Below, piece after piece: positions 1 through 64,000 of a stretch of DNA of 64,000 nt. The stretch is from the NCBI GenBank assembly GCA_948144175.1, contig CANXME010001999.1, positions 248,001 through 312,000 on the forward strand, written 5' to 3'. Source of the stretch: Closterium sp. NIES-65. Taxonomy: Eukaryota; Streptophyta; Zygnematophyceae; Desmidiales; Closteriaceae. The position numbers and the translations under genes were made by a program. The notes beneath the pieces are model-generated. The model did not search any database. It was not told where the DNA came from and saw only the letters and a program-made list of their open reading frames with translations. Numbering within the stretch: position 1 is the stretch's first letter; each line of letters starts with the position of its first letter.

Positions 1-1452
1 GACCAGCGAGCACGACGCCGTCTTGTCGTCTCGCCCCTTTCCGCCTGCGACGGAGTCGGCGTCCTTCGCCGAAGTCGATGTCTTGGTCGACTGCTTCTCC
101 TTGCGCGGCTGGTTTCCTCCACGACGAGGACGACGGCTGCCAGACCTCCCACGGCCTCCCTTAGCATCGTCGTCGTCGGAGTCGCTGCGGTTGGGACACT
201 CGAAGGAGAGATGGTCGGGGTCGCCGCACAGCCAGCACTCCCGACGTCGACCTCCTCCTCCCCGACCACTGTCCTTGGTCGACTTCTTCTTGTCGACCTC
301 CTTGGCCGGCTTCCAGCCACTGCTACCACCACCGCCGCCGAACTGCCCGCGCTGTCCCAGTCGGCCTCCTTGGTTCGCTGAGGTGACCAAGTTCGCCTGC
401 GCCAAGAGCTCCTGCGACCGCTCAGCCTCCTGCATCGCCTCGTCCTGCAGGATATACGAGGTCAGGTTGTCCTCGTTGAGCGTCGCCCTCGTGCTCGGCG
501 CCATGGACAGCCGCTTCAGCAGGTTGTAGCTGCTAGAGAGACCCTGCATGACATGGGTGATGTACGACGCCGTGGAGTACTGCGCGCCGGCCATCCTAAT
601 GGTGGCGAGAATTCGCCGTGCCCGGTTGCAGTAGTCGGTCGCAGTCTCATCGTCACCCATACGCAGGTGCGTCAGCTGTCCCTCCAGCTGGGCGATGAAC
701 AGGTCGTCGGTGACCTGGTACGTCGACTCAATGAAGTGCCACGCCCGGTGGCCGGCGTCGACGTACTCCCGGCACCACTTCAAGGCGATCTGCACGCCCG
801 GCGAGCAGCACCGCGAGATGACTGTGAAGGTCAACAGCTGCACGGCGCGAAACTCCGCTCGCAAGTCGGGGTGGTGTTCCCCCGGTGTCGCCACGGTCCC
901 TCGGGCGAAGCCGATCAGTCCGGCCATCTCCAGCTGGGGCTCGATGGCTTCCTTCCAGGTGAGAATGTCGGGTCGACCGACCAGCGGAGGGGTGACCGAG
1001 ATCCTGTCCGGCGTAAACTTGAAGTAGCCGTAGCTCGGCGCAATCCCGCCCGCCGTCACCTGGGTCGCCGACATCGGCGACAGCCCACCTCGACGCCCAC
1101 CAGCGTCGCCATGCGAGGAGCCTGCAGCCGCCGAAGACTGCATCCCTCGAGTCTGAACGCCGCCGGCTTCACCGGCATGTATCACACCTCTTTGCCGCGA
1201 CGTGCCTCCAGCACTGCTGCCGACTTGACCACCACCGGCGTTGACGCCCATGTCGACGCCGCCTTCGTTGTTCACCGGACGAGGAGAGGCAGGTCGAGAC
1301 GGGTGCTCCGTCGCCCACGTGGAGCGGAGTCCAGCCTCGACGACCGCCCAGGGCAAGTCGCCATACTCGTTGGCCTCATGCTTCCTCCTCGCGTTCTCCA
1401 ACCGTGCCTCCAGGGTGTCCACCACCCCCGAGTCACCTACGGCTCCTACCAT
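1..1452 (-). CDS. Gag of copia element A (5' part, runs off the edge)
   Basis: The frame is open for 484 codons from an ATG at 1450-1452 to the left edge. Residues 1 to about 145 are a low-complexity Gly/Ser/Ala-rich leader. Residues about 150-320 form a UBN2/copia-type gag core, with the helical stretch QLEGQLTHLRMGDDETATDY and the downstream HVMQGLSSSYNLL typical of copia gag. After a Gly-rich linker comes a classical zinc knuckle, CWLCGDPDHLSFEC (C-x2-C-x4-H-x4-C), and then a basic, Ser/Lys/Arg-rich tail suited to RNA binding. Codon choice often yields the hexamer GTCGAC. The plus-strand open frames over the same bases are shadows with no recognisable domain. Confidence 0.85.
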   Translation of the reverse strand, partial: MVGAVGDSGVVDTLEARLENARRKHEANEYGDLPWAVVEAGLRSTWATEHPSRPASPRPVNNEGGVDMGVNAGGGQVGSSAGGTSRQRGVIHAGEAGGVQTRGMQSSAAAGSSHGDAGGRRGGLSPMSATQVTAGGIAPSYGYFKFTPDRISVTPPLVGRPDILTWKEAIEPQLEMAGLIGFARGTVATPGEHHPDLRAEFRAVQLLTFTVISRCCSPGVQIALKWCREYVDAGHRAWHFIESTYQVTDDLFIAQLEGQLTHLRMGDDETATDYCNRARRILATIRMAGAQYSTASYITHVMQGLSSSYNLLKRLSMAPSTRATLNEDNLTSYILQDEAMQEAERSQELLAQANLVTSANQGGRLGQRGQFGGGGGSSGWKPAKEVDKKKSTKDSGRGGGGRRRECWLCGDPDHLSFECPNRSDSDDDDAKGGRGRSGSRRPRRGGNQPRKEKQSTKTSTSAKDADSVAGGKGRDDKTASCSLV

Positions 1453-2649
1453 AGTGACTACTGCACAGTTGCCGGCCTGTAGCTACGCAATAGGTAAGTG
1501 GTATCTACGTCGACCTGACTGAAAAGGTAAGTCGTGTGCCGTCCACGCTCACCGCACCATGCGGAGATAACTGCAGCAACGGGAGCTAGGCTACGGGCTA
1601 GGCACGTGTGCTCGTGTGATCTCTGCGTTCTCTGTTCCTTAGTCGTTTTCCTTGTGCACACACTACTTGCTAGTTCACGGGGAAAATTGGCAAGAGTTTC
1701 ACTAGGAAAAGTTCAGAACAATGGTACAATGAAGTTGGCAATGCAAGACTACATCAGGGCTAGCATTCAGGTCGGCCAACTGCCAGCGCAGCTTGGTCGA
1801 CCGCGTTCCAGCACGGCTTGGTCGACCGAACTCCAGCAAGGCAAGGTCGACGGCGTGCCAGCGTTGCTCACGCAGGACAGCAGTGCACCCGCTTCGCAGG
1901 TGTGCGTAGCCGATTGGCGTGCAGAGTCCCGTCACCTGCACAGCGCACACTCCACGTCAACCTTGAGCTGACGACTGCCTCTGGCCCGCCACGACGACCT
2001 CGGGATACCACCACTGAGGTCGTGCTCGCCAACTTCGCCTGGGCGACCGTCGCACTCCTTTGCAGCACTTCGTCACCCAGGTAACCTGGTCGACCAGGCT
2101 ACCACGTCGACCAGCAGCTCCCGTACGTGCCCGTCGACCTCCCAAGTCGACGACCACCTCCACGTCGACCTCACTAGGTCGACGACACCATCGGTCGACC
2201 TCCTCCAGGTCGACATCCCCTCTGGTCGACCAGCTCCACGTCGACCAGCACAGTCGTCGGCCGACCACCCACGTCGGCCACCCGAAGCTGGCGTCACAAA
2301 GTTGACGCCCAGCTATTCGACACCCAACTGCTCAGCGTCCTGAGTCGAGGTCGACGTCGGCCCCTCCTTCGTCGACCACCAGGTCCAGTCGACCACTAAC
2401 AGGTCGACTAGCAGTCCGTTAGCCGATTGCCGAAGTCGGCTTCAACGTCCTCTTCAGGTCGACTCCCAAGTCGACCTCCCTGAAGTCGGCGCCACCCTGA
2501 AGTCGGCGCCCGTGCAGTGGTCCCCCGTGCAGGTCGACCTCCTCGTCGACCAGCTCACCCACTGCTGCAGGTCGGCTGCTCCCCTCACACCCGACCACGA
2601 AGTCGGCTCCGCCCAAGCGAGGACGGGGCCAATACCCAACTCCCGTTGA
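1453..2649 (-). repeat. Presumed 5' LTR and leader of element A, rich in GTCGAC
   Basis: No protein is recognisable here. The stretch lies between the gag start of A and the broken edge of B, where a 5' LTR plus leader is expected. From about 1790 to 2560 it holds roughly two dozen copies of the palindrome GTCGAC, often as AGGTCGACC, with GTCGGC variants between them. A convincing primer-binding site was not found, so the LTR/leader border is not placed. Confidence 0.45.
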
Positions 2650-4060
2650 CACACGTAACGCAGACGAAGCTGACCAGGCTACTGCAACTCTCGAGCCAGG
2701 AAGTAACGTAGAACGATGTGGTTCGTTCTGTGCTCCAGTCTGTGCTCCTCACATAAGGCAATGGCAGACTTGTTGTCGACGTACAGCACTGGAGGAGAAC
2801 GAGGGAGCTCTCCCAGGTCGGTCAGCATGTAGGTGAGCCAGCGTAACTCCTGTGCAGCCATGGCTGTGGCGTAGATCTCAGCCTCACAACTGGAGTTGAG
2901 AACTGAAGACGAACGTGTAGAACGCCACAAAACAGAGCCAGAGCCAAGGCTGAAGGTGTAACCCTGTGACGACCGCTGAGTAGCCTGGTCGTCGACCCAA
3001 GAAGCGTCTGAGTGCCTAGTGAGAACAACTGAGCTCCTCCCTCCAAGCATGAGCCCCATGCCCGATGTACTGCACAAGTAGCACAGTACCCTCTTTGCAG
3101 CATCCCAGTGCACCTTTCGGTGCCTACCAGGAGCCACGTAGCGAGCCAGAAGGCCAAGAGGGTACGCTAGGTCAGGACGAGTGCAAGTCATCAGGTACAT
3201 GAGGCAGCCAACTAGCTCTGGGTAAGGACCACTCGGCTCTACGGACTCGTCCGAAGGTGGAGCTGAGAGCAAGTGACCTGTTGCCAGAGGAGTCGCCTGT
3301 GCCGAGGACCAGGTGAAGCCGAAGTGCTGAAGGACCTGCTGCACCATGTATGACTGAGTCAGTGTGATGGTGCGGCGTGCTTTGTCCCGGGTGATATGCA
3401 AGCCAAGGTAGCTGCGCAGTTCACCCAGGTCTGTGCACGTGTGTCTCTTCTATAGCTCCGACTTCACGTGGGCGAGAGCCTCAGTGTCAGTAGTGGCAAA
3501 GACCAAGTCGTCGACGTACACGAGGATGTAGAACGGCGGCAGCGAAGTGTCGGTGCGCAGAAACAGCGATGGGTCAGCAGTAGAAGGCGCAAACCCAAGA
3601 GCCGCAAGCGTAGTCCTCATTGTGTTGTGCCACTCACGTGGGGCCTGGCGGAGACCATAGACCGGCCGCCGGAGGCTCCACTGGGTACCAGGAGGAAACG
3701 ACCCAGTGAAGCCAGGAGGGCAGAGCAACCAAATCTCCTCGTGCACGCTGCCTTGCAAGAAAGCTGTGTTGAAGTCAAGAGAGTGAAGCTCGTAGTCACG
3801 CTGAGCGGCAACGTGCAGTAGCACCCGAAGAGTGGTCATCTTTGGGGTGGGGGAGAAGGTCTAGAAGAAGTGTACTCCCTCTCGCTGACTGAAGCCTCGA
3901 GCCACGTAACGAGCCTTGAAGACAGGCGGAGAACGTGGCGGCCGCTTCACCATGAAAATCCACATGCCACTGACGATGTTCGCCCCAGGAGGGGGAACCT
4001 CGTCGACATAAGTGCCAGTGGACTTCTAGGATGCCATCTCTGCGTCCATGGCTGACTGCC
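2650..4060 (-). pseudogene. RT and RNase H part of element B
   Basis: This is a copia-type reverse transcriptase (RVT_2) with the box YILVYVDDLVFATTDTE near 3500. The RNase H part follows, with the DASW and SSCEAEIY signatures near 3000-2880. It encodes the DNA-synthesis half of the retroelement and is a fossil part, not a host gene. Confidence 0.85.
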
Positions 4061-5699
4061 ACTCAGAGGAGTACTCACCGGCGATCGCCTCAGCGTAAGA
4101 GCGCGGGGTCGGGATGTTTGGTGCATCCGGGTCTCCCTCAGGTGCAATCAGCATGGACACGAGATGAGATACAGCAGCGGCAAAGCACTCAAAGTCCTCC
4201 TGCCTGTCCTCAAGGACGTCCGTGCCTAGAGTACACTCACCCCCGACGGACGGAGGACAGACAGACTCAGACTCAGCAACAAGACTGGCGGCGTAGTCTA
4301 GACGACAGCGAGTAGCAAAGTCGACAAGCTCAGCAACTAAGGCAGACGCAGCAGCAGACTCAAAGGAAGGGTCAGTGACAGCAGTGGCCAGGAGATGCGT
4401 AATAGTAGGACTAGCAACACGAAGAGAGTCAGACTCCGGTTCAGCAAGGGCAGGAAGAGAGGACGCAGGAGGAAAAGGCAGAGGGACACGCTGCGGAGCA
4501 GTGGAAAGACGAAGCGTCATCTGGTGAGTGCCTGGGAAAGCAGGAGGACGCTGACGTGGGACAAGATGACCAGTGTGAGCAGCACAAACAGGCGACGCAA
4601 AACGAGACTCAGGCGACACAGGACGAGACTCAGGCTCATGACGCTCCGTAAGACCTCCTGTCGGACCAGTGTAGGGACAAGGACCAGGGAGGGGCGAGGC
4701 AGGCTGTAACTGTAACTGTGACTGGACATGCGGAGGACACTCTAAGGAGGGAGGAGGACAAGGAGGAGGAGGCTGACCAAGAACCTGCTGAAGGAGCGGC
4801 ACGAAGTACGCCCGCGGCCGCGAAGCGCCCCCAGAACCAGCAAAGACAGCACCAGAACCCCCAGCAGCAGCTCCAACTCGTGTAGCCCTACCAGCAGCTC
4901 CAGCAGCGCCAACTCCAGGACCTCCAGTAGTACCAGCTCCAGCCGCACCGTCGGCTCCAGCACCTGCAGGACCAACCCCAGGGTCAGCAGCTACACCAAC
5001 TCCCGTAGGCCCAGCGTCCTCAGCTCCACCGGCAGCTCCAGTAACGTCAGCACCTGCAGCTCCAACTTTAGCACTAGCAGCACCTCTAGTAGCACCAGCT
5101 CCAGCTCCAGCAGAACCCCCAGTCCCAGCAGCTCCAGTACCGCCTGTACGAGCACCTCAAGGACCTGAGGCTCCAGTACCTCCAGCCGCACCAGGGTCTC
5201 CAGCGAGCGGCACCCCAGTGCTAGGAGCGCCGCTCTGGAGGCTGCAGAGGCGAGCGTACCACTCATACAGTCACTGTAGGGAGGGAGGCGCCGGGTGCGA
5301 CCCAGTACCCGAAGCACCACCAGCTCCAACTCCGGCAGAACCCGCAGCTCCAGCAGCCCCACGCCGGAGGCTGTTACGCTGAGAGTACCACTAACGCAAT
5401 TGCTGTGAAGAGGGAGCGTCACCAGGCGCAGGACGGTCAGTCTCAGCTCCCTCAGGCTCAGCACCCCAAGGCTCAGCACCCCCAGGCTCAGCACCCCCAG
5501 TCTCAGCACCCCCAGGCTCAGCACCCCTAGTCTCAGCACCCCCAGGCTCAGCACCCCCAGTCTCAACACCCCCAGACGCCGTACCCCTCACAGGACCAGA
5601 GTTGACAGCTACCTCGACAGGCTCGACCGGGTCTACCAGGGAAACACCTCAGGGAGCAGGACCCTGGGGAGGGAGGGGGTCTACCGAAGTAGCACCTGG

Positions 5700-7060
5700 T
5701 GTGAGGAAGAGCGGCGGGGGGGGAAGCGGCGCAGTGCGGTAGGGGAACAGACGGTAGAAGGGTACCGACTCGTCAAAAGTGACGTCGTAAGAGGGGAAGA
5801 CACGGCGCAAGGTGGGGTGGTAAAACTGCTAGCCTGGCGCGTCAAGGACAAAGCCAGGAAAGACGCGGGAACGGCACGGGTGGAGAGCTTGTCCGCGGAC
5901 GTATCGCGGACAAAGGCTCGACATCCCCAGACTCGGAACATCGACGCATCGCCAACCTTCCCCGTCCAACGCATTATGGGCGAGGTCTCCGGAGCAGAGA
6001 CCCGGGGCTAGAGGTTGAGTTGATGCGCAGCGTACTGCACTGCAAACGGCCACAGGAAATGGGGGGCAACCGCATGGATCATAGAGGTACGAGCGACCTC
6101 CATGACTAAGCCAATGCGGCGCTCAGCAATCCCATTCTGCTGTGGAGAGGCCGGAAGTGTGAACGTCTGGCGGATGCCGTGCTCCGCACAATAGGCTGCC
6201 AAGAGGTCGGAGGAAAACTCACCACCCCTGTCAGAGTGCAGACGCAGGACTGGAAAGTCCGACTGGAACCGCTCGCGGAGCTGGAGACGAACAGCGCGGA
6301 TCCAAGGGATCAAAACATCAGGGACCTCTCCCTTGGTGCGCAAGGTGAAGACCGTGGAGTAGCGCGTGTAGTCGTCGACGACCAGCAGGAAGTACCGCTC
6401 GTGGCCCTATCCACAGACGCGGGCTGGGCCCCACACGTCCAGGTGGAGAGTCTGCAGAGGAGCCTCTGTGGGAGGGAACGAGGAGGAGTGAGGAGTGGCG
6501 CGCTGCCGCCCCTCGACACAGGGAAGATAGGGAGGAGCAGGCGAGGGTGAGAGAGGAGGGAGAACCCTGGGAAGACCAGAGACAAGGTACCGGGAGTGCA
6601 TGCCACGAAGGCGCTGCACTGAAGGGTGACCAAGGTGGTGGTTCCAGAGGACGGTTTGGTGCGACAGGGTGTGACACGAGCAGGGGGCCGACAGCTGACC
6701 CGACGCAGACGCTGACGTAGCTACTTGAGGGGACTCAGTGGTCAGTGTGTACAGGTCCGACCCCGGCTGCCGAGTAAAGGTAGCCAGGTGGCAACCCGTC
6801 CGAGCACACATACAGTGGGTTACACGCTCATAGGCAGGGGTGAACGGGTGAACACCCCGTCTTGGAGAGCAAAGCCTGCCACCAAGTTCGTAGAGAACGA
6901 GGGGAGGTAAAGACCCGATTGGGTGCCGGCCGGAACCGGTGGACAAGGGAGGACAGTGGAGGAGGTCGCAAGGACTGGGCCCCCAGAGGGGTCAGCGAGA
7001 GAGACAGCAACTGGCCGAGCTAGCTGCTCAAGGACAGTGCGTTCACGAAAGAAACAGCAG
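5700..7060 (-). pseudogene. Protease and integrase part of element B
   Basis: An aspartic protease box LDSGAS lies near 7040. A pre-integrase segment containing LGHPSVQRLRGMHSRY lies near 6620. The integrase core carries DVWGP, LHSDRGGEFSS and QQNGIAERRIG, which supply the D, D and E positions. The family is copia because integrase precedes RT. Confidence 0.85.
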
Positions 7061-7349
7061 GAAGCACCCGAGTCCAGTGTGAAGGTGTGTAGTGCCTCAG
7101 TAGACGCAGTAGCACCAGGAGTAGCAGACTCACTAGCACCTAGAGCAGCAGCCTCACCAGGACCTAGGGCAGCAGACGCACTAGCACCTAGAGCAGCTGT
7201 CTCACTAGTACCAATACCCGGGTCGGGCGGTACACTCAGGTAGCAGTCACCCTCAACACTAAAAGTCAATGCATACATAGCAGCAAGGATAGCATCAAAA
7301 TCAAGAGCAAATGTATCAATTCCCTTCTTAAGCAGATCAGCCCAGCGGG

Positions 7350-8580
7350 GCAGCTCAGAGGCGTCAGGGAACTGCTTGCGCCAGGCCTCGTCGAGGCGAA
7401 AGAAAGAGCGATGCGCCGTGTGAAACCTCCCACAGGTCTGGCCAGTGCGGTCACCTGTGCGGATGACGTACGGGCAGGTACCTCCACCCCCAGACCCCCC
7501 ACGCTGAGAGTAGCACTCACGGAGCTGCTGGGATGACGGGGTCTCGCTGAGACGCTGCTGGTGCTGCCTCTGGCCACCTCCAATCCCCCCACGCTGCACC
7601 GCTCCACCGCGCCCGCCACCGGCTCCACTGCCGCCACCACTGCCACCATCACCCCCGCCAACGCCGCCGCCACCACCCCCGGCTCCGCCACTGACCCCCC
7701 CACCACCAGTACCACTCCCACCACCGCCACCACCCCCGCCGCCTCCACCCCCTCCACCACCGCCGCCCCCGCCGCCACCACCGCCACCCCTGCCCCCCTT
7801 GCCCCTGCCGCCCTTGCGCCTCCCACTAGGAGTAAACGCAGCCCCGACCCCCTCAGCACCGAGGTAGTCGACAGCAGCAGCAGATGCAATGGAGGGGAGG
7901 AGGGGGACGGGGGAGCACCCCTCAAAGAAGGGGGCGCGAGGGTCGCCACGAGAGGCACCTACAGCTACGATGCTCTTCTCAGCTGCCAGGAGTTCCTTCT
8001 CGAGCAGGTCGACAGTGAGGTCGGTAGGGGAGAGGGCGGGAAAGTGGTCCCTGGCAGTGTGAAGGGAGTCAAGGAGGCGGGTGACCAGGTGATAGAGTGT
8101 GAGGTACATCGGGGGAGGGTTCTTGGCTAGGAAATCGGGGGGAAGCGCGGCACGGTAGCGAAGATCACTAGTACGGAGGTGAGTGATGAGGACAGCTACA
8201 GTGGCAAAAGCAGACAGATCGGGGAAGAGATAGGGCAGTGAGAGACGGCCTATCGCAACAGTAGTAGGGGAGGAGTAGCGCGCAACTACAGCGTCGTACA
8301 GCTCCTTAGCGGTCTTATGCTGGCTAAAGTGCTCGCGCTCATCTAACGGTAGGTGGCTGCGAACGGCTAGGCGAGCATGAGCGTCACGGGTCTGCCACTG
8401 TGAGCGAGCAGTGCTGACAGCAGTAGCAGTAGGTGTGGGAGCGGCGCCAGACGTGTGGTCAAACAGGGAAACATCGTCCTTGGCAGTGATCTGGAGGAAC
8501 AAGTGTAGGTCATCGAGCCAAACGTCAAACTTAATCGGACGGCCCTCAGAGTCAAACGTGAGAACGGTAGGACTAGTCAT
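7350..8580 (-). pseudogene. Gag part of element B
   Basis: It starts at MTSPTVLTFDSEGRPIKFDV and carries the UBN2-like core shared with element I. A long, almost pure Gly tract (about 7640-7800) follows, then the family's widened zinc motif with Cys, CGRFH and a following basic patch. A CTG/CTA trinucleotide run lies just upstream of the start. Confidence 0.8.
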
Positions 8581-9247
8581 AGTGGCAGTAGCAGTAGCAG
8601 CAGTAGCAGTAGTTGTAGCAGTAGTAGCAGTAGCAGTAGTGCAGTAGCAGCACTAGCAGTAGCAGCAGTAGTAGTAGTAGTAGCAGTAGCAGCAGTAGCA
8701 GCAGTTGCTGCAGGTGGGGCAGCGCGGCTCGGTCAGGGCGGCGCGACGCGGGCGGCGCGGCTCGGGTAGGTAGGGCGGCGCGACGGTGGGCCTATGCTCG
8801 GTGCGTGGCGGCGCCTAGGGTGCGGCTGCGCGTGGGCCGCGGCTGCGTTCGTGCGGTGGCTAAGCGCTAGCTGTAGCAGCCGACGCGCGATCGCCGCTGC
8901 GCGCGGGCTGCGACCTGCGGGCGGGCGGCGGTGGGTCGAGCGTTGGCCTAGGGGCGAGCGGGGCCTAGGGGCGAGCGGGGCCTACGGGCGACAGCCTGCT
9001 GGGGCTCGCGAGAAAAAATCGGGCCGCCCTAGGCGGCGAATCGGCTACTCGCGCCAAAAACGCGGGGCCGCGCTCGGGCTGCTAGCGGGCTACAAAACGA
9101 GCTGCGTGAGAGGAGGGCGCGCGAGGGCGCACTAGGAGAGAGGCGCTCGAGGGCGCTAAGACGGTAGGGTGCACGAGGGCACCTGTAGCGGATCGGTGGG
9201 CCCTTAGGTAAGCGGTCCTAGGTCCCTAACCTAGGCTCTTAATACCA
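8581..9247 (-). repeat. Leader of element B with trinucleotide run and GC-rich repeats
   Basis: This lies between the primer-binding site and gag. Positions 8581-8710 are a CAG/TAG trinucleotide-like run on the plus strand. Positions 8715-9190 are GC-rich with short repeated blocks such as GGCGCGAC and AGGGGCGAGCGG. On the minus strand the primer site TGGTATTAAGAGCC directly follows the LTR. No gene is seen. Confidence 0.7.
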
Positions 9248-9374
9248 TGTTAAGAATGAGAAGTGGTTGGACTAGAAAGGATCGAGAGTACAAGTAGGAA
9301 AAGCTAGAATATTGTACCCCCTAAGGCTAAACCCACTATAGCCTACAGAACAGTAACATATATAATGTTTGACA
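9248..9374 (-). repeat. 5' LTR of element B (127 bp)
   Basis: On the minus strand it begins TGTCAAACATTATA and ends ATTCTTAACA, with TG..CA ends. It carries the family LTR core TAGGCTATAGTGGG and is followed by a TGGTATTAAGAGCC primer site. Confidence 0.85.
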
Positions 9375-9800
9375 CTTCGTGACAGTCATCATCGGCGGCC
9401 TCGGTCCTCATTGGCGCTCCACTCGAGCCATCCTCCGAGCCCACGGGAAGATCTTCGAAGCAGCACTCTGCGCCGAGATTCACGCTGAGCAACAAGACAT
9501 GGACCTGCACGAGGAGCGGCACAAGAAGAAAACGTCAGTACCCGAATTGCGCCACAACAATAACAACAACCGGCATCAACCAAAACCCGTACCTCCGTTT
9601 TGTCATCTTTGCAAGACGTCAGGACACCCTCACACACATTTCCCGAATCGACAGCAGCCAACACCGCCGCAACGTCAACTTCGTCCTTCAAGCAGCCAAG
9701 TGGCATCCACACAGCTGCACCCCACGAGTCAGACGTTGTCTTCAACAACATCGCCGACGCAACTTGCACAAGGAGCAAGAAACATCGTCAGCTGAATGGC
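9375..9800 (+). pseudogene. Gag part of element E
   Basis: It matches the D gag (TVIIGGLGPHW, EIHAEQQDMDL) and ends in a degenerate copy of the knuckle, CHLCKTSGHPHTHF. Only the 3' portion of gag is on this side of element B. Confidence 0.8.
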
Positions 9801-9939
9801 AAGACTGACTGATTCTTGCATCACCGAGTCACCCCCGCACTACTCACCAGAAGAACAACTCGATGAAAGCATCCCGCAACGCGAACTACTGGAGCCGAAC
9901 CCAACGTATGTAGCCATCGCCCAAAGCGAGCCGTCCGGA

Positions 9940-11440
9940 AAAGACACTTGGTTCTTGGACAGTTGCTGCGGACAGCACATGTGCTCCTTGGGTCGTTTTG
10001 TTCAACGGGAACATCAACTTCAGCGCGAAGTTGTCATCACCGTAGCCAACAACCAGAATCTGCGCACACGACGACAGGGGATAGTGCAACCTCAGTCACG
10101 AGAAACCAACGTCATTTTGCAAATGTCCAAGGTCTTAATCGCGGAGGTACTCGGCTTTAACTTACTAAGTGTCAGTCAGCTGATGGCGAAGGGCATTCAC
10201 CTCGAAGCAGACAGCACCACCGAGGAATTTAAGCCGTATCACGGGAGAGACAACATCGGCAGCAGCAGAGACAACATCGGCAGCAGCAGAGACAACATCG
10301 GCAGCAGCAGAGACAACATCGGCAGCAGCAGAGACAACATTGGCAGCAGCAGAAACAACACTAGCACCAATCGCTGGCTCTTCAACGGCACCGATCTTCG
10401 TCGACAATACACCACCGACTCCTACGCAACAGCTGAACCCCACTCCACAAGAAGTCCACCGAAGCGCCAACTTCACCGTGGGCTTCTACTCCAACTCCGA
10501 CATGTACAGACGTTCACATCGACATCGCGCCATCGAAGGCACGTGGCACGCAAGAATGGGACATCCAAGCAACACGATGTTAAAATAACACGATAAGAGT
10601 AGGCGTGCTCGACAAAGATTCATTACTTCTAACTGACGGCAGAGAGCTCCAGCGAGTCCGCGGAACGTGCTTCACCTGTCCTAAAGCAGACTTACCGCAC
10701 CAGCCATTCGTCTCGCATCACAATCCAAGCGCACCAGCATACGCATCTCTGGAGAAAGTGTACAGCGACATCCTGTACAACTGCGAACCTGGACAAGGGG
10801 CGTATAATTAGGTCATCACGTTCATCGACGCCGCCACATGCTACGTCTGGCACTGCAACCTCCCGAGCAAGGACATGGCCCTCGACGCTTTCGCGGCCTG
10901 GCTCCCAGTAGCAGAATGAGAATCAGGAGTGAAGCTAAAAAGCTTACAGTCAGATGGAGGAGGGGAATATCAATTACAAAGGTTCAAGGACTACCTGGCA
11001 GAAAGAGGCATCAAGCGGCTCATCTCCCTTCCCTACGCTCACCAACAGCAGGGCGTGGCAGAAAGAATGAACAAGACCCTTCAAAACACCATGCACAAGC
11101 TGCTACGTGGCATGTGGCTACCCAACCACCAGTGGCCCGAAGCAATGGACCACGCTGTCATGCTGCACAACTTACCATACTCTCGTCATCATCGCTCCCG
11201 AACAACGCATCACCGCATTTGCTGTGGACAGGAAAATTGGGCAGCACAAAAATGTTCAGAGTTTTTGGCTGCTTGGTACAGTACCGACCCCCAGCTGCAC
11301 GAGCCGGCCGATTCTCCCAACGTGCACTGTGAGGGCATTGAGAAACATTACAACGCATGGAAAATCTTCGACATCAACATGAAGGAAACAGTGGCAGCAC
11401 GTGCTGTCATTTTCTACGAAAACCTCACCCTTCTGACGTA
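9940..11440 (+). pseudogene. Protease and integrase part of element E
   Basis: The protease box is FLDSCCGQHMCS near 9955. A spacer near 10240-10370 carries 21-bp tandem units. The integrase part shows the zinc-binding CFTCPKAD, then LQSDGGGEYQLQRF and QQGVAERMNKT. It is the same family as D and F. Confidence 0.8.
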
Positions 11441-11899
11441 CCTTGCCAACTTGCAAGTAGGAAATCCGGACCTCTCGGACGGATTTCTTGGCACCCGGGC
11501 CTTCGCCTCAGTAGAAGATGAAGCTGACTGGGATAAGGAGAACGTGGGCAGAGCCTCGGAGGAAGCCGGACCTCTTCCCTACTGTTCAGTCGACGTACCA
11601 ATGGACGACGAAAATCCTCGCGAAAGCATCAGCGCCGAAGTTTACAACCACTTCGCCGACAACAGTTACGTTACCCCTGCAAGAGTCAATACCAACGAAG
11701 CAGAACGCATATGACCTAATTTCATACCTGATCCAAAAGCAGGAGACGAAGCAGTCTATCCCGAGGACACAAATCTCCCTCGCTACACACAGAGCGGACT
11801 GCAGATACTGGGCCTCGTCACCGCAGTCCACGGCTCAATGCCACCTAAGGAGCCTGCCACGGTTCAGCAGGCTCTGGGGGGGGGGAACACAGGGAAAAA

Positions 11900-13384
11900 T
11901 GGCTCGAAGCCATGGACAAGGAGTTAAAGGCGCTGGAAGAACGCAACACCTGGAAAATTGTTCCCATCGGCGTGGCACGCAGCAAGACAATCCTCACCGG
12001 AAAATGGGTTTTCCGTGTGAAAACCGAAGCAAACAGCACCATCGACAAGTTCAAAGCACGCTGGGTCGTACGCGGCTTTGACCAAGAGCACGGACGCGAC
12101 TTCACCGAGACATTCGCGCCAGTTAGCCGACACACTTCACTACGGATCCTCCTCGCGATAGCCGCCATGAAGAAGAAGAAACTACACCGAATCGACGTTG
12201 CCAACGCTTTCCTCTACGCACCTGTCGACGCCGAGATCTTCGTCGAGCAACCACACGGCTCTAACACAGACCCCAACCAAGTCCGTCAGCTACTGAAGTC
12301 ACTATACGGTATCAAGCAAGCCCCGAGACTGTGGCAGCAGTACTTACACGCTTGACTCATTCGCATTGGATTCCGCCAGCTACCGCACGACCAACGCATG
12401 TACCGGCTTACAAAGGGCACTGACTACATTCTACTCATCGTCTACGTAGACGATTTCCTCTACATCGGCTCGACCGACGGCGTCACAACCTGGTTCGAAG
12501 GAGTGCTGCAGCAGGACCTCACGCCCACAATCTCATCTACCGTGACACAATACCTCGGCCTCAACATCCAAGAAGAAGAAAGCGCGATCTACCTCAGCAC
12601 CGCGAAGTACGCCGACACTATCGTTAAGCGATTCGGATTAACGCCAGCCGCTATCTCCAAACCGTACCGCTACACCACAGGAAGTAATAAGGAAGTCTCC
12701 GCTCCGCTCAAACCTGCCGGCATACGCGATTACATACAGAAGCTGGGATGCCTCCTCTTCGCAGCAGTCACCTGCCGACCGGACCTATCGTACTCTGCGA
12801 GCCAACTCGCCACCTACCTCAAGAAACTTGAAGCAAAGCACATGGCGGAGCTCGACCGCGCACTGCACTACCTCGTCAGCACTCCGTCGATCGAACTAAC
12901 CTACTACAAGACCGGAACTGCTACACCTAAGTTGATCGGCTACGTCGACGCTGACCACGCCGGCGATTCTGACAACAACCGCTCGCGCACCGGCTACATC
13001 TACCGACTTGAGCCTATCGGGCCTATCTCGTGGCAGTCGAGCAAGTAGGAATTAATTGCTCTCTCCTCAGCTTAAGCAGAATATATTGCACTCTGCTCTG
13101 CCACCAAGGAAGTACTGTACCTTTGCGAACTGCTGGAAGAAGCGAAGCTGGCCAGGTACCCAGCTTCTCCATGTTTTGCGACAATCAGCCAGCGATTTGC
13201 ATAGCGAACAAGAGCGGATTTGCGAACAGGACGAAGCACATCGCCCTGCAATTCTTCGTGAAGGACGAGATCGAGAAGGGGAGACTTGAACTGTCCTACT
13301 GCCCCACGTCCGAGATGGCAGCTGACTACTTGACCAAGAAGCTCGGAAAACCAAAGTTCGAGTACTGCATGCTGCTGACTGGAC
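11900..13384 (+). pseudogene. RT and RNase H part of element E
   Basis: RT begins MDKELKALEERNTWKIVPIG. It includes KARWVVRGFDQEHGRDFTET and the YVDDFLYIGS box near 12450. RNase H carries YVDADHAGDSDNNRSRTGY near 12945 and the tail FCDNQPAICIANKSG. Confidence 0.85.
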
Positions 13385-13818
13385 TGTTGGGCTGAGAAAA
13401 GCCCTTAGGATCTTAGCAGGGGTGAACTCTGGGTAGGACTGATGTAGTAGCGGAAGCGTTTTAATGAAGAGTTGTGAACCACCTTGCACTAGTATGTGAG
13501 GGCAAAGTAAGTTTATTAAGGCAAAGAGATACAGGATTATATAAGAGTACAATGAAGAGATATAGTTGTAACTACTTTGCTGTTGCAGTTCGATACAGTG
13601 ACGACTCGGGCAACTGCTCTGTAGCGAGTCAGTTGTGTGTCCTTGCTGTCGCGCTGTACTTGTCAGGTCAAAGGTCGCTGACCTTTGACTTTCGCGTAAC
13701 CTCCAGCAGTTACTTCAACCTCCGACGGTTGACTCGCTGGTGCCTCGATATGCTTTGCTTCGCTTGTGCATTGGTGTTTCGACACGACAGAGGCGCTTAA
13801 GATCGATTGTTTCCAACA
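13385..13818 (-). repeat. 3' LTR of element D (434 bp)
   Basis: On the minus strand it runs TGTTGGAAACA ... CAGCCCAACA. It holds an inverted repeat of two 10-bp arms (GTCAAAGGTC, 3-bp loop) at 13667-13689. It matches 26362-26797 over its whole length. Confidence 0.92.
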
Positions 13819-13859
13819 CTCCCCTTCGCTTCTGGAGTGTCGCTGTTGGTGACGTGGCT

Positions 13860-15380
13860 CTGTCCAGTCAGCAGCATGCAGTATTGGAACTTCTGTTTTC
13901 CGAGCTTCTTGGTCAAGTAATCAGCTGCCATCTCCAATGTGGGGCAGTATGACAGCTCGAGTCTCCCCTTCTCGATCTCGTCCTTCACGAAGAAGTATCG
14001 CAGGGCGATGTGTTTCGTCCTGTTCGCGAAGCCGTTCTTGTTGGCGATGCGAATTGCTGACTGGTTGTCGCAGAACAGGGTGAAGCTGGGTAACTGAGCT
14101 AGCTTCGCTTCTTCCAGTAGTTCGGAAAGGTAGAGTCCTTCCTTGGTGGCTGAGTAGAGTGCTATATATTCTGCTTCAGCTGAGGAGAGCGCGATTAACT
14201 CCTATTTGCTCGACCGCCAGGAGATAGGTCCGATGGGTTCGAACCGATAGATGTAGCCGGTGCGCGAGCGTCTGTTGTCAGATCCGCCTGCGTGATCGGC
14301 GTTGACGTAGCCGATTAGCTTAGGTGTTGTAGTTGCATTCTTTTTGGTAAGATAGACCGATCGTCAGGGTGCTGATGAGGTAGTGAATAGCGCGGTCGAG
14401 CTCCGCCAGGTGTTCCGTTTCAGGCTTCTTGAGATAGGTGGCGAGCTGGCTTGCGGAGTATGATAGGTCCAGGCGGCAGGTGACAGCTGTGAAAAGGAGG
14501 CATCCCAGTTTCCTCTGGTAGTCGCGTATGCCGACGGGCTTGAGTAGAGTAGATCCTCCCTTGATGTTTCCTGTCGTGTAGCAGTACGGCGTGGAGATGG
14601 CGGTCGGTGTGAGTGCGAAGCGCTTGGCGATGGTGCCGGCGTATTTTGCAGCGCTGAGATAGATCTCGTCTTCTTCTTCTCGGATGTTGAGACCGAGGTA
14701 CTGTGTGACGGTAGATGAGACCGTGAGCGTGAGGTCCTTCTGCAGCTCCCCTTCGAACCAGGTTGTGATGCCGTTGGTCGAGCCGATGTAGAGTAGATCG
14801 TCTACATAGACGATTAACAGGATGTAGTCGGTGCCCTTCGTGAGCCGGTACATGCCCTGATCGTGCGGTAGTTGTTTGAAGCCAATGCGAATGAGGCGAG
14901 TGTGCAGGTATTGTTGCCATAGTCGCGGAGCTTGCTTGATGCCGTAGAGCGATTACAGCAGCTGACAGACTTGATTCGGCTCATCGTTGGAGCCGTGCGG
15001 TAGTTCGACGAAGATTTCTGTGTCAACAAGTGCGTAGAGGAATGCGTTCGCAACGTCGATTTGCCGCAGCTTCTTCTTCATGGGGGCGATCGCGAGGAGG
15101 ATTCGGAGTGAAGTGTGTCGACTGACCGGAGCGAATGTTTCGGTGAAGTCGCGTCCGTGTTCTTGGTCAAAGCCGCGTACGACCCAACAAGCTTTAAACT
15201 TCTCGATGGTGCCGTCAGCCTTTGTCTTCACACGGAAGACCCACTTCCCGGTGAGTACTGTTTTGTTCCGTGCTACGCTGATAGGGACGACCTTCCAGGT
15301 GTTGCGTTCCTCCACTGCCTTTAGTTCCCTGTCCATGGCTTCGCGCCATTTTTCCTTATGTTCCCCCCCCATATCCTGTT
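13860..15380 (-). pseudogene. RT and RNase H part of element D
   Basis: The RT carries MDRELKAVEERNTWKVVPIS, KACWVVRGFDQEHGRDFTET and YVDDLLYIGST. The RNase H tail ends DEIEKGRLELSYCP and AADYLTKKLGKQKFQYCMLL, close to the 3' LTR. Its gag and integrase parts are on the other side of C. Confidence 0.85.
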
Positions 15381-15602
15381 GAACTGTCGCAGGATCTTAA
15401 GGAATGGCTGCGCCGTGAACTGCGGTATCGAGGCCAAGGATTTGGAGTTCACTCTGTGTGTAGCAGGGGAGTGAAGTGTCCGCGGGATAAACAGCTTCGT
15501 CTCCCGCTTCTGGATCAGGTGCGAAATTGGGTCCTATGCGTTCTGCTTTGTCGGTGTTGACTTGTGCAGGTGTAACGTAACCGTTGTCAGCGAAGTGGTA
15601 AT

Positions 15603-15727
15603 TGAGAAGAAACGAGGAATGAGAATGACTAAGGGAAAATTGAGTACAAGTACAAACCCTACAAAGTTGTACCCCATATGTGCTACCCCACTATAGCCTA
15701 CAGTAGCTATGTCATATAAATCTGACA
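15603..15727 (-). repeat. 3' LTR of element C (125 bp)
   Basis: On the minus strand it runs TGTCAGATTTATATGAC to TTCTTCTCA and contains TAGGCTATAGTGGGGTA. Just upstream of it, on the minus strand, lies a purine tract inside a short hairpin (CCCCCAC ... TATGGGGGTG). Confidence 0.93.
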
Positions 15728-15989
15728 CACCCCCATAGGCAAAGTGGGGGAGAACAAGGGGTCACAAGACCAGTCAAGCAAAGCAAAGCAAGCTCAGGGT
15801 GGATCACAAAGTCACCACACATTCCGAGCACAAGTTCAAGGCCACAAGGCCAGTTCACATGCAGGATTACATACATATATATAAGGCTAGACAAGCAAGA
15901 GCAGGTGTATATATATATGCAACAGTAGAAACAAGGTCAAGGGGTGAGCAAGTGAGGCAAGGTAGGCACAAGACCCAGCTGAGTACAAA

Positions 15990-17470
15990 AGCGCTGATGA
16001 TCACAAGGCGCAAGTGCCTTGGTGAAGATATCAGCAGTGTTGGCCTCAGAGGCCACGTAAGCAAGGGGCAGCTGACCACGCTGCTGTAGCTCACGAGCAA
16101 GGAAGTAGCGGAGAGCAATATGCTTCGTTCTGTGCTCCAGTCTCTGCTCTCGACACAAGGCCAGCATGGCCTTGTTGTCTACGTACAGCACTGGAGGAGA
16201 ACGAGGCGGCTCTTCGAGGTCAGTCAGCAGGTAGGTGAGCCAGCGAAGCTCCTGTGCAGCCATGGCCCCGGCGTAGATCTCAGCCTCACAACTGGAGCCG
16301 AGAACAGAAGACGAGCGGGTAGCCCGCCACGAGACAGAGCCGGAACCAAGGCTGAAGGTGTAACCCTGTGACGACCGCTGCGTAGCCTGGTCGTCAGCCC
16401 AAGAAGCGTCTGCGTGCCTAGTGAGGACCACTGGACTCTGACCTCCAAGCACAAGCCCCATGCCCGACGTACTGCACAAGTAGCGCAACACCCTCTTCGC
16501 TGCAGCCATGTGCTCCGGTCTGTGTCTCCCAGGAGCAACATAGCGTGCGAGAATGCTAAGAGGGTATGCAAGGTCAGGTCGTGTGTAGGTCATCAGGTAC
16601 ATGAGGCAGCCAACAAGCTCTGGGTACGGGCCACTCGACTCTACGGACTCATCTGAAGGCAGAGCTGAGAGCGAGTGGCGAGTAGGCAGAGGAGTGGCCT
16701 GAGGCGAGGAGTACGTGAAGCCGAAGCGCTGAAGGACCTACTGCACCATGTGTGACTGATTCAGGGTAATGGTGCGGCGTGCTCTGTCCCGGGTGATCTG
16801 CAAGCCAAGGTAGCTGCGCACTTCACCCAGGTCTGTGCACGTGTGTCTCTTCTGCAGCTCGGACTTCACGTGGGCGAGTCCAGCAGTGTCAGCTGTGGCA
16901 AAGACCAAGTCGTCGACGTACACGAGGATGTAGAACGGCGGCAAAGAAGTGTCGGTGCGCAGAAATAGCGACGGGTCAGCAGTAGAGGGAGCAAACCCAA
17001 GAGCCGCAAGTGTAGTCCTCAGTGTGTCGTGCCACTCACGCGGTGCCTGGCGGAGAGTGTAGACTGGCCGCCGGAGGCTCCACTAGGTGCCAGGAGGAAA
17101 AGAGCCGGTGAAGCCAGGTGGGCGACGCAGCCAGATCTCCTCGTGCAGGCTGCCCTGCAAGAAAGCAATGCTGAAGTCAAGAGAGTGCAGCTCGTAGTCG
17201 CGGTGAGGAGCTATGTGCAGCAGTACCCGAAGAGTGGTCATCTTCGGGGTGGGAGAGAAGGTCTGAAAGTAGTAAACTCCCTGTCGCTGACTGAAGCCAC
17301 GAGCCACGTAACGCGCCTTGAAGACAGGCGGAGAATCCGGCGGCCGCTTCACCCTGAAAATCCACATGCCACTGACGATGTTCGCCCCAGGCGGGGGAAC
17401 CTCGTCAACGTAGGTGCCTGTGGACTTCAAGGAAGCCATCTGTGTGTCCATAGCTGCTTGCCACTGAGAG
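15990..17470 (-). pseudogene. RT and RNase H part of element C
   Basis: The RT has GMWIFRVKRPPDSPPVFKAR and YILVYVDDLVFATADTAG. The RNase H has DASWADDQATQRSSQGYTF and the tail YVASEANTADIFTKALAP. It is about 90% alike to the same part of H and G by eye. Confidence 0.88.
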
Positions 17471-18189
17471 GAGTAGGGACCCTCTATCGCCTCCGCGTAA
17501 GAGCGCGGAGTCGGGATGTCAAGTGCATCCGGGTCTCCCTCAGGGGTAAGCAGTACGGACACGAGATGAGGTGAAGCAGCAGCCAAACACTGGAACTCCT
17601 CCTGCCTGTCCTCAAGGACGTCCGTGCCAAGGGCACACTCACCCCCGACGGACGGAGGACAGACAGACTCAGACTCAGCGACAAGACTAGCAGCGTAGTC
17701 TAGACGACAGCCAGCAGCAAAGTCGACGAGCTCAGCAACTAGGGCAGACGCAGCAGTGGACTCAAAGGAAGGGTCGATGACGACAGTAGCAAGGAGACGC
17801 GTGACGGTAGGACTGGCAGCACGAAGAGAGTCCGACTCCGGGTCGGCAAGTGCAGGAAGCGAGGACTCAAGAGGAGAAGGCAAAGGGGCACGTAGAGGAG
17901 CAGTGGACGGACGTAGAGACATCCGGTGCGTGCCAGGGACAGGAGGAGGACGCTGACGAGAACCACGACCACTAGCGCGAGCAGCACGGACAGGCGACGC
18001 AGGGTGAGACGCAGGCTCTCGATGCTCAGCAAGACCTCCAGTAGAACCAGTGTAGGGAGAAGGAGCAGGCAGTGGGGAGGCCAGGTGTAGCTGTAACTGT
18101 GACGGGACAGGCTGTGGACACTCTAAGGGAGGAGGAGGACCAGTAGAAGGCGGGAGACCAAGAACCTGCTGAAGGAGCGGAACGAAGTA

Positions 18190-18910
18190 CGGCCGAGGCC
18201 GCGTGGCTACTCCAGACACAGCAGGGACACCACCAGTACCCCCAGCGGCAGCACCAGCGCCAGTAGCACCTCCAGCTCTAGTACCCCCAGCAGCACTAGT
18301 AGCACCCCCAGCAGGACCTCCTCCAGGACCGACAGCAGTAGCCTCAGCGCCAACACCCTCAGCAGCTCCAGCTCCAGTCGTACCCGCAGGCCCAGCAGCT
18401 CAAGTACTCCTAGTACGAGCACCTCCAGGACCCGTGGCACCAGCACTCTCAGCAGACGAAGAACCTCCAGCTCCAGCAGCACGCTTCTAGCGCCAGGCAA
18501 ACCACTCGCGCAACTCTTGTGGAGAGAGTGGCTCCTGCCGAGACGAAGCACCCGGAGATCCTCCAGGCCTAGCACCGCCAGACGCCACACGAGTAGGCCC
18601 AGCTCCCTCAGGCTCCGCACCCCCAGGCTCAGCACCTTCAGGCGGAGCACCCCCAAGCTCAGCACCCCCAGGCGTAACACCCCCAGGCTCAGCACCCCCA
18701 GGCTCAGCAACCTCAGTGGTAGCACCCCCAGGCTCAGCGCTCCTAGGCTCAGCACCCCCAGTAGTAGCACCCTCAGGCTCAGCACCCCCTGGCGTAGCAC
18801 CCACATGCTCAGCACCCCCAGAGTCAGCACCCCCAGGCTCAGCACCCTCAGCAGCACCAGAGTAACCAGTAACCTTGACAGGCTCGACTGCGTCTACCTG
18901 GGACACACCT
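18190..18910 (-). repeat. Linker minisatellite of element C
   Basis: This is the stretch between integrase and RT. It is built from a roughly 15-bp unit (plus strand CCCAGGCTCAGCACC) that encodes Gly-Ala-Glu-Pro-Gly type repeats on the minus strand. Equivalent arrays exist in B, G, H and I with different unit numbers. Confidence 0.8.
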
Positions 18911-18999
18911 GAAGGGGCAGGACCCTGAGGGGGGAGGGGGTCTACCGGGGGGGGACCCGACACAAGGAAGAGCGGTGGCGGGGGGAGGGACGGAGTGCA

Positions 19000-20400
19000 G
19001 TAGTGGAGGAGGCGGTAGTAGGGGACCGACTCGTCAAACGTGACGTCCTGGGAGGACAGAACACGGCGAGAGGTGGGGTGGTAGAACTGCCACCCTGGCG
19101 CGTCAGGGTGGAAGCCAAGGAAGACGCAAGGAGCAGCACGAGGGGACAGCTTGTCCGCAGACAAGTCGCGGACAAACGCCCGAGATCCCCAGACAAGGAA
19201 CGCAGACGCATCGCCAACCTTCCCCGTCCACAGTTAAGCTGGGGAGGTCTCCGGCATGGAGACCCCGGGTTGAAGGTTGATCTGATGCGCCGCGTACCGA
19301 ACCGCAAACGGCCACTGAAAATGGGGGGCACCTGCATGCATCATGGACGTACGGGCGACGTCCATGACCATGCCAATGCGGCGCTCAGCAATCCCATTAT
19401 TCTGTGGAGAGTCCGAAAGCGTGAAGGTCTGGCGGATGCCTCGTGCACGACAGTAGGCTCGCAGAAGGCCAGAGGAGAACTCTCCGCCTCTGTCAGAGTG
19501 CAGACGCAAAAAAGGAAAGTCCGAGCCGAAGCTCTGCCTGAGCTGGAGACGAGCTGCGCGGATCTAGTCCATCAACACCTCAGTGACATCACCCTTGCTG
19601 CGCAAGGGGAAGACTGTGGTGTAACGCGAGTAGTCGTCAACCACCAGCAGGAAGTAGCGCTCGTGACCCTGTCCACGGACGCGGGCTGGGCCCCACACGT
19701 CCATGTGAAGCGTCTGCAGCGGGGCCTCTGTCGGAGGAAACGGGGAGGAGTGAGGGGCAGCCTGCTGCCGCCCCTCGACACAGGGGACGCAGGTAGGGGC
19801 AGGCCCCGGAGGAAGGGGAGGGAGGGACCGGGGAAGACCAGAGACAAGGACACGAGAGGCCATGCCTCGGAGACGAAGCAAGGAGGGGTGACCAATCGGT
19901 GGTGCCAGAGGAGAGTCTCGTGAGACTGGAGGCGACACGAGCAGGTGGCAGACTCAGGACCAGACCTGGACGCTGCAGCAAACACCTGACCGGACGCAGC
20001 TACCTGACCGGACGCAGTGAGTGGAGGAGACTCAGTGGTCAGTGTGTACAGGCTCGACCCTGGCCGACGTGTAAACGTGGCCAGGTGTCGGCCTGTCCGA
20101 GCGTCCGTGCAGTGGGTCACCCGCTGACTCGCAGGAGTGAGTTGGTGAACCCCCGCATCCTGTAGGTCAGCACCACTCACCAAGTTCGTAGAGAACGAGG
20201 GGAGGTAAAGGCAAAACAGGGTGCCAGAGGGGGCCGCCGGACACGGGAGGACAGTGGAGTAGTGAGCAAGGACAGGACCCCCAGAGGGGTCTGCCAGAGA
20301 GACTGCAACTGGCCGGCCAAGCGGCGTGAGTATGGTGCGGTCTCGAAAGAAGGAGCGAGAAGCCCCTGAGTCAAGGGTGAAGGTGTGGGAGGGCGAAGCC
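19000..20400 (-). pseudogene. Protease and integrase part of element C
   Basis: The protease box is HTFTLDSGASRSFFRDRTIL near 20370. Integrase core motifs are HMDVWGPARVRGQGHERYFL, RLHSDRGGEFSSGLL and NGIAERRIGMVMDVAR. It serves cDNA integration in the copia cycle. Confidence 0.88.
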
Positions 20401-20599
20401 GACGCAGTACCTGAGAGAGCAGACTCACCAGCACCTGAGGGAGCAAACGCACGAGCACCTAGAGCAGCAGCCTTGCTAGCACCTAGAGCAGCAGCCTCAC
20501 CAGTACCTAGAGCAGCAGTCTCAATGGCCGGGCCGGACGGAAAACACCGGTAACAGTCACCCTCATCACGAATAGTCACAGCATACATGGCAGCAAGAA

Positions 20600-21927
20600 T
20601 AGCATCAAAGTCAAGGTCAAAGACAGCTACTCCCGCCCTAGACAACTCGCCCCAGCGGGGGATCTCAGCGGCCTCCGAGAACTGGTGACGCCAAGCGTCC
20701 GTCAGGCGGCCAAAGCAGCGCTGGGTGGAGTGCGCACCTCCGCACTGCTCACCCGCGCGGTCGCCGGTGCGTAGGACGTAGGTGCACGGACAAGTACCCC
20801 CACCCCGCTGGCGTGCAGCGTACCACTCACGGAGCTGCTGAGGGGGGGGGGGTGTCACGAGTGCGCTGCTGCTGCTGCTGCTGCTGCTGGCGCTGACCAC
20901 CACTGGAGCCGACCCTCTGCGCAGCGCCACCTCGACCAGCTCAACCGCCTCTGCCACCGCCTCCTCCACCGCCGCCACCTCCGCCACCTCCGCTCCCACC
21001 GCCACCACCGCCGCCGCCTCCGCCTCCACTGCCGCCACCGACACCTCCACCCCCGCCACCACCCCCACCGCCACTCCCACCCCCTCCGCCGCCTCCACCG
21101 CCGCCTCCACCGCCCCCGCTAGCTCCTTCAGCGCCCCTGCCCCCCTTGCCCTTGCCAGGGTGGCGTCTCCCGCTAGGGGTAGACGCCGCACCGACCGACT
21201 CAAGACCAACGAGGTCGGCCGCAGCAGCAGAGGCAACAGAGGGCAAAAGGGGGGAGGGGGAACACCCCTCAAAGATGGGGGTGCGAGGGTCACCACGAGA
21301 GGCTCCTACAGCTACTATGCTCTTCTCTGCTGCTAGGAGGGCCTTCTCGAGGAGGTCAACGGTGAGAGTGGTGGGGCAAACTGAGAGGAAGTGGTCCTTG
21401 ACTACGCGAAGGGAGTCAGGGAGCTGGGTGACTATGTAGTAGAGGGTGATGTACATGAGGGGGGGGTTCTTGGCGCAGAACTCAGCAGGAAGCGCAGCGC
21501 GGTAGCGAGTGTCACTAGTGCGGAGGTGCGTAATGAGGTCAGCGACTGTGGGAAAGGCAGCTAGGTCAGGGAAGAGGTACGGTAGCATGAGGCGGCTCAG
21601 TGTAGCAGTGGCAGGGGAGGAGTAGCGTGCAACTACAGCGTCGTACAAGGTCTGAGCACTCTTGTACTGGCTAAAGTGCGCACGCTCAGAGGTAGGCAGG
21701 TGGCGACGCACAGCAAGACATGCAGCAGCATCGCGTGTGGCCCACTTTGAGCGAACAGTGGCGTCAGCATCAGCAGCAGGGGCAGGAGAGGCACCAAAGG
21801 TGAGCTCAAAGAGGGAGAGACCGTCTGCCCTATCGCACTGTAAGAAAAGCTGCAGGTCATCTACCCAGACGTCAAAGTCAATAGCCTGACCCTCAGCGTC
21901 AAAGGCGAGGACACTAGGGGTAGCCAT
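20600..21927 (-). pseudogene. Gag part of element C
   Basis: It starts MATPSVLAFDAEGQAIDFDV, the start shared with G and H. The UBN2-like core ends near GCSPSPLLPSVASAAAADL. A Gly tract with scattered Ser follows (about 21145-20935), then the widened zinc motif CTYVLRTGDRAGEQCGGAHS with a further Cys. Confidence 0.85.
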
Positions 21928-22812
21928 GACAGCAGTAGACTAGCAGCGCGAACAGTAGGGTAAGGGCAGTTCAGTGATAGAGGCGCTGCTCTTACCGGAA
22001 AGGGCGGCTCGGGCGGCTCGGCGGCTCGGCGGCTCGGCAGTACGGCGGCTCGGCAGCAACTGCGGCTCGGCGACTCGGCGGCTCGGGCGGCTCGGGCGAC
22101 TCGGCGGCTCGGGCGGCTCAGGCGGTTCGGGCGGCTCGGCAACTCGGCGGTTCGGGCGGCTCGGCGGTCGGCTGCTGGGCTGCTCGGCGGCTCGGTGGTT
22201 CGGCTGCTGGGCGGCTCGGCGGCTGGAGTGGCTGGTGACGACAGCGGCAGCAGTCGGAGGAGCTGTGGCGACTGCTGCTGCAGAGACGGCGGCGGCTGCT
22301 GCCTCAGGGGCGGCGGCGGCCGGCCGCTAGGGGCCGCGAAGGGCGGCGGAGAGGCCGTGAAGGGCGCCACGAGGGGCCGCCGAGGGCGGCGACGGGCCGT
22401 GAGGAGGCCGCGGAAGGCGGCTCGAGGGGCCGCGAGGGGGGCCGTAAGGGGCCGACGGGCGGCGGGAGGGGCCGTAGGGGCCGCGGGAGGGCCCGTAAGG
22501 GTTGCGTGAGGGGCCGTAAGGGGCCGTAAGGGGCGGCTCGCTGGGCCGTAAGGGCGGCGTTAGGTGCCGTAAGGGCGGCACGAGAGGCCGTAAGGGCGGC
22601 GCGACGGGCCGTAAGGGCGGCGCTAGGGAGCCGTGAGAGGGCCGCTAAGGGCGACGCGACGGGGCTGTGAGGGGCCTAGCGAGGGCGCGACGGTAGGGAG
22701 AGCACACGGGGCGCGACTCGGTTCGGAGTGAAGCGCGCTCTGGGCAGGAAAAAAAAATTTCGTGGTGGTGGGCCCTAGGAATCGTTCCCACTAGGGAACC
22801 TGCTCGATACCA
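21928..22812 (-). repeat. Leader of element C with GC-rich repeats
   Basis: The stretch between primer site and gag has two repeat zones. Positions 22010-22220 are built of a 9-10 bp unit GCGGCTCGGG. Positions 22320-22690 are built of AGGGCCGTAAGGGGC-like units. No protein gene is recognisable. Confidence 0.75.
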
Positions 22813-22937
22813 TGAGAAGAAACGAGGAATGAGAATGACTAAGGGAAACTTGGGTACAAGTACAAACCCTACAAAGATGTACCCCATATGTGCTACTCCA
22901 CTATAGCCTACAGTAGCTATGTCATATAAATCTGACA
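22813..22937 (-). repeat. 5' LTR of element C (125 bp)
   Basis: It matches 15603-15727 except at four positions and is followed on the minus strand by TGGTATCGAGC, an initiator-Met-like primer site. The flanking GTAAT repeats the bases at 15598-15602. Confidence 0.93.
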
Positions 22938-22942
22938 GTAAT

Positions 22943-25900
22943 AGGTTTCGGCGTTGATGCTTTCGCGTGGGTTTTCTTCGTCCATTGGCACGTCGATGGA
23001 GCAGTAGGGGAGGGGTCCGGCTTCTTCCGAGGCTCCTTCCACGTTCTGCTCATCCCAGTCAGCTTCGTCATCTGCTGAGGCGAAGGCTCGGGTGCCTTGA
23101 AAAAAATCAGAGCGATCGGGGTTTCCTTCTTGCAAGTTGGCAAGGTAATACCGAAGGGTGAGGTTTTCGTAGAAGATGACATCACGTGCTGCTACTGTTT
23201 CCTTCGTCTTGACGTCGAAAATCTTCCATGCATTGTAGTGTTTTTCGATGCCGACGTGTAGTCCCCACTGTGCGCGTTGTGAGAATCGGTCAGCTCGTGC
23301 AGATGGAGGCCGGTACTGTACCATGCAGCCAAAGACCCTTAACATTTTTGTGCTGCGCAGTTTTCTTGTCCACAGCAGATGCGGTGATGGGTTGTTCGGG
23401 AGCGATGATGACGAGAGCAGGTTGTGCAGCATGACGGCGTGGTCCATTGCTTCGGGCCACTGGTGGTTGGGCAGGTGCATGCCACGTAGCAGCTTGCGCA
23501 TGGTGTTCTGGAGGGTCCTGTTCATTCTTTCTGCTATACCATGCTGTTGATGGGCGTAGGGAAGGGAGATGAGCCGCTTGATTCCCCTTTCAGCCAAGTA
23601 CTGCTTGAACCTCTGTGAGGTGTATTCTCCTCCCCCGTCTGACTGGAAGCTCTTTAGTTTGATGCCCGATTCTCGTTCTGCTACTGGGAGCCACGCGACA
23701 AAGGCTTCGAAGGCCATGTCTTTGCTCGGAAGGTTTAGGTGCCAGACATATCGTGTGGCGGCGTCGATGAAGGTGATGGTGTAGTTGTACGCGTTTTGTC
23801 CAGGCTCGCGGTTGTACAAGATGTCGCTGTACACCTTCTCGAGTGGCGCGTAAGGTGGTGCACTTGGGTTGTGGTGAGACGCGAACGGTTGATGCGGTAA
23901 GTCAGCTTCGGGACAGGTGAAGCATGTTCCACGGGCTCGCTGAAGTTCTCTGCCGTCAGTTAGGAGTAGAGAGTCTTTATCGAGCACGCCTGCTCTTATC
24001 GTGTTGTTTAGGTGTCCCATTCTTGCGTGCCAGGTTCCTTCGGTTGCACTATGTCCGGGTGAGCGCCGATGCATATCGGCGTTGGAATAGAAGCTGGAGG
24101 TGAAGTTGGCGCTTCGATGAACTTCTCGTGGTGCTGGGTGCAGTTGTTGCGCGAGTGTCGGTGGTGTGTCGTCGACGAGGAGTGGTGCCGTTGAAGGACC
24201 AGCGACTGGTGTTGACGTTCCTGCTGCTGCAGTTGATGTCTCTACTGCTGCCGATGTTGTCTCTGCTGCTGCCGATGTTGTCTCTGCTTTTGTCTCTACT
24301 GCTGCTGATGTTGTCTCTGCTGCTGCCGAGTGTTGAATTGTTGCTAACGCCCTTGTTCTTTCTGCCTCAGGGATGGTGTGTGAATGCCAGAAGCCGCCGG
24401 GGCTGAAGTCTGGATCAAGATCTGGAGGGTGGGTCCAGGAAGTGAAGGTGACGATGCCATCGCTGTCTGCTGTGCCGAGATCTGGAACAAAATCAAGAAC
24501 GAAGACGTTATTTTTCAGGATCGCTTTTCCGATGTAGAGGCCGCCCTTCCCGTGGTACAAATTGAACTCCTGAGTGGTGCTGTCTGCTTCAAGGTGGATA
24601 CCTTTAGCCATCAGTTGGCTAACGCTGAGTAAGTTGTAGTCGAGGCCTTCTACGATTAAGACCTTGGACATTTGTAGTATGACGTTTGTTTCTCGTGACT
24701 GAAGTTGAACGACTCCTTGTCGTCGTGTGCGCAGGTTTTCGTTGTTGGCGACGGTGATGACTACTTCGCGTTGGAGTTGGTACTCTCGTTGCACGAAGCG
24801 TCCTGGAGAACACATGTGCTGTCCGCAGCAACTGTCCAAGAACCGCGTGTCCTTCCCGGATGGCTCGCTTTGGGCGATGGCTGCGTATGTCGGGTTCGGC
24901 TGAAGTGAATCGCGGTGTGGTGTGGTGTCGTCAAGTTGTTCTTCCGGTGAGTAGTACGGTGGTGATTCCGTGATGCAAGAGTCGCTCAGTCTTGCCATGC
25001 AACTGACGATGTTCCTTGCTCCTTGTGCAGGTTGTCCTGTTGAGGTTTTTGAGGCTTGAATCTGGGTCGATGGATTTGCTTGTGTTGAGGCAACTTGGTT
25101 GCTTGAAGGTCGAAGCTGCCGCTGTGGAGGCGTTGACTGTTGTCGATTCGGGCAGTGCGTGCGCGGGTGCCCTGACGTCTTGCAGATGTGGCAGAACGGA
25201 GGTACGGGCTTCGGTTGTTGTTGTTTGTTTTTGTTGTAGCGTCGCTGAGTGTGAAATGCAAATTCCAATGCTGATGTCTTCTTCTTGTGTCGTTCTTCTT
25301 GCAGGTCCATGTCTTGCTGCTCGGCGTGGATTTTGGCGCAGAGCGCTGCTTCAGAGATTCTTCTGTGGGCTTGGAGAATGGCCTTTGTGGCGCGCCATTG
25401 AGGACCGAGACCGCCAATGATAACTGTCACGAAGGCGTCTTCAGATATCGACCCTCCGCATCGAAGGAGTTTGTCGCGCAACTCGCGACATCGGCTGATA
25501 TACACCATTCCTTTCTCGCCTGGTCTCATTTCGACCGTTGTCAGTTGCGCCATTAACCGACATTGATTTACGCTGTCTGTTGCTTGATACAGGCTCTTCA
25601 AGTGGTTGTGTGCGAGCTCCGCGGAGTTGCCGTAACCCTGGCAAGACGGTATATTCTGCTGTTGAGTCGGGGTGATGTTCCTCAGTAGAATCGTGTACGC
25701 CATCATTGATCGATAGGTGTACTGCTGCTTCTCATACTGTGTGCCGTTCGTTGGGTATGGCAGGGACCCGTCAAAGAAGCCAAGTATCTGCGCGCCTTCC
25801 ATCATCAACTCGAATTCAAACGACCAGGTGAAGAAATCCTTTCCATCGAAAGGTCTTGATGTCTGCATCTTCAGATAGTGCGCGAACTGCGATTGAACTT

Positions 25901-26300
25901 GTAATGCGTCCAGTGACTTTTCTTGTCTAGGTGAAGGCTGCAGGTGTGGCATAAAGCTGATGGACCCGCGCTCGTACGGAGCAAAGGTAGGCTGTTGTTG
26001 TTGATTTCCTCGTGCGTATGATGAGCCGTCGAGACTCATAGGAGTTGCTCCGTTGTTGATGCTGTTGTGTGACTGCGCAGGTGCCGATTGCTGGTGTTGC
26101 TCGTAGAAGGACACGAAGGAGAAGAATTTCTCCATCATGCTCTGGTCGAAGTCTGCAGGTTGATTCGCAGGAGTCTCGGTGGATGTTGCCCTGGGTCTTG
26201 TTGCCGTACCCTCCTCTGTCTGTAGGCCAGAGGCAGGAGGTGGAGTAGGAGTAGTGCCCTGGGAGCCATTGGAGGAGCTCCTTTCCTTTTGTGTAGCCAT
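22943..26300 (-). pseudogene. Gag, protease and integrase part of element D
   Basis: This long open stretch starts at MATQKERSSSNGSQ (26300). An ATG inside the primer site at 26357 is in the same frame but is a less likely start. Gag has the UBN2 core with YISRCRELRDKLLRCGGSIS and a CCHC knuckle, CHICKTSGHPRTHC. The protease box is FLDSCCGQHMCSPG near 24830. A spacer rich in AAETTSAA units lies near 24220-24350. Integrase follows with CFTCPEADLPH, FQSDGGGEYTSQRF and GIAERMNRTLQNT. Element C interrupts the element just past the integrase. Confidence 0.88.
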
Positions 26301-26361
26301 GCCTGTTGATGTTGTCGGTATCTTGATAGAAGTTGAATTCTCCCTGACAGCTCTCATACCA

Positions 26362-26797
26362 TGTTGGGTTGAGAAAAGCCCTTAGGATCTTTGCAGGGGT
26401 GAACTCTGGGTAGGACTGATATAGTAGCGGAAGCGTTTTAATGAAGAGCTGTGAACCACCTTGCACTAGTATGTGAGGGCAAAGTAAGTTTATTAAGGCA
26501 AAGAGATACAGGATTATGTAAGAGTACAATGAAGAGATACAGTTGTAACTACTTTCCTGTTGCGGTTCGATACAGTGACGACTCTGGCGACTGCTCTGTA
26601 GCGAGTCAGTTGTGTGTCCTTGCTGTCGCGTTGTACTTGTCAGGCCAAAGGTCGCTGACCTTTGACTTTCGCGTAACCTCCAGCAGTTACTTCAACCTCC
26701 GAGGGTTGACTCGCTGGTGCCTCGATATGCTTCGCTTTGCTTGTGCCTTGGTGTTTCGACACGACAGAGGCGCTTAAGCTTGATTGTTTCCAACATG
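26362..26797 (-). repeat. 5' LTR of element D (436 bp)
   Basis: It pairs with 13385-13818. The primer site TGGTATGAGAGC follows it at 26361 going left. The bases TGGAC lie directly to its right (26798-26802), repeating 13380-13384. Confidence 0.92.
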
Positions 26798-26843
26798 GAC
26801 AAGACCGCGTCACCAGCAGCGACACTCCAGAAGCGAAGGGGAG
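26798..26843 (+). mobile_element. Tail of element E beyond the D insertion
   Basis: This is the short stretch between D and the 3' LTR of E. It matches the segment between RNase H and the 3' LTR in D (13819-13865 read on the minus strand), which shows that E resumes here. Confidence 0.88.
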
Positions 26844-27144
26844 TGTTGGAAACAAAGTGACTTGAACGCTTCTGATGTGTCGAAACACTGAACTGCAAGC
26901 GAAGCGAATTACAACGAAGCAACGGCGAGTCAACCATTCAAAGGTTGACAGAAAATTGAACTGCTGGAAGCTACGCGAAGGTCAAAGGTCGCTGACCTTT
27001 GACTTGACAAATACAGCGCGACAGCAAGGACACATACTAGCGCAAGGTGGTTCAACACTTGTTATTAAAATGCTTCCGCAACTACAACATCCCTACCCAC
27101 AGTTTAGCCTTGCAAAGATCTGAAGGACCTTTCTCAGCCTAACA
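26844..27144 (+). repeat. 3' LTR of element E (301 bp)
   Basis: It runs TGTTGGAAACAAAG to CAGCCTAACA and is related to the D LTR but shorter. It keeps the inverted repeat with arms GTCAAAGGTC and GACCTTTGAC at 26981-27003. Confidence 0.85.
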
Positions 27145-27546
27145 ACATCTATGCAACCAGTTTTTATTGTAGTATGCCCATCTCACTCCATCCTAACCAC
27201 CAACTTGCCAGTCGTACGGTATGCCCTTCCATGCTCTTCCTCCATGCCTAGGCAATGGAGGTGTCGGGATGGGAATGTGAAGGCACGACCGGGGAGTGTA
27301 AGGACCGGGAGTGTTGGGGCCATAAATGTACGGACTGGTAGCTGTGCATGGACCAGGAGTGTAGGCACCAGGAGTTAGGGACTGGGAGTGTAGGGTCTGG
27401 GAGCGTAGGGACCGGGCCGGGGGTGAAGGGACCTGGACTAAAGGGAGTATGATTGTGGGAACCAGGAGTGTAGGTTACCAGGAATGGGGAGCCGAGAGTG
27501 GGTTCAAGAGTGTGTAGGAATATTCCGAATGTTCTAGTCCCCACTG
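27145..27546. repeat. Minisatellite-like stretch without a gene
   Basis: Positions 27280-27500 are a degenerate tandem array of a roughly 14-bp unit near GGACCGGGAGTGTAG. The rest (27145-27280, 27500-27546) shows no recognisable feature. The Pro-rich open frame on the minus strand is what such an array yields and is not called a gene. Confidence 0.6.
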
Positions 27547-27807
27547 TTCAACAGTTACGTAACCACTCGGAGTCGCACAGTTGGATTTCGCTGCAATAAG
27601 GGAATGTACCCCTTAGAGTACATGGCTAGTTATGTCATTTCGAATTCCCCTGTACACATATTTATATTCCTTGTACTGCACGTGTTTATTATCTCAAGCA
27701 TTTACATTCACTCTTCTATTGAGGTCAAGGGCCCACCACCACTAGACTAGAATTGTGCGAACTCTCCTGAGTAGATCCTAGGCCACGATCAACTTTTGAT
27801 CGTAACA
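27547..27807 (+). repeat. 5' LTR of element F, partial (261 bp)
   Basis: It matches the last 261 bp of the 3' LTR at 52296-52556 with about six mismatches, ends TCGTAACA, and is followed by the primer site TGGTATGAGAGCGAC. The beginning of this LTR is not seen. Confidence 0.9.
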
Positions 27808-27882
27808 TGGTATGAGAGCGACTCACAAATCCTTCGCACTGCCATCTCCGAAATCTGCGAAAGTGGCGTCCGACACACGATC

Positions 27883-29100
27883 ACCATGGCCCCGGCGTAG
27901 ATCTCAGCCTCACAACTGGAGCCGAGAACAGAAGACGAGCGAGTAGCCCGCCACGAAACAGAGCCGGAACCAAGACTGAAGGTGTAACCCTGTGACGACC
28001 GCTGCGTAGCCTGGTCGTCAGCCCAAGAAGCGTCCGCGTGCCCAGTTAGGACCACTGGACTCCGCCCTCCGATCACTAGCCCCATGCCCGACGTACTGCA
28101 CAAGTAGCGCAACACCCTCTTCGCTGCAGCCATGTGCTCTGGTCTGTGTCTCCCAGGAGCAACATAGCGTGCAAGAATGCTAAGAGGGTATGCAAGGTCA
28201 GGTTGTGTGCAGGTCATCAGGTACATGAGGCAGCCAACAAGCTCTGGATACGGGCCACTCGACTCTACGGACTCATCCGAAGGCAGAGCTGAGAGCGAGT
28301 GGCGAGTAGACAGAGGAGTGGCCTAAGGCGAGGAGTACGTGAAGCCGAAGCGCTGAAGGACCTGCTGCACCATGTGTGACTGAGTCAAGGTAATGGTGCG
28401 GCGTGCTCTGTCCCGGGTGATCTGCAGGCCAAGCTAGCTGCGCAGTTCACCCAGGTCTGTGCACGTGTGTCTCTTCTGCAGCTCGGACTTCACGTGGGCG
28501 AGTCCAGCAGTGTCAGTTGTGGCACAGACCAAGTCGTCGACGTACACGAGGATGTAGAACGGCGGCAGAGAGGTGTCCGTGCGCAGAAACAACGACGGGT
28601 CAGCAGAAGAGGGAGCAAACCCAAGAGCCGCAAGCGTAGTCCTAAGTGTGTCGTGCCACTCACGCGGTGCCTGGCAGAGACCGTAGACTGGCCGTCGGAG
28701 GCTCCACTGGGTGCCAGGAGGGAAAGTCCCAGTGAAGCCAGGTGGACGGCGCAGCCAGATCTCCTCGTGCAGGCTACCCTGCAGGAAAGCAGTGCTGAAG
28801 TCAAGGGAGTGAAGCTCGTAGTCACGCTGAGTGGCTATGTGTAGCAGCACCCGAAGAGTGGTCATCTTCAGGGTGGGAGAGAAGGTCTGAAAGTAGTCAA
28901 CTCCCTGCCGCTGACTGGAGCCACGAGCCACGTACCGCGCCTTGAAGACAGGTGGAGAGCCCGGCGACCGCTTCACCCTGAAGATCCACATGCCACTGAC
29001 GATGTTCGCCCCACGAGAAGGAACCGCGTCAACGTAGGTGCCTGTGGACTTCCAGGAAGCCATCTCTGCATCCATAGCTGCCTGCCACTGAGAGGAGTAG
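27883..29100 (-). pseudogene. RT and RNase H part of element G
   Basis: The RT has MDAEMASWKSTGTYVDAVPS and YILVYVDDLVCATTDTAGLA. The RNase H part shows DASWADDQATQRSSQGYTF and ends at the catalytic-region motif SSCEAEIYAGAM next to F. Confidence 0.88.
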
Positions 29101-29809
29101 GGACCCTCTATCGCCTCCGCGTAAGAGCGCGGAGTCGGGATGTCTAGTGCATCCGGGTCTCCCTCAGGGGTAAGCAGTACGGACGCGAGATTAGGTGAAG
29201 CAGCAGCCAGACACTGGAACTCCTCCTGCCTGTCCTCAAGGACGTCCGTGCCAAGAGCACACTCACCCCCGACGGACGGAGGACAGACAGACGCAGACTC
29301 AGCAACAAGACTAGCAGCGTAGTCTAGACGACAGCGAGCAGCAAAGTCGACGAGCTCAGCAACAAGAGCAGACGCAGCAGTGGACTCAAAAGAGGGGTCA
29401 GTGACGACAGTAGCAAGGAGACGCGTCATGGTAGGACTGGCAGCACGAAGAGAGTCCGACTCGGGGTTGGCAAGTGCAGGAAGAGAGGACTCAGGAGGAG
29501 AAGGCAAAGGGACACGCAGAGGAGCAGTGGACGGACGCAGAGACATCCGGTGCGTGCCAGGGACAGGAGGAGGACGCTGACGCGAACTGCGACCACCAGT
29601 GCAAGCAGCACCAACAGGCGACGCGGGACGAGACGCGGGCTCACGACGCTCAGCAAGACCTCCAGTAGGACCAGTGTAGGGAGAAGGAGCAGGCAGTGGG
29701 GAGGCCGGCGGTAACAATGACTGTGACTGGACAGGCGGTGGACACTCTAAGGGAGAAGGAAGACCAAGAACGTGCTGAAGGAGCGGAACAAAGTACGGCC
29801 GAGGCCGCT

Positions 29810-31570
29810 CGGCGACTCCAGACACAGCAGGGACAGCACCAGCACCCCCAGTGGCAGCACCAGCGCCAACAGCACCTCCAGCTCCAGTACCTCCAGTAGC
29901 ACCAGTAGCACCCGCAGCAGGATCGCCGCTAGGAGTGACAGCAGTAGCCTCAGCGCCAACACCCTCAGTCTCAGCACCCCCTGTTGCAGCACCCCCAGAC
30001 TCAGCACCCCAAGGCTCAGCACCCATGCGCGCAGCACCCCCAGAGTCAGCACCCCCAGGCTCAGCACCCGCAGCAGTACCAGAGTCACCAGCAACCTCGA
30101 CCGGCTCGACCGCGTCTACCTGGGACACACCTGAAGGGGCAGGACCCTGAGGGGGGAGGGGGTCTACCGGGGGGGGACCTGGCACAAGGAAGTGCGGTGG
30201 CGGGGGGAGGAAAGGAGTGCGGTAGGGGAAGAGGCGGTAGTAGGGGACTGACTCGTCGAACGTGACGTCCTGGGAGGACGGAACACGGCGAGAGGTGGGG
30301 TGGTAGAACTGCCACCTAGCGGCGTCAGGGGGGAAGCCAAGGAAGACACAGGGAGCAGCACGAGGGGACAGTTTGTCTGCAGACAAGTCGCGGACAAACG
30401 CCCGAGATCCCCAGACACGGAACGCAGACGCATCGCCGACCTTCCCCATCCACAGCAAGGCTGGGGAGGTCTCCGGCCTGGAGACCCTGGGGTGAAGGTT
30501 GATCTGATGCGCCGCGTACCGAACCGCAAACGGCCACAGAAAATGGGGGGCAGCCGCATGCATCATGGACGTACGAGCGACGTCCATGACCATGCCAATG
30601 CGGCGCTCAGCAATCCCATTTTGCTGTGGAGATTCCGGTAGCGTAAAGGTCTGGCGGATGCCTCGCGCACGACAGTAGGCTCGTAGAAGGCCAGAGGAGA
30701 ACTCTCCGCCTCGGTCAGAGTGTAGACGCAGAACAGGAAAGTCCGAGCCGAAGCTCCGCCTGAGCTGAAGACGAGTTGCGCGGATCCAGTCGATCAACAC
30801 CTCAGCGACATCACCCTTGCTGCGCAAGGGGAAGACTGAGGTGTAACGCGAGTAGTCGTCAACCACCAGCAGGAAGTAGCGCTCGTGACCCTGTCCACGG
30901 ACGCGGGCTGGGCCCCACATGTTCATGTGAAGCGTCTGTAGCGGGGCCTCTGTCGGGTGAAACTGAGAGGAGTGAGGGGCAGCCCGGAGCCGCCCCTCGA
31001 CACAGGGGACACAGGAAGGACCAGGCCCCGGAGGAAGGGGAGGGAGGGACCGGGGAAGACCACAGACAAGGACATGGGAAGCCATGCCTCGGAGACGAGG
31101 TAGGGAGGGGTGACCAAGACGGTGGTGCCAGAGGAGAGTCTCGTGAGACAGGAGGCGACACGAGCAGGGGGCAGACTCAGGACCAGACCTGGACGCTGCA
31201 GCAAACACCTGACCCGACGCAGCTACCTGACCAGACGCAGTGACTGGAGGAGACTCAGTGGTCAGTGTGTACAAACTCGACCCCGGCCGACGTGTAAACG
31301 TGGCCAGGTGTCGGCCTGTCCGAGCGTCCGCGTAGTGGGTCACCCGCTGACTCGCAGGAGTGAACTGGTGAACCCCCGTATCCTGCAGGTCAGCACCACT
31401 CACCAAGTTCGTAGAGAACGAGGGGAGGTAAAGACCATACAAGGTGCCAGAGGGGGCAGCTGGACACGGGAGGACAGTGGAGAAGTGAGAGAGGACAGTA
31501 CCCCAAGAGGGGTCTGCCAGGGAGACTGCAACTGGCCGATCAAGCGGCGTGAGTGTGGTGCGATCTCGAA
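29810..31570 (-). pseudogene. Protease, integrase and linker part of element G
   Basis: The protease box is LDLGASRSFFRDRTTLTPLD near 31590-31560. Integrase core motifs are HMNMWGPARVRGQGHERYFL, RLHSDRGGEFSSGLL and NGIAERRIGMVM. A Gly/Ala/Pro linker with repeated GAEPGGADSGGA units (about 30090-29840) precedes RT. Confidence 0.85.
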
Positions 31571-31849
31571 AGAAGGAGCGAGAAGCCCCTAAGTCAAGTG
31601 TGAAGGTGAGGGAGGCCGAAGCCGACGTGGTACCTGAGAGCGCGGACTCACCAGCACCTGAGGGCGCAAACGCACTGGCACCTAGAGCAGCAGCCTCACC
31701 AGCACCTAGAGCAGCAGTACCAATGCCCGGGTCGGGCGGGAAACACCGGTAATAGTCACCCTCATCACTAATAGTCACAGCATACATGGCAGCAAGGATA
31801 GCATCAAAGTTAAGATCAAAGATAGCTACGCCTGCCCTAGACAGCTCTC

Positions 31850-33117
31850 TCTAGCGGGGGATCTCACTAGCCTCCGGGAACTGCTGACGCCAAGCGTCCG
31901 TCAGGCGGCCAAAGCAGCGCTGGGTGGGGTGAGCACCCCCACACTGCTCACCCGCGCGGTCGCCGGAGCGAAGGACGTAGGTGCACGGGCCAAAACCCCC
32001 ACCACGCTGACGCTCGGTGTACCACTCACGGAGCTGCTGAGGAGGGGGGATGTCCCGAGAACGCTGCTGCTGCTGCTGGCGCTGACCACTCCCGGAGCCG
32101 CTCCACTGCGAAGCACCGCCCCGACCAGCTCCACCTCCTCCACCACCGCCGCCTCCACCTCCGCCACCACCGCCGCCTCCGCTTCCACCGCTACCGCCAC
32201 CGCCGCCTCCGCCTCCACCGCTGCCACTGCCACCTCTACCCCCACCACCACTCCCACCGCCACCCCCACTCCCTCCGCCGCCTCCACCGCCACCTCCACC
32301 ACCCCCGCTAGCCCCACCCGCGCCCTTGCCCCCCTTGCCCTTGCCTGAGCGGCGTCTCCCGCTAGGGGCAGACGCCGCACCGACCGACTCAAGACCAACG
32401 AGGTCGGCCGCAGCAGTAGAGGCGACAGAGGGCAACAGGGGGGAAGGAGAACACCCCTCAAAGATGGGGGTGCGAGGGTCACCACGAGAGGCTCCTACAG
32501 CGACTATGCTCTTCTCCGCTACTAGGAGGGCCTTCTCTAGGAGGTCAACAGTGAGAGTGGTGGGACAGACTGAGAGGAAGTGGTCCCTGACTACACGAAG
32601 GGAGTCAGGGAGGCGGGTGACTATATAATAGAGAGTGATGTACATGGGGGGGGGGGTTCTTGGCGCAGAACTCAGCAGGAAGCGCGGCGCGGTAGCGAGT
32701 GTCACTAGTGCGGAGGTGCATAATGAGGTCAGCGACTGTGGGAAAGGCAGCAAGGTCTCGAAAGAGGTACGGTAGCATGAGGCGGCTCAGTGCAGCAGTG
32801 GCAGGGGAAGAGTAGCGTGCAACTACAGCGTCGTACAAGGTCTGAGCACTCTTGTACTGACTAAAGTGCGCGCGCTCAGTGGTAGGCAGGTGGCGACGCA
32901 CAGCAAGACGTGCAGCAGCATCGCGAGTGGCCCACTGGGAGCGAACAGTGGCGTCGGCATCGGCAGCAGGGGCAGGGGAAGCACTAGAGGTGAGGTCAAA
33001 GAGGGAAAGACCGTCTGCCCTATCGCACTGTAGGAAAAGCTGCAGGTCATCTACCCAAACCTCAAAGTCAATGGCTCGACCCTCAGCGTCAAAAGCGAGA
33101 ATACTGGGGGTAGCCAT
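31850..33117 (-). pseudogene. Gag part of element G
   Basis: It starts MATPSILAFDAEGRAIDFEV. The UBN2-like core is followed by a Gly/Ser tract (about 32330-32130) and the widened zinc motif with CTYVLRSGDRAGEQCGGAHP and a further Cys. It is a structural-protein fossil. Confidence 0.85.
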
Positions 33118-33411
33118 GACAACAGTGGACTAGCAGTACCAACTGTAGGACAGGGGCAGTGCAGTGACAGAAGCGCTGCTCTCACCAGGCAGGGCGGGTC
33201 GGGCAGCTCAGCGGTACAGCAGCACGGCAACACGGCTGCTCGGACGGCACAGCAGCAACTGCGGCTCCGTGGCACCAGCGGCTCGGCTCCTCAGGCGGCT
33301 CGGGCGGCTCAAGCGGCTCGGGTGGCTCGGGCGGCTCGTGCGGCTCGGGCGGCTCGGGCTGGTCGGGCGGCACGGGCGTTCAGGAGAGTCGGGCGGCTCG
33401 GGCAGCTCGGG
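33118..33411 (-). repeat. Leader of element G, GC-rich
   Basis: It lies between gag and the 5' LTR. Positions 33270-33410 are built of GGCGGCTCGGGC units like those in the leader of C. No gene is seen. Confidence 0.65.
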
Positions 33412-33529
33412 CAGGTAGAACTAGAATGGGAATGACTAAGGAATGGAAGTGATACAAATATGCAACCCTAGAAATGTGTACCCCATAAAGGCTACCCCAC
33501 TATAGCCTACACAATATTATAATTTGACA
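33412..33529 (-). repeat. 5' LTR of element G (about 118 bp)
   Basis: On the minus strand it starts TGTCAAATTATAATATTG and carries TAGGCTATAGTGGGGTA and GGGGTACA. Its inner end is uncertain because the primer site is not clear here. Confidence 0.75.
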
Positions 33530-33534
33530 TAAGA

Positions 33535-34460
33535 ATGGCCGGAGGATCTGGAGGTCAGACGAATCTGACGGCTGAAGCGCAGCCCAACCTGGCTGCGATT
33601 AACGAGGAAACGACGACGATTCCTTCCGCCGTCCTTGCACAACTGCTTCAGCGACTCACGAGCCTGGAGCAAGGGCTCCAGACATTGCGGAATGGCGATG
33701 CGGTAACCTCTTCCCAACCCACTCAACCGACCTCAAACGGCCAGAACTCCGCCCCGCAAGGCTTCTCTCTCGATACGAACGGCTCAACCCCCAAGACTTC
33801 CTGTCCTAGCGATGAAGCAATTCTCTCTGCGCAATCAAGGTTTTTGAGCATATAAAAAATAAAGACAAGTGCGTGCTTTGACGGCAGAGACTTCTATACC
33901 TGGAGCTTTGAGCTGGATCTGCTACTGCAAAACGCGCAGATTTATCATTATTTCGACAAAAGCTACTCGGGGCCTACGGAAGAAACTTACGATGCAAAAA
34001 CCAAGTACTACAACGAGTCCCTGATGGCGTATGGGGTTCTTCTGCGGAACATGTCGCCGCGGAGCAATTGAGCATTCGCTCGTACAAGACCTCCCCTGCT
34101 CCAGCCCTCAACGGCCTGGCGCCACCTGAATGGCGTATACCAACCCAAGGACTCAGTGTCGTTGAGCCGCCTCCTCCAGCAGTTACTGGAAACAAGGATG
34201 GCACCAGGAGAGAAAGCCAATAGTTACATGAATCGCTGTCGGAGTCTACGCAATCAAATCGCGAAATTGGGGAGCTCGATCTCTGAGGAGATCTTCGTGA
34301 ACATCGTGCTCCAAGGGCTCGGCCCAGAGTGGCGGCCCTGCAAGGCGCTTCTCCGACAGCAGGGGGTCATCTCGGAGCCCGCCCTCCTTGTCGAACAACG
34401 GGATATGGACCAGCAGCGACCAGCGCCACGTCAAGAGAGAGAACGTCTCGCATTCTACGC
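33535..34460 (+). pseudogene. Gag part of element F, first portion
   Basis: It starts MAGGSGGQTNLTAEAQPNLA and continues through the UBN2 core (YMNRCRSLRNQIAKLGSSIS, VLQGLGPEWRPCKALL) before element H. The rest of gag, with the zinc knuckle, is at 47162 onward. Confidence 0.85.
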
Positions 34461-34512
34461 TGTCAGAACATATCTATAGCTTATACTATTGTGTAGGCTG
34501 TAGTGGGGTATC
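34461..34512 (+). repeat. 5' LTR of element H, first portion
   Basis: It begins TGTCAGAACATATC and matches the start of the 3' LTR at 47024. The LTR continues beyond element I at 39806-39891, ending TTCTCACA. Confidence 0.9.
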
Positions 34513-34647
34513 TGTCAAACATTTATATGTTTGTGTGGTTCTAGGCTGTAGTGGGTCACACCATAAAGGGTACACCAGATTAGGGTTTGACATATTTGTA
34601 CTGTTGTTCCTGCTAGTCACTCCTCATTCTCGTTTCTCATTCTAACA
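34513..34647 (+). repeat. 5' LTR of element I (135 bp)
   Basis: It runs TGTCAAACATTTATATG to CATTCTAACA and carries TAGGCTGTAGTGGG and GGGTACAC. The primer site TGGTATTACGAGCC starts at 34648. Confidence 0.95.
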
Positions 34648-35426
34648 TGGTATTACGAGCCTAGGTTCCACCTAGGACCGAAACGATAGGGCCCACCGTT
34701 TCCGCTAGCCGCGCCCTCGTGCGCCGCCGTTCTTTTTCCTGCGCCTCGAGCGCCTCCTTCTCAAGGCCCCGTATGGCCCCGCGCTAGCCTCTCACGGCCC
34801 CCGATAGGCCCCGCGTTAACCTCCTAAGGCCCCCGTCGGCCCCACGCTAGCCCCGCGCTAGCCTCCTAAGGCCCCCGATCGGCCCCGCGCTAGCCTCCTA
34901 AGCCCCCGTCGGCCCCACGCTAGCCCCGCGCTAGCCTCCTAAGGCCCCCCGATCGGCCCCGCGCTAGCCTCCTAAGGCCCCCGTCGGCCCCGCGCTAGCC
35001 TCCTAAGCCCCCGTCGGCCCCACGCTAGCCCCGCGCTAGCCTCCTAAGGCCCCCGATCGGCCCCGCGCTAGCCTCCTGAGGCCCCCGTCGGCCCCGCGCT
35101 AGCCTCCCACGTCCCCTGCAGGCCCCGCGCTAGCCTCTCACGGCCCCCCCTTTGGCCCCGCGCTAGCCCCGACCGGCCCTCCCGCGCTCGCCCCTCTACG
35201 ACCGAGCCGCACGGCGTGACCCGAACCGAACCGCGCGACCCAGCCGAGCCGCGCCGCCCCAGCCGAGCCGCGCCGCCCTAGCCGAGTCGCGCCGCCCTAG
35301 CCGAGTCGCGCCGCCCTAGCCGAGCCGCGCCGCCCTAGCCGAGCCGCGCCCTACTTACCTGTGCACAGCACTGCTACTGCTACTGCTACTACTACTACCA
35401 CCACTGCTGCTACTGCTACTTCAGCT
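34648..35426 (+). repeat. Leader of element I with tandem repeats
   Basis: Positions 34770-35140 are a tandem array of a roughly 32-bp unit around GGCCCCGCGCTAGCCTCCTAA. Positions 35220-35350 are a 20-bp array around GCCGAGCCGCGCCGCCC. Positions 35370-35420 are a GCTACT trinucleotide-like run before the gag ATG. No gene is seen. Confidence 0.8.
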
Positions 35427-36560
35427 ATGGCTAGCCCTACAGTTCTCTCGTTCGATTCTGAGGGCCGCCCGATTAAGTTTGATACCTGGCTCGATGATCT
35501 GCACCTGTTCCTCCAGCTCACTGCCAGAGAGGATATCTCGCAGTACGATCACGCACTAGGCACAGTCCCTGCTCCTGCTACTACTGCTACCGCTACTGCT
35601 CGCTCGCAGTGGCAGACTCGCGATGCCCACGCCCGCTTTGCCATTCGCAACTCCCTGCCACTCGATGAGCGTGAGCACTTCGGCCACCATCAGACTGCGC
35701 AGGCCCTGTACACTGCTGTAGTTGCGCGCTACTCCTCCCCGGCCTCAGCTGCACTAGGCCGTCTCTCCCTTCCCTACCTGTTCCCCGACCTGTCCGCTTT
35801 CCAGACAGTCGCTGACCTCATCACTCACCTCCGTACTAGTGATGCCCGCTTCCGTGCAGCCATGCCCGCTGAGTTTCTTGCCTCCAACCCTCCCCCGCTC
35901 TGGCTCACTCTCTACCACCTAGTCACCCGCCTCCCTGACACTCTGCGTACAGTCAGGGACCACTTCCTAGCTCGCTGCCCCACTGAGCTCACCATTGCCG
36001 CCCTAGAGAAGGAACTACTTGCAGCTGAGAAGAGTATTGTAGCTGTAGGTGCCTCTCGTGGCGACCCCCGCACCCCTTTCTTCGAGGGGTGTTCCCCCTC
36101 CCCCCTCCTCCCCTCTGTCGCCTCTGCTGCTGCTGTCGACCTTCTTGGTGCTGAGCAGGTCGGCTCTGCGTCCGCTCCCAGCGGGCGCCGCAGCGGCAAG
36201 GGCAGGGGAGGCAAGGGTGGTGGGGGTGACGGCGGGGGAGGTGGTGGTGGGGGTGGTGGCAGCGGCGGGGGCGGTGGCGGGGCTGGAGGGGCTAGTGGCA
36301 GCGGTGGGGGTGGTGGAGGCAGCGGCGGCGGCGGTGGCCGCGGTGGGGGCGGTGGTGGTGGCGGCAGTGGACGTGGTGGTGGCAGGGGCGGTGGTGGTCG
36401 TGGTGGCGGCGGCGGTGGTGGTGGCACGCTTGGCGTGCTCAGTTTCCTGACGCTCCTGACCTCCCTCAGTGGGCTGATCTCCTCAAGAAGGATATCAATA
36501 TCTATGCTCTTGATTTTGATGTTATTCTCAAAGCAATGTATGCATTGACTATTAGTGGAG
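35427..36560 (+). pseudogene. Gag part of element I
   Basis: It starts MASPTVLSFDSEGRPIKFDT; I chose this Met over an upstream one at 35361 because it aligns with the starts in B, C, G and H. The UBN2-like core runs to about 36170. A Gly tract with Ser and Arg (about 36190-36430) follows. Confidence 0.85.
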
Positions 36561-36729
36561 AGGAGGACTAGTACCTGAGTGTTCCGCCTGACCCAGGCAT
36601 CCGCACGAGTGAGGCTGCCGCCCTAGGTGCTTGCGTGTCTGCTGCCCCAGGTACTGGTGAGGCTACTGCTCTAGGTGCGTGTGTGTCCGCCACCCCAGGT
36701 GCTACTGAGTCCACTGAGGCACTGCACAC

Positions 36730-39600
36730 CTTCACTCTAGACTCAGGCGCTTCGCGCTGTTTCTTTCGTGACCGCACTGCTCTTGAGCCTCTTGCTCGAC
36801 CAGTCGCTGTCTCGCTCGCTGACCCCTCTGGGGGTCCGGTCATTGCGACCTCCTCCACCCTCCTTCCTTGTCCTGCTGTCCCGTCGGGCACACTGTCAGG
36901 TCTCCACCTCCCCTCGTTCTCTACGAACTTGGTGGCGGGTTGTGCGCTTCAGGATGGGGGTGTTCACCAGTTCACCCCTGCCTACGAGCGTGTGACACAC
37001 TGCACGTGTGCTCGGACGGGCCGTCACCTGGCTACCTTCACTCGGCAGCCGGGGTTGGACCTGTACACACTGACCACTGAGTCCCCTCAGGTAGCGGCGT
37101 CTGCGTATGCGTCTGCGTTAGGTCAGCTCTCTGCCCCCTGCTCGTGTCGCTCTCTAGCGCACAAGACTGTCCTCTGGCACCACCGACTTGGTCACCCGTC
37201 AGTGCAGCGCCTTCGGGGCATGCACGCCCGGTACCTTGTCTCTGGTCTTCCTCGGGTACTCCCTCCCCTCCCACCCTCCCTTGCTCCTCCTTGTCTTCCC
37301 TGTGTCGAGGGGCGGCAGCGCGCTGCCCCTCACTCCTCCTCGTTCCCCCCGACGACTGCTCCTTTGCAGACGCTCCACATGGACGTGTGGGGCCCAGCCC
37401 GCGTCCGTGGTCAGGGCCAGGAGAGGTACTTCTTGATCGTCGTTGACGACTACTCGCGCTACACCACGGTCTTCCCCTTGCGCACCAAGGGTGAAGTCCC
37501 TGATGTTCTGATCCCTTGGATCAGCAGAGCACGTCTTCAGCTGCGAGAGCGTTTTCGCTCGGAGTTTCCTGTTCTGCGCTTGCACTCTGACAGAGGTGGC
37601 GAGTTCTCCTCCGACCTCTTGGCAGCCTACTGTGCCGAGCATGGCATTCGCCAGTCGTTCACGCTCCCGGCCTCTCCACAGCAGAATGGGGTTGCTGAGC
37701 GCCGCATTGGCTTGGTCATGGAGGTCGCTCGTACCTCCTTAGTCCACGCGGCTGCCCCCCACTTTCTGTGGCCGTTTGCGGTCCGGTACGCTGCGCATCA
37801 GCTCAACCTCTGGCCCCGTGTCTCCGCTCCGGAGACCTCGCCCACACTGCTGTGGACGGGGGAGGTTGGCGATGCGTCACGCTTCCGTGTCTGGGGATCC
37901 CGAGCTTTTGTTCGCGATTCGTCTGCGGACAAGCTCTCCTCCCGCACTGCTCCCTGTATCTTTCTTGGCTTTGTCCCGGATGCGTCTGGCTGGCAGTTTT
38001 ACCACCCCGCCTCGCACCGAGTCTTCCCCTCTCAGGACGTCACTTTTGACGAGTCCGTGCCCTTCTACCGCCTCTTCCCCTACCGCACTGCCCCGCTCCC
38101 TCCCCCGCCTCTCTTCCTCGCGCCAGTTGCTGCAGTGGTAGACCCCCTTCCCCCTCAGGGTGCCGCTCCCTCAGGTGTCTCTCAGGTAGACCCGGTTGAG
38201 CCTGCCGAGGTAGCTGTCGACTCGCGTCCTGCTGGAGGTGCTGAGCCAGAGCGTGCGGAGCCTGAGCGGGCGGAGCCTGGGGGTTCTGAGTCTAGGGGTG
38301 CTGATCCTGGGGGTGCTGAGCCTGGGGGTGCTGGGTTTGGGGGTACTGAGCCTGGCGTTGCTGAGTCTAGGGGTACTGCGCCTGGAGTTGCTGAGCCTGG
38401 GGGTGCTGAGCCTGGTGGTGTTGCAGTTGACTGTGAGGCGCCTGGAGGACCTCCCTCTTCGCAGCAGCTGTGTGAGTGGTACTCACGGTACTGCAGCCTC
38501 CGGCGAGGTGAGTCTCGGGCTCGTGGTACTGCTGGAGTTGGTACTCGTGCTTCCCCACCACGGCGGGAGCCGCCCTCTTCCCCTCAGCTTCGAGAGTGGT
38601 ACGCTCGGCACATCAGTCTCCGTAGTGGAGCTGCTGGTGCTGGGGTCCCCGGAGTTGACGCTGCTGCGAGTACTACGGACCCTGGTGCTGGAGGTGCTGC
38701 TGCTGCTGGCGGTGCTGCTGGAGGTGCTGCTGCTGCTGGCGGTGCTGCTGGAGGTGCTGCTAGTACTGAGGACCCGGGCGTTGGAGCTGCTGTGGGTGCT
38801 ACGGACCCTGGTGCTGGAGGTCCAGCTGCTGCTGGCGGTGCTGCTGGAGGTACTGCTGCTGCTGGCGGTGCTGCTGGAGGTGCTGCGGACCCTGGTGCTG
38901 GAGGTGCTGCTGCTTCTGGAGGTGCTGCTGCTGCCGCTGGTGTCTCTGCTGGTTCGAGAGCTGCTGCACGGCCACGACCGTACTTCGTTCCGCTCCTTCA
39001 GCAGGTTCTTGGTCAGCCTCCTCCTCCTTGTTCTCCTCTCGCCTTAGAGTGTTCGCCGTCTGTCCAGTCACAGCCACAGTTACCGCCTGCCTCCCCACTC
39101 CCTGTGCCTGCTCCTTACACTGGTCCAACTGACGGTCTTGCTGAGAGACGTGAGCCTGCGTCACGTCCTGTGTCACCTGCGTCTCGTCGAGCGTCGCCTG
39201 TTCGAGCTGCTACCACTGGTAGTCGTGTCCCGCGTGAGCGTCCTCCTGCTGTCCCAGGCACGCACCGGATGGCGCTTCGTCAGTCCACTGCTCCGCAGCG
39301 TGTTGCTCTCCCGTCGCCTCCTGCGTCCTCTCTTCCTGCTCTTGCTGACCCGGAGTCAGACTCCCTTCGCGCTGCCAGTCCTACTGTCACACGTCTCCTG
39401 GCTACGGTTGTCACTGACCCTTCCTTTGAGTCCGCTGCTGCGTCTGCCCTAGTCACTGAGCTTGTCGACTTTGCAGCTGCGTGTCGTCTAGACTACGCAG
39501 CGAGTCTTGTTGCTGAGTCTGAGTCTGCCTGTCCTCCGTCCGTCGGGGGTGAGTGTGCTCTTGGCACGGACGTCCTTGAGGACAGGCAGGAGGAGTTTGG
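36730..39600 (+). pseudogene. Protease, integrase and linker part of element I
   Basis: The protease box is HTFTLDSGASRCFFRDRTAL near 36740. A pre-integrase segment (LWHHRLGHPSVQRLRGMHAR) lies near 37180. Integrase core motifs are HMDVWGPARVRGQGQERYFL, RLHSDRGGEFSSDLL and NGVAERRIGLVMEVAR. The linker (38230-38990) has GAEPGGAE units and then a 30-bp Ala/Gly array at about 38690-38940. The normal pre-RT Ser/Pro-rich region follows. Confidence 0.88.
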
Positions 39601-39665
39601 TTGCCTTGTTTTGCCTTGACTGGTCTTGTGACCCCTAGGTCTCCCCCACTTTGCCTATGGGGGTG

Positions 39666-39800
39666 TGTCAAACATTTATATGTTTGTGTGGTTCTAGGCT
39701 GTAGTGGGTCACACCATAAAGGGTACACCAGATTAGGGTTTGACATATTTGTACTGTTGTTCCTGCTAGTCACTCCTCATTCTCGTTTCTCATTCTGACA
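39666..39800 (+). repeat. 3' LTR of element I (135 bp)
   Basis: It differs from 34513-34647 at one base, near its end. The purine tract hairpin CCCCCACTTTGCC/TATGGGGGTG lies directly upstream. Confidence 0.95.
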
Positions 39801-39805
39801 GTATC

Positions 39806-39891
39806 CCATAGGGGGTACAACCCAGTTAGGGTTTCATATTTGTACTGCCTTCATTCATAGTCCACACCATTCCTGTTCTACAATTCTCACA
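39806..39891 (+). repeat. 5' LTR of element H, second portion
   Basis: It continues the LTR started at 34461-34512, matches the latter part of 47024-47161, ends TTCTCACA, and is followed by the primer site TGGTATAGAGCGG. Confidence 0.92.
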
Positions 39892-40873
39892 TGGTATAGA
39901 GCGGGTTCCCTGTGGGAACTTCGCCTAGGGCCCACCGAAGCGCGCCCCAAGGCGCGCTAACTTTTTTTTCCTCTCGCTCGAGCGACCCTCCGTGTCGCCC
40001 TTCCCTCGCGGCCCTGCCGCCCCTTCGGACGCGGCCCCGCCGCCATTTCGATCGCGGCCCCGCCGCCTACTCAGACGCGGCCCCGCCTCCTGCTCAGCCG
40101 CGGCCCCGCCGCCCGCTACGACGCGGCCCCGCCGCCCGCTACGACGCGGCCCCGCCGCCCGCTACGACGCGGCTCCGCCGCCTGCTCAGACGCGGCCCCG
40201 CCGCCCGCTCAGTCGCGGCCCCGCCGCCTGCTCAACCGCGGCCCCGCCGCCCGCTACGACGCGGCCCCGCCGCCCGCTACGACGCGGCCCCGCCACCCGC
40301 TACGACGCGGCTCCGCCGCCTGCTCAGACGCGGCCCCGCCGCCCGCTCAGTCGCGGCCCCGCCGCCTGCTCAACCGTGGCCCCGCCGCCCGCTACGACGC
40401 GGCCCCGCCGCCTGCTCAGCCGCGGCCCCGCCGCCCGCTCAGACGCGGCCCCGCCGTCCCCTTCTAACGGCCCTGCAGCCGCGCCTGACGGCCCCGCCGT
40501 CCCCTCTACCGGCTCCGCCGCTGCACCCGACGGCCCCGCCGTCCCCTCTGCCGGCCCCGCCGCTGCTTCAACCGGCCCCGCCGCTACCCCTACCGACCCC
40601 GCTGCTGCACCTGTCGGCCCCCCCCGCCCCAGAAGCCGAGCCGCAGTAGCAGCCGAGCCGCCCCAGTAGCCGAGCCGCCCCTGCAGCCGAGCCGCCCCAG
40701 CAGCCGCGCCGCCCCAGCAGCCGTGCCGCCCGAGCCGCCGAGTCGCCCGAGCCGCCCAGCAGCCGCGCCGCCGAGCCGCCCGAGCCGCCCGAGCCGCCCG
40801 AGCCCTCCCTGCACTGCCCTGTCTGGTGAGCACTGAGCTTTACTCCGCGCACTGCCCTCTCTCTACTGCTGTC
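39892..40873 (+). repeat. Leader of element H with a GC-rich tandem array
   Basis: Positions 40010-40640 are a long array around CGCGGCCCCGCCGCCCGCTA, with unit length near 24 bp. Positions 40640-40810 are a CCGAGCCGCC array. Pro/Ala/Arg-rich open frames here on both strands are by-products of the array. No gene is seen. Confidence 0.8.
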
Positions 40874-42230
40874 ATGGCTACCCCCAGTGTCCTCACCTTT
40901 GACGCTGAGGGCAGAGCCATTGACTTTGACGTGTGGGTAGACGACCTACTGCTTTTCCTACAGTGCGACAGAGCTGACGGCCTCTCTCTCTTTGATCTCA
41001 CTTCTGGTGCCTCTCCCGCCCCTGCTGCTACTGAGGATGCCACTGTTCGCTCACAGTGGGCCACACGCGATGCTGCTGCACGTCTTGCTGTGCGTCGCCA
41101 CCTCCCTCCCGCTGAGCGTGCGCACTTTGGGTCGTACAAGAGTGCTCAGACCTTGTACGACGCCGTTATTGCACGCTACTCCACCCCTGCCACTGCTGCA
41201 CTGAGCCGCCTCATGCTACCATACCTCTTTCCCGACCTTGCTGCTTTTGCCACAGTAGCCGACCTCATTACCCACCTGCGCACTAGTGACGCTCGCTTCC
41301 GCGCTGCACTTCCTGCTGAGTTCTGCGCCAAGAACCCCCCCCCCTAGTACTTCACTCTCTACTACATTGTCACCCGCCACCCTGACTCCCTTCGCGGAGT
41401 CAGGGACGACCTACTCGCAGTCTGCCCCACCACTCTCACTGTCGAGCTCCTCGAGAAGTCCCTCCTAGCAGCCGAGAAGAGCATTCTCGCTGTAGGGGCC
41501 TCTCGTGGTGACCCACGCACCCCCATCTTTGAGGGGTGTTCCCCCTCCCCCCTCCTGCCCTCTGTCGCCTCTGCTGCTACGGCCGACCTTGTTGGTTTTG
41601 AGTCGGTCGGTGCGGCGTCTGCCCCCAGCGGGAGACGTCGCTCTGGCAAGAGCAAGGGGGGCAGGGGCGGTGGTGGAGGCGGCGGGGGCGGTGGAGGCGG
41701 CGGGAGAGGCAGCGGAGGAGGTGAGGGTGGTAGCGGGAGTGGTAGCGGGAGTGGAGGTGTTGGCGGAGGCAGTGGAGGCGGGGGCGGCAGCGGCGGTGGT
41801 GGTGGGAGTGAAGGCGGAGGCGGCGGTGGCGGCGGCGACGGTGGGAGTGGCGGTGGCAGCGGAGGTGGTGGCGGCGGCGGCGGAGCAGGCGGCGGAGGTC
41901 GTGGCTCGTCGAGGAGGAGTGGCTCCGGTGGTGGTCACCGCCAGCAGCAGCAGCGTGGTCAGGAGACCCTCTCCTCGCAGCAGCTCCGTGAGTGGTACTC
42001 TGCACGTCAGCGGGGTGGGGGTGCTGGTCCGTGCACTTACGTCCTGCGCACTGGCGACCGTGCGGGTGAGCAGTGTGGTGGTCCACACCCCGCCCAGCGT
42101 TGCTTCGGCCGCCTGACTGACGCTTGGCGCCGCCAGTTTCCTGACGCCTCTGAAATCCCTCGCTGGGACCAGCTGTCTAGGTCAGGAGTAGCTATCTTTG
42201 ATCTTGACTTTGATGCTATTCTTGCTGCCA
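40874..42230 (+). pseudogene. Gag part of element H
   Basis: It starts MATPSVLTFDAEGRAIDFDV, with the UBN2-like core to about 41620 and a Gly tract with Ser at about 41650-41910. The widened zinc motif follows: CTYVLRTGDRAGEQCGGPHP and a further Cys near 42100. Confidence 0.87.
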
Positions 42231-42429
42231 TGTATGCTGTGACTATTAGTGAGGAGGGTGACTGTTACCGGTGTTTCCCGCCCGACCCGGGCATTGGTAC
42301 TGCGGCTCTAGGTGCTGTTGAGGCTACTGCTCCAGGTGCTGGTGAGGCTGTTGCTCTAGGTGCCAGTGAGTCTGAGTCCTCAGGTGCTGGTGAGTCTGCT
42401 CTCTCAGGTACTGCGTCGGCTCCGCCCTC

Positions 42430-43860
42430 TCTCACTTTCACTCTTGACTCCGGGGCGTCTCGCTCCTTCTTTCGAGACCGCACCACACTCACGCCGCTTA
42501 GTCGGCCAGTGGCGGTCTCCCTGGCAGACCCCTCTGGGGGTCCTGTTCTGGCTCGCTACTCCACTGTCCTGCCGTGCCCTGCGGTCCCGTCTGGCGCCCT
42601 GTCCGGTCTCTACCTCCCCTCGTTCTCTACGAACTTGGTGGCGGGTGCTGACCTACAAGATGCAGGGGTTGACCAGTTCACCCCTGCGCGCCGACGGGTC
42701 ACCCACTGCACGGACGCAGACACGGGTCGACACCTGACCACGTTCACACGTGGGCCGGGGTAGAGCCTGTACACACTCACTGTTCCGTCTCCTCCTCCTG
42801 CGTCGGGTCAGGTGTTTGCTGCAGCGTCCAGGTCTGGTCCTGAGTCTGCCCCCTGCTCGTGTCGCCTCCTGTCCCACGAGACCCTCATGTGGCACCACAG
42901 GATGGGTCACCCCTCCCTGCCTCGTCTCCGGGGCATGGCCTCTCGCCTTCTTGTCTCTGGCCTTCCCAGGTCCCTCCCTCCCCTTCCTCCGGGGCCTGGC
43001 CCTCCCTGTGTCCCCTGTGTCGAGGGTCGCCTGCGGGCTACCCCTCACTCCTCCCCGTTTCTACCGACGGAGGCCCCGATGCAGACGCTTCACATGGACG
43101 TGTGGGGCCCAGCCCGCGTCCGTGGACAGGGTCACGAGCGCTACTTCCTGCTGGTGGTTGACGACTACTCGCGTTACACCGCAGTCTTCCCCTTGCGCAG
43201 CAAGGGTGAGGTCACTGAGGTGTTGATCGACTGGATCCGCGCAGCTCGTCTCCAGCTCAGGCGGAGCTTCGGCTCGGACTTTCCTGTTCTGCGTCTGCAT
43301 TCGGACAGAGGCGGAGAGTTCTCCTCCGGCCTTCTGCGAGCCTACTGTCGGGCACGAGGCATCCGCCAGACCTTCACGCTTCCGGACTCTCCACAGCAGA
43401 ATGGGATTGCTGAGCGCCGCATCGGCATTGTCATGGACGTCGCCCGTACGTCCATGGTGCATGCGGCTGCCCCCCATTTTCTGTGGCCGTTTGCGGTTCG
43501 GTACGCCGCGCATCAGATCAACCTTCAGCCCAGAGTCTCCCGACCGGAGACCTCCCCAGCTTTGCTGTGGACGGGGAAGGTTGGCGATGCGTCGGCGTTC
43601 CGTGTCTGGGGATCTCGGGCGTTTGTTCGCGACTTGTCTGCGGACAAGCTGTCCCCTCGTGCTGCTCCCTGTGTCTTCCTTGGCTTCCCCACAGACGCTC
43701 CCGGGTGGCAGTTTTACCACCCCTCCTCTCGTCGTGTTCTGTCCTCCCAGGACGTCACGTTCGACGAGTCAGTCCCCTTCTACCGCCTCTTCCCCTACCG
43801 CACTCCTTCCCTCCCCCCTCCGCCGGACTTCCTGGAGCCAGTTCCCCCCCCGGTAGACCC
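42430..43860 (+). pseudogene. Protease and integrase part of element H
   Basis: The protease box is FTLDSGASRSFFRDRTTLTP near 42440. The pre-integrase motif is MGHPSLPRLRGMASRLLVSG. Integrase core motifs are HMDVWGPARVRGQGHERYFL, RLHSDRGGEFSSGLLRAY and NGIAERRIGIVMDVAR. Confidence 0.88.
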
Positions 43861-43899
43861 CCTCCCCCCTCAGGTTCCTGCCCCCTCAGGTGTGTCCCA

Positions 43900-44600
43900 G
43901 GTAGACGCAGTTGACCCGGTCGAGGTTACTGGTGACTCTGGTGCTGCTGCGGGTGCTGAGCCTGGGGGTGCTGACTCTGGGGGTGCTGTGCGCGGGGGTG
44001 CCGAGCCTGGAGGTGCTGCTACTGGGGTTGCTGAGCCTGGGGGTGCTGGGCCTGGACGTGCTACTGCGGAGGGTGCTGAGCCTGGGGGTGCTGAGCCGGG
44101 GGGTACGGTGCCTGGAGCTGCTGAGCTAGGGGGTGCTGGGTCTGGGGTTGCTGGGTCGGGAGCTGCTAAGCCTGGGGGTACTGAGTCTGGAGCTGCTGAG
44201 CCTGGGGGTGCTACGTCTGGAGCTGCTGAGCCTGGGGTTTCTCCTGCTGCTGCGTCTCGCCGGGAGCCCCTCTCTCCACAGGAGCTGCGCGAGTGGTTTG
44301 CTCGCCGCTGGAGGCGTGCTGCTGGAGCTGGAGCTTCTTCGACCGTCGAGGGTGCTGGTGCTGCCGGTCCCGGAGCTGCTGGGCCTGCGGGTACTCCTGG
44401 AGCAGGAGCTCCTGAGGGTGTTGTTGCTGAGACTACTGCTGTCTGTCCCGGCGGTGGTTCTGCTGCTGGTGCTGCTGGAGGTCCTGCCGCTGGAGGTGTT
44501 GGTGGCGCTGGTGCTGTCGCTGAGGGTGCTGGTGCTGTCCCTGCTGAGTCTGGAGCTGCCGCGCGGCCTCGACCGTACTTCGTTCCGCTCCTGCAGCAGG
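43900..44600 (+). repeat. Linker minisatellite of element H
   Basis: A 15-bp unit near GCTGAGCCTGGGGGT is repeated over 43950-44250. It encodes GAEPGGAE-like repeats, followed by Gly/Ala-rich sequence up to the Ser/Pro-rich region before RT. Confidence 0.8.
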
Positions 44601-45239
44601 TTCTTGGTCTTTCTCCTCCGGTAGAGTGTTCACAGCCTGTCCAATCACAGTCACTACTGGAGCCTTCCTCTCCACTGCCTGCTCCCTCTCCTTACACTGG
44701 TCCTACTGGAGGTCTTGCTGAGCGTCGTGAGCCTCGTCCTGCGTCGCCTGTTCGTACTGCTCGCACTAGTGGTCGCGGTTCGCGTCAGCGTCCTCCTCCT
44801 GTCCCTGGCACACACCGGATGTCTCTGCGTCCGTCCACTGCTCCTCTGCGTGCCCCTTTGCCTTCTCCTCCTGAGTCCTCTCTTCTTGCGCTTGCCGACC
44901 CTGAGTCGGACTCTCTTTGTGCTGCCAGTCCTACTGTCACGCGTCTGCTTGCTACTGTCGTCACTGACCCCTCTTTTGAGTCCACTGCTGCGTCTGCTCT
45001 AGTCGCTGAGCTCGTTGACTTTGCTGCTCGCTGTCGTCTCGACTACGCTGCTAGTCTTGTTGCTGAGTCTGCGTCTGTCTGTCCTCCGTCCGTCGGGGGT
45101 GAGTGTGCTCTTGGCACGGACGTCCTAGAGGACAGGCAGGAGGAGTTACAGTGTCTAGCGGCTGCTTCACCTCATCTCGCGTCTGTACTGCTTGCCCCTG
45201 AGGGAGACCCGGATGCACTAGACATCCCGACTCCGCGTT

Positions 45240-46801
45240 CTTACGCGGAGGCCGTAGAGGGTCCCTACTCCTCTCAGTGGCAGGCAGCTATGGATGCAGA
45301 GATGGCTTCCTGGAAGTCCACAGGCACCTACGTTGACGCAGTTCCCCCTCCTGGGGCGAACATCGTCAGTGGCATGTGGATCTTCAGGGTGAAGCGGCCG
45401 CCGGGCTCTCCACCTGTCTTCAAGGCGCGGTACGTTGCTCGTGGCTTCAGTCAGCGGCAGGGAGTTGACTACTTTCAGACCTTCTCTCCCACCCCGAAGA
45501 TGACCACTCTTCGGGTGCTGCTGCACATAGCCGCTCAGCGCGACTACGAGCTTCACTCTCTCGACTTCAGCACTGCGTTCCTGCAGGGTAGCCTGCACGA
45601 GGAGATCTGGCTGCGCCGTCCACCTGGCTTCACTGGGACTTTCCCTCCTGGCACCCAGTGGAGCCTCCGACGGCCAGTCTACGGTCTCCGCCAGGCACCG
45701 CGTGAGTGGCACGACACACTGAGGACTACGCTTGCGGCTCTTGGGTTTGCTCCTTCTACTGCTGACCCGTCGCTGTTTCTGCGCACCGACACTTCTCTGC
45801 CGCCGTTCTACATCCTCGTGTACGTCGACGACTTGGTCTTTGCCACAGCGGACACTGCTGGACTCGCCTACGTGAAGTCCGAGCTGCTGAAGAGACACAC
45901 GTGCACAGACTTGGGTGAAGTGCGCAGCTACCTTGGCTTGCAGATCACTTGGGACAGAGCACGCCGCACCATTACCTTGACTCAGTCACACATGGTGTAG
46001 CAGGTCCTTCAGCGCTTCGGCTTCACGTACTCCTCGCCTCAGGCCACTCCTCTGTCTACTCGCCACTCGCTCTCAGCTCTGCCTTCGAATGAGTCCGTAG
46101 AGTCGAGTGGCCCGTACCCAGAGCTTGTTGGCTGCCTCATGTACCTGATGACCTGCACACGGCCTGACCTTGCATACCCTCTGAGCATTCTTGCACGCTA
46201 TGTTGCTCCTGGGAGACACCGACCAGAGCACATGGCTGCAGCGAAGAGGGTATTGCGCTACCTGTGCAGTACGTCAGGCATGGGGCTAGTGCTTGGAGGG
46301 CGGAGTCCAGTGGTCCTTACAGGGCACGCAGACGCTTCTTGGGCTGACGACCAGGCTACGCAGCGGTCGTCACAGGGTTACACCTTCAGTCTTGGTTCCG
46401 GCTCTGTCTCGTGGCGGGCTACTCGTTCGTCTTCGGTTCTCAGCTCTAGTTGTGAGGCTGAGATCTACGCCGGGGCCATGGCTACACAGGAGCTTCGCTG
46501 GCTCACCTACCTGCTGACTGACCTTGGAGAGCCGCCTCGTTCTCCTCCAGTGCTGTACGTAGACAACAAGGCCATGCTGGCCTTGTGTCGAGAGCAGCGT
46601 CTGGAGCACAGAACGAAGCACATTGCTCTTCGCTACTTCCTTGCTCGTGAGCTACAGCAGCGTGGAGAGTTGCGGCTTGCGTACGTGGCCTCTGAGGCCA
46701 ACACTGCTGATGTGTTCACCAAGGCACTCGCGCCTTGTGACCATCAGCGCTTCTGCACCCAGCTGGGTGTTGTGCCTGTCTTGCCTCACTTGCTCTCCTC
46801 T
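45240..46801 (+). pseudogene. RT and RNase H part of element H
   Basis: RT motifs are MDAEMASWKSTGTYVDAVPP, GMWIFRVKRPPGSPPVFKAR, DFSTAFLQGSLHEEIWLRRP and YILVYVDDLVFATADTAG. RNase H motifs are DASWADDQATQRSSQGYTF, SSCEAEIYAGAMATQELRW and VDNKAMLALCREQRLEHRTK. The tail is YVASEANTADVFTKALAP. It is the best-kept glycine-family RT/RNase H here. Confidence 0.9.
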
Positions 46802-47023
46802 TGACTTTACTTGTACTGTGATTTATATATATACCTGCTCTTGCTTGTCTAGTTTTATATATATATATAAATGTCTGTACTCCTGCATGTGAACTGGCCT
46901 CTGGCCCTGCTCTTGTGCTCGGACTGTGTGGTGACTTTGTGATCCACCCCGAGCTTGCTCTGCTTTGCTTTGCTTGACTGGTCTTGTGACCCCTTGTTCT
47001 CCCCCACTTTGCCTATGGGGGTG

Positions 47024-47161
47024 TGTTCGAACATATCTATAGCTTATACTATTGTGTAGGCTGTAGTGGGGTATCCCATAGGGGGTACAACCCAGTTAGG
47101 GTTTCATATTTGTACTGACTTCTTTCATAGTCCACACCATTCCTGTTCTACAATTCTCACA
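47024..47161 (+). repeat. 3' LTR of element H (138 bp)
   Basis: It starts TGTTCGAACATATC, ends TTCTCACA, and contains TAGGCTGTAGTGGGGTA and GGGGGTACAA. The purine tract hairpin precedes it and the TACGC duplication follows it. Confidence 0.94.
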
Positions 47162-48640
47162 TACGCAGACAACAGGGAAGAGCAACGACCACGGCGCCTC
47201 TACTGCAAGATCTGCAGAAATTTCGGGCACCTGGCGGATCGATGTAAGCATCGATCTCGCCCTCGCCAGACCAATCCGAGCACTTGGTCCGGCCGACAAG
47301 ACGCAAGAAACGACACGCGTCCCGCCCAGGGGTCTCAACCCCCACCGCGCAACCTGAATCCAACAACTCAGCAGCAGGAGCAGCCACCACAAGCTGCCCC
47401 CGTCCGCAATGTCATGGGGAGCATGACCATGACGAGCGGCTCTCGTCGCCCGCGTGCACGCTCACTCTCACCTGAGCCGGCGCCCGACCCAATCGAGGCA
47501 TCTCCGAACAACAATCCATTCAACACGCATCACGACTACAACGATGACGACAACCAGGACTGGAATCTACCAGTCCAGCTGCTTGAGAGCCCTCCGCACG
47601 TACCTGACATGCGGCCGGCACCAATCGACTGGATCGCGCGCGAACGGTTTTTGAAGGTGGACACTCCACACATCGTCACTCCGCGGCTGGCTCTGCTCGC
47701 GCGAAACGACAACAGGCGCTACAACAACTGGTACCTGGACAGCTGCTGTGGGCAGCACATGGTGGGCTCCGAGCGTTACATATCCAACGCCGTCCCCACT
47801 CCCGTCGTCACTTACGTCACAGTGGCGAACAACACACGGCTGCGCGCAAGCGCGCAATGTATCGTGGTGCTCAAGGCACGAGGGAGCCGAACGCACATCA
47901 CACTTAACGACGTGTTGATTGTGCAGAACCTGCGCTTTAATTTACTCTCGGCGGCGCAACTCCTGGATTGCGGAGTCATCCTCAGCACCAACCCCGAGAC
48001 GCGCGACATCCTGCTCCACTTCACGATGCCGAACAAGAAGTGCAAGCAGATCGGACGGGCGCGCGCCGAGAACGGCGTATACGTTCTCGACTTCGACATT
48101 CCCTACTGCAACGGCGATTCGCAGGAATTGATTGACCTCGTCCCCCTGCGCTTCGAACACATTCATCGCCGCGATTGGAAGCACCCTGATGGACGCCCCT
48201 GGGTGCCACACTACTCACACCCCTGCGAGCTCGCGCTGCACGACCCTGATCCCGACGGCGTCTGCAGGAACTGCCACACACCAACGTCTTTGACGAGCGC
48301 AATCGCCAGCCGCGGCCTTGCCGCCATTCGCGAAACAGAGCGAGACGCACCGCCTGAAGAGGGTCTCTCCCAACTGGAGTTGGAAACAGCTACACGGGTC
48401 GTATTCGGCACACCAGAACTCCCTCTTCCCGGACCCGCATCCCAGCATCTCCAAGGAATTCTCCGCGGTGTTAGTGTCGGCACCTTCGACGCGCATGGGA
48501 ATCCCCGGCCCTGCACCGAACGAAAGGCGGCAGAGATCTACTCTCACCGGCGCGATTCCAAGAAACGGCTCTCGCCCACGGAAGAAGAGGCATTGGCGCA
48601 ACAAGAAGCCGAAGAGCCTCGCCGAGGTACGCGGAACGCT
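47162..48640 (+). pseudogene. Gag end and protease part of element F
   Basis: After H the gag of F resumes with a CCHC knuckle, CKICRNFGHLADRC, near 47200 and a Pro/Gln-rich tail. The protease box is WYLDSCCGQHMVGSERY near 47730, within YNNWYLDSCCGQHM, and the normal copia protease context (VANNTRLRA, LNDVLIVQNLRFNLLS) follows. Confidence 0.87.
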
Positions 48641-48671
48641 CGCCTGGGAGCAGGACGAGGAAAGCGCCTCC

Positions 48672-48830
48672 AATGAAGGGGGGTGGGGGAGCGCCGGCGG
48701 ATGGGGAACGAGCGACACTAGTGGCTGGGGCGTCGCAACCGGCGGATGGGGCGCAGCAACAGGCGCATACATCGGCGGATGGGGCGCCGCACAAGGCGGC
48801 GAGACGAGCGGCTGGGGAGCTTTCCGCGAG
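48672..48830 (+). other. GW/WG-rich segment of element F
   Basis: In the frame that leads into the pre-integrase part there are six GWG motifs in about 53 residues, among them EGGWGSAGGWGT, SGWGVATGGWGA, IGGWGAAQGG and SGWGAF. A further IDWGSEP lies near 48975. The background is rich in Gly, Ala, Ser, Thr and Glu. Such sparse-Trp, Gly-flanked repeats are the hallmark of Argonaute-binding GW/WG platforms in known proteins. That role here is inference. Confidence 0.6.
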
Positions 48831-49229
48831 GATCAAAGGGGGGAAGAGGAAGAAGAACCTGCGCATGCCGAGGTCGGACCTCCTGTTGTTCCTCTCGGAC
48901 GACCTCCGTGCCGCCCTGCGTTAGGACCACCGCCGCCTGACATCCCTTCAGGTAGTGACCCCTGGGACACCATTGACTGGGGAAGTGAACCACTCACCCC
49001 GCGACGCACTGTCTATGGACCTGCCCCTGAACCACGCGAACCGGCGTTCATACTTGGCACGATCCCCGGAACCAACATCCCCTACTCCATCATCCGCGAC
49101 AGAGAATTTCTCGCCCTCATGCTAACAACGGCAAACGAGGAAGAAGAAGAGAATGAGGGAACAGCGCCTTCACCTGCACCGGCACCTGACGAAGACCCCG
49201 CAGCCGCACTGGAGCGCTACATGCGCACA

Positions 49230-50130
49230 TCTGGATTCCGCGCCGACGACGCCATCTGGCATCAGCGCCTAGGTCACCCTTCGCGCGTGACCCTGAAGAA
49301 TTGCATCGAAGCCGGCGTCTTTGCACCTGGCGCGCTGTTGCGCCCTGACGACTCCGAAGTGAGAGGATGGACTCACCCGCGCAGCTGCACTGTCTGCCCC
49401 GAAGCTGCGCTGAGTCACCAGCCCTTCCCCCTACTCGAGCCAGGAACCAATCGCTACGCCAAGCTTGAGAAGGTTTACAGTGACTTTCACAACGTAGGAC
49501 ACTGCGGCATCAACGACGAACTCTACACACTCACCTTCGTCGACGCCGGAACGCGCCACGTGTGGGTCGTTAACGTGGAAGCGCGTAGCAGAGCCTACGA
49601 ATCATTCCGTCTGTGGCTGGCGCACGCGCAGCGGCAATCTTGGGAGAAATTAAAGATTTAGCAGTCCGATGGTGCGGCGGAGTTCAGGAGCAAGGAACTG
49701 CAGGATTACCTCACGCAAAAGGGGATCGAGCATCACATCTCCCTCCCCTACGCGCACCAGCAGCAGGGCATAGCGGAGCGCACGAATCGCACCCTCATGA
49801 CGAAGGTACGGGCGCTAATGCGGCAGGCAAAGCTCCCGCCGATCTACGGGACCTACGCGATGCACCACGCCGTGCGGGTGCACAACCTGCTGTCAACCAC
49901 CGCAATCACCAGCAACTCCTCGCCGCACGTGATGTGGACGGGAAGAAAGGGGGACACCTCCATGCTCCGCGTCTGGGGCTGCATGGTTCAATACCGACCG
50001 CCAACATCAACCATCGGGAAGTTCAAAAGCCGCGCGCACTGGGGAATCCATCTCGGTATCAGCCACGAACACAGGGCGTGGATCATCCTGGATCTCCTAA
50101 GCCAAAAAAATCAAGAATGCGCGCGATGTC
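49230..50130 (+). pseudogene. Integrase part of element F
   Basis: The pre-integrase motif is IWHQRLGHPSRVTLKNCIEA. The zinc-binding CTVCPEAALSHQPF, the integrase block YSDFHNVGHCGINDELYTLTFVDA in part, and the QQQGIAERTNRTL motif follow. It is copia order and second-family sequence. Confidence 0.85.
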
Positions 50131-50569
50131 ATCTTCTACGAGCGACTGTTTCTGCAACAATTTCGTGACGACGAGCAGACGAATGCAAACCGCGTCTACG
50201 CCAATGAGGGCCACACCTACGCCTCACCTGAGGACGAAGCAGCAGCAGCAATTCTGGAGCAAGATCCCAGAGGCGAGTTCACAAGGGGCGATCGCCGCGA
50301 CGACGACGACGACGACGATTATTCAGGTGAAGGAGGAACAGACGCAACAGGAGGAGGCGCAGCAGGAGGAAGCAGAAGCGGCGCAGACACAGCACCGCCA
50401 GCACCGCCTGAACCAGAAAGCGATGATGACGACGTGCAGGAAGTCGTCACTCAACATCACCATGACAGCACTGTCACCGGTCTCCAGCTACTTGGACTAC
50501 ACGCTGCCATCTCCACTGCTCCGCGCATCATCGAACCAAAGAACCCACGACAAGCTCTCACAGGCACAC

Positions 50570-52107
50570 ACAGCAAGGAGTGGCGCGAAGCAATGGATGC
50601 GGAAATCCGAGCACTCGAGTTGCGCGACACCTGGGTGCTCGTCGACCGTGCAGCAGTAAAGGGGAGAAGGATTCTCTCCGGCAAATGGGTCTTCCGAGTG
50701 AAGACAGGAGCCGACGGAAGGATTGAGCGATTCAAGGCACGCTGGGTGGTGCGCGGCTACGATCAAAGGCACGAGATTGATTTTGACTAGACATTCGCAC
50801 CGGTCAGCCGTCACACGTCCGTCAGAATTCTCCTCGCCAACGCAGCCGCACGACACCTACCACTCCGGCAGATCGATGCGAAGAATGCGTTCCTGTACGC
50901 ATTAGTGGACGCCGTGATCTACGTGGAACAGCCACACACTTACGGCAACGGAGACCCACGCGTCTGTCAGCTACGCAAGTCCCTCTATGGGATCAAACAG
51001 GCACCGAGACTCTGGCAGCAGTACCTGCACAACATACTGCTTGAAATCGGGTTCAAGCAGTTGCCTCACGATCCTGGAATGTATAGCCGCGATTTCCGCG
51101 GCGAATACATCCTCCTCACGGTCTACGTCGACGACCTTCTCTATACAGGCTCAAGCAACGAACTGCTCGAGCAATTTGAGAGAAGCCTCGCAGGGCGCGT
51201 CGACATCACCTGCAATCATGACGTGAAGCAGTTTCTCGGACTCAACATCACCTACTCGCCGGAAGCCATTCATCTCTCAGCAGCGAAGTATGCGGAGGAG
51301 CTTAGCAAGCGCTTCAACATTGCGCCTGCACCACTCTCCACCCCTTACCGCACTCCAGGACCCAACCACAAGCCTGACAACAAAGCCCTGTCCCCTGCTG
51401 GGCTTCACACTTACCAGCAGCAGTTGGGATGCCTGCTTTTCGCATCTGTTACCTGCAGGCCCGACCTCTCCTACATTGCGAGCCAGTTGGCTCAGTACTC
51501 ACGCAAACCAACGGCTGAGAATCTCTCAGATCTTCAGCGAGCCCTTCAATTCTTCATCTCCACACCCAATGTCGGGCTCAGTTATTCCACCATCCCAACC
51601 ACATCCTTCAGCCTCGTCGGCTACGTGGATGCCGATCACGCCGCTGACCCTAACAATCGACGGTCCAGGACAGGGTTCCTCTTCCGCCTCGAGCCCAGTG
51701 GCCCCATCTCCCGGAACTCTCAGAAGCAGGAGTTGGTTGCCCTGTCATCGGCGGAAGCTGAATTTATCGCAGCAACAGCAGCTGTTCGCGAAGGTCTCTA
51801 CCTTCAGGAACTGCTGCAGGAAGCCAAAATTCCGGCCTCAACGAACTTTCGCCTGCACTGCGACAATCAGAGCGCGATCAGGATCGCGAACAAACCTGGT
51901 TTCGTCAACCGCACCAAGCACATCGCACTGCGGTACTTCTTCGTCAAGGACGAAGTTGACGAAGGCAAAGTTGACCTGACATACTGCCCAACGGGTGACA
52001 TGGCAGCAGACTTCCTCACGAAGAGACTGCCGCGTCAGCAGTACCAGCACTGCTCCGAACTCAGCGGGGTAGTCAAGCGGATCAATGCTCGCTACGGCCA
52101 GGAGTGA
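50570..52107 (+). pseudogene. RT and RNase H part of element F
   Basis: RT motifs are MDAEIRALELRDTWVLVDRA, KARWVVRGYDQRHEIDFD and TVYVDDLLYTGSSNELLEQF near 51120. RNase H motifs are GYVDADHAADPNNRRSRTGF, LSSAEAEFIAATAAVREGLY and LHCDNQSAIRIANKPGFVNR. The tail is YCPTGDMAADFLTKRLPR. The stretch from 50905 to the end is long and open. Confidence 0.88.
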
Positions 52108-52113
52108 AGGGGG

Positions 52114-52556
52114 TGTTACGAATAGTAGTTAATGAAAAACATTGTTGCGCACTCCTCACCGTAGTAAGGCCGAAGCACGCACTATCGAGAGTGAAGACGA
52201 AAAGCCAGAAGAAAGGCGAAGGGACAGACGGTTACGAGGAGCATCTGGACAGTCGGGCAGACAGCATCAGGCAGCAGCAGTGGCGAGGATTCTGCCCGAA
52301 CAGTTACGTAACCACTCGGAGTCGCACAGTTGGATTTCGCTGCAATAAGGGAATGTACCCCTTAGAGTACATGGCTAGTTAGGTCGTTTCGAATTCCCCT
52401 GTACTCGTATTTATATTCCTTGTACTGCACGTGTTTATTATCTCAAGCATTTACATTCACTCTACTATTGAGGTCAAGGGCCCACCACCACTAGACTAGA
52501 ATTGTGCGAACTTTCCTGAGTAGATCCTAGGCCACGATCAACTTTTGATCGTAACA
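52114..52556 (+). repeat. 3' LTR of element F (443 bp)
   Basis: It runs TGTTACGAATAG to TCGTAACA, with the purine tract AAGGGGG directly upstream. Its last 261 bp match 27547-27807. Confidence 0.92.
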
Positions 52557-52970
52557 AATACTAAAAAAAACACTTGCACCACCATGATGCAACTGCTTCT
52601 GTTCGACATGATGCAGCACAGCAGGCGCCAGCACCATTGCCACATTGCAGAACTAGCAGCATTTAGCGTCGACATGGCTGTTGGAATCTGCCCCAGCTGT
52701 TCCGCTGCTATGACTCCATGTTTGCACACCAGGCGACACACCACGCCAAGCACCACTCCACCATGGCACACACCAGACCAGACAACACCATCACGCCATC
52801 AGACCACACCGCACCACACCGCAATGACACACATCAAAGCAGACAACATCACCACGCCATCAGACCACACCACACCACACCACACCACACCACGGCACAC
52901 ACTAGACCACCACACTACCACGTCAGGCACCACATCTCACCACACCATACCACACCACACCACACCACAC
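52557..52970. repeat. CAC-rich simple sequence
   Basis: After a short unique stretch (52557-52720) the sequence turns into ACCACACC and CACCACGCCATCAGACC repeats. The His/Thr-rich open frames that cover it are a consequence of the repeat and are not called genes. Confidence 0.7.
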
Positions 52971-53115
52971 CACGCCATGCACCACATCACACCACCACCA
53001 CCACGCCATGCACCTTATCACACCACCACCACCACGCCATGCACCACATCACACCACCACCACCACGCCATGCACCACATCACACCATCACCACCACGCC
53101 ATGCACCACACGTCA
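52971..53115. repeat. 31-bp tandem repeat, about 4.6 units
   Basis: Unit starts are at 52971, 53002, 53033, 53064 and 53095, each beginning CACGCCATGCACC. The units are nearly identical. The last is partial. Confidence 0.85.
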
Positions 53116-53139
53116 CCACGCCGCCGCTAACATCACAGC

Positions 53140-53219
53140 CTAGTCAGTCATTGGCACATCCACTGCAGGCTGCTCCGATCCAGATCCAGAATTGAACGCT
53201 TTCCACGCCTCCGATGCTG
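53140..53219 (-). repeat. Duplicate of the 3' end of the host gene
   Basis: These 80 bp repeat 53248-53327 with about four mismatches, offset by 108 bp. Read on the minus strand they again encode a C-terminus ending GSGSEQPAVDVPMTD and a stop. The copy lies just downstream of the gene's own stop codon. Confidence 0.85.
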
Positions 53220-53242
53220 ATTTTTGAGGCGCCTCAAAAATC
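53219..53242. repeat. Perfect 24-bp palindrome after the host stop codon
   Basis: The arm GATTTTTGAGGC is followed at once by its exact reverse complement. It sits five bases beyond the stop of the host gene and between the two copies of the gene's 3' end. In RNA it could form a 12-bp hairpin, with a practical loop in the GGCGCC centre. Confidence 0.85.
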
Positions 53243-53247
53243 GCATC

Positions 53248-53994
53248 CTAATCAGTCATTGGCACATCCACTGCAGGCTGCTCCGATCCAGATCCAGAGA
53301 TGAACGCTTTCCGCGCCTCCGATGCTGTCTTGGCAACCTCGCCGGCTGTACGAGCCGTAGTGATGATCTTATTCTGCAAATCCTTGTCTGTCCCCACTCT
53401 CACGACCGTGTTTGTGACGGTGCCGAATCCCTGCTTGACACCATTCCCAATCTTCTGTCCGGCGGCGTTGACCTTGTTCCTGGCGTCATTCGCAGCGGCG
53501 TTGACCTTGTTCCGGGCGTTATTCGCAGCGGCGTTGACCTTGTTCCGGGCGTTATTCGAAGCGGCGTTGACCTTGTTCCGGGCGTTATTCGCAGCGGCGT
53601 TGACCTTGTTCCTCACGTTATTCGCGGCGTTGTTGACCTTGTTTTTGACGTCATTCGCGGTGTTCTTGACCTTGTCCCCGAAGTTCTTGAACTTGTTCTT
53701 GATATCATTCCAGAACAGCTCTCTCCGTACATCATCCATGCCATCGTCCATCATAGCCCCCATTTCCTCCTCCTCTCCGCCGCCGCTCGCATAGAACCCG
53801 CCCATGTCCAGGTTCGTTGAATCTGCAGACGAATCAGCCGCCGCCGCCGCTGCGATCAGGACGCGAACGGAACTCGCGTCGATCTCGTCGGCACTGGGAT
53901 GGGCCAGCTTTCGCAGCGAGGACGCCGCGTGGAGTGAAGACAAGCATGCGAAAGTTAGGGCGAGGACGAAAGCGACGCGAAGAAGAGCACCCAT
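53248..53994 (-). CDS. Putative secreted hendecad-repeat protein (LEA-like), host gene
   Basis: This is a 248-residue intronless reading frame, the only convincing host gene here. Residues 1-24 form a signal peptide: MGALLR, a hydrophobic core VAFVLALTFACL, then a HAAS cleavage-type end. Residues 72-88 are acidic (GEEEE, DDGMDD). Residues about 108-184 are built of 11-residue units such as KVNAAANNARN, with six good units from 119 and weaker ones on each side. The tail ends VDVPMTD. An 11-residue period with regularly placed Lys, Val, Ala and Asn suggests a long amphipathic helix, as in group 3 LEA proteins and some lipid-binding proteins. I do not recognise the exact family, and stress, membrane or wall roles are only guesses. 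A TATA-like box lies upstream. Confidence 0.75.
   Translation of the reverse strand: MGALLRVAFVLALTFACLSSLHAASSLRKLAHPSADEIDASSVRVLIAAAAAADSSADSTNLDMGGFYASGGGEEEEMGAMMDDGMDDVRRELFWNDIKNKFKNFGDKVKNTANDVKNKVNNAANNVRNKVNAAANNARNKVNAASNNARNKVNAAANNARNKVNAAANDARNKVNAAGQKIGNGVKQGFGTVTNTVVRVGTDKDLQNKIITTARTAGEVAKTASEARKAFISGSGSEQPAVDVPMTD
53443..53673 (-). repeat. 33-bp tandem repeat coding the hendecads
   Basis: Plus-strand units read like GCGGCGTTGACCTTGTTCC and recur every 33 bp. Central units are nearly identical in DNA, outer ones diverged, which points to recent growth from the middle of the array. Confidence 0.85.
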
Positions 53995-54071
53995 GGCTGC
54001 GTGGAAAGTTCGAAAACCGGGACAGTCGATTACAGCTTGTAATTTTCAGATCTGAATTCTTGAGGATGTGC

Positions 54072-54077
54072 TATATA
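54072..54077 (-). promoter_or_regulatory. TATA-like box of the host gene
   Basis: On the minus strand GAGTATATAGCAC lies about 78 bases upstream of the ATG at 53994, which would leave a 5' untranslated region of around 45 bases. This is based on sequence and spacing only. Confidence 0.45.
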
Positions 54078-55535
54078 CTCGTAGCGGAGTGTAGGCTGAA
54101 TACTGAATATTGACGGTTTAAAGTGACGGTAGCGGAGCTGTTAATCACCCTGAGCCGCCTTGAGGAATGGCGACGTGGGGTAGCGGCGCCAAAAATCTCG
54201 TCGCTCACAATTATTACTCGCACAATATTTCAAGGGCTGAGTGAAGTGAATTCCGGCTGGGCGCGTCGTGTAATAGCCTTGCGTCGATTGCGCCACCCAG
54301 CAGATGAGATGACCACCGCGGGTGGCGGGTCGGCGGTCCATGGGATAGGCCAAAACCTACTCTACGACTACTGATAGTCTCAGCTCGCCGCACATTTCGG
54401 AGAGCTATCTCGCGTCGCCAATAAAGTTTCTAGTACGCGGTTATTCTGTAATACAGAGCTACTATGCGCCAGCAGTAATCGCGCCTTGACGGCAGTAATC
54501 GCGCATGAGATGTTCACTTGAGGGTATTGGGCACCTATGCTTGGGATTCGGCGGTGTTCGCCAGCACCAATGAAGCAAAAAACCATGGGATAATGACGGG
54601 ATCAGGAAGGTGGGTCTCGCCTTCCTGATGCCGTCAGTTAGGGTTCGTTTACCTCCGTCAGCCTGGTCAGCCCGTAAATAAGGTGCCGAGCCTCCCCAAC
54701 GTCCAGACCTACAATAAAAGTGGGTGTCTGGCGAAAGCCCCCATTTGTCCACCAAAACGAACTGCTCGATGGCTTATGGAAGCGGGGACGCAACTTCGTC
54801 CTCAGGCAAAGTTCTATCCCCAAGCCATGCCATCGCCATGCCGCGTTTTTCGAAGCACAGCGATGGCACAGCCGTCGCATTGCCGTTCAGAGGGGAACCT
54901 CTGAATAAGCCTGTTGTTTGACAAAGGCGGGTTCGAATACCCCCCATTTTTCCCCTCCCGAACACACCTTCGTAGTAACCCCCGCGCATGACTTGGTCGA
55001 AATCAGATTGAGTTCGAGGGGTCTCGGGGGTTGTATTTGAGACTAGTTTTTTTTTTTTTTTGCGCTTGCTACCCTGGTTCGTATTGGCCCTCGGTCTGGC
55101 ACTGGTCAGTGGCGCGTAAAATTCGCGCCACTAGATAAGGAAGGTGGGGCTGGGGGTTCCATATGCGGTTGTGAAATATCCTGTTTCGCGGACCGCTTTA
55201 CGCCCAGACCTCTTGGGCGGGTTTCGACCCCGGTTCCGGATGCGGTCACCATGCCATGCCGCCAAAATGCCACAGTTTTCTGAGTTGCTGGCGAACACCG
55301 CCTTTGTGTCGAGGAGAATGCAGAAGCAATGTAACGAAACTGGGGATGTTGGGGGGTAGGCGTGCACTGCACAGGTTGGTGTTCGTGCGTTAGATTGTTG
55401 GTAACCACGCGTCGCACATTCAACAAACCTCTCGCCGCATAATGCGTCGACCACGGAAACCACTTAGTGTTGCCCCAATAATGCGAAGTTGCATCTTCGC
55501 AAAGAGGTTCTCCAATTTCGATGGACATAAGAAAG
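54078..55535. other. Unassigned DNA between the host gene and element J
   Basis: About 1.46 kb with no gene I can support. Open frames are short, overlap on both strands and show no known motif. It contains an inverted repeat at 54600-54628 (arms ATCAGGAAGG and CCTTCCTGAT) and a T run near 55047-55062. Confidence 0.5.
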
Positions 55536-55862
55536 TGTTACGGGTGCAATGAATCGAAGTAGCGAGAATTGCACTAAGGTGTCAAACGAGTACAAAATGT
55601 GAGCGAAGGCATGAGCGAACATTTATACGCGAAACATGTAAAACGGTAACGCGGTGCGTGCGAGCTTGCTAGTGCTACGCTGGAGCGAGGCTCGGGCTAG
55701 TCCCGAAGCGTAGGCCGATACGGCCATGCCAGCAGTGCGAGGTTTGGCAAAACAGTGCGCGCGAAGTCGGCGAAGTTCCGTTAGCAGTAACGGGCGAACA
55801 ATCAGCTGTTGCTGTACGCGATGTAGTCGGCTCCGTAAGGAATGCCGAGAAAATTCCTTACA
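55536..55862 (-). repeat. 3' LTR of element J (327 bp)
   Basis: On the minus strand it runs TGTAAGGAATTTTC to CACCCGTAACA. It matches 60726-61052 throughout. Confidence 0.95.
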
Positions 55863-55890
55863 CTACCCCCCCCCCTTAAGAAGCCCCCTT
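55863..55890 (-). promoter_or_regulatory. Polypurine tract of element J
   Basis: Minus-strand purine run AAGGGGGGGGGG just before the 3' LTR, the expected place and composition for the plus-strand DNA primer. Confidence 0.85.
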
Positions 55891-55893
55891 CCG

Positions 55894-58800
55894 CTACGCG
55901 AGTGCGTGTATATCGCGGAATCCCCGGCTCCTCACGTACACTTGCAGGGCAGGGTGGTTTTTGATGTTGCTCAGGGGCACCCAGCTGTCTTCAGTTGGCG
56001 TGCGGTCCTTCCAGCGAACGAGGAATTCAATCCTCCTGATTCCCGTGGGGTGGCGGATCCGATGGCTCAGAATTTTTTCGGGCTCGATGATCGGCTCTGA
56101 TGCAGGGCGAGTCATTGATTGTGGCCGGTGACGCGGCAGTTGACTTGTGGTCGGGATGTATGGGCGAAGTAGGCTGACGTGGAACGAAGGGCTGATGTAC
56201 CAGTCGGTTGGCAACAGTAGGTGCGCGGTGACGGGTGTGATCATGTGACTGATTTGGAATGGTCCACAGTAGCGCGGTCGTAATTTTGGTACGTCGGGCA
56301 GTCGTAGATTTTGCGTGTCAAGCAGTACGTAATCTCCAGATTGGTATGTGACAGGACGGCGGTGGCGATCAGCGTTGCGCTTAGCGATGACGTTGGCCTT
56401 TTTTATTGCTTCGGCAGCTCTGGCGCGGGCAGCTTGCAGGATTTCGGCGAATTGTTGTGCACGTGGCGTTGGGTTGTCCGGACTCGGCGTCATGGGCACT
56501 GTGGGGTTTTGCCCATAGTTCAGGTAGAACGGGGACTGCTGCGTCGTGGCTGATGTGGCGTTGTTGTACGCGAACTCGATCAGCGGCAGCTGCTGCTCCC
56601 AGGTCGTAGGGTCGTCGCACGTGGCACGAATCAACTGCTCCATCGTCTGATTCGTCCGCTCCGTTTGGCCGTCGGTCTCGGGGTGGTACGACGAACTGAA
56701 CTGTAGCCTGGTCCCGAACTGCTCCCAGAGGTTCTTCCAGAAGTTGCTGGTAAACTTCGTGTCCCTGTCGCTGATGATTGCTGCTGGTATCCCGTGCAGG
56801 CGAACAACGGCTGCGATGAACAGGCGAGCGGTCTCTTCGGCTGAGATCGACTTCTTGCACGCAGCGAAGTGTGCCATCTTCGTCAACCTATCCACGACGA
56901 CCATCACCGCGTCGTTACCCCCAGGGTTCGAAGGTAACCCTGTGACGAAGTCCATGGTTACTTGCTGCCAGGCGCGTTCGGGCGGTGGGATCGGCTGCAA
57001 TTGACCCGCCTTCCGCTTCCTTGAACTCTTCATCACCTGACACGTCGGGCACGAGCTCACGTGCTGCTGTACGTCGGTCAACAGCTCCGGCCAGTAATAA
57101 TACCGCTGCAGTTGCTGTCGCGTTTTTTCTACCCCGAAATGTCCCGAGGTAATCCCGTCGTGTGCCTCCTGCAGTAGCAGCTCCCTCAGGAGTGAGTACG
57201 CGGGTACCCAAATGCGGTTGGTGCCTGTTTTTACGTAATAAACTCCTTTTGCTTCTGCCAGTTGCTGTGAGTTTCCGGTCGTGAAGAATGGGTCGGTGCG
57301 GTATCCGTGGGTGAATAGGCCAGTTAAAAGCGGGTTGGTCTGGGCGAGTAGGATGGCGTGGAGTTGGGCGGTGGGGCGGGTGAGAGCGTCGGCGATGTTG
57401 GATGCGCCTTTTTTGTACGTAACGGTGTAGTGAAAATTGGACTCAAGATAGTCCAACCAGCGAATCTGTCGTGGGTTGAGATTCGGTTGGGCGCGAAGGT
57501 ACTGTAGCGAGCGGTGGTCTGTCCGTACTGTCACGTCGGCGCCAGTCAAGTAACATCGCCAAACTTTGAACGCGTGCACGATCGCTAGCATCTCGCGGTC
57601 GTGTATCGGGTAGTTACGTTCGGGCGGGTGTAGTTTGCGGGACTCGTACGCGATTGGCTGGAGGCCGTTCCCGAAGTCCTGCAACAGTACTGCTCCCACA
57701 GCGATGTCACTTGCGTCGGTGATGAGCTCGAACGGACGGTGGGGATCTGCAATGCGAAGGACGGGCGGGGAGCACATAATATTTTTGAGGGCCAAGAAGG
57801 CAGCTTGCTCTTTCTCCCCCCACGTGTACTCAACCCCCTTCCTCAACAGGTCGGTCAACGGGGCAGTCAGCTCCGCCAAGTCGGGGACGAACCGGCGCAC
57901 GTAGTTGACGAACCCCAGGAAACTCTGCAACTCGGTCAAGTTGGTCGGCGCGTGCCAAGCCTGAATCGTCGCAATTTTCTTCGGGTCTATTTCCACTCCT
58001 GCAGCTGAAATAACATGTCCCAAAAACTCCAGGCGGTCCTGTAGAAACTCACACTTAGATGCTTTGGTCAGTAGGCGGTTTTCACTCAGGATTTTAAAAA
58101 CTGCTTCGATGTCTTGTAAGTGCTGTGCTCTGTCAGGGCTATAAATCAGTATGTCGTCCAGATAAACGATGACGCACTTATCTAAAAGTGGGCGGAATGC
58201 TTCGTTCATGGTCATTTGGAAAGTGGCGGGGGCGTTGGTCAGTCCGAATGGCATGACGGTGTATTCGAAGGATCCGTAGCGTGTTCGGAATGCGGTTTTA
58301 GGGCAGTCGGGTGGGTTGACGCGGATTTGGTGGTAGCCTCCTCGGAGGTCGATTTTTGAGAAAACCCGGGCTGTGCGCAGTTGGTCGATCAGTTCGTCGG
58401 CTCGTGGGATGGGGTAACGGGATTTAATGGTAACCCTGTTCAGTGCCCTGTAGTCGATACACATGCGAAAACCCCCGTCTTTTTTCGGTGTGAACAGTAT
58501 GGGTGCGGCGAAGGGCGACGAACTAGGGCGAATGAATTCCTTTTCGAGCAGGTAATCGAGCTGCTTCCTCAGTTCGTCTAGTTCGGGTTGGGTCAGTCGG
58601 AATTGTCGCTGTACTGTTGGCTGTGCCCCCGGTTCCAGTTCTATCCTGTGATCGTGCGGTCGCTGAGGTGGCAGTCCCGTCGGCAGGTCGTCCGGGAAAA
58701 TGTCACTGTACTGTTTTAACAGTGCCGCCAGGTCACTCGGTACGTCGGTCAGCAGTTTCTGTAAATCGCCCCCCTTGTCTGCTGCCTCGGCTTCCCGAAT

Positions 58801-59322
58801 GTCAACCGCGTACACGTCAGCTCCGGCCGCTACAGCGCGTTTCATCGTGATCGCATTGACACGCACCGACGAAGACTCAGGCGAGCCCCAGCGAGGTAAG
58901 GCGATGTTGTTACCGTTCACTCGCACGGTGCAGTCACCCGTCGTCCAGTCAATTCGCGGATTGTGTCGTCGCAGCCAATCACGCCCGAGTAAAATGTCGG
59001 TTCCGTCGAGGGTCGTTGCGAGCATTTCCTGACTAAACGTGAAGTTACCCCCGCATCGAATCCGAACTCGGTCTACGCGTTCCCGTATTGCCAGCGGCGT
59101 GCCATCTACCAGTCGTGCGTCGATCTCAGGTAAGCATCGGTCCAGTGGCAGTCGCAGTTTTCGTGCTGTAGCAGTGTTAATGAGGCTGTGACTGGCTCCC
59201 CCATCTACGAAGATCTTAACTAAGTCCGTCCCAATTTTCCCACTGAGCAGTATAGGGCTATCTACCGTGGTACCCTCCTTATTCGGCCGGGTGTGGTCGA
59301 TTGCGTGAACCGGCACAATCAC
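55894..59322 (-). CDS. Pol polyprotein of chromovirus J
   Basis: 1142 residues. The aspartic protease has VDGGASHS at 39-46. RT spans about 240-430, with CIDYRALNRVTIKSRYPIPR, FSKIDLRGGYHQIRV and the VIVYLDDILIYS box (YLDD at 387-390). RNase H is at about 530-650 (ITDASDIAVGAVLLQDF, then ALTRPTAQ). The integrase zinc domain (GHFGVEKTRQQLQRYYYWPE, CPTCQ) is followed by the catalytic core with MDFVTGLPSN, ISDRDTKFTSNFW and HPETDGQTERTNQTMEQ. The final 65 residues are a chromodomain (ILSHRIRHPTG, EFLVRWKDRTPTEDSWVP), which defines chromoviruses and may direct integration to marked chromatin. The true start of translation probably comes from recoding out of gag rather than the Met at 59322. Confidence 0.95.
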   Translation of the reverse strand: MIVPVHAIDHTRPNKEGTTVDSPILLSGKIGTDLVKIFVDGGASHSLINTATARKLRLPLDRCLPEIDARLVDGTPLAIRERVDRVRIRCGGNFTFSQEMLATTLDGTDILLGRDWLRRHNPRIDWTTGDCTVRVNGNNIALPRWGSPESSSVRVNAITMKRAVAAGADVYAVDIREAEAADKGGDLQKLLTDVPSDLAALLKQYSDIFPDDLPTGLPPQRPHDHRIELEPGAQPTVQRQFRLTQPELDELRKQLDYLLEKEFIRPSSSPFAAPILFTPKKDGGFRMCIDYRALNRVTIKSRYPIPRADELIDQLRTARVFSKIDLRGGYHQIRVNPPDCPKTAFRTRYGSFEYTVMPFGLTNAPATFQMTMNEAFRPLLDKCVIVYLDDILIYSPDRAQHLQDIEAVFKILSENRLLTKASKCEFLQDRLEFLGHVISAAGVEIDPKKIATIQAWHAPTNLTELQSFLGFVNYVRRFVPDLAELTAPLTDLLRKGVEYTWGEKEQAAFLALKNIMCSPPVLRIADPHRPFELITDASDIAVGAVLLQDFGNGLQPIAYESRKLHPPERNYPIHDREMLAIVHAFKVWRCYLTGADVTVRTDHRSLQYLRAQPNLNPRQIRWLDYLESNFHYTVTYKKGASNIADALTRPTAQLHAILLAQTNPLLTGLFTHGYRTDPFFTTGNSQQLAEAKGVYYVKTGTNRIWVPAYSLLRELLLQEAHDGITSGHFGVEKTRQQLQRYYYWPELLTDVQQHVSSCPTCQVMKSSRKRKAGQLQPIPPPERAWQQVTMDFVTGLPSNPGGNDAVMVVVDRLTKMAHFAACKKSISAEETARLFIAAVVRLHGIPAAIISDRDTKFTSNFWKNLWEQFGTRLQFSSSYHPETDGQTERTNQTMEQLIRATCDDPTTWEQQLPLIEFAYNNATSATTQQSPFYLNYGQNPTVPMTPSPDNPTPRAQQFAEILQAARARAAEAIKKANVIAKRNADRHRRPVTYQSGDYVLLDTQNLRLPDVPKLRPRYCGPFQISHMITPVTAHLLLPTDWYISPSFHVSLLRPYIPTTSQLPRHRPQSMTRPASEPIIEPEKILSHRIRHPTGIRRIEFLVRWKDRTPTEDSWVPLSNIKNHPALQVYVRSRGFRDIHALA

Positions 59323-59381
59323 TCGGTGAGGGTCGGTTGGGTCGGGCGAGCGGCGTGACCTGTCAGTAGAGGGCCCGTCTG

Positions 59382-60542
59382 CTACTGACTTCCAGCGTTT
59401 CCCTGCTGCTTGGTCTGTGTCTGCTGCTCAGCTTCCCCCTTTCCCTTAGCGTTTTCCGGGCATTCGCTCTTGCGATGTCCCGGCCGATTGCACGCAAAGC
59501 AGCGCCCTTTGAACGGTGCGGCAGCGGCATTTGCGGCGACGGCGCGTATCGTGGCGCTTTCGTTCGTCCCACGAGGCCGATGTCCCCAGTTGTTGTTTCC
59601 GTAGGACCCCGGTCTCGGTCGGCGAAAGAAGTCGAGCTTCTCCGCCATAGCGAGAATTTCCTGAAATTCGGTGACGCCGCGAAGCTGGATTTCCTGAGCG
59701 ATGTCCTGCTTCAGGCCGCCGATGTAGCGGTCGATGCGTTCGCTCTCATGCATGTAGCCCACCTGCTCGCATAGCGCCAGAAATCCGCTCGTATAATCCT
59801 GGACGGAACCGAGTTGGCGCCAAGTGCGGAGCTTCTGTCGCGCCGAGATCGAGGCCGCGATTGGCTCAAATCGAGCGCGCAGACCTGCGCACCACGCGTC
59901 CCACGTGCGATACTGGGGCACCTCCACGAAATATGACGGCGCCCAGGGTCCGGTTTGTCCTTCCCGTGTCGGTAGTGTCGCGTAGTCGGTCGGCTTCGTG
60001 ACGATGACGCGCCACCAGTCCATGGCGGGTCCTCGCAGCAACGACACGGCGTATCGAATCTTCGCCGAGTCCTCCGAGACGTAGTTGGCGTCGAAGAAGA
60101 CATTCATTGTGAACAACCACGCCTGGACGGTAGGACCACCCCGTTGACTCGGGTCAAAGCATGGCGGGCGCTGCGGCTTCAGCGGCATCGGTGACGGCAG
60201 TCCCGAATCGTGGGTTGGTGCCGAAATCGTGACGCGAGGCTGACTTGGGGCCGCAGGCGTCGCTCTGGGGTGTGTCGTGCCGTGGTCGTCGTCTCCGTCG
60301 GGGCGGACGACGCCATCACTGGCCGCGCTCGCGGGTTGCCCCACACTCCCGTGTTGTGATGTTGAGGGTGCGGGTTGAATCGGAGTGCCAGGTGCTTGAG
60401 ATTGTGCTCTCATGAGGTCATTTTGCAGTGATGAGCGTTCTGCCGTTAATGCCGCGATTTCCTCGGAGCTTTCGTGCAGTTGTCGCATCAGCTCGTTCAA
60501 ACGCTCCTGCGTGAGAGTGGTGACGTCGATATTTTCGGCCAT
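59382..60542 (-). CDS. Gag of chromovirus J
   Basis: 386 residues. The N-terminal part holds a short helical segment (LNELMRQLHESSEEIAALTA) and a disordered Pro/Ser/Gln stretch. The middle carries the Ty3/gypsy gag (retrotrans_gag) core with PAMDWWRVI and WDAWCAGLRARFEPIAASIS. Near residue 345 there is a CCHC zinc knuckle, CFACNRPGHRKSEC, followed by a Lys/Glu/Gln-rich tail. It forms the particle and binds the RNA. Frame and length are normal. Confidence 0.93.
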   Translation of the reverse strand: MAENIDVTTLTQERLNELMRQLHESSEEIAALTAERSSLQNDLMRAQSQAPGTPIQPAPSTSQHGSVGQPASAASDGVVRPDGDDDHGTTHPRATPAAPSQPRVTISAPTHDSGLPSPMPLKPQRPPCFDPSQRGGPTVQAWLFTMNVFFDANYVSEDSAKIRYAVSLLRGPAMDWWRVIVTKPTDYATLPTREGQTGPWAPSYFVEVPQYRTWDAWCAGLRARFEPIAASISARQKLRTWRQLGSVQDYTSGFLALCEQVGYMHESERIDRYIGGLKQDIAQEIQLRGVTEFQEILAMAEKLDFFRRPRPGSYGNNNWGHRPRGTNESATIRAVAANAAAAPFKGRCFACNRPGHRKSECPENAKGKGEAEQQTQTKQQGNAGSQ

Positions 60543-60725
60543 GGCGAAGGGCGTCGGCTCGTCTTAGTCTAGGCGCAGTCGTGGCTGCACGCGTTTACGA
60601 GAGAACGCGAGGACAGCGGCTCCTAGGGGCTAAGGTGCGTGAGTCCCTTCGAATGAAAAATCAAAAGTTGATTTCCTGGTGTGCGGAGATGCGCGGTCCG
60701 AAAGAAAGGGGCTCTGATAACCAAG
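60543..60725 (-). promoter_or_regulatory. Primer site and leader of element J
   Basis: The leader between 5' LTR and gag. The primer site TGGTTATCAGAGCCCC begins about two bases after the LTR and resembles the 3' end of a Met-type tRNA with one extra base. Confidence 0.75.
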
Positions 60726-61052
60726 TGTTACGGGTGCAATGAATCGAAGTAGCGAGAATTGCACTAAGGTGTCAAACGAGTACAAAATGTGAGCGAAGGC
60801 ATGAGCGAACATTTATACGCGAAACATGTAAAACGGTAACGCGGTGCGTGCGAGCTTGCTAGTGCTACGCTGGAGCGAGGCTCGGGCTAGTCCCGAAGCG
60901 TAGGCCGATACGGCCATGCCAGCAGTGCGAGGTTTGGCAAAACAGTGCGCGCGAAGTCGGCGAAGTTCCGTTAGCAGTAACGGGCGAACAATCAGCTGTT
61001 GCTGTACGCGATGTAGTCGGCTCCGTAAGGAATGCCGAGAAAATTCCTTACA
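60726..61052 (-). repeat. 5' LTR of element J (327 bp)
   Basis: It matches 55536-55862 at every position I compared. It is followed on the right by GAAAG, the second copy of the target-site duplication. Confidence 0.95.
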
Positions 61053-61057
61053 GAAAG

Positions 61058-61400
61058 GCAGGAAAAACCTACACTACAGAAAATTAGGCACTAGGAAGTA
61101 TTACACACCAAGGCATAAACAAACAAGGGAATTACGATATATGCCTTTGAGTAACCACCTCATATTTATAGATTTGGATATGAGGTTCCAAGATCCGGGT
61201 TTTCCATAACCATTACTCTGGCTCATCAGGTTAATGAATTATTAATGCTAATAAAGAACACTACATACTAAAGACTTGAATTCATCATGATAGGGAATCA
61301 TGCATTTTGCTTCTCACATAAGTGTGCTTGCCAGTGGCAAGCCTCTGCTCCTGGTGTTACTACCATGAATAATATCTGTATTTCACTTCGTGGTGAACCA
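61058..61400. other. AT-rich stretch without a gene
   Basis: Base composition drops sharply in GC compared with the flanks. No gene, repeat or RNA is recognised. Together with 55530 leftward it is the DNA into which J inserted. Confidence 0.4.
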
Positions 61401-62420
61401 TGATAATATCCACATGCCGTCAACAATGTTCTCCTCAAAAGGGGGGGTTGTGTTGCCGTTAGTGCTTTTGGACCTCCAATATGTCATCTCTGCATCCATG
61501 GTTGGTACCCACTTACATACCCAGTGTCGCGAGACTAGCTCAGTGTAAGTGCGAGGAGTCTATGTGTCTAAGGCGCCAGGGACAAGCACAGGAGCTGCAT
61601 GACACAGAGATGCGGCGCAGTGGCCGCAAGGAAAGCCACCTCAAACTGCCTATCCTCTAGGAAGTCACAGCCAAGGGCAAACTCACCCCTTACGGATTGA
61701 GGTTGGGCAGTGTAAGAGACTATCTGAGTAGCTTAGTCAAGTCAGTGTGATTGGATTCAACGTCAATGACAGCAGCGACAAGTGAAGAGACAGACGAATG
61801 GGGAGCAGTATGGTGAGTGACAAGGAAGGAAAGGACACAACGGCTGTAGGATGAGCGGTACGAAGGAAGTCAGAGATCAGAAGAGGGAAAACAGTGAGAG
61901 AGGATGGAGGTGGGGATGGGAGTGGAGGAGGTGAATCACGAGGAGGAGAAAAACAAAGGCGCATAGGGTGAATTTCATGAATAGAAGACGAGGGGCGGGC
62001 GCAAGGAGAACTGCACGTAGTTCAAGAGGGAGAGAGACGAACGGTATTAGGGAGAAGAGCAAGAGACGGAGAACGGGGAGAGAAATGGGCTAGGGATAGG
62101 TCTGTGAGAGGCAGGGGGGTAGTACACGAATAGTGAAACAAAGGAAAGGGAAGACCAAGTATCTGAAGACCAATCACATGAGGTGAGAATTTCTGCTGCG
62201 GCTGCTGATGTGCCGTTTGTTGCTGTTACTGCTTCTACTGTAGTCTCGCCGAACGACGCGCACACACTGCATCCCAAGAGTCTGAGTTTCTTCCAGCAAA
62301 ACCACTAGTGCTGGTACCTCCAATGTCGGCACCCCCTTAGTCAGCACCACCAGAGTCAGCACCCCCAGGACCAACACCCTCAGTAGCTGCATCAGCACCC
62401 CAACCATCCACAGTGACCGG
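61400..62420 (-). mobile_element. Old copia relic L
   Basis: Minus-strand, much-decayed sequence of the glycine-rich copia family. Positions near 61410-61500 still resemble the start of RT (the region of NIVSGMW and MDAEM). Positions near 62290-62400 resemble the 15-bp linker repeats. The many breaks and low identity make it the oldest-looking retroelement trace in the window. It could be part of K's host layer. Confidence 0.6.
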
Positions 62421-62551
62421 CCGTTGCAACGCGAGACTTGGCTGTGGCGACAAAGGCTGTTTCGGCGACTGCGAGAATGACGTAGGCATCGGAGGGGGCT
62501 ACAAGGTCACGTACGACAGACCACACAAGAGAACCGGGTGGGGGGGCTACC

Positions 62552-62691
62552 TGTTAGAATACTAGGATGGTAGACTAGTAGGAGATTAGGGTACAAGTAT
62601 CGAGAGAGTTGTATTGTACCCTATACAAGGTACCACACTGCAGCCTATCAGAACTAATATAACTAACAACATAAAAACATGTTTTGATACA
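62552..62691 (-). repeat. 3' LTR of element K (140 bp)
   Basis: On the minus strand it runs TGTATCAAAACATG to AGTATTCTAACA. It keeps the family core as TAGGCTGCAGTGTGGTA and then GGGTACAATA. Confidence 0.85.
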
Positions 62692-62999
62692 CCCCCTTAG
62701 GCGAAGTGGGGGACAACAAGTGGTCACAAGACCAGTCAAGAGAAGAAGCAAAGCAAAGTAAAGCTCAGGGTGGATCAAAAGGTCACCACGCATTCTGAGC
62801 AAAAGCAAGTGGCCACAAGACCAGTTCACATGCAGAGTTTATAATAGCAAAGAGCAGTATATTGATCACAACCTAACAAGTGTAAGCATGAAGGTATACT
62901 CATATATATCAGTGTACAACAAGAGCAAGATCAAGAGACAAGCAAGTGAGGTAGAGTGGGCACAAGCCCAAGAGCAGTACAGAAACGCTGATGATTACT

Positions 63000-64000
63000 A
63001 GACCCAAGGGCCTTGGTGAAAACATCAGCAGTGTTGGCCCGGATGGCCACGTAAGCAAGACGAAGCTAACCATGCTGCTGCAGCTCTCGCGTGAGGAAGT
63101 AACGGAGAGCAATGTGCTTCGTTCTGTGCTTCGGTCTCTAATCCTGACAAAAGGCAATCATGGCCTTGTTGTCGACGTACAGAACGAGAACAAGGGTGCT
63201 CACCCAAGTCGGTCAGAAGGTAGGTCAGCCACCGGAGCTCCTGTGCAGCCATAGCCCCAGCGTAGATCTCAGCCTCACAGTTGGAACTAAGTACAGAGGA
63301 AGAGCGAGTGGACCTCCACGAGACAGAACAAGTGCCAAGGCTGAAAGCGTACCCTTGTGTCGACCGGTGAGTCATCTGGTCATCAGCCCAAGAAGCGTCT
63401 GAGTCACTGGTGAGAACAATTGGACCCCGTCCTCCAAGCACAAGCCCCATGCCCGATGTGCTGCACAAGTAACGCAATACTCTTTTCGCAGCATCCCAGT
63501 GCATCTTTTGATGCCTACCGGGAGCCACGTAGCGAGTCAGGAGGCTGAGAGAGTACGCAAGGTCAGGTTGTGTGCACGTCATCAGGTACATGAGGCAGCC
63601 CACAAGCTCTGGGTACGGACCACTCGGCTCTACGGACTCGTTCGAAGGTGGAGCTGAGAGCGAGTGGCCGGTAGACAGAGGAGTGGGCTGTGGCGAGGAC
63701 CACGTGAAGTCGAAGCGCTGAAGGACCTGCTGCACTATGTTTGACTGAGTGAGGGTGATGGTGCGGCGTGCTCTGTCCTGGGTGATTTGCAAGCCAAGGT
63801 AGCTCCGCAGCTCACCCAGGTCAGTGCAAGCGTGTCTCTCCTGTAGCTCCGCCTTCACCAAGGCCAAAGCCTCAGTGTCAGCAGTAGCAAAAACCAAGTC
63901 GTCAACGTACACAAGAACGTAGAACGGCGGCAGAGAAGTGTCTGTGCGTAGAAACAACGAAGAGTCAGCGGTCGAGGGAGCGAAGCCAAGAGCCACAAGC
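63000..64000 (-). pseudogene. RT and RNase H part of element K
   Basis: The RT has YVLVYVDDLVFATADTEALA near 63900 and ELRSYLGLQITQDRARRTIT. The RNase H has SDASWADDQMTHRSTQGYAF and SSNCEAEIYAGAMAAQELRW. The family assignment rests on close similarity to the same part of B and C. Confidence 0.88.

Follow-up and report, generated by a model that had tools for sequence, protein, structure and literature searches.

Clustered GW/WG motifs in the protease-integrase linker of a Closterium copia clade: a possible Argonaute-hook-like decoy

A clade of copia retrotransposons in the alga Closterium carries GW/WG motifs at the same place of the polyprotein, the protease-integrase linker, in four lineages (fam1, P0023, fam2, and fam4). 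Our preferred reading, to which we give a probability of roughly 0.4, is that the linker of this clade would be a probably disordered GW/WG platform under protein-level selection, acting as a decoy that resembles an Argonaute (AGO) hook. The motifs were noticed in element F of the window (i.e., the whole 64,000-nucleotide stretch of Closterium sp. NIES-65 analyzed here), yet the feature is not confined to this element, as relatives carry it too, among them the more divergent P0023, fam2, and fam4. The parts of F are, in window coordinates:

47060-48676 (+): stop-to-stop frame with the gag end, the protease and the first part of the protease-integrase linker (Pol_BBD E 1e-13, residues 224-305)
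47204-47245 (+): gag zinc knuckle CKICRNFGHLADRC, by eye from the frame
47729-47974 (+): Pol_BBD (protease-like beta barrel), containing LDSCCGQHM at 47735-47761
48294-49661 (+): stop-to-stop frame with the GW block, the pre-integrase part and the integrase start (in-frame stop 49659-49661)
48672-48830 (+): GW block with six GWG (TGG codons 48684, 48702, 48726, 48747, 48780, and 48813)
48954-48989 (+): downstream SDPWDTIDWGSE with a seventh WG
49257-49442 (+): pre-integrase region, WHQRLGHP ... CTVC, 3' of the linker, by eye; start of the tree segment
49938-50108 (+): integrase C-terminal SH3-like domain (SH3_retrovirus E 1.9e-9)
50101-50628 (+): integrase-RT linker, low-complexity and Gly-containing, with no GW/WG; internal control
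50626-51327 (+): reverse transcriptase (RVT_2), with a stop inside at 50788-50790

The Pfam matches of F follow the order Pol_BBD, SH3_retrovirus, RVT_2, i.e., the pol order of Ty1/copia elements; its pre-integrase region, integrase core and RNase H were identified by eye from the frames, and neither the integrase core nor the frame 48294-49661 had a Pfam match. F is a broken copy. As its protease frame (47060-48676) differs from the GW frame, it shifts frame directly upstream of the GW block, with a break at ca. 48,610-48,640 (by comparison with P0002) and another near 50,100, and stops interrupt the integrase core (49659-49661) and the reverse transcriptase (50788-50790). Its left end looks truncated, as 47029-47162 also matches sites beyond the element. 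A 258-base repeat (97.7% identity) found near the sister element described below (27550-27807) and just right of F (52299-52556) is a candidate LTR or shared insertion. The usual copia protease motif is LDS/T-G-A; the unusual LDSCCGQHM is widespread across the clade, given its 28 occurrences and five single variants in a motif scan of the 208 proteins collected.

The six GWG within 53 residues of F that had been reported from the letters alone are there (48672-48830 (+), NEGGWGSAGGWGTSDTSGWGVATGGWGAATGAYIGGWGAAQGGETSGWGAFRE), in a frame that does run on into the pre-integrase region. All six Trp have Gly on both sides and are spaced by 6, 8, 7, 11, and 11 residues, three of the five adjacent spacings thus being below 10. 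The seventh WG announced downstream likewise proved real: SDPWDTIDWGSE holds two further linker Trp (TGG 48963 and 48978), of which the second is the WG, and in fam1, the family of F, these two columns are W in 20/21 and 18/20 cells. When the block was shuffled 200,000 times six GWG arose in a single trial, and among the 646 stop-to-stop frames of at least 53 residues in the window the next best had one GWG per 53 residues; the shuffle figure is only descriptive, as the segment was selected for its motifs, and the relatives weigh more. A PDB sequence search with the 53-residue block gave a single match, an ESAT-6-like protein (E 0.33), which we took as chance.

The first protein search (query 48651-49658) returned 62 matches, all from Closterium. 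GWG is present in 30 of them (including P0023 and P0043, which belong to other lineages), 24 of these having at least three. Of the 32 matches with no GWG, 25 show none of the linker landmarks sought; the other seven are P0006, P0009, and P0014, apparently in another frame, P0042, P0046, and P0047, from which the block is missing, and P0013, with a start downstream. In P0008, P0044, and P0054 the protease domain and the GW block lie within one gene model (in P0008 together with the integrase core), albeit these models may include spurious introns. Insertions and deletions make the number of units vary among fam1 copies, which mostly retain the Trp. A single scan of viral contigs with P0006 found no relative.

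Alignment of the remote matches P0043 and P0023 led to fam2 (11 rows, 4 of them partial), whose linker motifs, i.e., GW, PWG, GWG, GWG, YWA, and SWG, stand in differing contexts and form no tandem repeat. Their Trp are spaced by 10, 16, 11, 25, and 7 residues in P0064 and by 10, 17, 8, 25, and 7 in P0043, and five W adjoin G in both P0064 and P0066. Seven matches of the second search (P0074-P0078, P0084, and P0087) were excluded, as they probably match P0023 through its unusual N-terminus; P0067, P0068, and P0073 start after or near the linker end, and P0080-P0083 and P0086 were left out. Residues 1-100 of P0023 differ from the N-termini of the other relatives, and it is probably to this part that the second-search matches with no alignment to P0043 correspond, e.g., P0074 and P0076 of other Closterium strains. 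The lineage of P0023 consists of this one sequence, whose motifs are AWG and GWG.

The third search took the sister element at 22920-26381 (-) as its query; 120 of its 371 matches were listed, and the listed ones are all from Closterium. A linker could be extracted from 65 of these 120, of which 10 had at least two GW/WG, 2 had one and 53 had none. Those 10, together with P0199 and P0206 from a separate motif scan, make up fam4, which comprises all 12 listed third-search matches at 41-45% identity. Its linker resembles GWGDPTNMPTDDGVWGADEPDETTWGE, a GWG-xWG-TWG series with Trp 13 and 10 residues apart (P0186 and P0202); the motifs are not tandem repeats, and all 12 rows keep two or all three WG (P0195, with one lost, is down to 2). 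At least three clustered GW/WG Trp are thus found in F (6), in P0064 and P0066 of fam2 (5 each) and in fam4 (3, P0195 having 2), and only 2 in P0023.

Conservation was scored as the fraction of cells equal to the column majority at Trp columns, Gly columns and columns other than W or G, gaps being uncounted. In the 25 fam1 rows chosen for at least two GWG (27 were aligned, of which P0004 and P0060 were dropped; P0010 and P0011 did not qualify) the counts were 124/131 at Trp, 388/455 at Gly, and 469/572 at other columns, with a Fisher p (W versus others) of 0.00015 that, like those that follow, is descriptive only, as the rows are related to each other. With no choice by GWG count, the 28 rows (every GWG-bearing fam1 match plus the window, only P0060 of 29 being dropped) gave 130/142, 412/492, and 496/619 (p = 0.0009), the 26 gap cells at Trp columns, i.e., lost units, not being counted. 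The corresponding values were 52/56, 137/171, and 364/476 for fam2 (p = 0.003) and 35/36, 58/60, and 317/408 for fam4 (p = 0.002). A wider-block test gave W 191/212 in fam1 (permutation p = 0.04) and p = 0.007 in fam2. Replacements seen at Trp columns were R, I, T, P, M, L, S, A, C, and E, some perhaps alignment errors, and never F or Y.

These figures need a correction, as the sequences of the relatives come from gene models, which may bypass stops via introns and omit copies with Trp-to-stop changes, so that Trp conservation is inflated. For the codon TGG, 2 of the 9 single changes lead to a stop, which with a threefold excess of transitions amounts to up to ca. 40% of events. Pooled over fam1 (unselected), fam2, and fam4, 17/234 Trp cells are changed, versus 326/1503 at residues that are neither Trp nor Gly; correcting for 40% hidden stops raises the Trp value from 7.3% to ca. 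12%, which is still below 22% (arithmetic on gene models). On these gene-model sequences, the Trp excess outlasts the correction for hidden stops. The comparison proposed in the original prediction, whether Trp is kept above the neighboring linker in other copies, therefore came out positive in fam1, fam2, and fam4 gene models, and two of the observations named there as fatal were not made: other copies do not lack the Trp, most being kept in fam1 (130/142 unselected cells), and the motif is no mere decayed simple repeat, given the non-tandem contexts of GW/WG in fam2 and fam4.

W next to G is also more frequent than in shuffles of the linkers themselves (p = 0.0014 for one fam1 protein, 0.003 and 0.03 for two of fam2, 0.016 and 0.020 for two of fam4). 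It is not above linker shuffles in P0023, with 2 W adjoining G (p = 0.17), nor in P0089, a protein of the sister family famC. The integrase-RT linker had no GW/WG in any of the six sequences measured (F, P0187, P0206, P0067, P0089, and P0096, the first four from GW-bearing families), and Trp is rare overall in these linkers; from a seventh, P0090, the linker could not be excised. The residues flanking the motifs are mostly G, S, T, A, E, D, and P. AlphaFold pLDDT is 31-35 over the GWG of P0002 and 26-35 over the WG of P0188, a weak sign of disorder, as both models are poor overall (mean pLDDT only 43 and 39); in these poor models (17 and 18 rows) the motif stretches have no helix of at least 4 residues and no strand. 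Trp spacings of at least 10, i.e., within reach of two pockets, are found in fam4 (13 and 10) and in F (11 twice between neighboring Trp, and more between Trp further apart).

The sister family famC is represented in the window by the element at 22920-26381 (-), an open 1154-residue copia frame with gag, protease, integrase and SH3. It falls into the same integrase-tree clade as F and shares with it the protease-integrase order and the SCCGQHM protease motif, but its protease-integrase linker consists of Thr/Ser/Ala repeats with no GW/WG cluster; such repeats stand at the position of the F linker both here and at about 10246-10360 (+). Among the third-search matches listed famC is the commonest family, the query itself being famC. 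The integrase tree used 29 of 34 chosen rows (P0003, P0007, P0066, P0112, and P0134, having no anchor, were left out) and supports fam2 (100/99), fam4 (100/100), famC (97/100), fam1 (92/90), and P0023 plus fam1 (95/99), whereas the grouping of famC with fam4 is weak (84/51). We preferred it to the first tree (27 rows, 131 columns, long outgroup), which placed famC between fam2 and fam1. Within the clade, GW versus no GW is a single change of state on the tree (outgroup rows being unscored for GW), which would most simply be a loss in famC. If the outgroup is devoid of GW, a gain before this loss is also required, and separate gains in the lineages are conceivable as well.

What the conserved linker binds is the point on which the two leading explanations part. 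A selected GW/WG linker with a partner other than AGO, e.g., a sticker in particles or condensates, a contact between polyprotein domains, a host cofactor of the integrase or an FG-like aid to nuclear entry, is nearly as likely as an AGO decoy, both staying short of even odds. All four lineages have the motifs in the protease-integrase linker, conserved and with no predicted structure, and conserved linker Trp would suit other binding roles just as well, none of the measurements being specific to AGO. However, Gly beside the Trp, at least three motifs and the 13/10 spacing of fam4 agree with the description of an AGO hook, and generic stickers might accept Phe or Tyr, which never occur in the Trp columns. 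Far less room is left, in our estimation, for an AGO hook that serves self-restraint or the host, with AGO recruited to the element's own transcript or particle and copy number kept tolerable: tethering of AGO is the action reported for the NRPE1 hook (excerpts of PMC10991848), but such a trait would be difficult to maintain by selection on the element, and we regard it as very unlikely.

Explanations that dispense with a binding partner fare worse against the alignments. Low-complexity drift, in which a G-rich minisatellite in a free linker is by chance read as GWG, could account for the insertion and deletion of units in fam1, for a weak 21-base tandem array (1.9 copies, 48726-48765) inside the block of F and for the different repeat at the same site in famC. 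Yet the motifs of fam2 and fam4 are non-tandem, the Gly codons flanking the six Trp of F are of three kinds (GGG, GGA, and GGC), three families show Trp conserved above its neighbors, no GW/WG occurs in those integrase-RT linkers that were measured, Gly-containing as they are, and we consider drift improbable. Selection on the nucleic acid, in which G runs (TGGGG) would serve as a signal or structure in the RNA and the protein motif would be a by-product, draws on the genetic code, by which each GWG necessarily gives TGGGG in the DNA (as seen in F). This is the least probable of the explanations weighed here, since the Gly codon 5' of Trp is not GGG in 5 of the 6 cases in F, and the motifs of fam2 and fam4 are isolated and varied in context.

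An AGO-binding decoy is favored by the clustering of GW/WG, the small or polar flanks, the presence of at least three motifs, the Trp spacing of ca. 10 in fam4, the lack of predicted structure (in poor models), the hook proteins of streptophyte algae and the viral precedent. In the portions of PMC10991848 available, at least three motifs plus a Wsearch plant-matrix score of 6 or more serve as hook criterion and AGO-hook proteins are reported from streptophyte algae; the part of PMC9262622 consulted places the Trp of TNRC6 ten or more residues apart. Against the hook count the spacings below 10 in F, the lack of motifs in famC and the view, in sections of a 2025 survey (PMC12477606), that plant AGO10 probably has one of its three Trp pockets blocked. 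The original prediction of an Argonaute hook is partly supported: it gains from the retained Trp, the non-tandem motifs and the excess of Trp conservation over neighboring residues, and loses the part of its hypervariable-site idea that concerned two further elements, D and E, if these are the two directly left of F.

As for how such a decoy might work, we postulate that the spaced Trp side chains would fit into Trp pockets of a host Argonaute, in its PIWI domain, and that AGO could thus be occupied by the polyprotein or by a processed product bearing the linker. Occupied AGO would be withdrawn, through competition, from host hook proteins (of the type of SPT6L, NRPE1, and NERD), which would weaken the small-RNA silencing directed at the element, in the way that the three WG/GW motifs of P1 from sweet potato mild mottle virus (SPMMV) act for a plant virus. 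Both the step from a conserved linker to binding of AGO and the further step to protection of the element are our inference. The GW block of F would then be the relic of a platform in a broken copy, and in famC the platform would have been lost or replaced by Thr/Ser/Ala repeats. That this copia clade of zygnematophyte algae inherited an ancestral AGO hook, used it against host small-RNA silencing, repeatedly rebuilt it (as tandem GWG in fam1, as dispersed motifs in fam2 and as a minimal set of three WG in fam4) and lost it in famC is a fuller scenario that we hold to be rather unlikely.

The closest analogs are the plant AGO hooks of NRPE1, SPT5L, SPT6L, and NERD, which according to the available excerpts of PMC10991848 are likewise disordered, variable repeats with conserved Trp, mostly as GW/WG; the same excerpts report that basal streptophyte algae have the SPT6L hook and that Mesotaenium, a zygnematophyte, has NERD. 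These are host proteins, however, whereas the carrier in Closterium is a retrotransposon polyprotein and its AGO contact is putative. SPMMV P1 is, by contrast, a parasite protein, and in the part of PMC2904775 at hand it blocks AGO1 with three WG/GW, the number also found in fam4, has Ala, Ser, Glu, Asn, and Asp around its motifs and can do with two of the three Trp. It differs in being an RNA-virus protein whose function was established by mutation and pull-down, while fam4 is known from sequence alone. The AGO-binding domain of animal GW182/TNRC6 is similar in having several Trp at least 10 residues apart (PMC9262622, same portion), though no sequence kinship with this animal protein is claimed. 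Among the matches listed from the open-licence PMC literature there was no WG/GW hook in an LTR retrotransposon polyprotein, which is not proof of absence; PMC3520747 and PMC9780303, in the passages retrieved, concern the host protein NERD.

Should the AGO-hook reading be true, these elements would be a direct case of transposon anti-silencing in the algal relatives of land plants, with the hook kept over deep divergence. AGO-hook mimicry is already known from at least one plant virus, and a retrotransposon polyprotein as carrier would extend it.

The spacer had been taken for a possible hypervariable site on the strength of other low-complexity spacers said to occupy the same place in D and E. 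If these are the two elements directly left of F (frames 36575-39616 and 42767-45997), this could not be confirmed, as their Gly/Ala/Pro/Glu-rich repeats lie 3' of the integrase SH3 (by eye), i.e., elsewhere; the idea retains the support of famC with its Thr/Ser/Ala repeats at the site. To the right of F, 55894-60563 (-) holds a gypsy-like element with a 1177-residue pol frame and a 393-residue gag frame, both uninterrupted (identity by eye), and between the two a frame at 53248-54045 (-), with a signal-peptide-like start and several 11-residue repeats of the NNARNKVNAAA type, is possibly a host gene (by eye).
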